A DNA stretch of 64,000 nt. Origin: Bemisia tabaci (Eukaryota; Arthropoda; Insecta; Hemiptera; Aleyrodidae). The notes beneath the pieces were generated by a model, which ran no database searches, was not told where the DNA came from, and was given only the letters and a program-made list of their open reading frames with translations. The DNA lies in the NCBI RefSeq assembly GCF_918797505.1, contig NC_092793.1, positions 83,573,912 to 83,637,911 on the forward strand. Reading direction: 5' to 3'. The number at the start of each line of letters is the position of its first letter. Positions within the stretch are counted from its first letter, which is position 1. Positions 1 through 64,000 of this stretch are shown one piece after another. The translations under genes and the position numbers were made by a program.

Positions 1-918
1 TTTTCAGTACGTAGATGATGTTTCAAGAGCACCACGGTACTCCTGAAACAATATGAAAGCAAATGGTAACATAACACTGCATATGCTAATTCAACAAAAT
101 GTTAATGTTCTTTCAACCAAAGGAATGGTAAAACAACATGTGTAATGCAGTTTCAGTCTGACATAATGCTAAATTTACATGAATTTGGTTGAATTAACAT
201 GCGTAATGTTACTCGAATATTACCGTCATATTGATTCAACATGACAGGTAGAAGCATTCTTGGTCATGTTGATTCAACATGACGGCAAATGTAGAATTAA
301 GTCAAACCATGTTGGGTTACGGGGAGTGCAGCCTATATCAACATAATTTCTGTGATGTTATTTCAACATGGCGGTTAATGCTACTTCGACATTTCCTTTT
401 TTTTGAGTGCATATGCACTTTCTTCTTAAGTCCCTATTATTTGGAGTTACGGGGAATCTTGGGGCCTTTCTTGCGCGAATTTCAATTGGAGACGGTAGGT
501 GTCAAAATTATCCGATTTTCAAAATTTAAAAGTCTCCTAAGAGAAGATATCAATACATTTTTGTTGATGTGCCACATGACTCCTGTTAACCCAAAATCAT
601 GGGGACCACGACCCCCCAAAATTTTGGGACTTTGGTGAAAAGAAGCAATTTATAATATCTTCATAATAATAAAATACATTCTGAAAAAATGTTTCAAATG
701 TGTACATTTCATGTATATTTTCATATTCTGTTACAATAAATAATGTGTGCATAAGAAATTGTTATCAATAGCATCAGTCTGCTTGTGCGCAACTTGCACC
801 AGACGTCTTAATTCAAACTTCGCGCTACTCAAGGTCCCACTAGTACGTCATCAACATGGCGCCGAATTGGGTGATTGTACCAACCTCCTTGTCTTATGGG
901 TCGTCGGCTTGTTCGACA
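1..918. other. Unassigned left edge with degenerate short repeats
   Basis: No gene is recognisable here. Between about 60 and 390 the motif 'TTCAACATG' and its complement recur at irregular spacing (for example near 233, 270, 338 and 364), which looks like a decayed minisatellite. Open frames in this stretch have no recognisable domain or splice context. Confidence 0.3.
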
Positions 919-1117
919 CATTGTCATGGACCAAGAGAATAAATAAGGACTCCCAACTCCCTATTGAATCCTGTGTTAAAAACCGTTATCGCGCGCTTGC
1001 AGCGAACCTGGCAGAGGGTGCGGTGAACTAACGCCACAATGGTCCCTGATCGCACCTCTATAGTATGTTATTTCATGCAATGTTCTTTGTTGATCTATGA
1101 TTTATTTATTTGTGTAG

Positions 1118-1290
1118 ATACTTTAATACATTTTACTTTCGCAAACTAATGAAATTGTATAGATACATACCTTCTGCAGAGGTCAATGCGAAAGACTTTG
1201 ATTTGAAGTATCTTATCAAAACACGAGCAAAGATGATTCAGTCAACTTCTGACGCAGAATCAAAGAGACTTGCTAATAATCAAATTAAAG
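1118..1290 (+). CDS. Putative internal exon of an unrecognised gene
   Basis: The segment follows a T-rich tract ending in 'GTGTAG' and ends at 'AAAG|GTAATG', a reasonable donor. It is open in one frame for about 57 codons. The peptide is charged and soluble-looking, with 'SAEVNAKDFDLKYLIKTRAK' followed by 'ANNQIKG', and unlike the low-complexity shadow frames around it. I do not recognise the family. A second possible acceptor is 'TATAG' at 1162. It lies between the arms of an inverted repeat, so it could be transposon cargo rather than a host exon. It is on the same strand as the midnolin exons but about 8 kb upstream of the first. Confidence 0.35.
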
Positions 1291-1384
1291 GTAATGCTTG
1301 AAGTCAAGTATCTTTGATTTTGTGACACTCAGTTGCTTTTTATCAGCACAACACTATTTCTCACTAAAAAGATTTCACTTAACA

Positions 1385-1822
1385 TAGAGTCCCTTTATAC
1401 CCAGAGTTACGACAACTCGATTATCAGCTGACTGACAGCCGGCCTTGGCTGGCCATGGAGGCCGAAACGAGTGCACCCCATAACGAACGATATTGAGGGA
1501 TAAGGATCAGGAATCCTGCGATGTCTGTCACACAAAAACAAGAACATCAACAAATTGATCAATTAAAAAGAAAATGAGATTGGTTTGTGAATAATTTCTT
1601 AATCTATTTTCATTTTGGACCGATGGAAATAACAATTTACTCTTGATAAACCACAATTAGGTGATATTTTCATTATTCTTGTTCACATTCGAGGTACCGC
1701 CATCTTGGTGCACTCGTTTCGGCCTCCATAAGCGAGAACCAATCAGAATTGGATTTTTTTTTAGGCCACTTTCAGCCGAACCAAAAGTGAGTTGTCTTAA
1801 CTCTGGGTATAAAGGGACTCTA
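1385..1822. mobile_element. hAT-type MITE, TAGAGTCCC family, copy 1
   Basis: The element has ~35-bp terminal inverted repeats beginning 'TAGAGTCCCTTTATACCCAG' and ending with the complement, and no coding capacity. It belongs to the same family as the copies at 7904-8341 and 30995-31430. The flanking 8-mers (ACTTAACA and AGCCTAAA) do not match, so this copy may have lost its target duplication through later rearrangement. The internal 'CATTCGAGGTACCGCCATC' is shared by the three long copies. Confidence 0.8.
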
Positions 1823-2399
1823 AGCCTAAATAGGTGGTGCATGGAAATATAAACAGGAAGACCCAATCATCGGTTTAGTTCACTACACCCTCTGCCAGGG
1901 AGCGCTGATGTCAGCGCTAACCGGAGTTGGGTGTCCTTATTTATTCTCTTGGTCCATGACATTGTCACATTATTCACCTCATTATTCACCCCGCTTTTAG
2001 AGTACCTATATTGAGAGAGTATGGCCACTGGAGTTACCACCTCTGATTGGCTCAGCCATCTTAGGCTGAATGAAGCCCTTAGGACCCAAAAATGGCGGAC
2101 GCCATAAAGTTAATGTAATGCAGAATGATTCAAAATGTAGTTGTCTTTGCTTATTGTAACGAGAACTTTACCCAAATGCGCTATTGCGACTTTTTTACAT
2201 ATTTTTAAGGCTAAATCGTGTGCAATTTTTGAGAAAAATGATCTTGGATGTAGTAAGGTTGGCAGCAAGTGCGGTTGGTGATAACCGTCAAAAGTTGGAA
2301 ATGACCCCCCTCCCATCCTCAAAAACCAAAACAAAGCACCGCCATTTTTGGGTCCTAAGCCTCTCCATGGGACCCTGTGGCCATACATACGAGTCGCTG

Positions 2400-4125
2400 T
2401 TATAGCGCTCTTTGGCGCTTTGCGACACCTAATCGCCACAAAGCTCGGTCTTCCCACAGGTTATCAGGGAGTTGACACTCCCTCATCTCACTTAACACCC
2501 CCTGTCGCCAACCTCTCACTGGGCGTTCCCTACGCCTCCTCCCAGGAGGAACCCAATCAAGCATCTTTTTTGGCAGCCTCTCTTCCGTCATCCTATTGAC
2601 ATGACCATACCAAACAAGTTGTTTGGTCATGACGTCGAACACGATGTCATTTTCGACTTCCATTATCTGACGCACTCTATCATTACGGACCCGATCTCTC
2701 CTAGAAATTCCTGCCGACCTTCTCCAGAAATCCATCTCCGTTGCTCTTAGCATATCCTGTGTCCGTTTCTTCAGCTGCCAAACTTCACATCCGTATGTTA
2801 ATATACTTTTTACTACAGCGTTGTATATCCTCCTCTTGTTATCTTTGGAAATCCGCTGATCCCAGAGGATTCCATTTAACATCGCTATAGCCTTCCTTGC
2901 TAAGGTGTTCCTTTCCCTGATAGCTTGATCCGTCCTTCCATCCTGGGTCAACCGCACTCCCAAGTACTTGAAGTGCTCGCAGCATTTGATCTGCTGCCCA
3001 TCCTCCAACTCAATGCTTTGCTGATCACCACCAAAAGTCATCTTCTCAGATTTGGATATGCTGACTTCCAAACCCCACTTCCGATATTCTTCTACTAACT
3101 TGCGCATCATGTACTCCGCGTCTTCTTGATCTTGAGCAACCACCACCTGGTCATCAGCAAAGCACAGAGTGAACAGAGTTTCAAGATCACCCAAGGGGAC
3201 ACCCATACCAGAACACTTCCTTTTCCATTCCTTTAGCACACATTCGAGGTAAATTTTAAATAATGTTGGCGACAAACAACATCCCTGTTTTAAACCCTTA
3301 GTCACATAAAATCCCGCTGACAACCCCCCATGATACTTAATTTTGGTAAAACTCCCTTTATAAAATCGCTTGACAGCATCGATCAACCCCCCGTTAAAAT
3401 TCGATTTTTCCAAGGCCTCCCAAAGTTTCACCAACGGCACACTGTCATACGCTTTCTGGAGATCCACGAAAATTAAATGCAGCTCCTGAGCTACGGCCAT
3501 TTTCTTCTCAATGACCTGGACAATAACAAAGAGGTGATCTATCGTAGACCTGCCAGCTCTAAAACCAGCCTGCTCCTCTGCTTCGTGATCCTGCCATTCG
3601 TCCTCGATCTTCGCTTTCAGTATCTTCCCGTACATTTTGCTTATTGTCCCGGTCACTGAGAGCCCCCGGTAGTTGTTACAGTCGTCCTTCCTTCCCTTCT
3701 TTTTGTAGATGGCCTTGATCCAGGACTCCTTCCACTCCCTTGGTACCTCGTCACCCCTGATGCATTGCTGCATCAGTTTCCTGAGGCACTCAGAGCTTGG
3801 CAGTCCCGTACTTGACCAACTCAACAGGAATCCCGCCAGGACCCGGCGCTTTATCATTAATTAGCTCTTTAACCGCTTTAATTATGTCACAAGTGTGAAT
3901 CTCCAAGTTGTTCATTCTTCCGTTGTCCGTGCTGCTGTCTCGAAACTCTGGGCGCCTTTCCGTCAAAAGATCTTTAAAATGATCCTCCAGTTTTTTAAGT
4001 GATATCGGAGAAACGATGTCGCGCTTCATGTCTCTACGTAAACCTTTAATTAACTTCCAGCTCTCAGCACTTTCTCTCCCCCCTAGGTAGGTGTTAATTC
4101 TAGAACAGTTCTTCCCAAGCTTCAT
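2400..4125 (-). pseudogene. LINE reverse transcriptase (RTE-like), two overlapping frames
   Basis: The reverse transcriptase runs from a short N-terminal frame (3790-4125, containing 'APGPGGIPVELVKYG') into a 485-residue frame (2400-3857). Visible motifs are 'NNYRGLSVTGTISKMYGKIL', 'EQAGFRAGRSTIDHLF', 'LIFVDLQKAYDSVP', 'LKQGCCLSPTLF' and the catalytic 'FADD' in 'TLCFADDQVV'. The C-terminus has 'LTYGCEVWQLK' and 'LVWYGHVNRM', typical of RTE elements. The two frames overlap by about 68 bp around 3790-3857, so one frameshift separates them. No RNase H domain follows. It copies element RNA at the nicked target site. Confidence 0.85.
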
Positions 4126-4305
4126 TCTTCTTCCGTGTTATGAGGCTCCTAACTTTAGACTGAGCTTTCCTGTAAGCAACTTTATCTTCAGCCTTTTTAG
4201 ACGACAGAAATATAAGATGTTTTTGCCTCTTGAGATTTATCTCGTCTTCAATTTCTTCATCCCACCAGTAAGGATGCTGCTTTTTATTACTGGTTTTGCA
4301 AATAC

Positions 4306-4659
4306 CTAGGCTTCTTTAGCTGCAGAGTGGATACAATCTTTAATGAAATGATATTGCTCTTCAGTGGTACCCGAAAGCCCATCCCCCAACTTCTCATCCA
4401 AGCGTTTCCGATACAGAGCCTTGACACTAGGGTGCTGCAAACTTTCGATGTTGTATCTTACCTCACGCTCTTGCATCCCCTGTCCCTGCTGTTGTTCAGG
4501 CACTGGTTCTACATCCTTAGTTCCTTTAACGGGAAACGCTATATCTGCTCGGAGGAAATGATGGTCACTGCCGCAGGAGAGTCCCCTGCACACTCTAACT
4601 TGCTGCAATTTCAGCTTAGTAGAGTGCTTAACAATCACATAATCGATGATGGATTTCAA
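4306..4659 (-). pseudogene. LINE endonuclease C-terminus and linker, frameshifted
   Basis: This is the continuation of the endonuclease in a second frame. It has 'IIDYVIV' at the start and 'CGSDHHFLRADI' about 30 residues later, which carries the conserved Asp-His catalytic pair of EEP nucleases. The rest is a linker towards the reverse transcriptase and includes a Gln-rich patch. The frame ends at a stop near 4306, and the following ~180 bp before 4125 are broken. Confidence 0.7.
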
Positions 4660-5452
4660 TCCTCGCGTTGGCTGGACCCAGGTATATACTTATGGATGTC
4701 TTTGTGTTGAAAAAGCCATTCAAAATTCTCATCTCAGTTTGAGAACAAATTGAGATGAGCCGATCACCGTTATCATTAACAGCATCCTCCCCAAACGGTC
4801 CAACAACTTTACAGTTTACTCGTCGTCCCGTTCTGCTGTTCAAATCACCCATAAGTATGACTTCCCTGCCAGCACCAACGTTCAGAATTTCATCATTCAG
4901 ATCTTCAAAAAATTGGTCCTTACACGCGACAGTGGCATCATCATTTACACCGTACACTCCAAGCAGCGTGATCTTATGTCCGTATAGGTTGAGGTTCATT
5001 CTGATAAGTCGCTGGTTGACGGCCTCCCAGGTGCCCACAAACTTACGTAGGCTTTTCCGCATGAGTATTGCTACTCCTTGCTGAGCACGCTGATCTTTGG
5101 CCACGCCGCTGTAGAATAGATCATAGTCACCGTAATTCTCTGACCCGTGCCCTTTCTTCTTGGTTTCAGTAAGAACAGCGACATCCACTTCAAGCTTCTG
5201 GATCTCCGATATCACTTCCGGTAGCTTATTCGAAATGCCTTGGACATTCCACGTCCCAAATATCAATGTCCGTTTTCTTAATTTTTGTCGACGTGTCCGT
5301 TTGTTTCCAGTGGTACCGAGGCTTGTTACGTTAGGTCTTTTGTCAGTGAAACCTTTTACAAGTACCGGGGAGTCAGCCCGATGACTCAACCCCCAACCTG
5401 GAGGACCAGGGTTTGATTTTGGAGTTGCCTCTCCTAGACAGGTTGCTTTCAC
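4628..5452 (-). pseudogene. LINE endonuclease domain (EEP family), frameshifted
   Basis: This is the N-terminal endonuclease of the RTE-like LINE, which nicks target DNA for target-primed reverse transcription. Family motifs are visible in order: 'FGTWNVQGI' near residue 65, 'LTETKKKGHG' near 95, 'LLGVYGVNDD' near 170, 'LMGDLNSRTG' near 205 and 'NDNGDRLI' near 230. Such frames are often annotated as 'craniofacial development protein 2-like' in insect genomes. The frame is lost near 4690, where the sequence should run into the 'IDYVI' and 'SDHHFL' motifs; those continue in another frame from 4659 down to 4306. I start at the first ATG; the true LINE start could be further upstream. Confidence 0.8.
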
Positions 5453-5654
5453 TTCAGCTCAGAGCCCTGTCTGCCCTTCTAGCAAGTGGTTCATACGCCC
5501 AGAGGCCGGTGACCATCTCCACTATCCCCTTTAAGGCAGGGGCTACCAGCTGGGGTCCGCAGGATTGCTATACCTGTGACAACAGTCCCCCATACGGTAG
5601 CCCAGTGGCCATACTCTCTTAATATAGGTACTCTACCCGCTTTTATTCTCTTGG

Positions 5655-6085
5655 TCAGGGACCAGTTCTATAGGACCCTGGACTCCCGTAAGAGTCAATG
5701 TAAAAATTCGTGAGCAGGTACTAGTGCTGCTGTCTCGCGTAGGATCCTCGCAACTCACTGCTGTTATCAGTTGTTGGACTTCATTAAAATCCGTAGGATC
5801 GCGTATAACTGCAAAAAATCGAATTTTTCACCGTACTACTTCACGGAAAAGTATCGAAAGGGGTCGAAAAACGCCAAAAATAGACTCATTTTTCAAAAAT
5901 TTAGCCGCCTTATGTGTTATTTTTCAATCTTCGGCTTAACCTCACTTTTGGAGCAGGCGATGGATGAGTCGAGGTTCGGGGGGAAGGATCCACTGAGTTG
6001 ACTAGGATCCTACGCGAGAATGCGCTGCAATCACCCGCTCACAACAGAACGGCGTCCTATAGAACTCGTCCCTGTCTTGGTCCAC
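5655..6085. repeat. Inverted-repeat block, duplicated copy 1
   Basis: The ends are inverted copies ('AGTTCTATAGGAC' near 5663 against 'GTCCTATAGAACT' near 6054), and an inner pair, 'CTCGCGTAGGATCC' near 5736 and its complement near 6007, lies closer in. The sequence from about 5671 to 6060 is repeated as a direct copy at 6505-6809 plus 8774-8850. It has no coding content. Confidence 0.65.
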
Positions 6086-6111
6086 GTCCGCGCCTCCACA
6101 CCCGACTCTAA

Positions 6112-6496
6112 TAGAGTACCTGTATAGGGAGAGTAGCGACAGATCTGAAACTCCGAAAGTCCATCAGGCCTTCACCGATGCCTCCGCGAATAAAGGTAGG
6201 GCCCAAAAGGGCAGCCAACCTATGAATTTCGAATGTCCAGAGCGATTTACAAATACAATTGTTACGAACCGTCGTTTAGAAAGCATGTATTTGGTTTACT
6301 TTTTGCATAAATTTACTTATTTTTGCGAAAGAACGCTCATTTATGTACATTCTTAGCCATCTTGGTTAGAATTGAAATCTGTAGGCTGGCAGTGAAATTT
6401 TGTGTGTTAGAAGTTGCTCAGAAGGGTGGCTGCACTTTTGGGCCCTAAGCCCTCCATGAACCGATCTGTCGCTACTCTCCCTATACAGGTACTCTA
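6112..6496. mobile_element. hAT MITE, TAGAGTACC family, intact copy
   Basis: A 385-bp element with inverted ends 'TAGAGTACCTGTATAGGGAG' and a perfect 8-bp target duplication GACTCTAA (6104-6111 and 6497-6504). It shares terminal ~23 bp and the subterminal 'CCTAAGCC' stretch with the interrupted copy at 1998-5635. It is non-autonomous with no open frame. Confidence 0.9.
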
Positions 6497-6817
6497 GACT
6501 CTAAGGACCCTGGACTCCCGTAAGAGTCAATGTAAAATTCGTGAGCAGGTACTAGTGCTGCTATCTCGCGTAGGATCTACGCAACTCACTGCTGTTATCA
6601 GTTGTTGGACTTCATTAAAATCCGTAGGATCGCGTATAACTGCAAAAAATCGAATTTTTCACCGTACTTCAACATGTGGCGAGTCTACCCTTGTTGTAAG
6701 GAGTCGAAAAACGCCAAAAATATACTTATTTTTCAAGAATTCAGCCGCCTTATGTGTTATTTTTCAATCTCCGGCTTAACCTCACTTTTGGAGCGGGCGA
6801 TGGATGAGTCGAGGCCG

Positions 6818-7903
6818 CACAGATTAGTCCAGATCGCTAACATCGGCGGAGGAGCGTGAGTAGTTTTGTGAGCGCCATTGGCGGGAAAATCCATGGGCAT
6901 TTAAAACTAGGAACCAAAACTGAAATTTTGGCTATTTTCAGCAGATTTTCGGCGGGAGAATACTTCTTTTTCAGATTTTTGTGGGATGAAACGTTCCGAA
7001 GAATTCAAGAATTAGTTTCTCAGTAGAATTTATGTGGTTCAATATTTCCAGATTAAATAATTAAGGTGGAAATAAATAAAGAAGGAGAATTAATTAAAAT
7101 ACGAGTAAACAAGGCTAAAAATTATTGAAACACTAAAAGGTAAGACGTTTCGAGCTGCTTCCAGCTCATTTTCAGCTGCAAAAACACATAAAAACAAGTA
7201 AAAAATTGAGTGGCGACCTGACCTCAGTCGTTATCACGTAACCACTCATAACAACGGCTGGGGTCAGGTCGCCACTCAATTTTTTACTTGTTTTTGCAGC
7301 TGAAAATGAGCTGGTAGCAGCTCGAAACGTCCTGCCTTTAAGTGTTTCAATAATTTTTAGCCTTGTTTACCCGTATTTTAATTAATTCTCCTTCTTTATT
7401 CGTATAATCGGGCTATGTTTTTGTGCTTTATCGGTGGAAATAAACAAATCAGAGTTCATCAGTATACTGAGTAGATAACATTATTGAAAAAATTTGCAGA
7501 TTATAATATATCATATTTTTGAAGTTTAAAGCCTTAGAAACCGAAAATTAAAGCAAAATCCTGCCAAAATGAGACTTTTGGTTCCTAGTTTTGAATTCCC
7601 GCCAGGCCCCCATGAGAGCAGTTAATTGCTACCAACTGTTGTAAGAATATTGGAACAGAATACTTAGCATAACAGTACTTGATAAAATCTTATTTGATCA
7701 AAAACCATTATTACACATTACTATTTATACTTTTTTCAAGCTTTATAATCAGATTCAATAGGAAATTTCTCTCGATCTGGTCAAGTTCTTTCACTACTGG
7801 TAGTGCCATCAATTTTCTAAAGTTGCCTAACCTGTAGCAAAAATTACTCACGCTTCTGAAGCATTGGCTAGATTGGATGTTAGCGATCTGGACTAATCTG
7901 TGC
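6818..7903. mobile_element. hAT-like non-autonomous element, CACAGATTAG family
   Basis: The inverted ends are 'CACAGATTAGTCCAGATCGC' on the left and its complement on the right, about 27 bp long. An 8-bp duplication CGAGGCCG flanks it once the MITE at 7904-8341 and that MITE's own duplicated 8-mer are discounted. Subterminal inverted segments ('ACTAGGAACCAAAA' near 6907 and its complement near 7577) support a single unit. Its interior holds a large hairpin at about 7072-7400. It has no transposase. Confidence 0.75.
7072..7400. repeat. Foldback hairpin, arms about 150 bp
   Basis: The sequence from about 7072 to 7230 is repeated in reverse complement at about 7250-7400. It includes 'GAGCTGCTTCCAGCTCATTT' against 'AAATGAGCTGGTAGCAGCTC' and a long arm around 'TTGAGTGGCGACCTGACC'. 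The loop is only ~35 bp. A 'GGTGGAAATAAA' direct repeat at about 7059 and 7432 could be its target duplication. Confidence 0.65.
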
Positions 7904-8341
7904 TAGAGTCCCTTTATAACCCAGAGTTAAGACAACTCGATTATCAGCTGACTGGCAGCCGGCCTTGGCTGGCCATGGAGGCCGAAACGAGTGCACTCAA
8001 ACGAACGATATTGAGGGATAAGGATAAGGAATCCTCCGATGTCTGTCATCCAAAAACAACAACATCAACAAAAACTGATCAAAACCTTAAAATTAGATTG
8101 ATTAGTGGATAATTTCTTAATATATTTTCATTTTGGTGCGATTAAAATAACAATTCACTCTTGATAAACCACAATTTAGTTATATTTTCATTACTTTTGT
8201 TCACATTCGAGGTACCGCCATCTTGGTGCACTCGTTTCGGCCTCCATGAGCGAGAACCAATCAGAATTGGATTTTTTTTTAGGCCACTTTCAGCCTAACC
8301 AAAAGTGAGTTGTCTTAACTCTGGGTTATAAAGGGACTCTA
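7904..8341. mobile_element. hAT MITE, TAGAGTCCC family, copy 2
   Basis: The inverted ends are 'TAGAGTCCCTTTATAACCCA' and the complement, with a perfect 8-bp duplication ATCTGTGC at 7896-7903 and 8342-8349. It inserted exactly into the terminal repeat of the CACAGATTAG element. No coding capacity. Confidence 0.92.
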
Positions 8342-8349
8342 ATCTGTGC

Positions 8350-8772
8350 GAGGCCGTAACTAGTCAGTTCTGTGACGTCAAGCTAGTAGATATTTACCGA
8401 AAACAACAAGCAGCTCCGGGTCATCAGTGCATCGATGAGTGAGGCAGTCGCTGCGTGGACCAATCAGAGTGGCTCTCGATCGGCCGAGGTTGCGCGAGCC
8501 CGTTTGAATCTGAGTGGAGTAACGATTTTCGGTATTACGCATTCATTTCCTCGATATTTAGACAATGTCACAAATGAACTAGTTAGTTTTCTAAAGTGAA
8601 ATTTCATCTTCTTTCTAAACGGTTCTTATGAAATTTTGCGTCAGATCAACCCTGAAAGAGATATCGGCGAGAAATCATCGCGCGGCAAGCGTTCTCCCAT
8701 AAGAACGCGTGTTAAACCGCGGCCGAGTTTCATCTACTAGTGTGACGTCACAGAATCGTAGTTACGGCCTCG
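8350..8772. mobile_element. Inverted-repeat element, GAGGCCGTAACTA family
   Basis: Terminal inverted repeats of about 31 bp start 'GAGGCCGTAACTAGTCAG' on the left, and both arms contain 'TTCTGTGACGTCA' and 'CTAGTAG'. The element has no open frame. The left terminus was itself the target of the CACAGATTAG element. The target duplication cannot be settled; a 3-bp TCG is possible. Confidence 0.6.
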
Positions 8773-8850
8773 GGGGGAAGGATCCTCTGAGTTGACTAGG
8801 ATCCTACGCGAGAATGCGCTGCAATCACCCGCTCACAACAGAACGGCGTC

Positions 8851-9055
8851 CTACTCTATTTCCAATGAGTTTCAGTTGAGTGACGAGTCTCCGCGGGAGA
8901 GCACTGTGCGATGCGCGAGTGCGTTGTCGACTCTGATGTGGGCCGAATTATCAGCGTTTTCTCGAGGTTCCCATCTGTGACTATAGTCGTTTCTTCTTTC
9001 GCGTGGTGATAAACTTAGTGGTTGTTATTCAAAGTGTCGTGTGATTTCTCGTACG
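8851..9055 (+). promoter_or_regulatory. Presumed midnolin promoter / 5' UTR
   Basis: About 205 bp of non-repetitive, CpG-containing sequence separates the transposon cluster from the midnolin ATG. It contains an initiator-like 'TCAGTT' at 8872-8877 and no TATA box I trust. The start site and UTR extent are inferred from position only. Confidence 0.35.
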
Positions 9056-9291
9056 ATGGAAAGTAGCGAATGCAATGTTACGTCTGAAAGTACTCAAAAC
9101 GTCAGTGATGAAAATAGCGCTTCCGACTCAGGGTGTGGCTGTAGTTCAATCACGATATCAGTCTCTCCCACGACTGGGGGACAGTTCGATTTAGCCGTCA
9201 CTAAAAATGACACCATCGAAAATATCAAAAGAGTTATCTCAAAGCGACTGAAAGTGTCGAAGGAAAGGATATGCTTGCTGTATAGAGAAAG
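9056..9291 (+). CDS. MIDN: Midnolin (stuxnet) exon 1: N-terminus and first part of UBL domain
   Basis: The exon opens with ATG at 9056 in 'ACGATGG' and encodes 78 codons plus two bases. A Ser/Asn-rich leader of about 30 residues precedes the ubiquitin-like fold: 'ITISVSPTTGGQFDLAV', then 'TIENIKRVISKRLKVSKERI'. This matches midnolin, whose domain has a Gly-Thr/Gly-Gly turn followed by 'DLAV' and an 'RLKVPKER'-like helix end. The exon ends at 'GAAAG|GTGCGT'. The frame stays open beyond the donor but loses similarity. An in-frame ATG five codons upstream (9041) is possible but has no family support. Midnolin carries nuclear substrates to the proteasome independently of ubiquitin; in flies stuxnet promotes Polycomb turnover. 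The UBL domain is the proteasome-facing part. Confidence 0.85.
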
Positions 9292-10828
9292 GTGCGTTCG
9301 TCCTCACTTTCTTTTCCGTCCATCGTCTACTTTCGCGGGAGCATCTCCTCATATACTGTGTCATTTTTTTATCCACATGAAGAAAAGGCTTCAAATTCTA
9401 CGTTGTCAATTGCATCTCTACTTGAGTGGTATCACTTAGTCTGAGATGCATCATCATGACCTCCCAAGGCATTTATTCATCGGCATGGGTTGCACCAATT
9501 CCTACGAAGTCAGGTGGTATTGGATATGCCTGGTTCTCAATATTTTATCTTGAAGTGTTCCGAAATACTGTCATAGAATAAATGGACTCCATCAACAGAA
9601 GCGAAAGCTCTGATAGAACCAATGTTAACATTTTTCTTCCCAGGGTCGGTCAATCTTCTTCCTTAAGGGCTTTTTTATCCGAACTGCAGAGGAACGGTGT
9701 TGAACGCAGCACTTTCTTAACCCGTTCCACTGGCGCGTTCCAGTGGCACGCTTGGACCAGTCTCGCAAGGTGGGTTGAGGCTGCGGTTAGGCCAATTGAA
9801 CCAGCCCAACTTGGAAAGATCCCGATCCATCGCGTTCCACGGATAGAAAAAGCTGCTTAATGAAACCTGCTTTGAGGGTAACCTTCAAATACAAAGCTGG
9901 AAAGGAACATACATTTTTAAGCAACTTTACAATACTTTTCGGAATTTCTGGTAACTAACAGGGTGTCTAGCATCAGGGAAAACTGGAAAATATCAGGAAT
10001 TTTGGCGGATCAGGAAAAAATCGGACGTTTTATCAGGAATTTTTCTTACGCGATGCTCCTCAGTGGAGAAGTCTTAAGTACTGCTTTTTGCCCACCGTGT
10101 CAAGAGTCGTTGCACCGTCTTTGTTTCCAATCATTTCTCACCGGTAGCGCTCATGTCGCATAGGTATAGTGAAGGCCTCATTGCAATGTCGCCGTCTTTG
10201 TGAAATCAAAATTTTCCGTCCATCTTCAGCGCCTGTATTTTATTTGAAATAGTTTATATCAGTCTTTTTTTTTAAATGTGCCCTGTACTCCAACAAATCA
10301 CTATTTTGATCAAAGTCATGAAATCATTTTTATTTTGTTAGCATTTTGTGCAAGGACACCACACAATGGAATCTATCGACAGTTGGCAGTAGTATCTTAC
10401 GTTAGGAATCTTTCCGACTGGCGACTTGGGCGGTCAACCGTTGGAATTCGGCAGTTTACCCCGAATCTCCACCGCGGCGGTGCATGTTCGGGGATTGAGC
10501 ACCTCAACGTTTTCCTCTAAACAACTAAGAAGGCGGCGCATATTGCGCGGGTGTTTTGAATTTACGGATCGCGGGCAAGATCCACACCTTGAGCGGACTT
10601 GAAGCAACCACGTACTTAATTAGCATTTACATTTAAATGTTTTTTCATGTTAATATTAATTCCTGATAGTCGAATCAAGGAAGTTTTCTCCCGTTAGGAC
10701 AAAAGCTGCAATGTCGCCGTTTATCATTGCATTATAGGAGAGAAAAAGTAGCAGCCAGAAGTATGAGTCATGAGCGACAATCCTCAGCATCCATTCCTTC
10801 TTTTCAGAGATTTTTTGTCATCACTTAT
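9292..10828. other. Start of midnolin intron 1, mostly unassigned
   Basis: I see no gene. A 'CAGGGTGTCTAGCATCAGGG' terminus begins at about 9959 and resembles the right-hand sequence ending near 27098 in reverse complement. The stretch 10423-10518 is repeated in reverse complement at 26310-26406 plus 26721-26745. The open frame at 9582-9860 has no recognisable domain. Confidence 0.4.
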
Positions 10829-11052
10829 CAGAGATGCAAAATGAAATTTAACATGATATGAAAGTTCACAGATTTCTGAGGAGGAGTGTACACCACCCGT
10901 AAAATTTATCTTAAAATAAAATTAAGAGTTTGACTCTCATTTTGTTAAATATTGAGATTTTACTGATTCCACGGCCTACTGAGCCTATTGCAGAAGTTCC
11001 ACTTTCATGAAATTTTACCGTATATGAAATTGCATGCGATTTTGCATCTCTG
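10829..11052. mobile_element. Short hAT-like MITE, CAGAGATGC family
   Basis: A 224-bp unit bounded by 'CAGAGATGCAAAAT' and its complement. The flanking 8-mers TCACTTAT and TTCATTAT are similar but not identical, fitting an aged hAT duplication. No coding capacity. Confidence 0.6.
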
Positions 11053-11657
11053 TTCATTATGGAGCCCATTTAGCAGGCTATCAAGACTGAGGCTGCTTTA
11101 AAAATGTAAATGGTGCAAGCAAGAAAGGGGTTGGGCCTCCAGGAGGAACATATTTTTTCAAATTAAAATTTATCACAAGGGTGAAAATTCTCACACATCA
11201 GGCAAATAGGGATTGTCCCCTCCCCCTTATTCAGTGAGAGTACTAAAATTTTTCTGGGACAATTTTGGTCAATTTCACTGTGAAGTGTGAGTGTCAGCAG
11301 CGCCCAACTCCCTCCCCGCAGGCACAAGACCTCTCCAGTTAGATTCCCCGGGTCCAGCTGAAATAGCACAGCTACATTTAATCATTCAATCTAATCTTTC
11401 AAATCTACGTTTAGTTGTACGTTTATGGTAGACTTCAGACTTCGATACTTGTCTGTTACGCATTTGCAAACATTTGTTTTTTTTTGTAACTGTCTTCCAA
11501 ACACCAGCGTCATTGTCCGGTGGATTTTCCATCAGAGTCTACACACTTAGACTCATCACTGACCAATTTCTCCGGAATATCTAGCATAAATGGTAAAAAT
11601 GTAGATTTCGCTTTGCAGATAAAGTAGCTGGGGGCCTAAGAAAAAAATGTTCACTTA

Positions 11658-11806
11658 TGTTGCATCTCTGTAGCAACGTCAATGAGCTCTAAAGAAGTTC
11701 AATTTTCTCTCTGTATTCCGGCTGTTTATCTCATGTAATTAATTGTTCTTTAAATAATATTCTATCTTTATTATAAGTATAATTTATTTTTATTGTTGAC
11801 TCAACA
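11658..11806 (+). repeat. BEL/Pao 5' LTR
   Basis: A 149-bp LTR from TGTTGCATC to CTCAACA. It contains 'TAGCAACGTCAATGAGCT', 'TCTCTGTATTCCGGCTG' and an AT-rich 3' half. The 3' copy (25338-25464) lacks about 30 bp of the middle and differs at a few sites, and the solo copy at 20132-20293 is longer, so the family has length variants. Confidence 0.9.
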
Positions 11807-11809
11807 AAA

Positions 11810-11827
11810 TGGTGACCCCGACGTGAT
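11810..11827 (+). promoter_or_regulatory. Primer binding site for tRNA-Trp
   Basis: Three bases after the LTR lies 'TGGTGACCCCGACGTGAT', complementary over 18 nt to the 3' end of animal tRNA-Trp (ending 'ATCACGTCGGGGTCA' plus CCA). This is where minus-strand cDNA synthesis would start. The tRNA identity is from my knowledge of the tRNA-Trp T arm and acceptor stem. Confidence 0.8.
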
Positions 11828-11900
11828 AAAATATATATAATAAAATACAATTGAAGAAAAGTTATTGACAAGGTTATGTGTAAAAAATTCGTATCATCAT

Positions 11901-12262
11901 ATGAAATTGTTCAGTGCAGTTAGTGTGCGCTTCCACTCAATAATTTCATTGATTATGGGTTGCAAGTTCATGTAGTTAGCGTGCGCTTCCATGACTTGCA
12001 AAAGAGACCTTTTGAGGATTTAAAACCTTTGCAGTTAGCGTGCGCTTCCAAAGGGTTAAATCCTAACCTTAAATTCTATAATCCTTGCAGTTGGCGTGCG
12101 CCTCCAAGGTACAATACTACAGTCCTATTTATTACTGGAGTTAATACCATGCAGTTAGCGTGCGCTTCCATGGTTTAAATCCTGACAGAACATTGTGCTC
12201 CGAAGGGACAGTGGCAATTTATGCCTATTAAATTTGGTAGGTAGCGTTTCGCTCCCCCAAAT
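11901..12262 (+). ncRNA. Array of five (plus one divergent) covarying stem-loops in BEL leader
   Basis: A 17-nt module 'CAGTTAGCGTGCGCTTC' or a close variant occurs at 11917, 11973, 12032, 12088 and 12152 (spacings 56, 59, 56 and 64). Each copy sits between arms complementary to each other but different between copies: 11901-11916 with 11934-11949 (15 of 16 pairs), 11960-11972 with 11990-12001 (12 pairs, one bulge), 12016-12031 with 12049-12063 (14 pairs), 12083-12087 with 12105-12109 (5 pairs), and 12137-12151 with 12169-12182 (13 pairs). Within the module AGC...GCT can pair; copy 4 changes it to GGC...GCC (A-T to G-C) and copy 1 gives a G-U pair. A sixth, looser hairpin (12232-12262) keeps 'TAGCG...CGCT'. 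It lies between the primer site and the gag ATG. Function is unknown; packaging or translation control are guesses. Confidence 0.75.
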
Positions 12263-12451
12263 CATGCAGACTCTACTTGCATAAGAAAAAAAAAAAATGT
12301 AATGGCCACATCGCTTAAACATTGCGGAGGACGCTCCATAAGACAATGTACAAACTTGAATTTCAACTTTCCTGAACAACAGCTGTTTTAGGCTGTGTTG
12401 CCATTCCATCATTTTAATGACATTTTATATGGTTGCAGAAGAAATTAAGCT

Positions 12452-12918
12452 ATGGAAGAAGATGAAGGAAATTTGAGGTTGGCAAGCCTTGATAGCACTA
12501 AGCGACAGCTGGAACTTCAATTACAATGTTTCAAGCATGTTTTGGAGCAAGACTCAATAGATGTAGACGCTTTGAAAACCAGATTTGAATCCTCAAAGGG
12601 AATTCTAACTCAATATCTATGGGTATTTCAAGAATTAACTACAAAAAATCCAGCAGCATACCCGATTGATACTGTTTTAACATTTGAAAAACAATATTAC
12701 GAAATTTTGGCTCAAGCAAACGCCTTTATAAATTCAGTGGATCCTAGATCTAATATGCCAGGTACTAGTTTGGAAAATCAATCTGTCGCAAGTCCATTCC
12801 CGGTAACTGACCAGTATATGATGAAATCATACTTAAAACCACCTAAAATTCCAACTTTTGATGGTAAAAAGAGTGAATGGCCTGCATTCATACCAGTGTT
12901 TAACTCCTTAGTGCATAA
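12452..12918 (+). pseudogene. BEL/Pao gag, part 1
   Basis: Begins at ATG 12452 after a 625-nt leader. The first ~90 residues are helical and charged, and the C-terminal part has 'LPKxxGxxxEWPxF'-like features seen here as 'PKIPTFDGKKSEWPAF' followed by 'VFNSLVHN', the start of the DUF1759-type gag region of BEL elements. The frame is interrupted at 12918 by an 874-bp insertion flanked by ATAA. Gag would form the particle that packages element RNA. Confidence 0.8.
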
Positions 12919-13792
12919 CTAGGGAGCTACGCCCCCTGGCCGCTACGCGGCCCAACCCCCTGAAGGCGCTCCGCGCCACCAATGGGCCGCTTCGCAGCCC
13001 TATTTTTACCCTTCTATCAGTGTTAGTTTTATTTTTCCCCTAAAAAATTACGATATGAGGTATACTTTACTTTCAGAATTAAATAAGTTTTGGTTTTGAT
13101 GGATTAAGAATTGTTTTTTTTAAGTCAAAATGACGCGTTTTGGAATGACTGCTTGATGAAATATTGCAGTAAAACAACGTACCATGTTAATCAGGTAATA
13201 ATTAAGGTAGTCAGGAGTTGGGGATCGAGCCCACACCGTGATCATAGTGAAGGCATCTGACGTCTTAGACGACTCGGCCACCGCTCAAATGAAGATAAGT
13301 GGCGCGAATCTTACGGAGATAAGTGTAGAGCTGATGCGCAGGCTACACAGCTACTGCGCAACCTCCTTAACCACTGCGCATCCTCCCGCGCATAGCGGTA
13401 GCAGCACCGAAGCATTCTGTAAACTCACTCACTTTTATAACGTGATTTTAAAAAAACCTGGGTCCTTTTTCCAAAATCTGATTAAAGCGGGCTCATCTAG
13501 GGCCTATTACCTGTCGATTTACGCAAAAATCATGGAAATCGGCCCGGTAGAACGCTCAAACGGACTGTGACAAAAAGTATAAATTTACATTGTTTAAATG
13601 GGAGAATTTGCAACTTTACCACGTAATATAAAAAAACCTGGGCCATATTTTGAAAATCTGAAAAGAGTTGGCTTATCTAGAGACAATTGCCCGTCGATAG
13701 CCGCAAAAATCATGAAAATCGGCCCGGTAGAACGCTGGAACTAAGCGTTACCAGTTCCGCAAAATTAGGAGGTCTTGGAGCTTATAGTATAG
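12919..13792. mobile_element. Unclassified 874-bp insertion with tRNA-like SINE head
   Basis: The insertion splits gag and is flanked by ATAA at 12915-12918 and 13793-13796; taking it out with one ATAA leaves gag in frame. The left end is GC-rich with short palindromes ('CCGCTACGCGG'). The right half contains two diverged copies of a motif with 'GGGCTCATCTAG' and 'GGCCCGGTAGAACGCT'. The right ~350 bp are also present at about 35510-35860, ending in the same 'GGAGCTTATAGTAT'. The class is uncertain. Confidence 0.6.
13215..13290 (-). repeat. tRNA-Ser-like SINE head (minus strand)
   Basis: On the minus strand, box A 'TGGCCGAGTCG' (13270-13280) fits TRGYNNARNNG, and 'GGCTCGATCCC' (13221-13231) is one base off box B. 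Spacing and the run 'GCGGTGGCCGAGTCG' resemble a tRNA-Ser-like promoter of a SINE. A complete cloverleaf is not evident, so I do not call a tRNA gene. Confidence 0.5.
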
Positions 13793-14006
13793 ATAATACT
13801 GCTTTGTCAAATATCTTGAAGTTTCATTACTTAAAAATATCTTTGTCTGGTAAAGCACTTGATTTAATAAAACATTTGAAATTCGTAGAAAACAATTATG
13901 CAGCAGCATTAAATACACTGAAGGAAAAATATGAAGACAAAAAAGCTTTGTTAAATGTATACATGAAAAGTTTACTAGATTTTGATGATCCATTTCAATG
14001 CAGAAT
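13793..14006 (+). pseudogene. BEL/Pao gag, part 2
   Basis: Gag resumes with a segment typical of the DUF1759 region: 'LSNILKFHYLKISLSGKALD' followed by 'NNYAAALNTLKEKYEDKKAL' (sequence quality, leucine pattern and 'KEKYEDKK' fit the family). It is cut again at 14006, where a long-TIR element has inserted at AT. Confidence 0.8.
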
Positions 14007-14141
14007 GGACCACTAGACAAGGTACGAATTTAAGCGATCTGATACATGTTTCTTAACCAGAATTTCACGTAGAAAACGATTCACACAACGAAAATTGCGG
14101 AAACCAACTCCTAACGAAGATATTAACGTTTTTATTTCACA

Positions 14142-15909
14142 CTAGCAGGAAACCCGTGCTACGCACAGGAAAACCCCACCATCAGCAATCACTGTGATTA
14201 GTGATCAGATACTAATTGTATTTCTGAATTATTATCTACTATTTCAAGATTGGCGAGACGCACTGGTTTGATTAAAAAGTAGAGATTAGTAGTATGCTGC
14301 TATTTTGGTCCGTTCTGCAATAAGCTCACATGATAATTATAATAATAAAAAATACCCAATCAAAAGTTGGTTATTTTCATGAAGATTTGTTACTTTTGTC
14401 AGTTCAATGTTCAATTGAAGTTGGCTGGTGAGTTTCAGCAGCGAAAATTACGGGATTTAGCCAGCGGTTTCGTTTAATTCACAGCAATGGCGGGTGTGTC
14501 ATCTACACCGCGGAGAAAACTTGATTTTTCCAGGGATTTTGGACAACAAATTAGAAATTACACGATAATCACCACGGTATCACGGCAAATACGTCGTGTT
14601 CCTAGCGAATTTTCAAGATCATTACAATTGCGCGTTATTCACATCAATATCGTGGCATACACGCGAATTTCTGACTCAATTAAGACTACGTAAATGTGCG
14701 CATAAAACTCATAAACATCTGTTACTTGAGATGGGCGAAAACGTATGATTTTCCTTCAATTTTGTATGATACCACATAGCTACTCCGGAGTTCAAATAGT
14801 TGCTCGCTTCAATTCTGCTTGTTAAAAGTGACGAATTGGAAGAATCCAATCTAAATTTCACGAGAACTATGGGATGTAACCATCGGTTTCCCTATATAAG
14901 ATTTAATGTTTTGAAATTATAAAAAAAAAAAAAAGAGCATTAGCGATGATTTAAAATTTTGCAAGTAAGACTCATGTGTTTCGGTTCCACGATCGGAGTC
15001 AAATATTGATGAAATGCGCGCGAAACCTCCGCTTCTCCTCCGATTGAAGCGTTGCACACCGTCTTTATGTTCCATTTTTATTTATTTATTTTATTAATGA
15101 AGCCAAGCAACAGCTTCTCTCAAAATTTCCCGAGAATTTGCCTTAATCATTTCAAAACAAGATAAAAGTAACAGAAAGTAACCCCAGGCGTTGTGAAGAC
15201 TACTTAAATCACAACAATTTTTTTTACTTTCGAACTTGAGCAGGTAAATTTTCTCAAAAAATAAAAAAACAAAACGAAACGAAAGGTTCCGCGGAGCACA
15301 TTTTTCACTAATCTTGCAAAAAAAGAAACGGAAGGAAACTCGAACCAATCGCGAAAATTGCGAACCAATGCCGTAGAATGAAGAGACTACGCCAGTCTCT
15401 TTATTCTATGCCGATGCATAGACAGATTTTCCAAATTTTCACATCCCTGAGAGAGTAGCCCGGCAACGGATGCACGAGTCGGAGCTCGCAACAATCATGG
15501 CGCGGCGTTTCCAACAGCGCGACGCCGAACTCGTTCCATCTTCCTCGCACTCGTTGGACGCTTAACCCCTTCCATCTTCCTCGCACCCGTTGCGCGTACC
15601 AGAAGAACACGCGTAAAATTTATCAGCTGTCTTCCAGCGCGAGCGGCGGAACTTGCTCCATCTCGCTCGCACTCTCTCTCGCACCCGTTGTCCTTACGGG
15701 AAAATCGACACACGCGGACCGCGATATCCCGCGAACCGGCGGGCGGATCGCGAAATCCTCCCTTATCCGGCGCCTCGGGGTAGAGAGGGATCCCAGTGCG
15801 GAATCTCAGGGTCACACGGCCTCCCGTTCACGAGATCCGCTGATACGTGAGTGAGTCAGTCAGTCAGTGAGTGAGTCAATCAACGTGAAGTCTGCTTTAT
15901 TAGTATAGA
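14142..15909 (-). mobile_element. Non-autonomous Helitron, array unit 1
   Basis: On the minus strand the unit begins 'TCTATACTAATAAAGC' at 15909 and ends 'GGGTTTCCTGCTAG' at 14142, with a subterminal 7-bp hairpin (CCTGTGC-GTA-GCACGGG). These are the 5'-TC, CTRR-3' and hairpin signatures of Helitrons, inserted between A and T. It is 1768 bp long, lacking about 210 bp found in units 2 and 3 (equivalent to 16770-16980). No Rep-helicase is encoded. Confidence 0.85.
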
Positions 15910-16692
15910 CTAGCAGGAAACCCGTGCTACGCACAGGAAAACCCCACCATCAGCAATCACTGTGATTAGTGATCAGTTACTAATTGTGTTTCTGAATTAT
16001 TATCTACCATTTCAAAATTGGCGAGACGCACTGGTTTGATTAAAAAGTTGATATTAGTAGTATGCTGCTAGTTTGGTCTGTTCTGCAATAAGCTCACATG
16101 ATAATTATAATAATCAAAAATTCTCAATTCATTCTCAAGTTGGTTATTTTCATAAAGATTTGTTACTTTTGTCAGTTCAGTGTTTAATTGAAGTTAGCTG
16201 GTGAGTTTCAGCCGCGAAATAATTACGGGATTTAACCAGCGGTTTCGTTTAATTCACAGCAATGGCGGGTTTGTCATCTACATCGCGGAGAAAACTTGAT
16301 TTTTCCTGGGCTTTTGTAAAACAAATTAGAAATTACACGATAATCACCACGGTATCACGGCAAATACGTCGTGTTCCTAGCGAATTTTTAAGATCATTAC
16401 AATTGCGCGTTATTTACATCAATATCGTGGCATACACGCGAATCTCTGACTCAATCAAGATTACGTAAATGTGCGCATGAAACTCATAAACATCTGTTAC
16501 TTGAGATGGGCGAAAACGTATGATTTTCCTTCAATTTTGTATGATACCACATACCCACTCCGGAGTTCAAATAGTTGCTCGCTTCAATTCTGCTTGTTAA
16601 AAGTGACGAATTGGAAGAATCCAATCTTAATTTCACGAGAACCATATGGGATGTAACCATCGGTTTCCCTATATAAGATTTAATGTTTTGAA

Positions 16693-16732
<40 letters not shown>

Positions 16733-17238
16733 ATTAGCGATGATTTAAAATTTTGCAAGTAAGACTCATGTGTTTTGGTTAAACTATGATAGAAACAGAA
16801 AGCAGGTGAAGAATGTCGAAGCGATGTTCTAGTTTTGCTCCGCTGTCAGCACCGCGTCTGCAGGCGCACTGCGCAGTGTGACCGAGCCGTCATCACAGTA
16901 TAGAACGCCTTCAATCTAGCAAGCGGCAATTTGGACATCTTCCGTGGTGAAATAGTTGTATCAAGAGCGCCCTCCACGATCGGAGTCAAATATTGATGAA
17001 ATGCGCGCGAAACCCCCGCTTCTCCTCCGATTGAAGCGTTGCACACCGTCTTTATGTTCCATTATGATTTATTTATTTTATTTTTGAAGCCAAGCAACAG
17101 CTTCTCTCAAAATTTCCCGAGAATTTGCCTTAATTATTTCAAAACAGAAGATAAAAGTAACAAAAAGTAACCCTAGGCGACGTGAAGCCTAAATCACAAC
17201 AATTTTCTTACTTTCGAACTTGAGCAGGTAAATTTTTT

Positions 17239-17272
<34 letters not shown>

Positions 17273-17914
17273 GAAACGAAAGGTTCCGCGGAGCACATTT
17301 TTCACTAATCTTGCAAAAAAACGGAAGAAAACTCGAACCAATGCGCGAACCAATCGCGAAAATCGCGAACCAATGTCATAGAATGAAGAGACTACGTCAG
17401 TCACTTTATTCTATGCCGATGCATAGACAGATTTTCCAGATTTTCACATCCCTGAGAGAGTAGCCCGGCAACGGATGCACGAGTCGGAGCTCGCAACAAT
17501 CATGGCGCGGCGTTTCCAACAGCGCGACGCCGAACTCGTTCCATCTTCCTCGCACTCGTTGGACGCTTAACCCCTTCCATCTTCCTCGCACCCGTTGCGC
17601 GTACCAGAAGAACACGCGTAAAATTTATCAGCTGTCTTCCAGCGCGAGCGGCGGAACTTGCTCCATCTCGCTCGCACTCTCTCTCGCACCCGTTGTCCTT
17701 ACGGGAAAATCGACACACGCGGACCGCGATATCCCGCGAACCGGCGGGCGGATCGCGAAATCCTCCCTTATCCGGCGCCTCGGGGTAGAGAGGGATCCCA
17801 GTGCGGAATCTCAGGGTCACACGGCCTCCCGTTCACGAGATCCGCTGATACGTGAGTGAGTCAGTCAGTCAGTGAGTGAGTCAATCAACGTGAAGTCTGC
17901 TTTATTAGTATAGA
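15910..17914 (-). mobile_element. Non-autonomous Helitron, array unit 2
   Basis: A 2005-bp unit directly abutting units 1 and 3: on the minus strand its CTAG end is followed at once by the TCTATAC start of unit 1. It is almost identical to unit 3 over most of its length. It contains a long A tract near 16686-16728, another near 17240-17270, and a 'GTGAGTCAGTCAGTCAGTGA' simple repeat near its 5' end. The short open frames it holds are repeated in every copy and have no known domain. Confidence 0.85.
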
Positions 17915-18697
17915 CTAGCAGGAAACCCGTGCTACGCACAGGAAAACCCCACCATCAGCAATCACTGTGATTAGTGATCAGTTACTAATTGTGTTTCTGA
18001 ATTATTATCTACCATTTCAAAATTGGCGAGACGCACTGGTTTGATTAAAAAGTTGATATTAGTAGTATGCTGCTAGTTTGGTCTGTTCTGCAATAAGCTC
18101 ACATGATAATTATAATAATCAAAAATTCTCAATTCATTCTCAAGTTGGTTATTTTCATAAAGATTTGTTACTTTTGTCAGTTCAGTGTTTAATTGAAGTT
18201 AGCTGGTGAGTTTCAGCCGCGAAATAATTACGGGATTTAACCAGCGGTTTCGTTTAATTCACAGCAATGGCGGGTTTGTCATCTACATCGCGGAGAAAAC
18301 TTGATTTTTCCTGGGCTTTTGTAAAACAAATTAGAAATTACACGATAATCACCACGGTATCACGGCAAATACGTCGTGTTCCTAGCGAATTTTTAAGATC
18401 ATTACAATTGCGCGTTATTTACATCAATATCGTGGCATACACGCGAATCTCTGACTCAATCAAGATTACGTAAATGTGCGCATGAAACTCATAAACATCT
18501 GTTACTTGAGATGGGCGAAAACGTATGATTTTCCTTCAATTTTGTATGATACCACATACCCACTCCGGAGTTCAAATAGTTGCTCGCTTCAATTCTGCTT
18601 GTTAAAAGTGACGAATTGGAAGAATCCAATCTTAATTTCACGAGAACCATATGGGATGTAACCATCGGTTTCCCTATATAAGATTTAATGTTTTGAA

Positions 18698-18735
<38 letters not shown>

Positions 18736-19241
18736 ATTAGCGATGATTTAAAATTTTGCAAGTAAGACTCATGTGTTTTGGTTAAACTATGATAGAAACA
18801 GAAAGCAGGTGAAGAATGTCGAAGCGATGTTCTAGTTTTGCTCCGCTGTCAGCACCGCGTCTGCAGGCGCACTGCGCAGTGTGACCGAGCCGTCATCACA
18901 GTATAGAACGCCTTCAATCTAGCAAGCGGCAATTTGGACATCTTCCGTGGTGAAATAGTTGTATCAAGAGCGCCCTCCACGATCGGAGTCAAATATTGAT
19001 GAAATGCGCGCGAAACCCCCGCTTCTCCTCCGATTGAAGCGTTGCACACCGTCTTTATGTTCCATTATGATTTATTTATTTTATTTTTGAAGCCAAGCAA
19101 CAGCTTCTCTCAAAATTTCCCGAGAATTTGCCTTAATTATTTCAAAACAGAAGATAAAAGTAACAAAAAGTAACCCTAGGCGACGTGAAGCCTAAATCAC
19201 AACAATTTTCTTACTTTCGAACTTGAGCAGGTAAATTTTTT

Positions 19242-19275
<34 letters not shown>

Positions 19276-19916
19276 GAAACGAAAGGTTCCGCGGAGCACA
19301 TTTTTCACTAATCTTGCAAAAAAACGGAAGAAAACTCGAACCAATGCGCGAACCAATCGCGAAAATCGCGAACCAATGTCATAGAATGAAGAGACTACGT
19401 CAGTCACTTTATTCTATGCCGATGCATAGACAGATTTTCCAGATTGTCACATCTCTGAGAGAGTAGCCCGGCAACGGATGCACGAGTCGGAGCTCGCAAA
19501 AATCATGGCGCGGCGTTTCCAACAGCGCGACGCCGAACTCGTTCCATCCTCCTCGCACTCGTTGGACGCCGAACTCCTTCCATCTTCCTCGCACCCGTTG
19601 CGCGTACCAGAAGAACGTACGTAAAATTTATCAGCTGTCTTCCAGCGCGAGCCGCGGAAATCGCTCCATCTCGCTCGCACTCTCTCTCGCACCCGTTGTC
19701 CTTACGGGAAAATCGACCCACGCGGACCGCGATATCCCGCGAACCGGCGGGCGGATCGCGAAATCCTCCCTTATCCGGCGCCTCCGGTAGAGAGGGATCC
19801 CAGTGCGGAATCTCAGGGTCACACGGCCTCCCGTTCACGAGATCCGCTGATACGTGAGTCAGTCAGTCAGTCAGTGAGTGAGTCAATCAACGTGAAGTCT
19901 GCTTTATTAGTATAGA
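17915..19916 (-). mobile_element. Non-autonomous Helitron, array unit 3
   Basis: The third unit, 2002 bp, ends at 19916 with the same TC start and is followed by T (A on the minus strand), as expected for Helitron insertion between A and T. It is near identical to unit 2 except in the 5' ~450 bp (19440-19860), which carries more substitutions and small indels. Confidence 0.85.
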
Positions 19917-20131
19917 TTGGTTACGAGGAATTTGAACTGCTCGCTCACAAGAAACTCAAAACTCTACGTGAGTCAAATCGCCCACTACAACGGTTTCAGC
20001 AAGCTTCTCAATCGAGCAATGTTCATTTCCCATCATGTGTTGTTCAAACTATTAGCAATTTGCTCTAACTGAGCCAAAGCGTCAAGATTGAGGTTGCCAG
20101 ATTTTTATATCGCATAGACTGTCATGATAAC

Positions 20132-20293
20132 TGTTGCATCTCTATAGCAACGTCAATGAGATATATAAAGAAGTTCAATTTATCAAATTCACTCTCTCTG
20201 TACTCCGGCTGTTTATCTCATGTAATTAATTGTTTTTTAAATAATATTCTATCTTTATTATAAGTATAATTTCTTTTTATTGTTGACTCAACA
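20132..20293 (+). repeat. Solo LTR of the same BEL/Pao family
   Basis: A 162-bp LTR from TGTTGCATC to CTCAACA inside the larger BEL element, with its own perfect 5-bp duplication ATAAC (20127-20131 and 20294-20298). There is no internal region, so an element inserted into the long-TIR transposon and then recombined to a solo LTR. Confidence 0.9.
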
Positions 20294-20496
20294 ATAACGT
20301 TTAGCGCGCGATGTGAATCACGTAGAGCATTGAGTTTTTATGAGTGGGTGGTTTGAATTCACGCATTAAGAATCATTAAATATCTTCGTAAGGAGTTGAT
20401 TTCGGTAATTTTCGTTGTGTGCATCGTGTTTTACGTACAATTTTGGTTAAGAAACATGTATAAGAATGCTGAAATTCGTACCTTATCTAGTGGTCC

Positions 20497-20853
20497 ATTG
20501 ACTCAAGATTGCGGGCAAAAGACGTTGAAAGAATCAACAATAAAATTACCCAGACATTAGAAGCGTTGGTAATAACGCTGGAAATAGATACGACAACGTG
20601 GGATCCTTTCATCATACATGTGGCAATGTCTCGTTTCGACAGACCAACACTGGCTGAATGGGAAAAAGTGACAGCACCGAAGGAGCTTCCAACTCGTAAG
20701 CAACTACTAGATTTTCTCAAAAAGCGTTCAAGAATTTTAGAAGCGGTCGAAACACATGGTTCAAAGAAATATGAACATACATCAAGCAAGGATAGCAGAG
20801 GCACGTATAAAAGACCAAGTAAAAAAGTACGACAAACGACGTATAAAAGTTGA
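20497..20853 (+). pseudogene. BEL/Pao gag, part 3
   Basis: The gag frame continues with 'ERINNKITQTLEALVITLEI', 'FIIHVAMSRFDRPTLAEWE' and 'PTRKQLLDFLKKRSRILEA', matching the C-terminal DUF1759-type helices of BEL gag. A Lys-rich tail ends at a stop near 20853, where the next frame overlaps by a few bases. Confidence 0.8.
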
Positions 20854-21248
20854 AAAGAAAATCAACGACTTTCAATCTTGTACATGTCAATGACAAAATG
20901 AAAAAGTCAGAAGGAAGAAAATGTCAATACTGTGATGGACAACACAATCTTTACTCTTGCCTACGCTTCAGAAAGCTGACTTATCCAGACAGAATGACCA
21001 TCGTAGAATCAGAAGGTGTATGTGCTTTATGTCTTCGACGCCATCCAGGCAGGTGCTCATCGAGTTACAAATGTGCTGAGTGTCAAAGCACCTCCCACAA
21101 TTCTTTGCTGCATAAACCAGCAAATGGTACAAAACACATCAAGAATCAAGAATCAGCTTCCAAGAATTCTGGACCTTCAAAAACACTGTCAACGTCATCA
21201 GAGTCCAAATCGCAGCATGGTGGACCGGTGTTGTCTGACACCATATGA
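20850..21248 (+). pseudogene. BEL/Pao zinc-knuckle region
   Basis: About 130 residues with Cys/His clusters: 'CQYCDGQHNLYSC', 'VCALCLRRHPGRCSS' and 'KCAECQSTSHNSLLH'. These are the nucleocapsid-like zinc fingers between gag and protease in BEL elements and would bind RNA. A stop at 21248 separates it from the protease frame 10 bp later, so at least one lesion lies between. Confidence 0.8.
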
Positions 21249-21257
21249 CTATCAACG

Positions 21258-22427
21258 GTGCAAGTTCGAGTATTCCATGTCAATGAAGTAGTTGTATGCA
21301 AGGCATTGTTGGACAACGGCGCGCAGTCCTGCTCAATATCAAGCTCGCTTGTGCGTCAACTAAAATTAAAAACCGAACCATTTGAGTGCATGGTATACGG
21401 CATAGGCACAACCTATTCAGAAGAAAAGACCAGTATTATAATTGCACCATTGTGGGGCGAACTGCGATTTAAAATATCATGCGTCATACTGGATTCTCTT
21501 CCAATTGACTTGCCTCCTTACAACAAATTATCAAGATTATCAGAAAAAGTGAAAAATCTGAAACTAGCAGATCCAACCTTTGAGAAAGGCGGTTCAATTG
21601 ACCTCATTCTTGGATCAGCTATATTTTGGAACTCTTTACTCGAAAACCGAATAGCATCCAACTTTACTCATCCTACATTACAAGAAACAATATTCGGATG
21701 GGTAGTGGGAGGCTCATGCAACTCTAATTCTGATCTGTTTGATTATGAGCATATGCAAGAAATGAATCAAATTCATGTAAAATTTGTTAAAGAAGCAGAA
21801 ATTCATAAAAATTTGGAAAACTTTTGGAAATTAGAAGATATGAGAGATTTCGATGAAGCTGAAACTCATGTATGCGAGACACTATTCTCTGAAACCACTT
21901 ACAAAAGTCCTGATAATCATTTTGTTGTCCAATTACCTCTCAAAGAAGATCCTAGTGTTTTAGGCAATTCAAAGAGATTAGCATTAAAACGTTTCTTCCT
22001 GATGGAGAAAAAGTTGCAGAGTAACAAAAAATTGAAGGATATGTACATTGACTTCATGAAAGAATACGAATCCTTGGGTCATATGGCAGAAATACCAACG
22101 GAACATGAAGACGATGAGCCTTCTTACTACATTCCACATCTTGGCGTCTTACGAGAAAATCGGCTTACAACCAAATTACGTGTTGTGTTCGATGCTTCCG
22201 CCAAAACAAGCACAGGGAAGTCTCTAAACGATATTTTACATGTCGGCCCAACGATTCAATCAACGTTATTCAGTATACTAATAAGATTCAGAGAGTATCC
22301 GGTGGTTGTTGCAGCAGACGTGACAAAAATGTACCGAATGGTTTTAATTCACCCTGATCACAGGAATATGCAAAGAATTTTTTGGAGGGAAAATCCAAGT
22401 CAACGAATCAAAACATATGTCTTGAAC
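21258..22427 (+). pseudogene. BEL/Pao protease and first half of reverse transcriptase
   Basis: The frame starts with a retropepsin-like segment: 'CKALLDNGAQSCSISSSLV' around residue 15 is the active-site loop, with DNG in place of the usual DSG, and 'GRALAD'-type second features are not obvious. A linker of about 200 residues follows, then the reverse transcriptase start: 'PHLGVLRENRLTTKLRVVFD', 'LNDILHVGPTIQ' and 'VVVAADVTKMYRMVLIHPD'. The palm is interrupted at 22428 by a 165-bp palindromic hAT element. Confidence 0.82.
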
Positions 22428-22592
22428 CAGTGGCGTGGCGTGAATTGCAATAAATCGATTGTTGTGTCATTTAAACCTATGGTAAAGAATCGATTATTAA
22501 GGTGTTCGCTGCGAACACCTTGTTTATCGATCCTTTTCCAAAGGTTTAAATGGCACAACAATCGATATATCGCAAAGCACGCCACGCCACTG
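22428..22592. mobile_element. Palindromic hAT MITE in the reverse transcriptase
   Basis: A 165-bp, nearly perfect foldback with ends 'CAGTGGCGTGGCGTG' and the complement, flanked by an exact 8-bp duplication TCTTGAAC (22420-22427 and 22593-22600). The arms are about 75 bp and include 'TTTAAACC' and 'ACAACAATCGAT' pairs. No coding capacity. Confidence 0.92.
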
Positions 22593-23400
22593 TCTTGAAC
22601 ACTGTCACATACGGCACTTCCCCAGCACCATTTTTGGCCATCAGATCTCTACGAGAAACATCAAATGGATTTACTGCAACGCTACCCCTTGGAGCTTGCC
22701 ACTTAAAAAAATCATTTTACGTTGATGATTTTTTAGGAAGTGGAAAAGACGAGAAGGAAGCGAAAGCAGTAAAAATAGAGACAGAGACAGTTGCATCCTC
22801 AGGAGGCAATTTTAAACTTCGAAAATGGACGTCAAACGTTCCTGCTATACTTACAGATGAACCTGAGCATGCTGAACCACTTTATATAAACGATAGTGAA
22901 GAAGTGAAAACTCTTGGTATTGAATGGCATCCAGTTCCGGATAAATTTTGGTTCTCTTCAGTGCCCAATTTATCAGCAAAAAATAGCAACACAAAACGCA
23001 CAATTCTGTCAGAATCTTCTAAACTGTTCGATCCGCTAGGATTAGTCAGTCCAATAGTAATACGTGCAAGGTTGATAGTACAAAAAATTTGGCAAGAAAA
23101 ATTAGAATGGGACCAAAATGTTCCAACTTCAATCAGTCAAGAATGGTCTATTGGTCTATGTCTTTTGAAGACATCCAGAATCTAAAAACATGCAAGATCC
23201 CTCGACACTTATTAACGTCTCCAGATAATCAAATCAGAATAATAAAGCGTTTGGAGCATGTATCTATGTTGCAACATTTGAAAGTAACAGTTCAAGAACT
23301 GAAGGAGCATCAAGACTCATTTGTTCAAAATCACGAGTTGCGCCATTAAAACCCCAGTCTTTGCCTCGATTGGAACTATGTGGAACTAAATAGTTGTCTG
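22593..23400 (+). pseudogene. BEL/Pao reverse transcriptase, second half and start of RNase H
   Basis: After the insertion the palm resumes with 'TVTYGTSPAPFLAIRSL' and the catalytic 'SFYVDDFLGSG'. Thumb and connection features follow: 'FKLRKWTSN', 'TLGIEWHPVPDKF' and 'LFDPLGLVSPIVIRARLIVQ'. The frame closes near 23185 and the sequence continues in other frames to about 23400, giving at least two frameshifts. Enzymatically it would copy RNA to DNA in the particle, but it is clearly broken here. Confidence 0.82.
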
Positions 23401-24026
23401 AACTAATGAAAAAAGTTATTGCATCATTAAAGTATAAGCCACACAAAGTATTTCTTTGGTCCGATTCATCAATCGCACTACACTGGATTGCCAACTGTCC
23501 ATCAAAATGGCAACTCTTTGTAGCAAATACAGTGACAGAAATAAAAAAGATAATACGCGAAATACATGCCAATTGGAATCACGTATCGTCAACTGATAAT
23601 CCTGCTGACTTAATTTCTAGAGGAACAACCGCCAAACAATTAATCAATGACTCCTTCTGGTGGGAAGGTCCGAATTTCATCAAATTGAACGAATCTATGT
23701 GGCCAAAACCAGCAGTAAAAATACCAGAAATGAAAAAAGTTACGTTGGTGGTATCCGTGCAAATCACTTTACCGTTTCCTTTATTCGTAAAATTTTCTGA
23801 TTTAGAAAAAATTTTAAGAATTGTCAGCTACTGTTTACGATTCGTTTATAACGTACAAGAAAAAATTAAGAACAACAAAAGTGGAGCAGAAACTACTTGC
23901 AATCTTCGTACCGGACAACTCTCCTCAATTGAACTCCACGAGGCATTGAAATTTTGTGTGAAAGCAGTACAAAATGAATGTTTTCAAGAAGAAAAAAACC
24001 ATTTATTGCATTCTAAAGAAAAATAA
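23394..24026 (+). pseudogene. BEL/Pao RNase H region and connector
   Basis: Contains 'VFLWSDSSIALHWI' with an RNase H-type Asp, then 'STDNPADLISRG', the well-conserved end of the BEL RNase H segment, and 'FWWEGPNFI'. The remainder is the linker towards integrase ('SIELHEALKFCVKAVQ...'). A stop at 24026 precedes the integrase zinc-binding region. Confidence 0.8.
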
Positions 24027-24053
24027 TTTTTCAAATCAAGCACTATTAGAACG

Positions 24054-25311
24054 TTGCACCCGTTCATAGACGAAGAAAATATAATAAGAGTTGGTGGACA
24101 TCTCCAAAAATCGAAACTTTCGTATGAGCAAAAACATCAAATGCTACTACCAAAAAATCACAGGTTTACAGGTCTAGTCTGTAATCTAGAGCATCGAAGA
24201 CTTTTACATGCATCCCCGAAACTACTTTTATCCAGCGTAAGACAGCAGTTTTGGCCAGTTCATGGTCCAGCCTTAGCACAAAAAACAGTGTCAAAATGCA
24301 TTACATGTAAAAGAGCGAATCCAAAAGAATTTTCCCAAATAATTGCACCTTTACCATCCGAAAGAGTAATTTACTCCACCTTTCACTTATGTAGGTCTAG
24401 ATTACACTGGTTCAATATCAGTTAGAACTAGTGACAGACAGAATGCAGCAACAGTAAGAAGTTACATTGGAATCTTCGTCTGCTTCACAACAAAAGCAGT
24501 TCATCTTGAATTAATAAAGGATTTATCAACAAAATCATTCTTGAAAGCACTGCAAAGATTTGTGTACAGAAGAGGAATACCATCTTGCATATTTTCCGAC
24601 AACGCAAAAACATTTGTTGGGGCGAAAAATGAAATGCAGAAAACCTTTGATAACAAGCTTCAAGATCCAGACATTATAAACTACTTGACCAAAAATCGAA
24701 TCGACTGGAAGTTTAGCCCTCCACAATCACCACATCATAATGATCTAGCAGAAGCAGCAGTTCGACAATTTAAACAAATTTTCTTGAAAGTAACCAAAAA
24801 TCACATTTTTGATAAAGAAGAAATTTCAACTTTAATAATTCAAATTGTAGGCATTTTAAATTCTCGACCATTAGTGCCATTGTCTTCATCTCCAGATTAT
24901 TTTGAAGCATTGACGCCCGGCCACTTTTTAATCGGCAGAGCATTAGCAGCTATTCCTATACAAGAAGCTCTTCTTCGAATAGTAAAACACCCTTCTCCAT
25001 TGGCCCACTATTCTGAATCAAAAAAAATGTTTGCAGACTTCTGGGAAAAATGGAGAACCGAATATCTAAATGAATTGCAAGTATTTAGAAAATGGCACTC
25101 TCAAACAAAAGACTTAAAAGTTGGAGAATTAGTTGTGGTCAAAGAAAAATTTCTTTCGCCCCTCTTTTGGAAATTAGCACGCGTAGAAAAATTACACCCA
25201 GGGTCAGATGGTAGAACTAGAGTTGTAACACTGCGAACTTCAAAGAAAACCTTCGTTCGAGCAGTGTCAGAAATTTGTTTATTGCCAGTATTTGAGAATC
25301 ACTCATCTTGA
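24054..25311 (+). pseudogene. BEL/Pao integrase and C-terminal tail
   Basis: The HHCC zinc-binding part is in 24054-24425 (paired His in 'HRRLLH', Cys pair 'CITCKR'). One frameshift near 24385 leads to the catalytic core, open to 25311: the first Asp in 'GLDYTGS', the second in 'IFSDNAKTF', and the Glu in 'HHNDLAEAAVRQF'. A DUF5641-like tail follows ('LKVGELVVVKEKF', 'FWKLARVEKLHPGSDGRTRV'). It would insert cDNA into the chromosome. Catalytic residues remain but the frame is not intact. Confidence 0.85.
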
Positions 25312-25337
25312 AGTGTTTCACTTCAACCGCACCAGAC

Positions 25338-25464
25338 TGTTGCATCTCTATAGCAACGTCAATGAGCTATAAGGAAGTTCAATTTATCAAATTCACCCTC
25401 TCTGTATTCCGGCTGTTTATAATCTTTATTATAAGTATAATTTATTTTTATTGTTGACTCAACA
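25338..25464 (+). repeat. BEL/Pao 3' LTR
   Basis: A 127-bp copy of the LTR, lacking about 30 bp between 'GGCTGTTTAT' and 'AATCTTTATT' compared with the 5' LTR. It ends 'GACTCAACA' and is followed by the ACTTA duplication. The preceding bases are not a clear polypurine tract. Confidence 0.88.
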
Positions 25465-25469
25465 ACTTA

Positions 25470-26408
25470 TATTAACTTCTGTTAGGAGTCAATTGCCTGC
25501 ATTAATTAGGGTTTAAGATCTTTACAAATCGAATATTATTGTAAGATTTCACAAGCAAACGCATCGTACGTTCAGCCTAATTGACTGCTAACCTTAAAAG
25601 AAGCATGTGGACTTTAGGTCTGGCTGTGTTATGAGAGGCTGCGCAACGGAATTAAATGATTCTCTTGAGATAAATTCCTTACCTCTGAACTAGAAAAGCC
25701 ATTAATTCAGCTTTGTTCTGACCCCAACACGAATAAAACAATCCGCCCAACAGGCAGCAAGCGTCAAGAGATATTTATGCATTTATCCTCTCTGTTATTT
25801 GCACTTGGTCAGGAAAATACTGAAATAATGGTTCATACAGCTGAGAGCAATGGAATTTGTTGAATGTTCGATGTCTTTCGCAAATATTGACACATTACGG
25901 CAAGAGGCCGGTGTTACCTCTGATGCATCAACGAAGAGGTATCACAAACAACTCCGAAGTTAAAAGTTACAAGATCAAGCAGCGCTACTACATTTAAATT
26001 TGAGAATACTAGATATTCATAGCAATTAATCAGAAACGTTTGGAGACTTTTATACGTAAATTCCGGTGGAAAACCCACTTCATGAAGACATTAGAACAAT
26101 GAACAAGTGGAGTGAAACAGTTGCAAAAATTGAACAAATACTTACGTTCGCGTAATGGTGAGCTTAGTTTATTGAGGCTAAAATGGAACGACTGAAACGA
26201 TTTAAATTAAATTTATTAGGAATTATTATACTATAATCGATCAGCACACGATGCTTGGGCATGCGACCGAGCGTGAAAGTGGTAATGATAATTTCGTAAA
26301 CAAATATGGCGGCATTCGGTCACAACGTTGAGAGTGCCGAACCCCCGAAAACGCACCGCCGCGGTGGAGATTCGAGGTAAACCGCCGAATTCCAACGGTT
26401 GACCGTCC
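25470..26408. other. Intron sequence right of the BEL element
   Basis: No gene was found. The end (26310-26406) is an inverted copy of 10423-10518 and serves as target of the MITE at 26409. I see no other structure here. Confidence 0.35.
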
Positions 26409-26720
26409 TAGAGTCCCTTTATACTGAGAGTCAAGACAATTTGAATCCATTTCTGATTGGTTCCCGTATTTTAGGCCTCCACAGTGTCACAAACGGGAAT
26501 AAAGATTACATTTTCACCGATTGCAAAGATTATAATCTGGAATGGACCAGGGAATTATGGGTTCGGCAAGGAACAAACGGAATGAGAGGAGGAACGGAGA
26601 AAGGCATTTGAGAATGGGCCGATCAAAGATTACGAAAAACGTTCAATTTCTGTAATCTTTATTCCCGTTTGTGACATCCATAAGCCGAATTGTCTTGACT
26701 CTCAGTATAAAGGGACTCTA
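26409..26720. mobile_element. hAT MITE, short TAGAGTCCC subfamily
   Basis: A 312-bp element with ends 'TAGAGTCCCTTTATACTGAG' and a perfect 8-bp duplication GACCGTCC (26401-26408 and 26721-26728). Termini match the longer MITE family for 15 bp, but the interior differs and contains 'CACAAACGGGAATAAAGATT' with an inverted partner near 26660. Confidence 0.9.
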
Positions 26721-26728
26721 GACCGTCC

Positions 26729-28239
26729 AAGTCGCCAGTCGGCAAAACCCCTTACTTTAGACATTTTTCCCTCTCAATTTTTATTAACCTCAAAACTCAG
26801 CCACAAATATTATACGGAATTTCGAAGTAGCCGGAAGTGTAGCTGGAAAGCTAGAGGTAACAAATACGAGTAATCATGTCTGGTTGATAGACGTTTACTT
26901 GCATTTTTATCTCTTTTTATTAGTTTCCAATCACAAGAACTTTATCAGAAAATTTAGTTTCCGCATGCATTTATGCAACAAGTATAGTTTTTATAAGAAA
27001 AATCAGGAATTTTCAAAATGATAAAATCAGGAATTTTTTATAAAATATTAGGAAAATATCAGGATTTTTCAAAATTAAAAAATACTTGATACCCTGAATA
27101 AGTATAAAATAATCTCTTTATATTCCTTAAACCGTACCTATGCATCCTTTATCATTTGACCTCTCCAGAACGTCGACATGCTGCAGGTGTAAACAGTACT
27201 TATTGAAGTTGCTTCCTATCGTTGACGTCAAAATGAGGGTGCCACACACAGGAGACATGAGGTGACCAAAAGTGAGGCTCTGGTGCACATGCAGTTCACA
27301 TATTTGGAGCTTTTATACTAGAGTTTGGAGTCAAGTTAGCTGTGACACAGTGTCGGGTTGTTTACAGTCAATTTGAAAGTAGTAAATTTGTCAATTCTTC
27401 CCTTTGAAACTCTTCAAAAATGTCCTTAAATGATTTATTACACTCTAAATCAGTAAAACACCCCTTCAACTAAACACTAATTTGTGTTACTTTCGATGGT
27501 TTCACCTCTTGCAGTGAGAAACTGAATGGCTGAGTTTCTGAGCCTGCTCTTTGGTTTGTACAACGTCCTAAATGGATGATCTCAGTTATCAAAATCCTCT
27601 TTGACTGTGGATAGAGTGTAATTTTGTCTTGACAGCAATAGCACCATAGCCCTTCTCACACGATCAATCTGAGCTATCAATATGGCAAGGTCATGAATGC
27701 ACACGCAGCTTTTTCTATCAATATGACTTTTTACTTCGTCACACGGTATCAATATGAACAGTTATACCAACTTTCAAATTTCGTATTTAGCATTCACGAA
27801 AAACAAGCTAGAATTTAAAAATTAAAAAGTCTCATAATGAGGGGAATACGGTCAAAATTTTAACAATGAAAGGCTCTAGAGTATCCTCATTTTACTGATA
27901 TTTTTCAGATTAGTATAATAAAAATTACGTTCTCGAAGTTGGCAAACTTGGAAGCGTGCCATAAGGTCAATTACCGCTCTCTGATTACCGCGCGCATGCT
28001 TTGGATTTAAGGTTAGGTTACTTTTAAATTCTAAGTGAAAATTAATCCAATGAAATAAATAATCCTAATAGAGATGATTATGAAATTTTTTTAATACATT
28101 TTATTCAACCAAAGAACTCACATTTTATTCAACAACAACACAAGAAAACCCTGAACAGGCTCACACTAAAAGTACGACCAATCACAGCTCTTCGAGTCAT
28201 CAATATAGAACGGCGGCGCTCTCCACGTCACGCTGCTAA
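26729..28239. other. Unassigned intron sequence
   Basis: Around 27000-27100 there are repeated 'ATCAGGAATTTT' motifs ending in 'GATACCCTG', the possible right terminus of a large element whose left end is near 9962. From 27120 to 28239 I recognise nothing. Confidence 0.3.
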
Positions 28240-30317
28240 GGCCTTGTCTCCACGGGACATTTTCTATGGAAGGTGATCTGTCCAGAAACCTAACTTCGTG
28301 AGAGAAAAAAAACTTGGCCAGCGAAAAGGAAACTTGGTCGGAGAAGAAAAAACTTGGCTTGGGAAAAAAAAAAACTTCGTAAGAGAAAAACAAGAATCTG
28401 GTAGAAGAGACATAGACTTCTGCTGAGAAAAATAAACTTGGTCAGAGAAAAAGAAACTTGTGTAGGGTGGATTGAAGGAAATAAGGCAGGTGCCCAGGTT
28501 TGAGGTTAGATTTTACCATGTTGCCAACAAGTCTTGAAAATTATTGTAATATATTGTCTTTTAATTATTGTATTGTAATGGTCTCGGGGATGGGGAAATA
28601 GCCCAACTCGCGATGATGTCTTGAATGCCCTAAGGTGGCGATCACCGGCAAGTACGCATGTACGCAACTGACCAATCCTTGACCGCGTGGCCGCCGCTAT
28701 GTAGCGGCGCCCAAAAGCTCTAACCCTGACGCGGCACGCGCCAACCAAAACACCTGCCTGCGATCACCTCGGAAATACGCGATCTCTCACGTATGTCCGA
28801 GGTGCTCCTACGGCCTTGTCTCGACGGCGCAACTGTTGAGGGAAGCTGGCGCAACTGTTGAAGGAAGGAAGTGTCTCAAAAATGTTTCACTTATAAGAGA
28901 AACTTTCAAGGTCAGAAACCTGGAACCTCAACAGTTGTTTACCTTCTTAGTATTTTGAATTGATAAACGCTGGTTACACGTGAAGCGGGAGTTTATTACG
29001 GGTGTTTTATTCTGGAGCGGTTATTACTTAGAAATATTTGTATACATTTCAGTATTAATTTTATATTTTTGTTTGTAGCATATCACTACAGCAAGAAAAT
29101 AAAATTTTATCGAATATATTCCAAATCTGTGTTATGACATTGTTTTTTGTTTTATACCTGGTCGAAATAACGCAAAATATTCACCTCCCGTTCATAATTA
29201 TCAGTTCAGTTACCTCAATTGACATCGTTTAACCTAAAAATATTAATGTTGTTCAAATATTCCCGCCTAAAAGTCCCAGGAACACATGCCTGTGCGTCGA
29301 GACAGGGAACTTCGGTTGGTGCAACAAACTCGTAACAGTTGCGCCGTCGAGACAAGGCCTAACAGAGGCGTACTCTCAAGCTAGAGTGTGTCTCTGCTAC
29401 AGTATTATTAATTTAATATATTTAAGTGCTGTTTTATGTACAGCACTTAAATATTACTAACTATATTACTTTATGTATAATATATTATTCTATCTCTCCT
29501 TCTCTATTGCTAATAAATGTTAAAGCCAATTTTCTTCTCCGACGAGAGAGATGGCGCGAATTGAAGTTTATGTAAGTTTACAGTTACACACCGCTTCTTC
29601 CTCTTCTTCCTGCACTTGTTAATAAATTAAAATTAAATAGACACTTGACAACATGATGAAATAACTGATGCGACCGTTGCCATCGTTGAGAACATAACCT
29701 CAAACCTGGACCCAGAAGAGTATTTTTCTCCCAACCAAGTTTCTTTTCCTCTGAAAAGTCATTTCCGCTCCGTACAAGTGTCTTTTCCTCCGTTGACCTT
29801 CCTCTTTCTCTAACCAAGTTTTTTTTTCCAAGCCAAGTACTTTCTTCTCCGACCAGGTTTCCTTTTCGCTAGCAAAGTTTTTTTTTTCTCTCACGAAGTT
29901 AGGTTTCTGGACGGATCACCTTCCATAGTTTTCATGGGATTTGTCCCAAGTTCGACTCGCAAGAATGAATCTTCTGGGATTTTTCCCAGTTACCGTCTCC
30001 ACGGGACGAGGCTCATACGGTCCTGCGACTATTTTGCGTGGGAAGATAAATTGGTTAAAGTCGAGTATTTAACCGGGATTAAAATAATAATTGCACTCAA
30101 TTGACAAAAGACACATTATTTTAACGAAACCAACATGAACAATGGAGTAATCGACAAAATATCGCACAATTCGTTCCTCTCTCAGCGGGTCCCAGGGGTA
30201 CAAGGTCCAAACTTGGTACTGGGAAAAATATTGATTAACTCAATATTTTTCCCAACGTCGTAAGTGGGATTTTTCCTTGGGACAAATCCCGTGAAACGGC
30301 CCGTGGAGACAAGGCCT
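28240..30317. mobile_element. Nested inverted-repeat elements, GGCCTTGTCTC family
   Basis: Outer ends 'AAGGCCTTGTCTCCACGGG' (28240) and its complement (30299-30317) enclose a 2.1-kb unit with internal inverted arms rich in 'AAACTTGG' repeats (28290-28460 against 29700-29930). Inside it, 28812-29359 is a second element whose ends are 'GGCCTTGTCTCGACGGCGCA' and the complement. Both ends share 'GGCCTTGTCTC.ACGG', so it is one family nested in itself. There are no coding domains and no clear duplication. Confidence 0.65.
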
Positions 30318-30368
30318 TGTGGGAGAGAATTTCGTTTTAAATTACGTTTTTATTTTAACTTTTCCCGA

Positions 30369-31960
30369 AAGGACTACGTGCAAAACGGGCCATTTGGGGC
30401 TCCGGGCGGATACCTTTGAGGCTTGCCCTATTCTTTCTCCAAACAATGCCCCATCTTTTCCCAAAGTTTCAAGCCCCCCAAAAATTTTAGGGAGACGCGG
30501 CGGGGGGGGGGGGGGGGGTCAAAGTTAAAAACCGGCAAAATTTTCGCGAATTTATTACTCGAAAACAAGAAGTTTTGGAAAACGCGGTTTAAACGAGAGC
30601 TTTCAGAAAATTGATAACATCATGGGGTTTTGTTAACTTCAGCTTGAGTTATCGCCTCCGAAGCGCCGAAACGCTCAAAAAAGACCCCTTATTTTTCTAC
30701 GTTTGGGCCGATTTAAAAAAAGCCATTTTTTCATTTTGATGAAAAACTGATATGTTGTTCCTGACTCTCTGTAGCCCCTCTAGCTCTTTACCGCATGCTG
30801 GGGAAATATTTTGGTCGCAAGCTATAAGAGCGGAAAGGAGCGAAGGTCGGGAAAATCGGCTATTTTAAACAGCGCGCGCGGCGTTGATCGGAAGGAAAAC
30901 GTCCCCTCCCATTCTGATCGGCGAATCACACTCCTTTGCGGACCTCGCATTGATGCCACATGTCTCCTGATCCGTCGCGGCGTGCAGTTTAAAATAGAGT
31001 CCCTTTATACCCAGAGTTAAGACAACTCGATTATCAGCTGACTGGCAGCCGGCCTTGGCTGGCCATGGAGGCCGAAACGAGTGCACCCAAACGAACGATA
31101 TTGAGGGATAAGGATCAGGAATCCTGCGATGTCTGTCACACAAAAACAACAACATCAACAAATTGATCAATTAATAAGAAAATGGGATTGGTTTGTGAAT
31201 AATTTCTTAATCTATTTTCATTTTGGACCGATGGAAATAACAATTTACTCTTGATAAACCACAATTAGGTAATATTTTCATTATTCTTGTTCACATTCGA
31301 GGTACCGCCATCTTGGTGCACTCGTTTCGGCCTCCATGAGCGAGAACCAATCAGAATTGGATTTTTTTTTAGGCCACTTTTAGCCGAACCAAAAGTGAGT
31401 TGTCTTAACTCTGGGTATAAAGGGACTCTAGTTTCTAACAGCCGATTTTCCCGACCTTCGCTCCTTTCCGCTCCTATAGCTTGCGACCAAAATATTTCCC
31501 CAGCATGAGGTAAAGAGCTAGAGGGGCTACAGAGAGACAGGAACAACATATCAGTTTTTCATCAAAATAAAAAAATGGCTTTTTTTAAAGCGGCCCAAAC
31601 GTGAAAAAACAAGGGGTCTTTTTTGAGCGTTTCGGCGCTTCGGAGGCGATAACTCGAGCTGAAGTTGACAAAACCCTATGATGTTACACATTTTCTGAAA
31701 GCTCTCGTCACGCTGAATACGCTCGTTTAAGTAAACCGCGTTTTCCAAAACTTCTTGTTTTCGAGTAATAATTTCGCGAAAATTTTGCCGGTTTTTAACT
31801 TTGACCCCCCGCCGCATCTCCCCAATTTTTTTTTTTGGGGGGGGGGGGGGCTTGAAACTTTGGGAAAAGATGGGGCATTTTTAGGTGAATGAATAGGGCA
31901 AGTCTCAAAGGTATCCGTCCCGAGCCAAATAGCCCGTTTTGCACGTAGTCCTTTGGGGAC
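30369..31960. mobile_element. Foldback element with arms over 500 bp, MITE at its apex
   Basis: From 'GACTACGTGCAAAACGGGCC' near 30370 to its complement near 31950 the sequence is a long inverted repeat. Landmarks on both arms are 'TTATCGCCTCCGAAGC', 'GATATGTTGTTCCTG' and 'TAGCTCTTTACCGCATGCTG'. The central region holds a TAGAGTCCC MITE (30995-31430). A second family member is at about 52514-54974. No coding domain. Confidence 0.8.
30995..31430. mobile_element. hAT MITE, TAGAGTCCC family, copy 3
   Basis: 436 bp, closely matching copy 1 and copy 2. The flanking 8-mers GTTTAAAA and GTTTCTAA agree at six of eight positions, consistent with an ageing duplication. Confidence 0.85.
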
Positions 31961-32551
31961 TTGCCAACGTAATGTTGAACTGATTTTGACCTTACTGAGA
32001 TAATGTGGAGGCAAATCTAGGGGAAGTTGGCTTATTTCGCGGGATAATTAAATGGCCTTAGAACTGACGTATTTGGGGGTCCGAACCTCCCCTCCCCCCT
32101 GTAACGAAGAATTTCATTCTTCGTTTTAAGTTTTCCCCCTTCTTTTCTAGACCAAAATAGCGACAAATGTGTCACGGCTTGGCGACACCGCGCCGCGACG
32201 CCCGGTGACGGTACATCAGCTGTTTGAATAATGAGAAGAAATGGAATACTGTTTCTCTCCTTTTTCTCTCCCGAAGATGCTCATTGGACTGCGAAATCAG
32301 GGTTTTCCGTAGATTTACCCAAAACGTAAAATTGTAAAAAAAATTCTAAACTACTATAAACTTCTGTAGGAAATTTTCCTACATCCATTTCTGTAAATTT
32401 TATATTTCAATTAATTTTTCTTGTAACAAAAGTTTTGCAACGAATGTCGAGATCATCTTCCAATATCTTCAAATCAATCTGTGGGCCTATAAGCCAAACA
32501 TCGTTCATCACCCTTTCCTTTCCGGAGGGTCATCTCCTCTCTCCTCTCTCA
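31961..32551. other. Unassigned; pyrimidine-rich left flank of the Helitron
   Basis: No gene. The final ~50 bp (32502-32551) are C/T-rich like the sequence right of the Helitron (34544-34680), so the Helitron probably interrupted one older repeat, possibly an LTR. Confidence 0.35.
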
Positions 32552-34543
32552 TCTATACTAATAAAGCAGACTTCACGTTGATTGACTCACTCACTGACTG
32601 ACTGACTCACTCACGTATCAGCGGATCTCGTGAACGGGAGGCCGTGTGACCCTGAGATTCCGCACTGGGATCCCTCTCTACCGCGAGGCGCCGGATAAGG
32701 GAGGATTTCGCGATCCGCCCGCCGGTTCGCGGGATATCGCGGTCCGCGTGGGTCGATTTTTCCGTAAGGACATCGGGTGCGAGAGAGAGTGCGAGCGAGA
32801 TGGAGCGATTTCCGCGTTTCGCGCTGAAAGACAGCTGATAAATTTTACGTGTGTTCTTCTGGTACGCGCAACGGGTGCGAGGAAGATGGAAGGAGTTAAG
32901 CGTCCAACGAGTGCGAGGAAGATGGAACGAGTTCGGCGTCGCGCTGTTGGAAACGCCGCGCCATGATTGTTGCGAGCTCCGACTCGTGCATCCGTTGCCG
33001 GGCTACTCTCTCAGGGATGTGAAAATCTGGAAAATCTGTCTATGCATCGGCATAGAATAAAGAGACTGACGTAGTCTCTTCATTCTATGACATTGGCTCG
33101 CGATTTTCGCGATTGGTTCGCGCATTCGTTTGAGTTTTCTTCCGTTTTTTGCAAGATTAGTGAAAAATGTGCTCCGCGGAACCTTTCGTTTTGTTTTGCT
33201 TTTTTTTGCTTTTTTTTTTTTTGAAAAAATTTACCTGCTCAAGTTCGAAAGTAAAAAAATTGTTGTGATTTAGTCTTCACGTCGCCTGGGGTTACTTTTT
33301 GTTACTTTTATCTTCTGTTTTGAAATGATTAAGGCAAATTCTCGGGAAATTTTTAGAGAATCTGTTGCTTGGCTTCAAAAATAAAATAAATAAATCATAA
33401 TGGAACATAAAGACGGTGTGCAACGCTTCAATCGGAGGAGAAGCGGGGGTTTCGCGCGCATTTCATCAATATTTGACTCCGATCGTGGAGGGCGCTCTTG
33501 ATACAACTATTTCACCACGGAAGATGTCCAAATTGCCGCTTGCTAGATTGAAGGCGTTCTATACTGTGATGACGGCTCGGTCACACTGCGCAGTGCGCCT
33601 GCAGACGCGGTGCTGACAGCGGAGCAAAACTAGAACATCGCTTCGACATTCTTCACCTGCTTTCTGTTTCTATCATAGTTTAACCAAAACACATGAGTCT
33701 TACTTGCAAAATTTTAAATCATCGCTAATGCTCTTTTCTTTTTTTTTTTTTTTTTTTTTTTTTATTTCAAAACATTAAATCTTATATAGGGAAACCGATG
33801 GTTACATCCCATATGGTTCTCGTGAAATTAAGATTGGATTCTTCCAATTCGTCACTTTTAACAAGCAGAATTGAAGCGAGCAACTATTTGAACTCCGGAG
33901 TGGGTATGTGGTATCATACAAAATTGAAGGAAAATCATACGTTTTCGCCCATCTCAAGTAACAGATGTTTATGAGTTTTATGCGCACATTTACGTAATCT
34001 TAATTGAGTCAGAGATTCGCGTGTATGCCACGATATTGATGTAAATAACGCGCAATTGTAATGATCTTAAAAATTCGCTAGGAACACGACGTATTTGCCG
34101 TGATACCGTGGTGATTATCGTGTAATTTCTAATTTGTTTTACAAAAGCCCAGGAAAAATCAAGTTTTCTCCGCGATGTAGATGACAAACCCGCCATTGCT
34201 GTGAATTAAACGAAACCGCTGGTTAAATCCCGTAATTATTTCGCGGCTGAAACTCACCAGCTAACTTCAATTAAACATTGAACTGACAAAAGTAACAAAT
34301 CTTTATGAAAATAACCAACTTTTGATTGGGAATTTTTGATTATTATAATTATCATGTGAGCTTATTGCAGAACAGACCAAAATAGCAGCATACTACTAAT
34401 ATCAACTTTTTAATCAAACCAGTGCGTCTCGCCAATTTTGAAATAGTAGATAATAATTCAGAAACACAATTAGTAACTGATCACTAATCACAGTGATTGC
34501 TGATGGTGGGGTTTTCCTGTGCGTAGCACGGGTTTCCTGCTAG
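32552..34543 (+). mobile_element. Non-autonomous Helitron, single copy
   Basis: A 1992-bp copy in the opposite orientation to the array at 14142-19916. It starts 'TCTATACTAATAAAGC' between A and T and ends with hairpin 'CCTGTGCGTAGCACGGG' and 'TTTCCTGCTAG' before T. It is closest to array units 2 and 3, including the 210-bp block missing from unit 1. Confidence 0.9.
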
Positions 34544-34559
34544 TCTTTTCTAAATCTTT

Positions 34560-34755
34560 CTCGACTTGAGGTGCACGTTAGTGAGTGGCATCTCGTCGAG
34601 CCCTCTGTCCATTCACTTTCCTCTTTTCTCTTCCCCTGTGCTGAGGTGCACGTTAGCGAGTAGCATCTCGCCCAGCTTCACTCCTCCTCTCCTCTTACAT
34701 GTATCCTGGAATTTGAAGCCTTGAGGTGCACGTTAGTGAGTGGCATTTCGGCTTC
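34560..34755 (+). ncRNA. Three hairpins with shared core and variable stems
   Basis: A 29-nt core beginning 'TTGAGGTGCACGTTAG' and ending 'GGCATCTC' or a near variant occurs at 34566-34594, about 34643-34669 and 34721-34749. Immediately outside, the arms are complementary but differ: CTCGAC/GTCGAG, GCTG/CAGC and GAAGCC/GGCTTC. Inside the core GAGGTGC can pair with GCATCTC (one G-U). The core part 'GCACGTTAGTGAGTGGC' resembles the BEL leader module 'GCAGTTAGCGTGCGCTTC'. It lies about 190 bp upstream of a retroviral-type primer site. Confidence 0.6.
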
Positions 34756-34940
34756 CCTTTTGTTTCATTTCCAGAATTATGTATCGTAGATTATTACTAT
34801 CATAATTTTGAGTGTAGGATCCTCACAAATTTAGCTAACGAAATGACATTTTTTCGAAAGTTTTTGTAAATAAACCAAGAACCCTAAATTTGAGACATAA
34901 GATTTTGATGATTCTTCCTTTTTCAAACTCATTTTAAAAT

Positions 34941-34957
34941 TGGCGCCCGAATTCAGG
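34941..34957 (+). promoter_or_regulatory. Retroviral-type primer binding site
   Basis: 'TGGCGCCCGAATTCAGG' matches the start of the common TGGCGCCCGAA-type primer site of LTR retroelements. The preceding AT-rich sequence could be the end of an LTR, but no coding region or second LTR is present, so this would be a leader fragment. Confidence 0.45.
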
Positions 34958-35509
34958 ATCCCGGCGAGCTCATTTCGGCACCTCCAGTAACGTTGGTAGA
35001 TCTTATACCAGAGTACGTATTTGCCTCTGATGGCCTGGAGCTGCTTCGCAGAGAAGGGGGATTTGCCTCGTTACACCCCCTACCCCTTAAAATTAGTTCG
35101 AAGTGATTTCTGCAATTTTTACTTAAAAGCGAACACAATTTGGTAAATTTTTCCGTTTTACTTTTTTCTTTACGATAATTTGAACCGGAGTTATGATTTT
35201 TCGAAAATAGGGCAAATTTGACCTTTGACCTACCATAACTCGGTCAAAAATTAAGATATTGATCTGCGGTTTGCGCCAAAATTCTTAATTTTTTATGCTC
35301 TTTCGAATGAGGTATCCTCAAGATAGGGGTTGCTATTTGGAAAAAAAAGCTGCCCCCCCCCCCCCGAGGGGGAGACCAAAATTTTGATCCCCCCCTCCCC
35401 CCAAAGGATGGTCCCCTTTGAGATAGGTACATTCCCTTAGTTTCATTTCCCTAGCTCAATTCGTTCAAAAGTTAGGAGGGGTGGGACAGACGTTTGTTAC
35501 ACCCTGTAT

Positions 35510-35865
35510 AAAAAACTTAGGTCCTATTTCCAAAATCTGATTAGATCGGGCTCATCTAGGGCCTATCACCTGTCAATACCCGCAAAAATCAAGGAAATCG
35601 GCTCAGTAGAACGCTTAAACGAATTATGACAAAAAACATAAATTAACATTATTTAAATGGGAGAATTCGCAACTTAACCACCTAATATGAAAAAAAACCT
35701 GGGTGATATTTTAAAAATCTGAATGGAGCGGGCTCATCTAGAGACAAATGCCCGTTGATAGCCGCAAAAATCATGAAAATCGTCCCAGTGGAATGCTGGA
35801 ACTAAGCGTTACTAGTTATGGAAAATTAGGAGGTCTCGGAGCTTATAGTATGGATGCTCAAATAC
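35510..35865. repeat. Second copy of the gag-splitting repeat (3' part)
   Basis: Colinear with about 13445-13792, sharing 'GGGCTCATCTAG', 'AAATGGGAGAATT' and the end 'GGAGCTTATAGTAT'. It is diverged by many substitutions. Just to its left, 35485-35514 holds a 'TTACACCCTGTA' terminus of another repeat. Confidence 0.65.
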
Positions 35866-36016
35866 ATAAACCAAAGAATTAAAATATTCAAGGTTTTTAA
35901 AGTGATGAATGGGAGTCAAGAGAAATCTCTTTTTTGCCTCTGAGAAGATACTAAAAAAGACCAAAATGAAATACGTCTTACGAGATCTTATTCTGCCATG
36001 AAGAGAGTCTCTGAAA

Positions 36017-36184
36017 ATTGAAGGCCAAAATTTTGCGTGGTTGCCAATTCATTCAAAAACATTGGCAAAAATCGCTGAAAAGTCGATAAAAATCGTGTTT
36101 ATTGAAGGCCAAAATTTTGCGTGGTTGCCAAGTCATTCAAAAACATTCGCAAAAATCGCTGAAAAGTCGATAAAAATCGTCTTT
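36017..36184. repeat. 84-bp tandem duplication
   Basis: Two units of 84 bp starting 'ATTGAAGGCCAAAATTTTGC' at 36017 and 36101, with very few differences. Confidence 0.85.
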
Positions 36185-36269
36185 TTCTGTGTTCGCAAGG
36201 GCTCCACGGAGGCCTAAAAACATTCCCTGGCAGAAACATTTATTATCCCCTCATTTTCTACGATAAAGA

Positions 36270-37388
36270 GTCCAAAAATTGAAGGTGCGATTTTTTACAT
36301 GCTTGTCAAGTCGGACAAAAAAATGCGAAAAACCAGTAGTAGCCAAAGTTGACGCTCAGATTAGGGCGGCGCAGCGCGGGCGCTGCCGTTTTTTGACCGA
36401 GAAGAACGATTCTGGATTCTGGAAGAAAATTCGGTCCTTTTCAAAATGGCGGCGGTCAAAACGGCGCCCTGGAGCGGTAAGAGTTTATATAGGCTGCTTA
36501 TCGGTGGGTTTGCATTAAACTTGGTATCCGGGGGTATTTCGACACGAGAAAAGCGAATCTTTCATTGAATTTTTGAAAATCTGAATAACTGCAAAATGCG
36601 CCGAAAAAATGGCGGAAACTTTGTATTACGGACGTTTATGGTTGGAATTGCATGAAAATCGCGATCTCGTTGGTTTCTGGTTCGACAAAAATGACTCTCT
36701 TGCATTACATTTCTAAAATGTTTAATACTCTCAAAATCACGCCCAAGTTTCATTCGAATCCATCCGTAAACGTCCGTAATACCAAGTTTCCGCCATTTTT
36801 TCGGCGCAATTTTGAAGTCAGTCAGAATTTCAAAAATCCAATGATAGATTCGTTTTTCTTGTGCCGAAATACCCCCGGCTATCAAGTTTCATGCAAATCC
36901 ACCGATAAGCAGCCTAAATATGTTGTTACCGGCCCACCTCGACGTTTTGACCGCCGCCAGAAAAAAATATTTTTTGATTTTGAAAAGGACAGAATTTTAC
37001 GGAAAACTGATGCTAGAATAGTTTTTTTCGTCTCCAAAATATCCCCCGATACCAGATTTTGTCCCTATCCGTCAACAAAAAGAGGTGTCAAATTTCCGTC
37101 ACTTTGAACGTTGACCGGCCGCCATTTTGTTAAAAATCAAGATTTTGATTGGCGATTTGCGCCAAATTTTTTCTTATCCATCCACTTCCGATTGATTAGT
37201 CACAAGGGGGGGGGGGGGGGGAGAGCTTGCCATTTGAAAAAACATTTTGGGTTCGTAGCTCCTCTTCGTGGGGGCCCTACAAGCAGCTAATATTGATCTA
37301 TGAACAATGAACATCCCCAAAGTCTCGTTTCAAACTATTAATTTGGTACAATTTTAGAGAGGGTGGAAGGGACTTTTGGGACACCCTA
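36270..37388. mobile_element. Foldback element, AGGGTGTCC-type right end
   Basis: The sequences around 36480-36670 and 36740-36920 are inverted copies ('GGCTGCTTATCGGTGGGTTT' against 'AAATCCACCGATAAGCAGCC'). The right end is 'GGACTTTTGGGACACCCTA' followed by TA. The left terminus is not found, so the unit is probably truncated. It is related to 42792-44089. Confidence 0.55.
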
Positions 37389-37666
37389 TATGACGCATTA
37401 TATAACGCAATTGAAATCATAGGTTTCACCCGACACAAAGCACTTGCTGCTAATACCCAGGAGTGTTCCGTCTCCTGGTCCTTGATGCCACCTTTCAAAG
37501 AATTAAAAGCATTTTTTCAAAATCTGCAGCCCTTCATAGTGAGCTGTTAGTGTGATCGCGCGGAACGGAGTGCCCTTTTTTGTGCCTCGTATCCCTTGAA
37601 TTTTGAGTTTAGTCCAAAGATCTTTTACGGACTTACGGCTCGGTCGCTCGGTGCTCAGCTCAGCCT

Positions 37667-37901
37667 AAAGCGTCCAGCCCACGTACAAACTGGGGCTTTC
37701 AAACTGGCACTAATTCTTCTATTTCTCAGCCATTTCTGCACGGAATGCCTTGAAAATTTCAAGATCTGATCTGTGATGTATCCCGAACACATCGGTTACC
37801 CTCAAAGATCGTCGGCCCGACGATCTTTGAAAGGCAACAGTCAACAGTTCCATCGATGAGCCTCTTTGAGGCCCCTAGTTTGTAGGTGGGCTGGACGCTT
37901 T
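37667..37901. mobile_element. 235-bp MITE with internal palindrome
   Basis: Inverted ends 'AAAGCGTCCAGCCCAC' and the complement continue for ~30 bp. At 37803-37829 lies a perfect 12-bp-arm palindrome (CAAAGATCGTCG, GCC, CGACGATCTTTG). Flanking sequences at 37490-37560 and 37930-38005 are diverged direct repeats, so the MITE lies near the junction of a larger duplication. Confidence 0.65.
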
Positions 37902-38238
37902 AAAGAATGACCCAGGTTGTGCTTGATGTCTACTTTCAAAGAATTCATGGCATTTTTTCAAAAGTTAGTCTTTCAAAATGAGCTCTCTGTGTGATTTTGC
38001 TAAGAATCATGTTTGGCCTCTACTCCTTTCAAATTTTAGCGTACCCCAAAATCACTTGCCGCGCTTAAGGAGACCGTAGACATGGTCCCTCATGCAAATT
38101 ATGAATGAAATTGAACGAATAGATTTTGAGATACGGCTGTACACAGATTTGGGGTACGCTGGACGGACGGACACACATTTTTTTCAAAGGTTCTTTTTAC
38201 ACCAGGCACCTTCAGACGCCTAGAGATGATGAATTTTC

Positions 38239-38241
<3 letters not shown>

Positions 38242-38291
<50 letters not shown>
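38242..38291 (+). repeat. Poly-T tract
   Basis: 50 consecutive T. It could be a retroposed poly-A tail on the minus strand, but I see no gene fragment attached. Confidence 0.9.
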
Positions 38292-38292
<1 letters not shown>

Positions 38293-39230
38293 ATGACAAT
38301 ACTTCCTCTACCCGCCAGAGGAAAGTAAAAAACATTTAATACAATGGTATGTCCCAATATTTTGGTATGGGTGACAGACTCGGCCTTGCCAACATTCATG
38401 AAGTCGTTAATAGAGAAGCATTTTAGGTATCCATGAGGATGAAGGCGCATAAGAAGTGCAATAATACGGCAAGGTTAAGGAGCTTGAAAGTTGTAGTTAT
38501 GTGTGAATACATGATGATTTCAAGAAGGGGCCCTCTTCTCGACAATTATCATTAATTGTTAATGCAGATGCAAGAGAGACGATAATCACCCTCTCACCTA
38601 CCACCTGTATGTACGGCCGGCCTGCCTACTCCTTTTTTCCCCTTCAATTATTTTTTTTTTTTAAATTTTACGACGGTTTTTTGTATCTTTAAAGTAAAAA
38701 AATTCATTACAGTTTTCAGATGGACCTCTTTGATATCTCAACAAGGAGGTGTACTAAGGGTCGAGTAATGATCCGTGTCTTATAAGCGATGAGCCAGAAG
38801 GTTTCGAGGAAGTTTGCTTCAGGGTAGGCATATTTCAGGGAAGTTCGGCCGTTTTGAGTCACTCCTTTAAAGCGATGGATCAAAACATGTTCAAGGCCAT
38901 CATACGCACCATCCATTTTTTTGGCATGAATGGACGGCTTATTTGAAGCAATAAATATTTGCCACATGGTTTACTTTTTACGCAAACTACTGCGTTGCCA
39001 TATTCACTCGTTTACTTGCCCGGTACGATCATTTTACAGACCTAGAGGGCTGGAAAAAATAGAACTTCAATTTTTTTGTTATAGATGGACGGCAAAAATG
39101 AAGTACTAAATCTTTGCCACGCGGCATATGCTTTTAGGTAGATTTCGAAGAAATATCTACCTATTGCAGACGGTGCGACCTCGTAATTTTCGGGAATTTT
39201 CGCTCAAAGAGCATCGATCCTGAAGCCCTG

Positions 39231-39288
<58 letters not shown>

Positions 39289-39934
39289 CTAACGAACCTT
39301 TGCGACCGTTTTTTTTCCGGAACTATCCACACGATCAAAACGAAACTAAGCATGGTTCTTCACTGCTATGAGGTCTAGATCAAGTTTCATTTTTGGTGAA
39401 AATCGGCCCATCCCCTAGTTCAGTGACGTCAAGATCACTGGGGGATGATTTTCCGAACTCGTCCGATCTTAGTCGACGATACCTCAAAAAACTCGTCTCA
39501 TCGTGACCTTCAAAACATCCTATATTAACCTACCCTCTAAAACCACCCCTTATCCAGAAAATATAAAGTTCAAGGGGGACGATTTTCCGACCTGTCAGGC
39601 TCAGTAGGCGCAACTGTTTTCATAGAAACGATTAGTCCAAATCTACCTCTCGTTTCCACTCTGGCTGGAAAGCGTTTTTTTTTTCGATCACATCGTTCGG
39701 CTCTAAAGAAGAAATTAGAGCGCTATCGTGAAATAAGCTGACCAATTGGTTCTTTGGTGACATGTCGAAAATACTTGAGCCCTTGGTATATTTTTAGCGC
39801 AACAATTATCACAAATGAAGCACAAAATATTTCCCTCAAATTTGAAATTATGAATGTCGGCCTACCAATTCACACACAGACAAACCAAGCAGCGCCAAGG
39901 TGGCTACACCTGTCCCCCGTATGTACATACGACA
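38292..39934. other. Unassigned intron sequence with (TA)25 microsatellite
   Basis: A TA dinucleotide repeat occupies 39235-39285. No gene, domain or clear transposon ends were found in the rest. Confidence 0.5.
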
Positions 39935-40209
39935 GGGTTGCCACAGTCAGGGAAAACCGGGAAAAGTGAGAGAATTTTAAAAAGTTAAGGAAAATCTGGA
40001 AATGTCAAGGAAAAATTGTCCAGTCACCTTTATTTCCTCTCTAGAATAGGTTTGACGTTTCGAACAACAAATATCGCCTGAAAACGATTTCAAAACATGT
40101 CTTTTTGAGCGTCTGACATACTCTCAGTTGTCAGGGAATTTCACCAGAATGGGTCAGGAAAATCGGGGAACTGTCAGGGAATTTCCTTTTCTAAATTCTG
40201 TGGCAGCCC
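39935..40209. mobile_element. Small inverted-repeat element, CAGGGTTGCCACAG ends
   Basis: Left end 'CAGGGTTGCCACAGTCAGGG', right end 'CTGTGGCAGCCC'. ATACGA occurs just outside both ends and may be part of a target duplication. Interior motifs such as 'GTCAGGGAAAA' and 'TCAGGGAATTT' recur. Non-coding. Confidence 0.6.
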
Positions 40210-40916
40210 CGATACGAGTTCTCCATAGCCTCATGTCTTTGCAAGCGACCACCGTGTGGTGCCTTGTATAGTAGGGTGGATTTGTATCGACTTTGAGAGG
40301 AGGAACGCGTATCATCAAAAAAAAGTCGCCAAATGGGCTCCATGTGAAGTGCAAAAAATTTCGTTGCATAAAATTGACCTCCTGCTACCGCAAATAAGCC
40401 TAAAAGGCCTTTTGGAATACCTCTTATTAAGTGTTCAAATAAATGTTTCCTTAAAGATGTTGACCCATTGTTGCCTTCCAGAGCAAAAATTTCATCCATT
40501 TTGACGTATCATGAACGAGTACAGCACAATTGACCCCATAAGTAGCCGGAAACGTCCCCCCCCCCCCCCCCCGCCCCATGGCGCATCTGCAATAATTTCT
40601 CCTACGATTACTTTTTTACGATTCCGAAGACGAAGACTTGCGCCGCTTTTAGACCTGTGTGTGTTAGAACAGGGTCAAATATTGTGCAATTTTGTAGGAT
40701 ATCATAAGTCTAAATGGACAGGCAAAGTGTGATAGTATCACTGTGCGAGCAGAAAGACTTGTATCAGAACCTGCTCCGTATCTCATAATTTGCTATTATC
40801 AAATTATAATCATAATATAATATAACATAATATAGTTGTAGTTTCCGATTTTCTCATTTTCCTCATAAATGATGCATTCCTCACGTTGTCGTTGTTTTTT
40901 TATTTTTTTTGTGCAG

Positions 40917-41004
40917 ACAACTCCGAAATGGCACTGTCCATGAGAATCAATTAGTCGAAGGAAGTCGCTTAACCCTATTGCCTAGCGTCGAAACCGGTTT
41001 ACTG
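40917..41004 (+). CDS. MIDN: Midnolin exon 2: end of UBL domain
   Basis: An 88-bp exon follows a strong T tract ending 'TTTTGTGCAG' and precedes 'CTG|GTAAGT'. With the two leftover bases of exon 1 its first base completes an Arg codon, and 29 codons follow without a stop. The peptide contains 'ENQLVEGSRLTLLPSVETGL', matching the midnolin segment in which a 'DGSKLTLVPTVEAGL'-type strand closes the ubiquitin-like fold. Phase, splice sites and similarity agree, although it lies 31.6 kb from exon 1. It is embedded in transposon-rich sequence and is far too short to be found by length alone. Confidence 0.88.
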
Positions 41005-42791
41005 GTAAGTTATTAGTTTTTCTATATCTACACATCAATAACCAAAAATCGATTATTTTTTCAGGTCAATAGAGTGCATATTTTATAGCAATATCTTTAA
41101 AATATTGCTGATTTCCAGGGAGGGGTCTAAAATTTGAGGCTTATTATGTACTTATGAAAATCAAGATGAAGAATATCACTGGAACAACAATGAAATGTAC
41201 ATGAAAAGTTCCCTCGGGAAAGATGTCATATCTTGCTGATAACCTGATTTTCATCTAATTTTGCACAATATTCTCTGCCAGAATTTTACCACAGGAGAAC
41301 GCCTCATTTGCACGTCATTAATTTGCTTTGTCTACGAAACCAGAATTTTAATCATTGCACAAACCATCGCCACAACAGTTGTGAATTTTTCAAAAATTGA
41401 TGTTAAAACATCAGTTTCTTAGCACGATTCAGCGTATTTCGCAAGGAAACTTTTCAAAGCTAGTTAACTGAGTATAAAGTGAAGAGTTTGGAGGGGACAG
41501 AATTTGGGGAGAGTTCTCACTCTGGAAGTTCTATCTGGGGGAACTTTAGATTTAGAGATTCCGGTTCCAGAGACTTTTTTTAAAAAAATTTTTTACATCT
41601 CTTTGTAGAGTTATTATGGCCATTTTGGAGACTTTAATTTTAGATACTTAATCTCAAAGGCTCTGCCTTGAAAAAACGCCCGGAAATAATACGTGTAAAT
41701 CCTCGCGAACTTGTTTCTTTCTTGCTCCATTGCTGACTGTCTGGACATAAAAGAGTGTACCGAAATAAGAGCACATGTGAACTTTTTTCGATTTTAAGCT
41801 TTTTGGTGCGAAAAATTGTGTAGGAGTAAAGTCATACATTCAAGAAGTTTCACACCCAAACTCCGCCGAGTAGTGCTTCAAACAGTCCACGAAAGTCCGG
41901 GAAAATATCAATCAATTGGAAAAAGGGCACACATACATTTGGTTTTTGGTCATTCCTTATGATCAAGGGCAGAGGGCAGAGCGAGGAGAAGTGCGGCCAC
42001 AACAGAGCTAGTAAGGGAAGGTCTCCCCCCTCCCCCCTCTAACCTCCACCACTACCCTACTCCTCTCAAAGTGTAAAATATTCAACAGATAGTGATCCCA
42101 GATGAATATCTTAACATTTTCTGTAATGAAAGGATAGTAACCTTTCAAATAGGTACCATTATTTACCATTGGGAGGGAAACCCCACTTCTTCCCTTCCCA
42201 TCATCCACGACTTCCAGAAGCCCAAGCGTGGTGGAATATTGGGAATTCTCTCTGTTTCTTTTTGTAGATATCAATTTAACTGTCACACCTTCTTGTTTTC
42301 ATTCAAACTTAATTAATCTTTTGCTGCTACTTACATTGACCAATGGAACCGTCTTTTTTCATTGAAGTACGTTGGCCTCATAATTCTTCCGGAAGTAATT
42401 AATAAGCTCTATTTCTATTAGAGCTTAAACCATGAAAGTTCATGCGTATCAATTTTTTCTATTAGAGCTTAAACCATGAAAGTTCATGCATACCAATTTT
42501 ATATGATACCTTTTCCTCTCGAATTGTGCCGAAGTACGATCTAACATGATTCAAAAGTGGATTCTTCCATCTCTTGTAGTAAATAACACCAAAAAATTAC
42601 TAGTATTAGTACTAGTATTACTTAGTAGTATCTTGAATTTTTTTTAGCACAGAGTCGCAATAATCCTAGCTAAAGCTGGGGAAAAAGTGATAAACTTGAA
42701 AAAGGGAATATCTCTACGTTCTTTCCCATTTTTTTAGGTGTCCATACTGAGGTGTCTCAAAAATTCTTTTCGAGCCGCCTTACTAATTATA
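41005..42791. other. Start of midnolin intron 2, largely unassigned
   Basis: No gene seen. A 44-bp tandem duplication ('TTCTATTAGAGCTTAAACCA') occupies 42413-42500. Confidence 0.45.
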
Positions 42792-44089
42792 TAGGGTGTC
42801 CCAAAAGTCCCTTCCACCCCCTCTTAATTTTTTACGTAATCAATATTTTGAAACGAAATTTTGGGAATATTCATAGATCAATGTCAGCTACTTTGACGTC
42901 CCCCCCACCCATGGAGAGGGGAAATGGACCCCGAGTTTTTTGCTCAAATGGCAACCCTCCTTTAATTTGACACATCAATCGAAAGAAGATGAAAAACAAT
43001 TTTTTTTTGGCGCAAACCGCAATTCAAAATCTTGATTTTTGACAAAATGGCGACCGGTCAAAATTACGGAAATAACGGAAATTAAACCTTTCTGTATTTG
43101 CCGACAGATTGAGACGGAACCTGGTATCTGTCAGTTTTTTGGGACGAGAAAAACGATTCTGGCATTAGTTTTTTTGGAAAGTTCTGTCCTTTCCAAAATG
43201 GCGGCGTTCAAAATGGTCACCTAGAGGGGTAACAGAATATTTAGGCTGCTAATCGGTGGGTTTGCATGAAACTTGGTAGCCGGGGGTATTTGAGCACGAG
43301 AAAAACGCATCTTTCATTGAATCCTTGAAATTCTGAATAACTTCAAAATCGCGAAAACTTGGTATTGTGGACGCTTACGGTTGCATTCGCATGAAACCCA
43401 GCCGCCATTTTGAATGTATTTAACAAATCGGGAATGTATATAACAATTTAATGTAATACGGGAGAGCCATTTTTATCAAAGCAGAAACCAATACATTTCC
43501 GAGTCTCATGCGAATCCAACCGTAAACGTCCGTACTACCAAGTTTCCGCCATTTTTCCGCCACCATGTTGAAATTTTTTCGAAATTTAAAAAATCCAACG
43601 GAAGATTCATCTTCCCTGTGCCGAAGTATCACCAGATACCAAGTTTCATGCAAATCCACCGACACGCAGTCTGAATATCCAATACCCTCTCAAGGTCGCC
43701 ATTTTGAAAAGGACAGAATTTTTTAGAAAACTACTGTCAGAATCGTTATTCTCGTCCCAAAAACATCAAGGTTTCGTCCCAATTCGTTGACAAAAGCAGA
43801 GATGTCAAAATTCCGTTATATTGAACTTTGACCGGCCGCCATTTTGTCAAAAATCAAGCTTTGACTTGCGGTTTGCGCTAAAAATTGCCTTGTTTCATAT
43901 TCTTTCGATTGATGTGTCACACGGGGGGGGGGGGGGGGGGGGGGGGTTGCCATTTAAAAAAAAATGTTGGGGTCCGTATCCCCCCCCCATGGGGAGAAAA
44001 ATGATCTGTGAACATCCCCAAAGTTTCGTTTTAAAATATTAATTAGGTAATATCTTAGAGGAGGTGGAAGGGACTTTCAGGACACCCTG
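42792..44089. mobile_element. Foldback element with TAGGGTGTCC ends and TA duplication
   Basis: Ends 'TAGGGTGTCCCAAAAGTCCC' and 'GGACTTTCAGGACACCCTG' are flanked by TA on each side. Arms of about 300 bp contain 'TTTTTGACAAAATGGCG' on the left and its complement on the right. A 24-G tract sits at 43923-43946. TA duplication suggests a Tc1/mariner-like mover, but there is no transposase. Confidence 0.7.
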
Positions 44090-44353
44090 TATTGTGAAAC
44101 TAGATACATTTACTACGTGGTAGCATTGTGTTTTGTGAAATCTAGGTAGTTGCTTGTCCCTCCTGAAAAATAGCAGTGTTTCACATGTGCCTTTTTTCCG
44201 GATGGTCCTCTATAGTAAGGTGGGCCGAAAGAAAATGTTTTTCTCGGAATAGTTTCGGCTAGTAGAGACATACTTCTAAGGTAAAATTGATTAACATTTT
44301 TCCTAATCTCCTTACAAAATTTTAATTTCTGGTGTCCCTAACTGAGAATTTTC

Positions 44354-44462
44354 TGTTGATTGTAATAAAAGAACACTACGAATCACTTCTATGACTTTTA
44401 TTATCAAAAAGACACTCTCATATTTTATCATATAAAAACAGCTGATAAGATTATAGCCTACA
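44354..44462 (-). repeat. Copia 3' LTR
   Basis: 109 bp. The adjoining internal sequence on the minus strand, 'AAGGGGTGGAT', is a good polypurine tract directly before the LTR. Confidence 0.92.
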
Positions 44463-44541
44463 ATCCACCCCTTAATTGCAATCAGGTGTAGATAAGGCGC
44501 AGCTAATTTCGCGAAAAACAAAACCGACGATTTTGACACAA

Positions 44542-45778
44542 TTATCCCCCCTGAAGTTCAACCCCTAATTTTAATCTTAAGTTCTCAAATTGTGGGGTTG
44601 GGATTCCCTTTGTCAAAATATCCGCTATTTGCGCATTCGTTGGCACATACTCGATTACAACTGTTTTGTTCTCTACCAATTCACGAATAAAATTATATTT
44701 GATGTCAATATGTTTCATCCGTCCATGATTAATTGGATTTTTAGCAGCATTGTCTTCTTTTACAATGATTTTTTCAACTGGTATTTTAAAAGAATTCATT
44801 AGACCTTTTAGCCACAAACCTTCACTAGTTGCTGTGCATAAAGTAACTTATTCAGCTTCTGTTGATGACAGAGCCACTGTTGTTTGTTTCTTGGTCGCCC
44901 ATGAAACGCAATTTCCAAGAGAGAAAAAAATATATCCGGAAGTTGAGCGCTGGTCTACTTTATCATTACCCCAATCGGAGTCTGCATAACCTGTTAAGGG
45001 TGTAGCGTCATTTTGTTTGTAAATTAATTCATAATTTTCCGTATTTTTCAAATACCTCAAGACACGAGTCAAATGATGCCAGTGCAAAATTGTGGGATGA
45101 CTCTGAAATCTACTGAGATAGTTTAAAGGGAAGCTCAAATCTGGGCGAGAGCCTAGCATTAAGTACATAAGTGATCCCAACAACTCTCTGTAAGGCTTAT
45201 CAGTTTCTTCCTTGTCTAATTCTTTGCCTAGATTTATTTTTACCTCTATCGGCGTTTTCATGGGCTTACAATCTTTCATTCCATATTTAACTAATATACT
45301 GAGCAGATATTTATGTTGATTGATTGTCATAATTTTATCCCTTCTATTTCTGACAATGTGTAGCCCAAGGAAATTTTTCAATTCCCCCAAATCTGTCATT
45401 TTGAATTCTGAACTCAGAACATGTTTGAAGTCTTCCATCACTTTTAGACGATTACAAGCTAAGATTATATCGTCAACAGAAACTAGCAAGAAAAATTCGT
45501 AGTCTGTAGTAATGATAAAATACAAACAAGGGTCAAGCAGAGATCTTTGAAAATTCTGACCTATTAAAAATTGATGAAGCCGTTCATTCCATTTCCGGGA
45601 AGCTTTTTAGATCGTAGATAGAACGATTTAATTTACAAACAAGATGTGTGTCACCATCAGTAAAACCTAATGGTTGTTCCATATAAATTTCTTCGTCAAT
45701 GAATTCATTTAAAAACGCAGTTTTAACATCCATGCTATGTAGTTCATAGTTTCTGTCATTAGCTACACTTAATAGTGT
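44542..45778 (-). pseudogene. Copia reverse transcriptase C-terminal part and RNase H, with lesions
   Basis: Continuation of the polyprotein after an in-frame TGA at 45776-45778, where copia elements normally have Arg. A small deletion near 45600 shifts the frame; then 44848-45525 encodes the palm ('LLVSVDDIILACN', VDD in the place of YVDD), 'LGLHIVRN', and RNase H features 'YADSDWGNDKVDQRSTSGYI' and 'CVSWATKKQTTVALSSTEAE'. A TAA at 44845-44847 interrupts just before 'VTLCTATSEGLWLK', and the final piece (44542-44817) contains 'HIDIKYNFIRELV' and 'ADILTKGI', the usual copia C-terminus. Confidence 0.88.
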
Positions 45779-48373
45779 TCAAACAGTTTGCAATTTTACT
45801 ACTGGAGAAAAGATTTCATCATAGTCTACTCCATGTATTTGTGAATAACCCTTAGCCACTAGCCTAGCCTTATATCTTTGTATGTTACCTAATTCATCGG
45901 TTTTTATGGTGAACACCCATTTGTTACCTATTATATGTCTACCCTGTGGCTTATCTATAAGGGTCCACGTCTCGTTTCCAGCCATAGAATTCATCTCTTC
46001 TTCCATCGCAGCCATCCATTTATCTTTATCGGGGGAGTTCATCGCTTGATTATAATTTTCTGGTACATTGTGAATTATATTTGCTGCTTGGAACGCAAAG
46101 ACAGCAAAATCTTCTATCGGTCTTTTAACGTTATGCATCTTTCCTTCAATTTCCTTCATTTCTGTAGAACCTCTGTTATCTTGCTCTTCCTCGGTTGCTT
46201 TTATCGCCTTCAAAAACTGTTTCTTTACCGAGGACTCGTCGAACTTAATGTCTCTACTAAAAATAACTTTTTCATTTGCGAGATCCCATAATTTGTATCC
46301 GTGTTTTACATATCCTAAAAATATACATTTCGTTGATCTGGCATCTAATTTTGAGCTTTTTTGTTTAGGAACGTGTGCATAAGCTTCACAACCAAATATT
46401 CTAATGTGTCTAAGGTTTGGTTTACTGTTGTACCATATTTCTGCTGGTGTTTTATGATGTTCAAGCGCGCAAGTTGGTAATCTGTTTACTAAATAATTTG
46501 CAGTCAAAACTGCATCTCCCCAAAAGATTTTACCCATTTTTGAATTATGCAGTATGCATCTAGCTTTTTCTAGAATTGATCTATTTAGCCTCTCAGCAAC
46601 TCCATTTTGTTGTGGAGTATAAGTCATGGAAGGAGTAATTCTAATCCCTTTATTGTTACAAAATTTTTTGAATTTTTCCGAGAGATACTCTTTTCCATTA
46701 TCACAAATTAAATTTGAAATTTTAGACTGAAACTTAGAAGTAACTTCTGCTTCATATTTAACAAAAATATCATAGACTTCGCTTTTATGAGACATTAAAT
46801 AAATTTGAGAAAAGTGACTGAAGTCATCAATAAAAGAAACAAAGTAACGTTTTCCATCATGTGTTTCTGGTGTTACTGGCCCAAAAATATCTGTATGAAT
46901 TTTTTGTAAAATTCTTGTACTTCTTTTTGATGTCCCCTTTTCAAATGGTAGGCGAGTAAATTTTCCTGTCATGCAACTCTCACATAAGGTCTTAGAGGTC
47001 TGTTTGAAATCATTAATAGTTAAGTCTAACCCATCAGCCATATCGTGTCTGATCAATTTCTTTAAATTTTCGTCACTAGGGTGGCCTAACCTCGCATGCC
47101 ACAAATCAGCCCTGCCTAGTGCACAGAAATGTTTCTCTTGGTTGCCCTTCACATTGGAGAAAATGAGTTTGTACATTCTACCTCGTAAGTTACCCGCGAC
47201 CAGTAATTCGTTTTTACGCAAAATTTTTACATGATTTTTATGAAAAACAACATTCATACCTGCTTCAGTAATTTTAGGTACGGAGAGCAAATTTGCTCTT
47301 AAATTTGGAACAAGCAAAACATTTTGAATAGATAATACCTTTCCAGTATCAAGTGTAACAGAAATTGTGCCAATGTGAGATGCAGACAAAGTTTGATCAT
47401 CCTTCGCAATTGCAATTGAGATGGGAGGATCCAGTTTTTCCAAAGTTGTAAACCACCTTTCATCATTGCACAAATGTTCTGTAGCCCCAGAATCGAGAAT
47501 CCACGTCATGCCCACTTCTTCCTCATTGTTGAACGCACAAACAGATGAAGTGAACGCTACATCTTGACTGGAGTCGCTGTCTTGATCTTCTATATCAGAT
47601 GAATGTTCTATCAACGTTGATCCATCTTGAGAAAGATGTACTTGATGTTTATGTTTTGATGAGTTTTTTCTTAGGTAGCAATCCGCCCATTTGTGACCTT
47701 TTTTCTTGCAAAATCCACATTTGTACACGTTTCCTTTACTCTGAAAAGCCGCCTCACTCGAACAGGAAGGTCCATTTGTCTCTGACATTTTTAGTTCGAA
47801 ATTAAGGAGTTTTTCTTTGAAAAAAGATAAATTTAATTTTTCTTCGTCAACTGTTTCCAACGCAGTCAAAATTGAATCATAACTTTCAGGTAAAGACAAT
47901 AAGAGGTGACTGACTTTTTCGTTCTCTGTGACGTTGCCTCCAGAATCTTTTAATTCTCGTATCAATGCATCATAACACAGGAAAAAATGATCCAATTTTT
48001 CATCGCCCAATTTGAGGTTAAGAATTTTCTTCCTACAATAAGTCTGAGACAGTATACCCTTCTTTTCGAACTTATTCTTCAAAGCCTCAAACATTTGAAA
48101 TGCCGTTTCCTCGTCTCGCACATATTCCAACATATTATCGTGTAGGCTTTGAACCAGAAGGGATTTGCATTCCCGCTCCTTTTTTCTCTTTGTAGTTATA
48201 AGAGATGCAGAATCTTGTTCATTTTTTCTTTGAAGTAAATCATTGATATCGTTTTCTACATAAAGAAGTAGTTCTTTCTCTTCCAAAATCAGTTTCATAC
48301 AAAACTTATAATCCGCTAAGTTTTTCCCATTGAAAATGGGAATTTTCATTTTTTCTAAATTCATACTTGACAT
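45779..48373 (-). pseudogene. Copia gag-protease-integrase-RT N-terminal polyprotein
   Basis: An 864-residue open frame from ATG at 48373. In order: gag of the UBN2 type (residues 1-200), zinc knuckle 'CGFCKKKGHKWADC' near 220, protease 'MTWILDSGATEHLCND' near 290, GAG-pre-integrase 'LWHARLGHPSDENLKKLI' with 'CESCMTGK', integrase core 'HTDIFGP', 'FIDDFSHFSQIYL', 'ICDNGKEYLSEKF' and 'YTPQQNGVAERLNRSILEKA', then the start of RVT_2 ('WVFTIKTDELGNIQRYKARL'). The frame ends at a premature TGA within the reverse transcriptase. The upstream region to the LTR is about 120 bp and contains the primer site. Confidence 0.93.
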
Positions 48374-48495
48374 TTTGAGGTTAAAACTTGTAGGTTAAAT
48401 ATAACTCACCAAAAAAAAACAATATAACTCCTAGAATTCGGAATTTTTTCGGAGAAAAACTCAAGAGCTGGAAAACGCCTTTCGAAACTCATGTT

Positions 48496-48509
48496 CTGGG
48501 CCCATAACC
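48496..48509 (-). promoter_or_regulatory. Copia primer site matching internal tRNA-iMet
   Basis: On the minus strand 'GGTTATGGGCCCAG' lies two bases after the 5' LTR. It is complementary to the anticodon-arm region of initiator tRNA-Met, the unusual half-tRNA priming known for copia. Confidence 0.85.
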
Positions 48510-48511
48510 AT

Positions 48512-48622
48512 TGTTGATTGTAATAAAAGAACACTACGAATCACTTCTATGACTTTTATTATCAAAAAGACACTCTCATATTTTATCATAAAAAAAAACA
48601 GCTGATAAGATTATAGCCTACA
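48512..48622 (-). repeat. Copia 5' LTR
   Basis: 111 bp, differing from the 3' LTR mainly in one A-run near 48590-48598. It is followed by TTTTC. Confidence 0.92.
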
Positions 48623-48627
48623 TTTTC

Positions 48628-49664
48628 ATTTGCATCCTCTCAAATTTCACCGTTTTTTGACGATTTTAGGATAGGTAGAAATCATATTTTATTCTTACCC
48701 TTTCGGGTTTATAAAGGGTATCCGTGAAAATTTCCAGTTTAAAATGTCCAACTATACAAATATCCAATAAATAATACCCACTGTTGTAATGTCCTCTTTT
48801 TAATGTCCATTGTCCACTGAGCAAAAATACCCATGTTATCTAATGGCCAAAGTACTAAAAAGTCCTGTAACTGGAAATGTCCCAATCCAGGTGTTCTAAT
48901 GTCCAAAGTAATAAAATGACATTTAACTGCAAATGTTCACAGTATTTCAAACGGCTTTATCAAAAGGATTCAAAGCATTGTTTTGGCGCACCACGTGAAC
49001 GTTTGGAGATTCATTGACCACCGCAAAGCCCAAGAGCACGACATTGAATAACTCGTCGTCCAAATGAGTGGTGGTCATGATCAGATAAAGCACCCGATTA
49101 GCTGTAAAGCATCACAAATCAGCAAAGAGCGGAAAACATCGTTCAGAACCATGAAACATATAAAGAAGACGACAACATTGACATTTATTTGAGAGCATTG
49201 ACAAATCTGTTAATGAAGCCTGCTGTGGAACGTACTGACGAGGAGGGAAACCCCTAATTATGTCAATGTTAGAGTCAAAGTTGTTCACTCTGGGCAAAAT
49301 CAGTTAAATGCCATTTTAGCGTTATGAATATTAGATTCGGAGATTGATGACGGTAACATACGGAACTGTTCAAACATGTTTTTAAGGACCTCTTAAAAGG
49401 GAGTGATATATCTCCGCGGGGACAATTTTTCGTGCAATTTTACCATGCGCATCGTCATTCTCGTATGGAAAACCTCAGGAATCGACTTTTCGCAGGCAAA
49501 TCCCTCCCGAGCTTGACTGACTCTTTCCTAATGTTTTGTATATATTTATAGCGTCGGCTGACGCTTATCGGCATTATGCGCGTGTGTATGATTGCTGCAG
49601 TTGTGTTTGATGAGTTTTTTGTTCACCTTACACTAGGTTTTGTTTAGTTGTAGCACTTGCCTTT
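48628..49664. other. Unassigned intron sequence with AATGTCC-like repeats
   Basis: Between about 48740 and 48940 'AATGTCC' and variants recur (for example 'TTAATGTCCATTGTCC', 'CTAATGTCCAAAGTA'), a degenerate short repeat. No gene found. Confidence 0.4.
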
Positions 49665-50492
49665 TAGTCCAGGCAAATAAGCCAAAAAAGGGGCCATTCC
49701 CTGCAAAAATTCCGGGTAGCAATGTTTTCATCAATTCCTATGTAATTTTTGACGCTAAATCCGAATGTCAACTTTGCACCAAAAAATTTGGACCGGAAAG
49801 TTGCCAAATTTGGCAAAAATGGCCTAAAATCGGCCTTTTTCCGGATTATGACCTGTAACTTGCCAAAAATTGATCTGACGATAAAATTAGTTATTTTCAG
49901 AAATAAAGCTTGTTAAATTTCCTATAAAAAAGTTCATATACACTTTCTTGCTCAAGGCAAAATCAAGCGCGCTGGCGGGCTCCAATTTTTGTGAAATGTG
50001 CGAAAATTGCGCACACTGTAATGTGTTGGGTTATCCTTATTATTTACATCAATTCATTTCACTAAGTGTAAATTATATCATCTTCACTTAATTTATCCAA
50101 AAATTACTCGTTAGACGATTAAAACAGGAGACATCGGGCAAAAACCGCGAAAAACACAATTTTTGCTCATTTTTCAAAGTTCGGAGCCCGCCAGCGCGCT
50201 TGATTTTGCCTTGAGCAAGAAAGTGTTTAGGAACTTCTTTGTAAGAAATTTAACGAGCTTTATTTCTGAAAACAACTAATTTTATCGTCAGATCAATTTT
50301 TGGCAAGTTACAGGCCATAATCCGGAAAAAAGGCCAATTTTAGGCCATTTTTGCCAAGTTTGGCAACTCTCCGGTCCGAATTTTTTGGTGCAAAGTTGAA
50401 ATTCGGATTCAGCGTAAAAAATTACCCAGGAATCAACATAAACATTGCTACCTGGGATTTTTGCAGGCTCTTTTCCTTATTTGCCTGGACTA
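49665..50492. mobile_element. Foldback element, TAGTCCAGGCAAATA family, copy 1
   Basis: An 828-bp inverted repeat with ends 'TAGTCCAGGCAAATAAG' and the complement and arms of about 330 bp. Shared marks: 'GGACCGGAAAGTTGCCAAAT', 'AATTGATCTGACGATAAAAT' and 'CAAAATCAAGCGCGCTGGCG'. It is non-coding. Copy 2 is at 52936-54266. Confidence 0.8.
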
Positions 50493-52513
50493 TTCATATG
50501 TTTAGCTTGGCGGGGAGATATGTCGATCTCCGTGATAACTTACCTTCGACTTACTCCGTGGAACCCTAACCTGTGGAACGAATTCGCCCAAACTGCGCTC
50601 GTGTGGACAAGGGTAGGAACTTGTTATTATTTCCGTATAACTCATACCCCGATATCCATGTTCGTTGAATAAAACGCGAATTGCGCTCATATGGACAAGG
50701 GCAGGAACTTGTTATAATTTACCTAGTAGTTATTCTGTAAAATTTCAGTTCTTGGAACTAATTCACCCGAACTTCGCTCACGAGCGAAGTCCACATGGGA
50801 CAAGGCCTAAAACTCGATTGTTTTCTGTTCAGTTGTAAGTACCGCAAGTTGTCAGCGCGACGGCAGGTTTTTCGGACGGTTGGCCTCCGTCGCACAGTGC
50901 CAGCTTGGCCCCTCCACTCGCGCCTCCCTCGAGTTACATGTAACGGTATCCCGATTCGGTACTCCAGCAACGTCTGCCCCAACCAGTCGCTCTCCCCTCC
51001 TCTCTCTCGGTCCATCGGCTCAGCTTCCCACTCCTGCCGTTCCCGGCCAGCACATTTTGTGTGAGACTCGCTCCTCGCCGAATAATTACTCATTGTATCC
51101 GCCGACATTACGATAATTACGGAATTGTGTCACTGGCACGTACGGTACGGTACGCAAGTGAAGTCGTTCATGTCCTCTATTTTTCCTTCTCCAGACTTAG
51201 GCTTTCTATCGAGTCGAAGGCCGCCCCTATTACCTTTTCTGGCACACTTTAACATCGTGTAACAACAAAACTTTTAAGGGATTTCTTGGGAATTCTACGG
51301 CTTGTATGACACATTTTATGGTCCAGATGACATTCTCGGCGCTAGTAAGACATTTTTGATGGTGTTAGCGGCCGTCTCAAGCTAAAACGGGTGTTACCTG
51401 ACACCGGAGTTAGCGCCGTCCTGACACTGAGAGATAAAATCAGCCCTAAGAGTCCTAACTTCTGGCTCAAATGGGCCACTAGACGAACATTGTTTGCCTT
51501 CCCCGGGCGACATGAGCTAATGAGTGCGCTTCAAATCGGGCTGCGGCGTCCTAAAACTTAGGTTCTCGCAAATTTTTGCTTCTCAATCCCATCCGACAAC
51601 TCTCTTAAATTTTGCAGCCATTAACAAGGCAAAAATGCGAAAAACAAATTAAAAGAGCTATTGTGACTCAGCAAGAACCTCATTTTTGGAATCTATGACC
51701 CAAAAAACCTACGCAGAGATACCTCACTTGAAGGTACGATTCCCTATTAAATATTTCATACCGCAATAGCAGTCATTTTGGTCGCCATGTTGAATTTTTT
51801 GTGCTTCAATGGTCCCATTCTAAGTTTTTCACCGCACAGGTGAAATTTATGACCCAAAAAACCTCTTGGTGGATTCCCTACCCAGTACCGGTAGGCATGT
51901 ACCAACTGAAGTTCTGACCCTCTGGCGAACAGTTTTGAGGCAGTCTTGGATATGGGACATTCCTTTCAGGCCGGAGAGGGTTTCGAACCTCCAACTGGGA
52001 ATTTATGACCATAGTCACATAAGAATGGACCAAAAATACGACATTAAAGACTAAGTCCAATTTTTCAACCCCCGAGCCCTCTGTTGGCCGCCATCTTCAA
52101 TTTGGGGTGGTAGACGTAAATCTGAGTTTGACAACATCCAAATTCTTCTTCTACAAACGAAATGAAAAGTTTCGGACATTTTACTTCACTTGGGCTCTAC
52201 TGGCAGTACATAAACCTCCCCGGACTAACGTATTAAAGTTGTAATTTTGATCGTTTTGATGTTAGAAAATCGCGCTTCTCGATGTGCTGCACCACTCCGA
52301 TTGACTTGAAATTGTACCTGAAGCCCCTTGTACGTATTATTTAAGAGTTGAAAAAAATATTGTCTTATGCCCTTTTTTCAGTTCTTTTTCAATCGGCTGA
52401 AAGTAAAAAAAAAAAATAACATTTTACACATTTTCCTGAAATTTTTTAAGGTCCCAAGATAGTGACCTTGAATTTTTTCTGCAGGAACTACTCTGTATAA
52501 CGTAAATTTTGTC
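50493..52513. other. Unassigned intron sequence
   Basis: A 'TGGACAAGGG.AGGAACTTG' motif occurs twice (near 50605 and 50692). A GC-richer stretch at 50840-51250 has long frames on both strands but no domain or splice context. Nothing else is recognised. Confidence 0.35.
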
Positions 52514-54974
52514 AAAGGGGTACGTGCAAAACGGGCCATTTGGGGCTCCGGGCGGATACCTTTGAGGCTTGCCCTATTCATTCTCCAAACAATGCCCCAT
52601 CATTTCCCAAAGTTTCAAGCCCCCCAAAAATTTTAGGGAGACGCGGCGGGGGGTCAAAATTAAAAACCGGCAAAATTTTCGCGAATACTACTCGAAAACA
52701 AGAAGTTTTGGAAAACGCGGTTTAAACGAGCGTATTCAGCGTGACGAGAGCTTTCAGAAAATGGATAACATCGTGGGGTTTTGTCAACTTCAGCTTGAGT
52801 TATCGCCTCCGAAGCGCCGAAACGCTCGAAAAGACCCCTTATTTTTCAACGTTTGGGCCGATTTAAAAAAAGCCATTTTTTCATTTTGATGAAAAACTGA
52901 TATGTTGTTCCTGACTCTCTGTAGCCCTTCTATAGTCCAGGCAAACAAGGAAAAGAGCCTGCAAAAATCCCAGGTAGCTATGTTTTCATCGATTTCTATG
53001 TATTTTTTGACGCTGAATCCGAACTTCAACTTTGCGCCATTAAATTCGGACCGGAAAGTTGCCAAATTTGGCAAAAATGGCCTAAAATCGGACTTTTTTC
53101 CGGATTATGGCCTGTAACTTGCCAAAAATTGATCTAACGATAAAATTAGTTATTTTCAGAAATAAAGCCCGTTAAATTTCCTATAAAAAAGTTCCTATAC
53201 ACTTTTTTGCTCAAGGCAAAATCAAGCGCGCTCGCGGGCTCCGAACTTTGTAAAATGTGCGAAAATTGCGCATACTGTAATGTGTTGGGTTATCCTTATT
53301 ATTTACATCAATTCATTTCACTAAGTATAAATTTTATCATCACCACTTAATTTGTCCAGAAATTACTCGTCGGACGATCAAAACAGGAGACATCGGGCAA
53401 AAACCGGAAAAACACAATTTTTGCTCATTTTTCAAAGTTCGGAGCCCGCCAGCGCGCTTGATTTTGCATTGAGCAAAAAAGTGTATAGGAACTTTTTTAT
53501 AGGAAATTTAACGAGCTTTATTTCTGAAAATGACTACTTTTATCGTCAGATCAATTTTTGGCAAGTTACAGGTCATAATCCGGAAAAAAGGCCGATTTTA
53601 GGCCATTTTTGCCAAATTTGGCAACTTTCCGGTCCGAATTTAATAGTGCAAAGTTGAAATTCGGATTCAGCGTCAAAAATTACGAAGGAATCGCTGAAAG
53701 CATAACTACCCGGGATTTTTGCAAAAACCGCCAAAAAACGCAATTTTCGTTCATTTTTCGAAGTTCGGTGCCCGCCAGCGCGCTTAATTTTTCCTTGAGC
53801 AAAAAAGTGTATAGGAACTTGTTTATGGGAAATTTCACGAACTTTTTTTTTAAAACAACCAAATTGTCGTTAGATCAATTTTGGACAAGTCACAGGCCAT
53901 AACCCGCAAAAAACCAAATTTTCGCTCATTTTTCAAAGTTTGGAGCCCGCGAGCGCGCTTGATTTTGCCTTGAGCTAAAAAGTGTTTAGGAACTTTTTTT
54001 ATAGGAAATTTAACGAGCTTTATTCCTGAAAATAACTAATTTTATCGTTAGATCAATTTTTGGCAAGTTACAGGCCATAATCCGGAAAAAAGTCCGATTA
54101 TAGGCCATTTTTGCCAAATTTGGCAACTTTCCGGTCCGAATTTAATGGCGCAAAGTTGAAATTCGGATTCAGCGTCAAAAAATACATAGGAATCGATGAA
54201 AACATTGCTACCCGGGATTTTTGCAGGCTATAGCCCTTTTCATGGCTTATTTGCCTGGACTACTAGCTCTTTACCGCATGCTGGGGAAATGTTTTCGTCG
54301 TAAGCTATAAGAGCGGAAAGGAGCGAAGGTCGGGAAAATCGGCTATTTTAAACTGCGCGCGGCGACGGACCAGGAGACATGTGGCAACAATGCGAGTTCG
54401 GCAGAGGGGTGTGATTCGCCGAACTGAGTGGGAGGGGACGTTTTCCTCCCGATCAACGCCGCGCCGCGACCAAAACATTTCCCCAGCATGCGGTAAAGAG
54501 CTGGAAGGGTTACAGAGAGTCAGAAACAACATATCAGTTTTTCATCAAAATAAAAAAATGGCTATTTTTTAAAAAGCCATTTTCTTGCCTTTGGCTTTGG
54601 CTTGGCTAAAAAAATGACCGAACGTGAAAAAAATAAGGGGCCTTTTTTGAGCGTTCCGGCGCTTCGGAGGCGATAACTCAAGCTGAAGTTGACAAAACCC
54701 CATGATGTTATCCATTTTCTGAAAGCTCTCGTCACGCTGAATACGCTCGTTTAAACCGCGTTTTCCAAAACTTCTTGGTTTTCGAGTAATAAATTCGCGA
54801 AAATTTTGCCGGTTTTTAACTTTGACCCCCCCCCCGCCGGGTCTCCCTAAAATTTTTGGGGGGCTTGAAACTTTGGGAAAAGATGGGGCATTGTTTGGAG
54901 AATGAATAGGGCAAGTCTCAAAGGTATCCGCCCGGAGCCCCAAATGGCCCGTTTTGCACGTACCCCTTTTGTTC
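52514..54974. mobile_element. Foldback element (30369-31960 family) split by another foldback
   Basis: The ends 'AAAGGGGTACGTGCAAAACG' and the complement, with the same internal landmarks as 30369-31960 on each arm. The left arm is interrupted by 52936-54266 at the 'CTAGCTCTTTACC' site. Its centre (about 54355-54460) has an inverted GC-rich core. Non-coding. Confidence 0.8.
52936..54266. mobile_element. Foldback element, TAGTCCAGGCAAATA family, copy 2
   Basis: A 1.33-kb copy with ends 'TAGTCCAGGCAAACAAGG' and 'CTTATTTGCCTGGACTA', longer than copy 1 because inner arm segments are repeated (related blocks near 53440, 53770 and 53945). It is flanked by CTA on both sides; the uninterrupted site is visible in the relative at 30780-30792. 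Confidence 0.78.
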
Positions 54975-56167
54975 AAATCAAGCACAAACTTCGGAAGATA
55001 CGAATGAAAGCGTTAAAATACCCGAAAATAGTTCACAAAAAGGTGTATCTTTTTTTTTTTTGGGGAGGGGGGGGGGATTCCGGCGGATAGGATTGGGAAG
55101 CCAAAGTTACCCAAAATTTAAGTTTTAGGATCCCCTCGATGACTTCGGATACCCAAAGGAAAAATCCATGGACAGGGTAATTCTTTATGCTGATCTGGGG
55201 ATACTCTTTTATTTTTTCGGAAAAAAAGAGATAAAAAGAATCATGGGAGGAAATACAGCGATATGTAATGCATTTAGGCTGTCTTTGCTCAACATAAACC
55301 GTATAAGTGAACCAATTTGGAGGTATTAATCATGCGAGGTTCGCCATCAATTTCCTCGGATGGGCAACAAATCCACGCGAATAATAATCTTATGTAACCG
55401 GCAAGTATCACTAAACTTTTATCAAGATCCACACTTTTATTTAGCCAATTGGCGATGTTTGAGACCAAACTACTTCAATTTTTGATCCGTAAGGAAATTA
55501 ATGTCTTTCCATCCTACCTCAAAAAATGGCTCGGACAATTATCGTTCTGATTTTATGAAAAAGGGGACGCGGATATATATCCGACAAACAAGTGTTAGGA
55601 GAGTAGGTACACTCTGAAACTTTTCAAAACTCAGCGTCTGTCCCTTCGCAGTTTTCAGCTTGTTCTGCCCGAAGATCAGTTCCTCAGGGAAGCCTCATTT
55701 GAAGACAGTTAGCCTCCGATACTTTTTGCAATTTAATATACATGATTCAGTCAGTTAAAGGTTATCAACTGTCTAAGTCATAGCTAAAGAGCTGAGACGT
55801 TCATACTCCTGTGTGCGAGCTGGCAATTGATTTTTTGCTGCTATATATTCCTCGGTATGTCTAGCCCTGTCTAACAGGGCACATAATATAGGCACTAGCC
55901 GAGGGCTAGCAAATTTTGTAGAGAGGAAAGAGCGGTCAGAATATTGTATTTTTTTAAAGATACCGTTGCTCAGGTGTGATTTGAAGAAAATTAAATCTAA
56001 CTTTCTCATTAATAGACAGAGACATCATTTTTTCACAATTTGCTGGGGATGCCCCCAAACCCCTCTTAGTGTCAAAGGTTTCCCGCTGAAACCATCAGGG
56101 GGGCAGCAAAATACTGATTGCTTCGGGTAGTAAAAAGTCAAATTCGGGCATTGCTTTCATGGGACAA
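54975..56167. other. Unassigned intron sequence
   Basis: No gene or transposon termini recognised. The frame on the minus strand at 55773-56009 has no domain and no splice support. Confidence 0.35.
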
Positions 56168-58279
56168 TAGGGTGCGGCTTATTTGTATGCTAAAAAAAAA
56201 GTTGGAAAAGTTCAGCTCCCCGGTTTCCAACAGGTGCCAATACATAAAAAAAAAAAATTCCTGTTAAGTTTCAGACCAATCGGAGCATTTTCAGAACCTC
56301 CGCCAAGGAAGTTTTTATCAAAAAATCGATTTTTTTACTTTTGCCTCTAAATAGCTCGCCCTGTAATCAAAAATGGCTTTTTTCTGCAAGAAAAACGCGT
56401 CGTAGCGAAAAAATGCTTATTTTCCAAATGAAAGTCCGTGAAATTTTACACGAGAATCATATTAGATATGACGACAAATTTTGAAAAAATCACCAATAAA
56501 ATTCATCCATCGGGACAGATCTCCAAGCTCACAAAATTGTGCCTGCACTCCGATAGTATATGCAGAAAAAAAGAAAGTTGGCCACTCAAATAGGTTCTGG
56601 GGGTGATAAAACTACAAGTTGCACACTCTTGCAAGCAAATTTTCTTAATTTTTTCTTTTTTATCGAAATAAGTCCAAAAATACCACCCACTGCTCTCCTT
56701 GTAGCGCTTTAAGTAATAGAACCGGTTTTTACTATGAAGAGGGCCTTCAGAGAGAAAATATGGATACAAAAATTTAAAATGCCCAGAACACTAACCAATA
56801 AAGTTTTTTACGGTTAGATAAACTGCAAGCTTTCAAAATGTTTTAAAAAAAATTGCTATTACGGTCATAACGAAGTGTTAAAATGACAGACCTGCATATT
56901 TGCTAGGAACCATCCGGAATTTTTAAACGTTAGATTAAGGCTCTCTTATTAAGCCACGGGCCGTTAAGAGGCATATTGCGGGGTTGGCTCAAGCTATTTG
57001 TGTTTCGTTTTGTTTCAACTGATTCAAAGTAAACGTGATTGCTTATGCGCATCGGTTCAGACAATGATCAACAGATGCAAATCATTAAACCGCGCGTGAA
57101 AACTGACAAAACGATGACGTAACTCATCCGCTGACAAGCATTACCGTGTTCACTAAATAGACTGATTTACTTGCTTCATCATTCGATATGACCCTCAACC
57201 CTCGGTTCAAATGTAAACAAACACAGAACACTGTCCCTGATTCGCGCCATTTCGTGCCATTTCGCGCCATTTCGCGCTAATTCGCGACCTTCGCACCATA
57301 GTGGTAAAATGCGTCCAAGTGTTTCTTACAATTGAAAGTTCTTGTATTAAATGAGTCTTTAGTTAATTTATGACCGGCCAATGACTACATTTTAATAAAT
57401 TAGCACAATTAACTCACTTTGAATCAGTTGAAACAAAACAAAACACAAATAGCTTGAGCCAACCCCGCAATATGCCTCTTAACGGCCCGTGGCTAAATAA
57501 GAGAGCCTTAATCTAACGTTTAAAAATTCCGGATGGTTCCTAGCAAATATGCAGGTCTGTCATTTTAACACTTCGTTATGACCGTAGTAGCAATTTTTTT
57601 TAAAACATTTTGAAAGCTTGCAGTTTATCTAACCGTAAAAAACTTTATTGGTTAGTGTTCTGGGCATTTTAAATTTTTGTATCCATATTTTCTCTCTGAA
57701 GGCCCTCTTCATAGTAAAAACCGGTTCTATTACTTAAAGCGCTACAAGGAGAGCAATGGGTGGTATTTTTGGACTTATTTCGATAAAAAAGAAAAAATTA
57801 AGAAAATTTGCTTGCAAGAGTGTACAACTTGTAGTTTTATCACCCCCAGAACCTATTTGAGTGGCCAACTTTCTTTATTTCTGCATATACTATCGGAGTG
57901 CAGGCACAATTTTGTGAGCTTGGAGATCTGTCCCGATGGATGAATTTTATTGGTGATTTTTTCAAAATTTGTCGTCATATCTAATATGATTCTCGTGTAA
58001 AATTTCACGGACTTTCATTTGGAAAATAAGCATTTTTTCGCTACGACGCGTTTTTCTTGCAGTAAAAAGCCATTTTTGATCACAGGGCGAGCTATTTAGA
58101 GGCAAAAGTAAAAAAATCGATTTTTTGATGAAAACTTCCTTGGCGGAGGTTCTGAAAATGCTCCGATTGGTCTGAAACTTTACAGGAATTTTTTTTTTTT
58201 TATGTATTGGCACCTATTGGAAACCGGGGAGCTGAACTTTTCCAACTTTTTTTTTAGCATACAAATAAGCCGCACCCTA
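56168..58279. mobile_element. Mutator-like palindromic element, 9-bp TSD
   Basis: A 2112-bp, almost perfect inverted repeat: ends 'TAGGGTGCGGCTTATTTGTA' and the complement, flanked by a perfect 9-bp duplication ATGGGACAA (56159-56167 and 58280-58288). The arms are ~850 bp and include a mirrored ORF pair (56503-56769 and 57677-57943) that simply reflects the symmetry. A central ~390-bp non-inverted part (57025-57410) holds 'CCATTTCG' repeats. 9-bp duplication and long TIRs fit non-autonomous MULEs. Confidence 0.85.
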
Positions 58280-58440
58280 ATGGGACAATAATCCATAGCG
58301 ATACCCCCAAAACCGGTAAGTTTATGCCACTCCCGGAAAAATACTCAGACAATGCCGCCCCAACGAGTTACGTTTAACACGCGCCGTCATTGTTTGTCAA
58401 CTCACTTTTCTTAGATTCTTTTTTTCCTTTCTGTTCACAG

Positions 58441-58497
58441 ACGCAGCGACCAGAACAAAGCGTCATGCAAGCTTTAGAAAGTTTAAACGACTCACAG
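58441..58497 (+). CDS. MIDN: Midnolin exon 3: conserved RPEQSVMQALESL motif
   Basis: A 57-bp, phase-0 exon lies between a pyrimidine tract ending 'TCTGTTCACAG' and 'CAG|GTAAGT'. It encodes 19 residues, 'TQRPEQSVMQALESLNDSQ', nearly identical to the conserved midnolin motif just after the UBL domain. The next conserved block ('FLSGR'-like, leading into the Catch domain) is not seen before 64000, so the gene continues to the right. Intron 2 is 17.4 kb. A 2.1-kb palindromic Mutator-like element ends at 58279, only 161 bp upstream of the exon. Confidence 0.9.
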
Positions 58498-58958
58498 GTA
58501 AGTCCAATATTTCATGTTAACGTTGCATGGAATGAGTAGTAGTAGTTAATAAACTAACTTCACAATCACTTTTCTTGTCTAAAAATTGCTCGGCCAGCAG
58601 GAGAAATTCTCCTGAATCTTACAACAGACAACTAGACAAAGCACGACTTTAAAAATTCTGCTGCATAATTCTCTCTCCAATTTGCACAACAAAAATTACT
58701 GAAAACAACATCCAACCAACATATTAATGTTTTTCTTTAGCAACGGTTACAATTTTGGATATCCCTATCACATGAAAAACCAAAGTCTAGCGTGCTATGC
58801 TATTTTGGCAGGATTTTTAGTGGAGCAGTTTGGGTCCCCCTCCCCCTACTCTGTGTTGTTCAAAGTGTGAACGTGCAACAGACCGTGAGCCGACAAGAGG
58901 TAACCCACTCCCTTGGGAATTTTGAAAATGGTGATATCCTTGAAGCTCTCTACTTGTC
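58498..58958. other. Start of midnolin intron 3
   Basis: Non-repetitive to about 58800, then C/T-rich. No further exon is recognised. Confidence 0.4.
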
Positions 58959-60592
58959 CAAAGAGGTTGTTCCAAAAACGCCAAATTTGCCCCTCCCCCC
59001 CTCCCCCTGGATTTGGCCCAAACTTTTCTCAGATGTTTAACTAGGTGTCCCTTATGTTTCGGCAAAATTTCAGCCCCCTTGGATAATATAGGGGCAGAGG
59101 GACAAAGTTGTAACTTTTTCAAAACTTTATAAATCTATATCTCGCGGACGGGTTGAGTATTAGTGTTGCAGTTTGCGCTAAAAAACGTTAACAAAATATT
59201 CTCTACAAGAATATCAATGCTTATCAGTCAAAAATAGATTTTTTCGATTTTGACGGCTTGACTTTTTTCGTTTTTCATCTCTCCTCTCCAGGTGATAGTC
59301 GCTACGTGAATAAAAACCTCTTGAGGCGATTCTCCATAGAATTTTGCATCTGCCCCCCTTTATTTGACCTCGGGGAAACGATTCGTTCCTGAGATATAAC
59401 GATTTTTCTACGCGTTCCCGGTTACGCGCGCGCGGCATATCGGCGGCGCTCCATCCCGCGCGGGCGAAGGAGAGGTTGTTTCACCGCTAGGGCCTTATAT
59501 TCATGCTGTAGTCTGTAATTATCGATATTTTTTTCTTCCCCCTCTAATAAATATATTTTTAATACTTCGTTATACAGCGTTGGTTCGTTTAAAAAAAATA
59601 GTGCTCAAACAGTTTGCGCTGCTTTAAAAAAGAAAGGAAGAAAAAAATAAGAAGAAGCGACAATTTCCTTACTTCGAGTTGACATCATTGTGAGAACCGT
59701 CACTGCTTGTATTCTCAGAGGTAGGTTTCAGGAGTGGAAAGTGACGATCCAAGAATGCAGATGGGCTTTTGAAATCTCCATCGTGGTCCCCGCAACTTAG
59801 GAACCACACTATGGCCAGAACATGCGCGCACGACGCTATTGTTCTTGCACCATTTTTGCAAGTACAAAAATTTCCAATCAATGATTCGAAGATAGTTTTA
59901 CCTTCTAATTCAATATAATAAAAATGGAATAGACTTTTTGTGATTAGTGTCGTCAAAGAACCGCTTTCCGTAAAAGCAAAGCTCGAATCTTGACAGCCTA
60001 CAGGATGGCTATAGAGCCCTGGCGGTGAAACAACCTATCCCTTGCCCGCGCAGGATGGAGCGCCGCCGATATGCCGCGCGCGCGTAACCGGGAACGCGTA
60101 GAAAAATCGTTATATCTCAAGAACGAATCGTTTCCCCGAGGTCAAATAAAGTATGGCAAATGCAGAATTATATGGAGAATCGCCTCAAGAGGTTTTTATT
60201 TACGTAGTAACAATCGCCTGGAGAGGAGAGACGAAAAACGAAAAAAAAAAATCGAAGCGTCAAAATTGAAAAAATCGATTTATGACTATGATAAATTACG
60301 CAACCGTCCCAACAGCATTAATATTCCTCTAGAGCATATGTATTTGTTGACGTTTTTTAGCGCAAACTGCAACACTTCTCGTACACTCAAACCGTCCGCG
60401 AGATATCGATTTATAAAGTTTTAAAAAAGTTGCAACTTTGTCCTCCTACCCCCTCCCCCTCAATTATGCAAGGGGGCTGAAATTTTGCCCAAGCAACGAC
60501 CCAAAGTACAACATGTGAGCAAAGTTTGGGGCAAATCCAAACGGTGGGGCCAAGATTGGCGTGTTTGGAACAACCTCTCCCCCCCCCCCTAA
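58959..60592. mobile_element. Long-TIR element carrying a SWIM transposase remnant
   Basis: Arms of about 535-570 bp (58959-59493 and about 60020-60592) are inverted copies, marked by 'GAGGTTGTTCCAAA', 'GCGCGCGCGGCATATCGGCG' and 'GGAGCGCC'. The ~525-bp centre is unique and encodes the SWIM-domain fragment. Outer boundaries are uncertain because of C/G homopolymers, and no target duplication was found. Long TIRs plus SWIM suggest a Mutator-like element. Confidence 0.7.
59669..59956 (-). pseudogene. C-terminal SWIM zinc-finger fragment of a MULE-type transposase
   Basis: A 95-residue frame contains 'FCTCKNGARTIASCAHVLAI', a CxCx(n)CxH SWIM zinc-binding motif of the form common near the C-terminus of Mutator-like transposases in animals, followed by 'VWFLSCG' and a hydrophilic Ser/Asn tail. 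The catalytic DDE core is absent, so this is a remnant or last exon. It sits in the unique centre of a long-TIR element, just where such an element would keep its gene. The frame's start codon is arbitrary. Confidence 0.6.
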
Positions 60593-62160
60593 AGCAAGAA
60601 CCTTCCCGGAATTTCGGCTGCCTCAAATGTTTCCATTTTTCTCTTGGAAAGCTGACTTTTCAGCAAAACTTCATCAAACTGAGCCGAAGCTCCTAAAATT
60701 TTGATATGGCAAAATTTTGAGTGATATACGAGAAGGCACCCAAAAAAAACCGGAATTTTCCTGTGACTTGGCTATGGTAGAGAATATCCGAGTTCTACTG
60801 CTGGGAGGTGTAACTAGGAGCTATGAAGAGTCACTGGGTCTTTCAACGTCGCACGGTGGGAAAAAACAGACCTTGGGACGGCGTAAAATCTGTAACTCGG
60901 AGGGAGATGCATATTTTTGCTTCAAATTTTGCACAGATCTTCTTGACGGTATGCTTAGCTCATATACGAAAGATCAGGAATTTTGACTCTCGTTTTTGGC
61001 CTTAAAATAGCGGCCAAAATTCAAAATGGCGAATTGTTAAAAATCCGCGAGCTCAGCAACTTGCTCCAGAATTTTAATTTGGCAAGTGAGGTATCGATTC
61101 CTATGTAATTTTACTCGTAAAACTCGAATTCTTTTTCGAAAATTCGAAACAACCCACTGGGTGAGTCCAAGTTCGAAAAATAGGCCATTTTGAGGCAAAT
61201 TTAGGTCAAAAATGAGTATCTCCAACAGATTTCAACAAAAATGATATGGTTTCATGGGTTACTTTCGTCAAGCATTTCTATCTACGACTAGAACACCACT
61301 CAAAATCATCCTCAGAAGTCTACTTTGGAATTTTGGCGCCAAAAATGGGCCTATTTGGGCCTAAAACCGGAAATTCGTCAATAAGGCCGTGTAGGGTATT
61401 GATTCTGTGGAATTTCGATCAAAATTACAAATTTGGTATTGAGACTAAACGAAAATCAAAATTTGGCCCATTTAACCAAACTCGAATGGTGCCAAAATTT
61501 TATTCATAATGCTGAAAATTTTAATAAATCACTTTCAGACGGTTAAGGAACGAATAACATCGAATACCACGTTCAAATACACACTTGTCTAAAGTAGAAG
61601 AAACCTCTCAACTAATAAACTCAACGTTTCTTGCTCCCAATTGCTTACCGACATTTTATGAGCCAAAATTGGGGAAAGAACAGGCCACTTAAGGTAAATA
61701 TTGACTGGTTAATTTAACTGGAGCAAATGAGGTATCAATCAAATAGTTATTTTGAAGAATTCTCTTTGATTTTGAATGAAAGATATTGAAAAATTTACAC
61801 GTGATTCCGTTAGGCCCATTCAAGCCCCGAAAGATCCAAAATATGCCTAAAAAATGACCAATTTGGGCCTGTTTTCCTTAGCTTTTAATAAGAAAAATAT
61901 ATAATTACGTATTAATTGTAAATAAATACCAAAACAATTCTCGGTAGATGTCAAAGACTGACTGAAAACTTGTATTAACCTCTTATGAGAAAATATACAC
62001 TTTATCAGCTGACACTGACATTGTTGTCAGATGAACATTCTCCCGAGGGGGCGAAAGTGATTACAATTCATACACGACGTATTATAATTTATTGATATAT
62101 ATTTGTGGTTATCCATTTTATATGCTAATTATGCCACTGCTGCTACATGCATACAATGCC
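60593..62160. other. Unassigned intron sequence
   Basis: No gene recognised. Recurrent 'GGGCCTAAAA' and 'CCAAAATT' words give a weakly repetitive character around 61180-61870. Confidence 0.35.
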
Positions 62161-62225
62161 ACTGTCTTACGGGCGTCCCTTGCAGTTGACATGTCACTGT
62201 CTTACGGGCGTCCCCTGCAGTTGAA
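62161..62225. repeat. 35-bp tandem duplication
   Basis: 'ACTGTCTTACGGGCGTCCC' followed by 'TGCAGTTGA' occurs at 62161 and 62196, period 35. Confidence 0.85.
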
Positions 62226-62249
62226 CAGTCCATTGTTTCAGAACTGATT

Positions 62250-62444
62250 TAGTCCCACGGAGATCAAAACGATCACTGCATGGAATCATTAGCCCACGGA
62301 GATCAAATAGATCACTGCATGGAATTTTTAGCCCACAGAGATCAAATCGAACACTGCATGGAATTATTAGCCCACGGAGATCAAATCGATCACTGCATGG
62401 AATTTTTATCCCATGGTGATCAAATCGATCACTGCATGAAATTA
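62250..62444. repeat. 39-bp minisatellite, five units
   Basis: Units with 'CCCACGGAGATCAAAT' and 'GATCACTGCATGGAAT' start at 62254, 62293, 62332, 62371 and 62410 (period exactly 39). Because 39 is a multiple of three, both strands stay open and show repeat peptides such as 'CSDRFDLRGL'; this is a by-product of the period and not evidence for a gene. Confidence 0.9.
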
Positions 62445-64000
62445 GATTTTTATGAACTTCATTATCCACAAGAAATACTGCCTCATTAAATACCTTAACC
62501 ATATGAAAAACCATTGGATAAGAACATAGGCAAGGGAAAAAGAGTGCAGTGTACGGTTGAATTCTGATTTGTTTGATTCGGATACGCATTGACGGAATGA
62601 TTGTTGTCGCCTTCTCCGAAGTTTTCCGATGTTAATCTGTTCTCTCCAATAAGCTCTGTCAGTTTGTCTCAAGTTCACCAGAAGATTGTTTGAAGTTGAT
62701 GATTTATTTTCACATTAGACTTCAAATGTTTATGCTCTGGAGTACAGGAAGATTCGCTCAAAATGGTGCAGCATTTAATTAAATTATACTCTGATCATTT
62801 GATTTGGGTAAGCGATCACAGGTGATGATTTTTTATTCTTCTTGAGTAATCATTCCTGGCCAAATTAAATTGTTGCAGTGTGAGTGCACGCCTCCGTGCG
62901 GTTGTGAATGTTAAAGCACTCTCTGTTCTGCTCGTTATTCTAGACGGACTTCTTTTGCGTTTCTTTTCATCATCGTCTCTCATCTATTTGTTAATTTGTA
63001 TATCAATGGAGGGTGGTGGCGGTTAGGTATAATACAGCAAAGTAGGCGATGAGCATTCAGTCAGGGTTTCATACAAGATTTCATGCATAGGATGTAGGAT
63101 ATACATATGACAACACAAGATGGACAGGAGAACATAGGACGGACGGGACAGCAGAGGATATGGATAGGCTCGGTTTAGTTCCTGCAGTATTTTTGCTCTT
63201 TGTTGATAGTATGTTGCCTGAAACAAGATGACAACAGAAACAGAAAAACGAACTATCTATTTTGCACACTGATATTAACTTGAGATCATAATGATATGTC
63301 TGATAATATCAGATAATTTAGTCCGTTTTGCTTCTACACCTAGTGTAAAATCCTATTTACGTTCTTTCTTATCCAGAGATGCCACTTACCTCCACAGCTA
63401 GAAATTATACCATGGGTAAGAATCGCTTTCAGCACTACTAATTGCCAATACGGGAATTTTAATACTTTTTGAACTTTACTCTGTGGCACATTCGATCAAT
63501 AAGGATCAACACTCTTATTATGTAAACCACTGAACTCAGACTCGTTTGTCAACACTTTTCTTTTATTTCCCTATTTCAGCAGTATTTATTAGTCTTCCAC
63601 AGTCTTTCAGCTCTAAATTTAATCTTTAAATAGTACCTCTTTAAATGTCTTTACTTTTTCTCACAAAGAATTTCTCAAGTCTTTCATCTCTATTCAAAAG
63701 GAGTATTAAAATTATAAATACATCATACATTTTGAATGATTTCCTTCCGCACCTAAAAGAAAATTCCAAATTTTTGGAAATTCGATTTCCAATTAGAGCG
63801 CTATTAAATCGATTTTTAGGTATGCCATAATAATTTACTGAGGAATTATTAATTTTGCATTATTTTCACCATGTGTTAAAATAGCTTATACTAATTAATC
63901 CGCAACGATGATAAATTAGGATTAGTTAAATCCATATATGTTAAACTTGCTTCATTTCTCCATTATGCTCGATTTTAAAACTCATACTCACAATCAGTCT
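62445..64000. other. Unassigned right edge
   Basis: AT-rich, probably intronic to midnolin. A possible 39-bp exon at 63377-63415 has good splice sites but no family similarity and is not called. Confidence 0.35.

Follow-up and report, generated by a model that had tools for sequence, protein, structure and literature searches.

In alphaviruses, the packaging signal in nsP1 consists, according to the passages describing it, of four to six stem-loops that all bear a short conserved motif and select the genomic RNA (PMC8233893). Retroviruses place their packaging signal in the 5' leader, as stem-loops between the primer site and gag that are read by Gag, and the hairpins described there for HIV-1 are unlike one another (PMC12789967). 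Among LTR retrotransposons, the Ty1 5' leader forms an RNA structure favouring Gag binding, which is presented as a pseudoknot, with no repeated hairpins in the passages describing it (PMC8396678). For the Belpaoviridae, the ICTV profile describes replication as poorly understood and does not mention a packaging signal (PMC8742986).

Here, we describe an array of five sister hairpins in the leader of a BEL/Pao element of Bemisia tabaci, located in a stretch of 64,000 nucleotides of contig NC_092793.1 (hereafter the window, to which all coordinates refer). The window holds several hairpins with a common tip on stems of differing sequence, which is the mark of a repeated-hairpin packaging signal. 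The array resembles the alphavirus signal in that several stem-loops share a short motif, but the latter lies within a coding region of an unrelated virus, has a GGG motif and was tested for packaging, which we infer here. With the retroviral signal it shares the position between primer site and gag, and with Ty1 a structured LTR-retrotransposon leader; unlike the HIV-1 hairpins, however, the sister hairpins of the window repeat one module. Coronavirus SL5 carries a repeated loop motif near the 5' end of the genomic RNA and likewise places related loops on differing stems, but it is a single branched element of unrelated viruses. The gypsy leader, another LTR-retrotransposon leader with a repeated motif, contains the Su(Hw) insulator, but its sites are bound as DNA and have no pairing arms. 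Searches of open-access literature, which leaves out most subscription papers, turned up no BEL/Pao element with such an array.

The element extends from 11658 to 25464 on the forward strand. LTRs and the short target duplication ACTTA (11653-11657 and 25465-25469) bound it as required for BEL/Pao, and it codes for the Pao-type domains DUF1759 (gag), Peptidase_A17 and DUF5641 (both pol), so that the BEL/Pao identity assigned in an earlier sequence-only reading holds. Among the 120 of 882 homologues listed, those with a name come mostly from insects, and the best identity is 45%. The 5' LTR of 149 nt (11658-11806) and the shorter 3' LTR (25338-25464) align with 113 matches, 3 substitutions and 46 gap columns; at 149 nt, and at 160-163 nt in the derivatives L022 and L023 described below, the LTRs are slightly under the range of 0.2-1.2 kb given for Belpaoviridae (PMC8742986). 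The same source describes a primer site of 18 nt, complementary to tRNA-Arg or tRNA-Gly, and a polypurine tract of about 10 nt upstream of the 3' LTR (PMC8742986). In the window, a putative primer-binding site, TGGTGACCCCGACGTGA, adjoins the LTR at 11810-11826; by eye, no polypurine run was found before the 3' LTR, where CTTCAACCGCACCAGAC precedes position 25338. Two inserts interrupt the element. The start of gag with DUF1759 (12452-14003) is split by an 875-bp insert (12919-13793), which is absent from L019 and L021-L023, and the remaining gag and pol lie at 20500-25337. The second insert (about 14004-20499), also in gag, has inverted ends of 121 bp, 88% alike. It contains repeats of about 2-3 kb, which recur inverted at 32552-34553, and a solo LTR belonging to the BEL family of the element (20132-20293, target duplication ATAAC). 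As proposed from the sequence, the array lies in the leader, between the putative primer site and the gag ATG at 12452. Two of the upstream ATGs in the leader fall within the array, and TATATGGTTGCAG at 12425-12454, directly upstream of the gag ATG, looks by eye like a 3' splice site. Elsewhere in the window, both on the minus strand, we observed LINE-type frames (2400-5452; reverse transcriptase of 485 aa and endonuclease/exonuclease domain of 274 aa) and frames of a Copia-type element (44848-48373; best relative 49% identical).

The five copies of a 17-nt module that had been proposed were found on the forward strand at spacings of 56, 59, 56 and 64 nt. Hairpin 1 spans 11901-11949 (core 11917-11933), hairpin 2 11960-12001 (core 11973-11989) and hairpin 3 12015-12064 (core 12032-12048), all three backed by arm permutation, folding alone and contiguous-pair frequency. 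Hairpin 4 (12083-12109, core 12088-12104) has a short stem and is energetically weak, and hairpin 5 (12137-12183, core 12152-12168) is backed by arm permutation and contiguous-pair frequency and is improbable in context. Folded alone, copies 2-5 form an arm, a 5x2 internal loop, a 3-bp stem and a 4-nt loop, with the sequence arm-CAGUU-AGC or GGC-GUGC-GCU or GCC-UC-arm (UAGUU in copy 2). The inner stem of copy 1 deviates because of a private change: the G-C to G-U difference at 11924, which had been taken as a pairing change, is a mutation of this copy, since all eight aligned relatives covering the site have C, and it is therefore ruled out as covariation. The replacement of the closing A-U pair of the inner stem by G-C in copy 4 is real (GGC/GCC) and common to other genomic copies, too. 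That the arms share no sequence between copies does not apply to copies 3 and 5, which are duplicates (86% over 49 columns), their loop-proximal stems now being CCUUUG/CAAAGG and ACCAUG/CAUGGU. A protein-coding repeat is ruled out, as the coordinates place the five cores in all three frames. Further downstream, also on the forward strand, we noted a candidate degenerate sixth copy (12231-12263; 9.1 bits, whereas the reverse strand reaches 11.1 bits at best) and an extra hairpin, ACATTG/CAATGT, which is not clearly a module (12319-12349; folding p 0.016, 9.1 bits).

Taken together, the copies pair best with their own arms: the own arrangement ranked first among the 120 permutations at arm lengths of 16, 20 and 24 nt, and when the arms were set to 10 nt, its energy was reached by 346 of 20000 random permutations. 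The 17-nt cores are flanked by 4, 5, 6, 5 and 6 contiguous arm pairs in copies 1-5, counts that are reached with frequencies of 0.023, 0.011, 0.005, 0.011 and 0.005, respectively, at 20000 random positions in 11650-26000, and slid registers give just 0-3 contiguous pairs. The arm permutations and pair frequencies rule out a chance origin of the array. When the five modules were treated as an alignment and compared with 500 shuffles, the covariation score was 0.536 versus 0.245 (0/500) and 87.3% versus 74.4% of cells were paired (0/500), with 6 versus 3.0 two-sided pair changes (8/500) and 11 versus 8.1 further pair types (29/500). The claim of pairing-conserved stems around a fixed core is borne out by the first rank among permutations and by the covariation score, and we consider it very probable that the hairpin array is a selected structure. 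By duplex energy, copy 4 is unremarkable (P 0.25 at random positions; p 0.04-0.12 in the arm test), and p values for folding alone are 0.016, 0.008, 0.006, 0.27 and 0.09 for copies 1-5. Taken as a whole, the leader shows no exceptional stability (z -0.78), with 3 of 20 shuffles equalling or surpassing it. In three full leaders, pairing of hairpins 1 and 2 is mostly probable, that of hairpin 3 becomes probable in two of the three only when the span is limited to 100, and that of hairpins 4 and 5 is mostly improbable. A comparison of 11600-12700 with Rfam gave no match at E values up to 1.

A search of the host genome (609,955,014 bases in 151 contigs) returned 14 leader matches, a number that counts the window as well as split copies. 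Besides the window, four copies extend across the leader (L005; L006; L008 with L012; L009 with L011), each of the four with five model matches, and the rest are truncated or rearranged. Substitutions affect 16 of 308 columns in hairpins versus 40 of 312 in linkers (p=0.001; 11 of 215 and p 0.004 for hairpins 1-5 alone), where the p values are a guide only, since the window and the eight aligned rows, which come from six elements, share ancestry and include dead copies. No indels occur in hairpins 1-5 among the aligned family rows. When the copies were searched for stems that are not complementary, most hairpins in those spanning the leader proved complementary, the exceptions being copy 4 of L005, in which one contiguous arm pair is left, and the decayed L010, L013 and L016. 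Copy 4 of L009 has an inner-stem change without compensation, and by eye no two-sided changes were seen among family copies. The family copies thus show conservation, and it is the sister hairpins that covary with one another.

The module hardly occurs outside the window family: of at least 31 exact matches to GTTRGYGTGCGCYTCC in 610 Mb, 30 are in leaders of this family, and with up to one mismatch there are at least 54 places versus at least 34 for the reversed pattern. Within the window, two weak matches to the module model (18.9 and 17.7 bits) occur in a tandem-repeat stretch at 62275-62403 (minus strand). In IMG/VR, three exact 16-mer matches were found, one occurrence each without a second module and with weak model scores (19.5-21.9 bits); in one of them (L001:7137-7164, minus strand, viral contig; 19.5 bits) the flanks happen to pair (CGCACC/GGTGCG). 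None of seven two-core pattern matches in IMG/VR was hit by the model at E values up to 0.1, BEL relatives were found there neither by protein nor by alignment, and prokaryote contigs gave no two-module match.

Two deletion derivatives, L022 and L023 (reverse strand), lie on different contigs and lack the same 4.5 kb or so of gag-pol with an identical junction. They have their own target duplications (TCTAC and GGCTC, respectively) and LTR pairs that hardly differ (158 of 160; 161 with 2 gap columns), and without leader insert this non-autonomous derivative measures about 2 kb. Both kept the leader, in which each later gained a different insert. Because the derivatives inserted without a pol of their own and kept the leader, the retained stretch probably holds cis signals. 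The array is not singled out by this, since a 316-codon gag frame was kept as well.

At least 148 places in the genome code for integrase/DUF5641 (367 candidates, of which 148 were scored), and twelve other BEL elements were examined (L063-L074; L075, the element of C1:372905, extends L073). A primer site like that of the window was found in five of the twelve, namely L063, L064, L067, L074 and L075, with integrase identities of 48%, 49%, 45%, 47% and 49%, respectively. In L065 (52% integrase identity) as well as in L066 and L068-L072 (36-42%), no primer site of the window type was found, and as the stretches were placed by guess, this does not show absence; some short repeats with three occurrences were seen in the stretches of L066, L068, L069 and L072.

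Hairpin arrays follow the primer site in four of the five, i.e. L063, L064, L067 and L075. L067 has eight aligned modules AUG-CAGU-GAGC-UUUU-GCUC-UC-C (including a poor copy at 1177 and excluding a divergent one near 1207), with arms such as GAGAUG/CGUCUC, AAGUAAUG/CGUUACUU and GACAUG/CGUGUC, an inner stem AGGC/GCCU in one copy and a single contiguous arm pair in one module. Its own arm energy was reached by 47 of 20000 permutations, the covariation score was 0.310 versus 0.140 (2/500) and 86.9 versus 80.0% of cells were paired (5/500); further pair types were not above shuffles (122/500). One arm pair is U-G in five of seven distinct rows, and such pairs exist in the sense strand only, which argues for RNA. 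In L075, we identified by eye four modules AUG-CAGUGAGCG...CGCCUCC, in which the arms pair well once, with a single mismatch once and poorly twice. In L063, the pattern was matched sixteen times, with GGC-UUUU-GCU or GC-UUUU-GC at the centre. Nine of the matches are tandem 54-bp units; with one unit representing these nine, 111 of 20000 permutations reached the own energy. L064 has four modules around UAUUGAUAUUUAAUCUUG with the arms CGG/CCG, UUGG/CCAA and CAG/CUG, and 834 of 20000 permutations reached the own energy, the minimum possible with four modules being about 833. The leader of L074 (743-1523) shows no variable-arm array, only a pyrimidine-rich 23-bp tandem repeat around GCCCCTAGTTGGC. 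Judged from these sequences, the copies retain their individual pairing in the window, in L067, in L063 and, with four copies only, in L064. Since TGCAGU, AGC and UCC are common to the window, L067 and L075, the module is probably older than the split of these elements, and the tips of L063 and L064 differ from it.

We propose, with a probability of about one half, that the leader array is a multivalent RNA recognition signal read by Gag for packaging. The leader RNA of the window family would carry five hairpins, each with an identical tip (CAGUU internal loop, AGC-GUGC-GCU, UC) and a stem that may take any sequence provided that the arms pair, and related families would carry arrays of like layout, some with the same module and some with their own tip. 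The hairpins would form in the RNA and offer a protein several copies of one docking site. This protein would most likely be the Gag/nucleocapsid that the element itself encodes, and several Gag molecules loading jointly would select the full-length RNA into particles. Gag is the likeliest reader because packaging signals of LTR retroelements sit at this position, tips differ among families in one host and the mobilised derivatives keep the leader. Own-arm pairing, covariation, the position from primer site to gag, low hairpin variation, the near restriction of the module to one family and arrays in four of five related elements with an identified primer site speak for such a signal; the low probability of hairpins 4 and 5, the lack of global stability, the weak copy 4, the want of two-sided changes among family copies, the uncompensated changes in L005 and L009 and the absence of an array in L074 count against it.

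The structural evidence fits equally well if the array is a target of a host RNA-binding protein or influences translation, by internal entry, shunting past upstream ATGs or a switch between translation and packaging. The long structured leader and its upstream ATGs, two within the array, would suit such a role, but the variation of tips among families in one host fits an element-encoded reader better, and we regard a host reader or translational role as rather unlikely. Less probable still are loop-loop contacts promoting RNA dimerisation or leader folding: dimerisation signals lie in this region in other retroelements according to the passages on them (PMC8396678) and the GUGC tip can self-pair if wobble pairs are allowed, whereas the UUUU tips of L063 and L067 are unable to do so. 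The duplicate copies 3 and 5 and the nine tandem units of L063 would suit an origin by tandem duplication. Template switching by reverse transcriptase can generate complementary arms, and the two processes could make and renew inverted repeats without any function; however, a fixed core with variable arms, pairing locked in one register, hairpins that change less than linkers and the recurrence of like-layout arrays in several families make this neutral origin quite improbable. Finally, DNA sites for a host protein, as in the gypsy leader, would explain a fixed core repeated in a single orientation in an untranslated leader, but they would need no copy-by-copy arm pairing and the U-G pairs of L067 are A-C on the other strand, which leaves very little room for them.

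Returning to the reading by Gag, we tentatively suggest that hairpin arrays might act in a clade of BEL/Pao elements as RNA address labels, with a tip specific to a family or family group that is read by its own Gag, which would keep BEL RNAs in one genome apart. The layout shared by these labels would comprise a variable pairing arm, an asymmetric internal loop, a short inner stem and the tip. Recurring among several families, the row of sister hairpins is a candidate means of RNA selection in BEL/Pao elements that can be tested directly, and its naturally occurring series of compensatory changes could be used to study how Gag recognises RNA.
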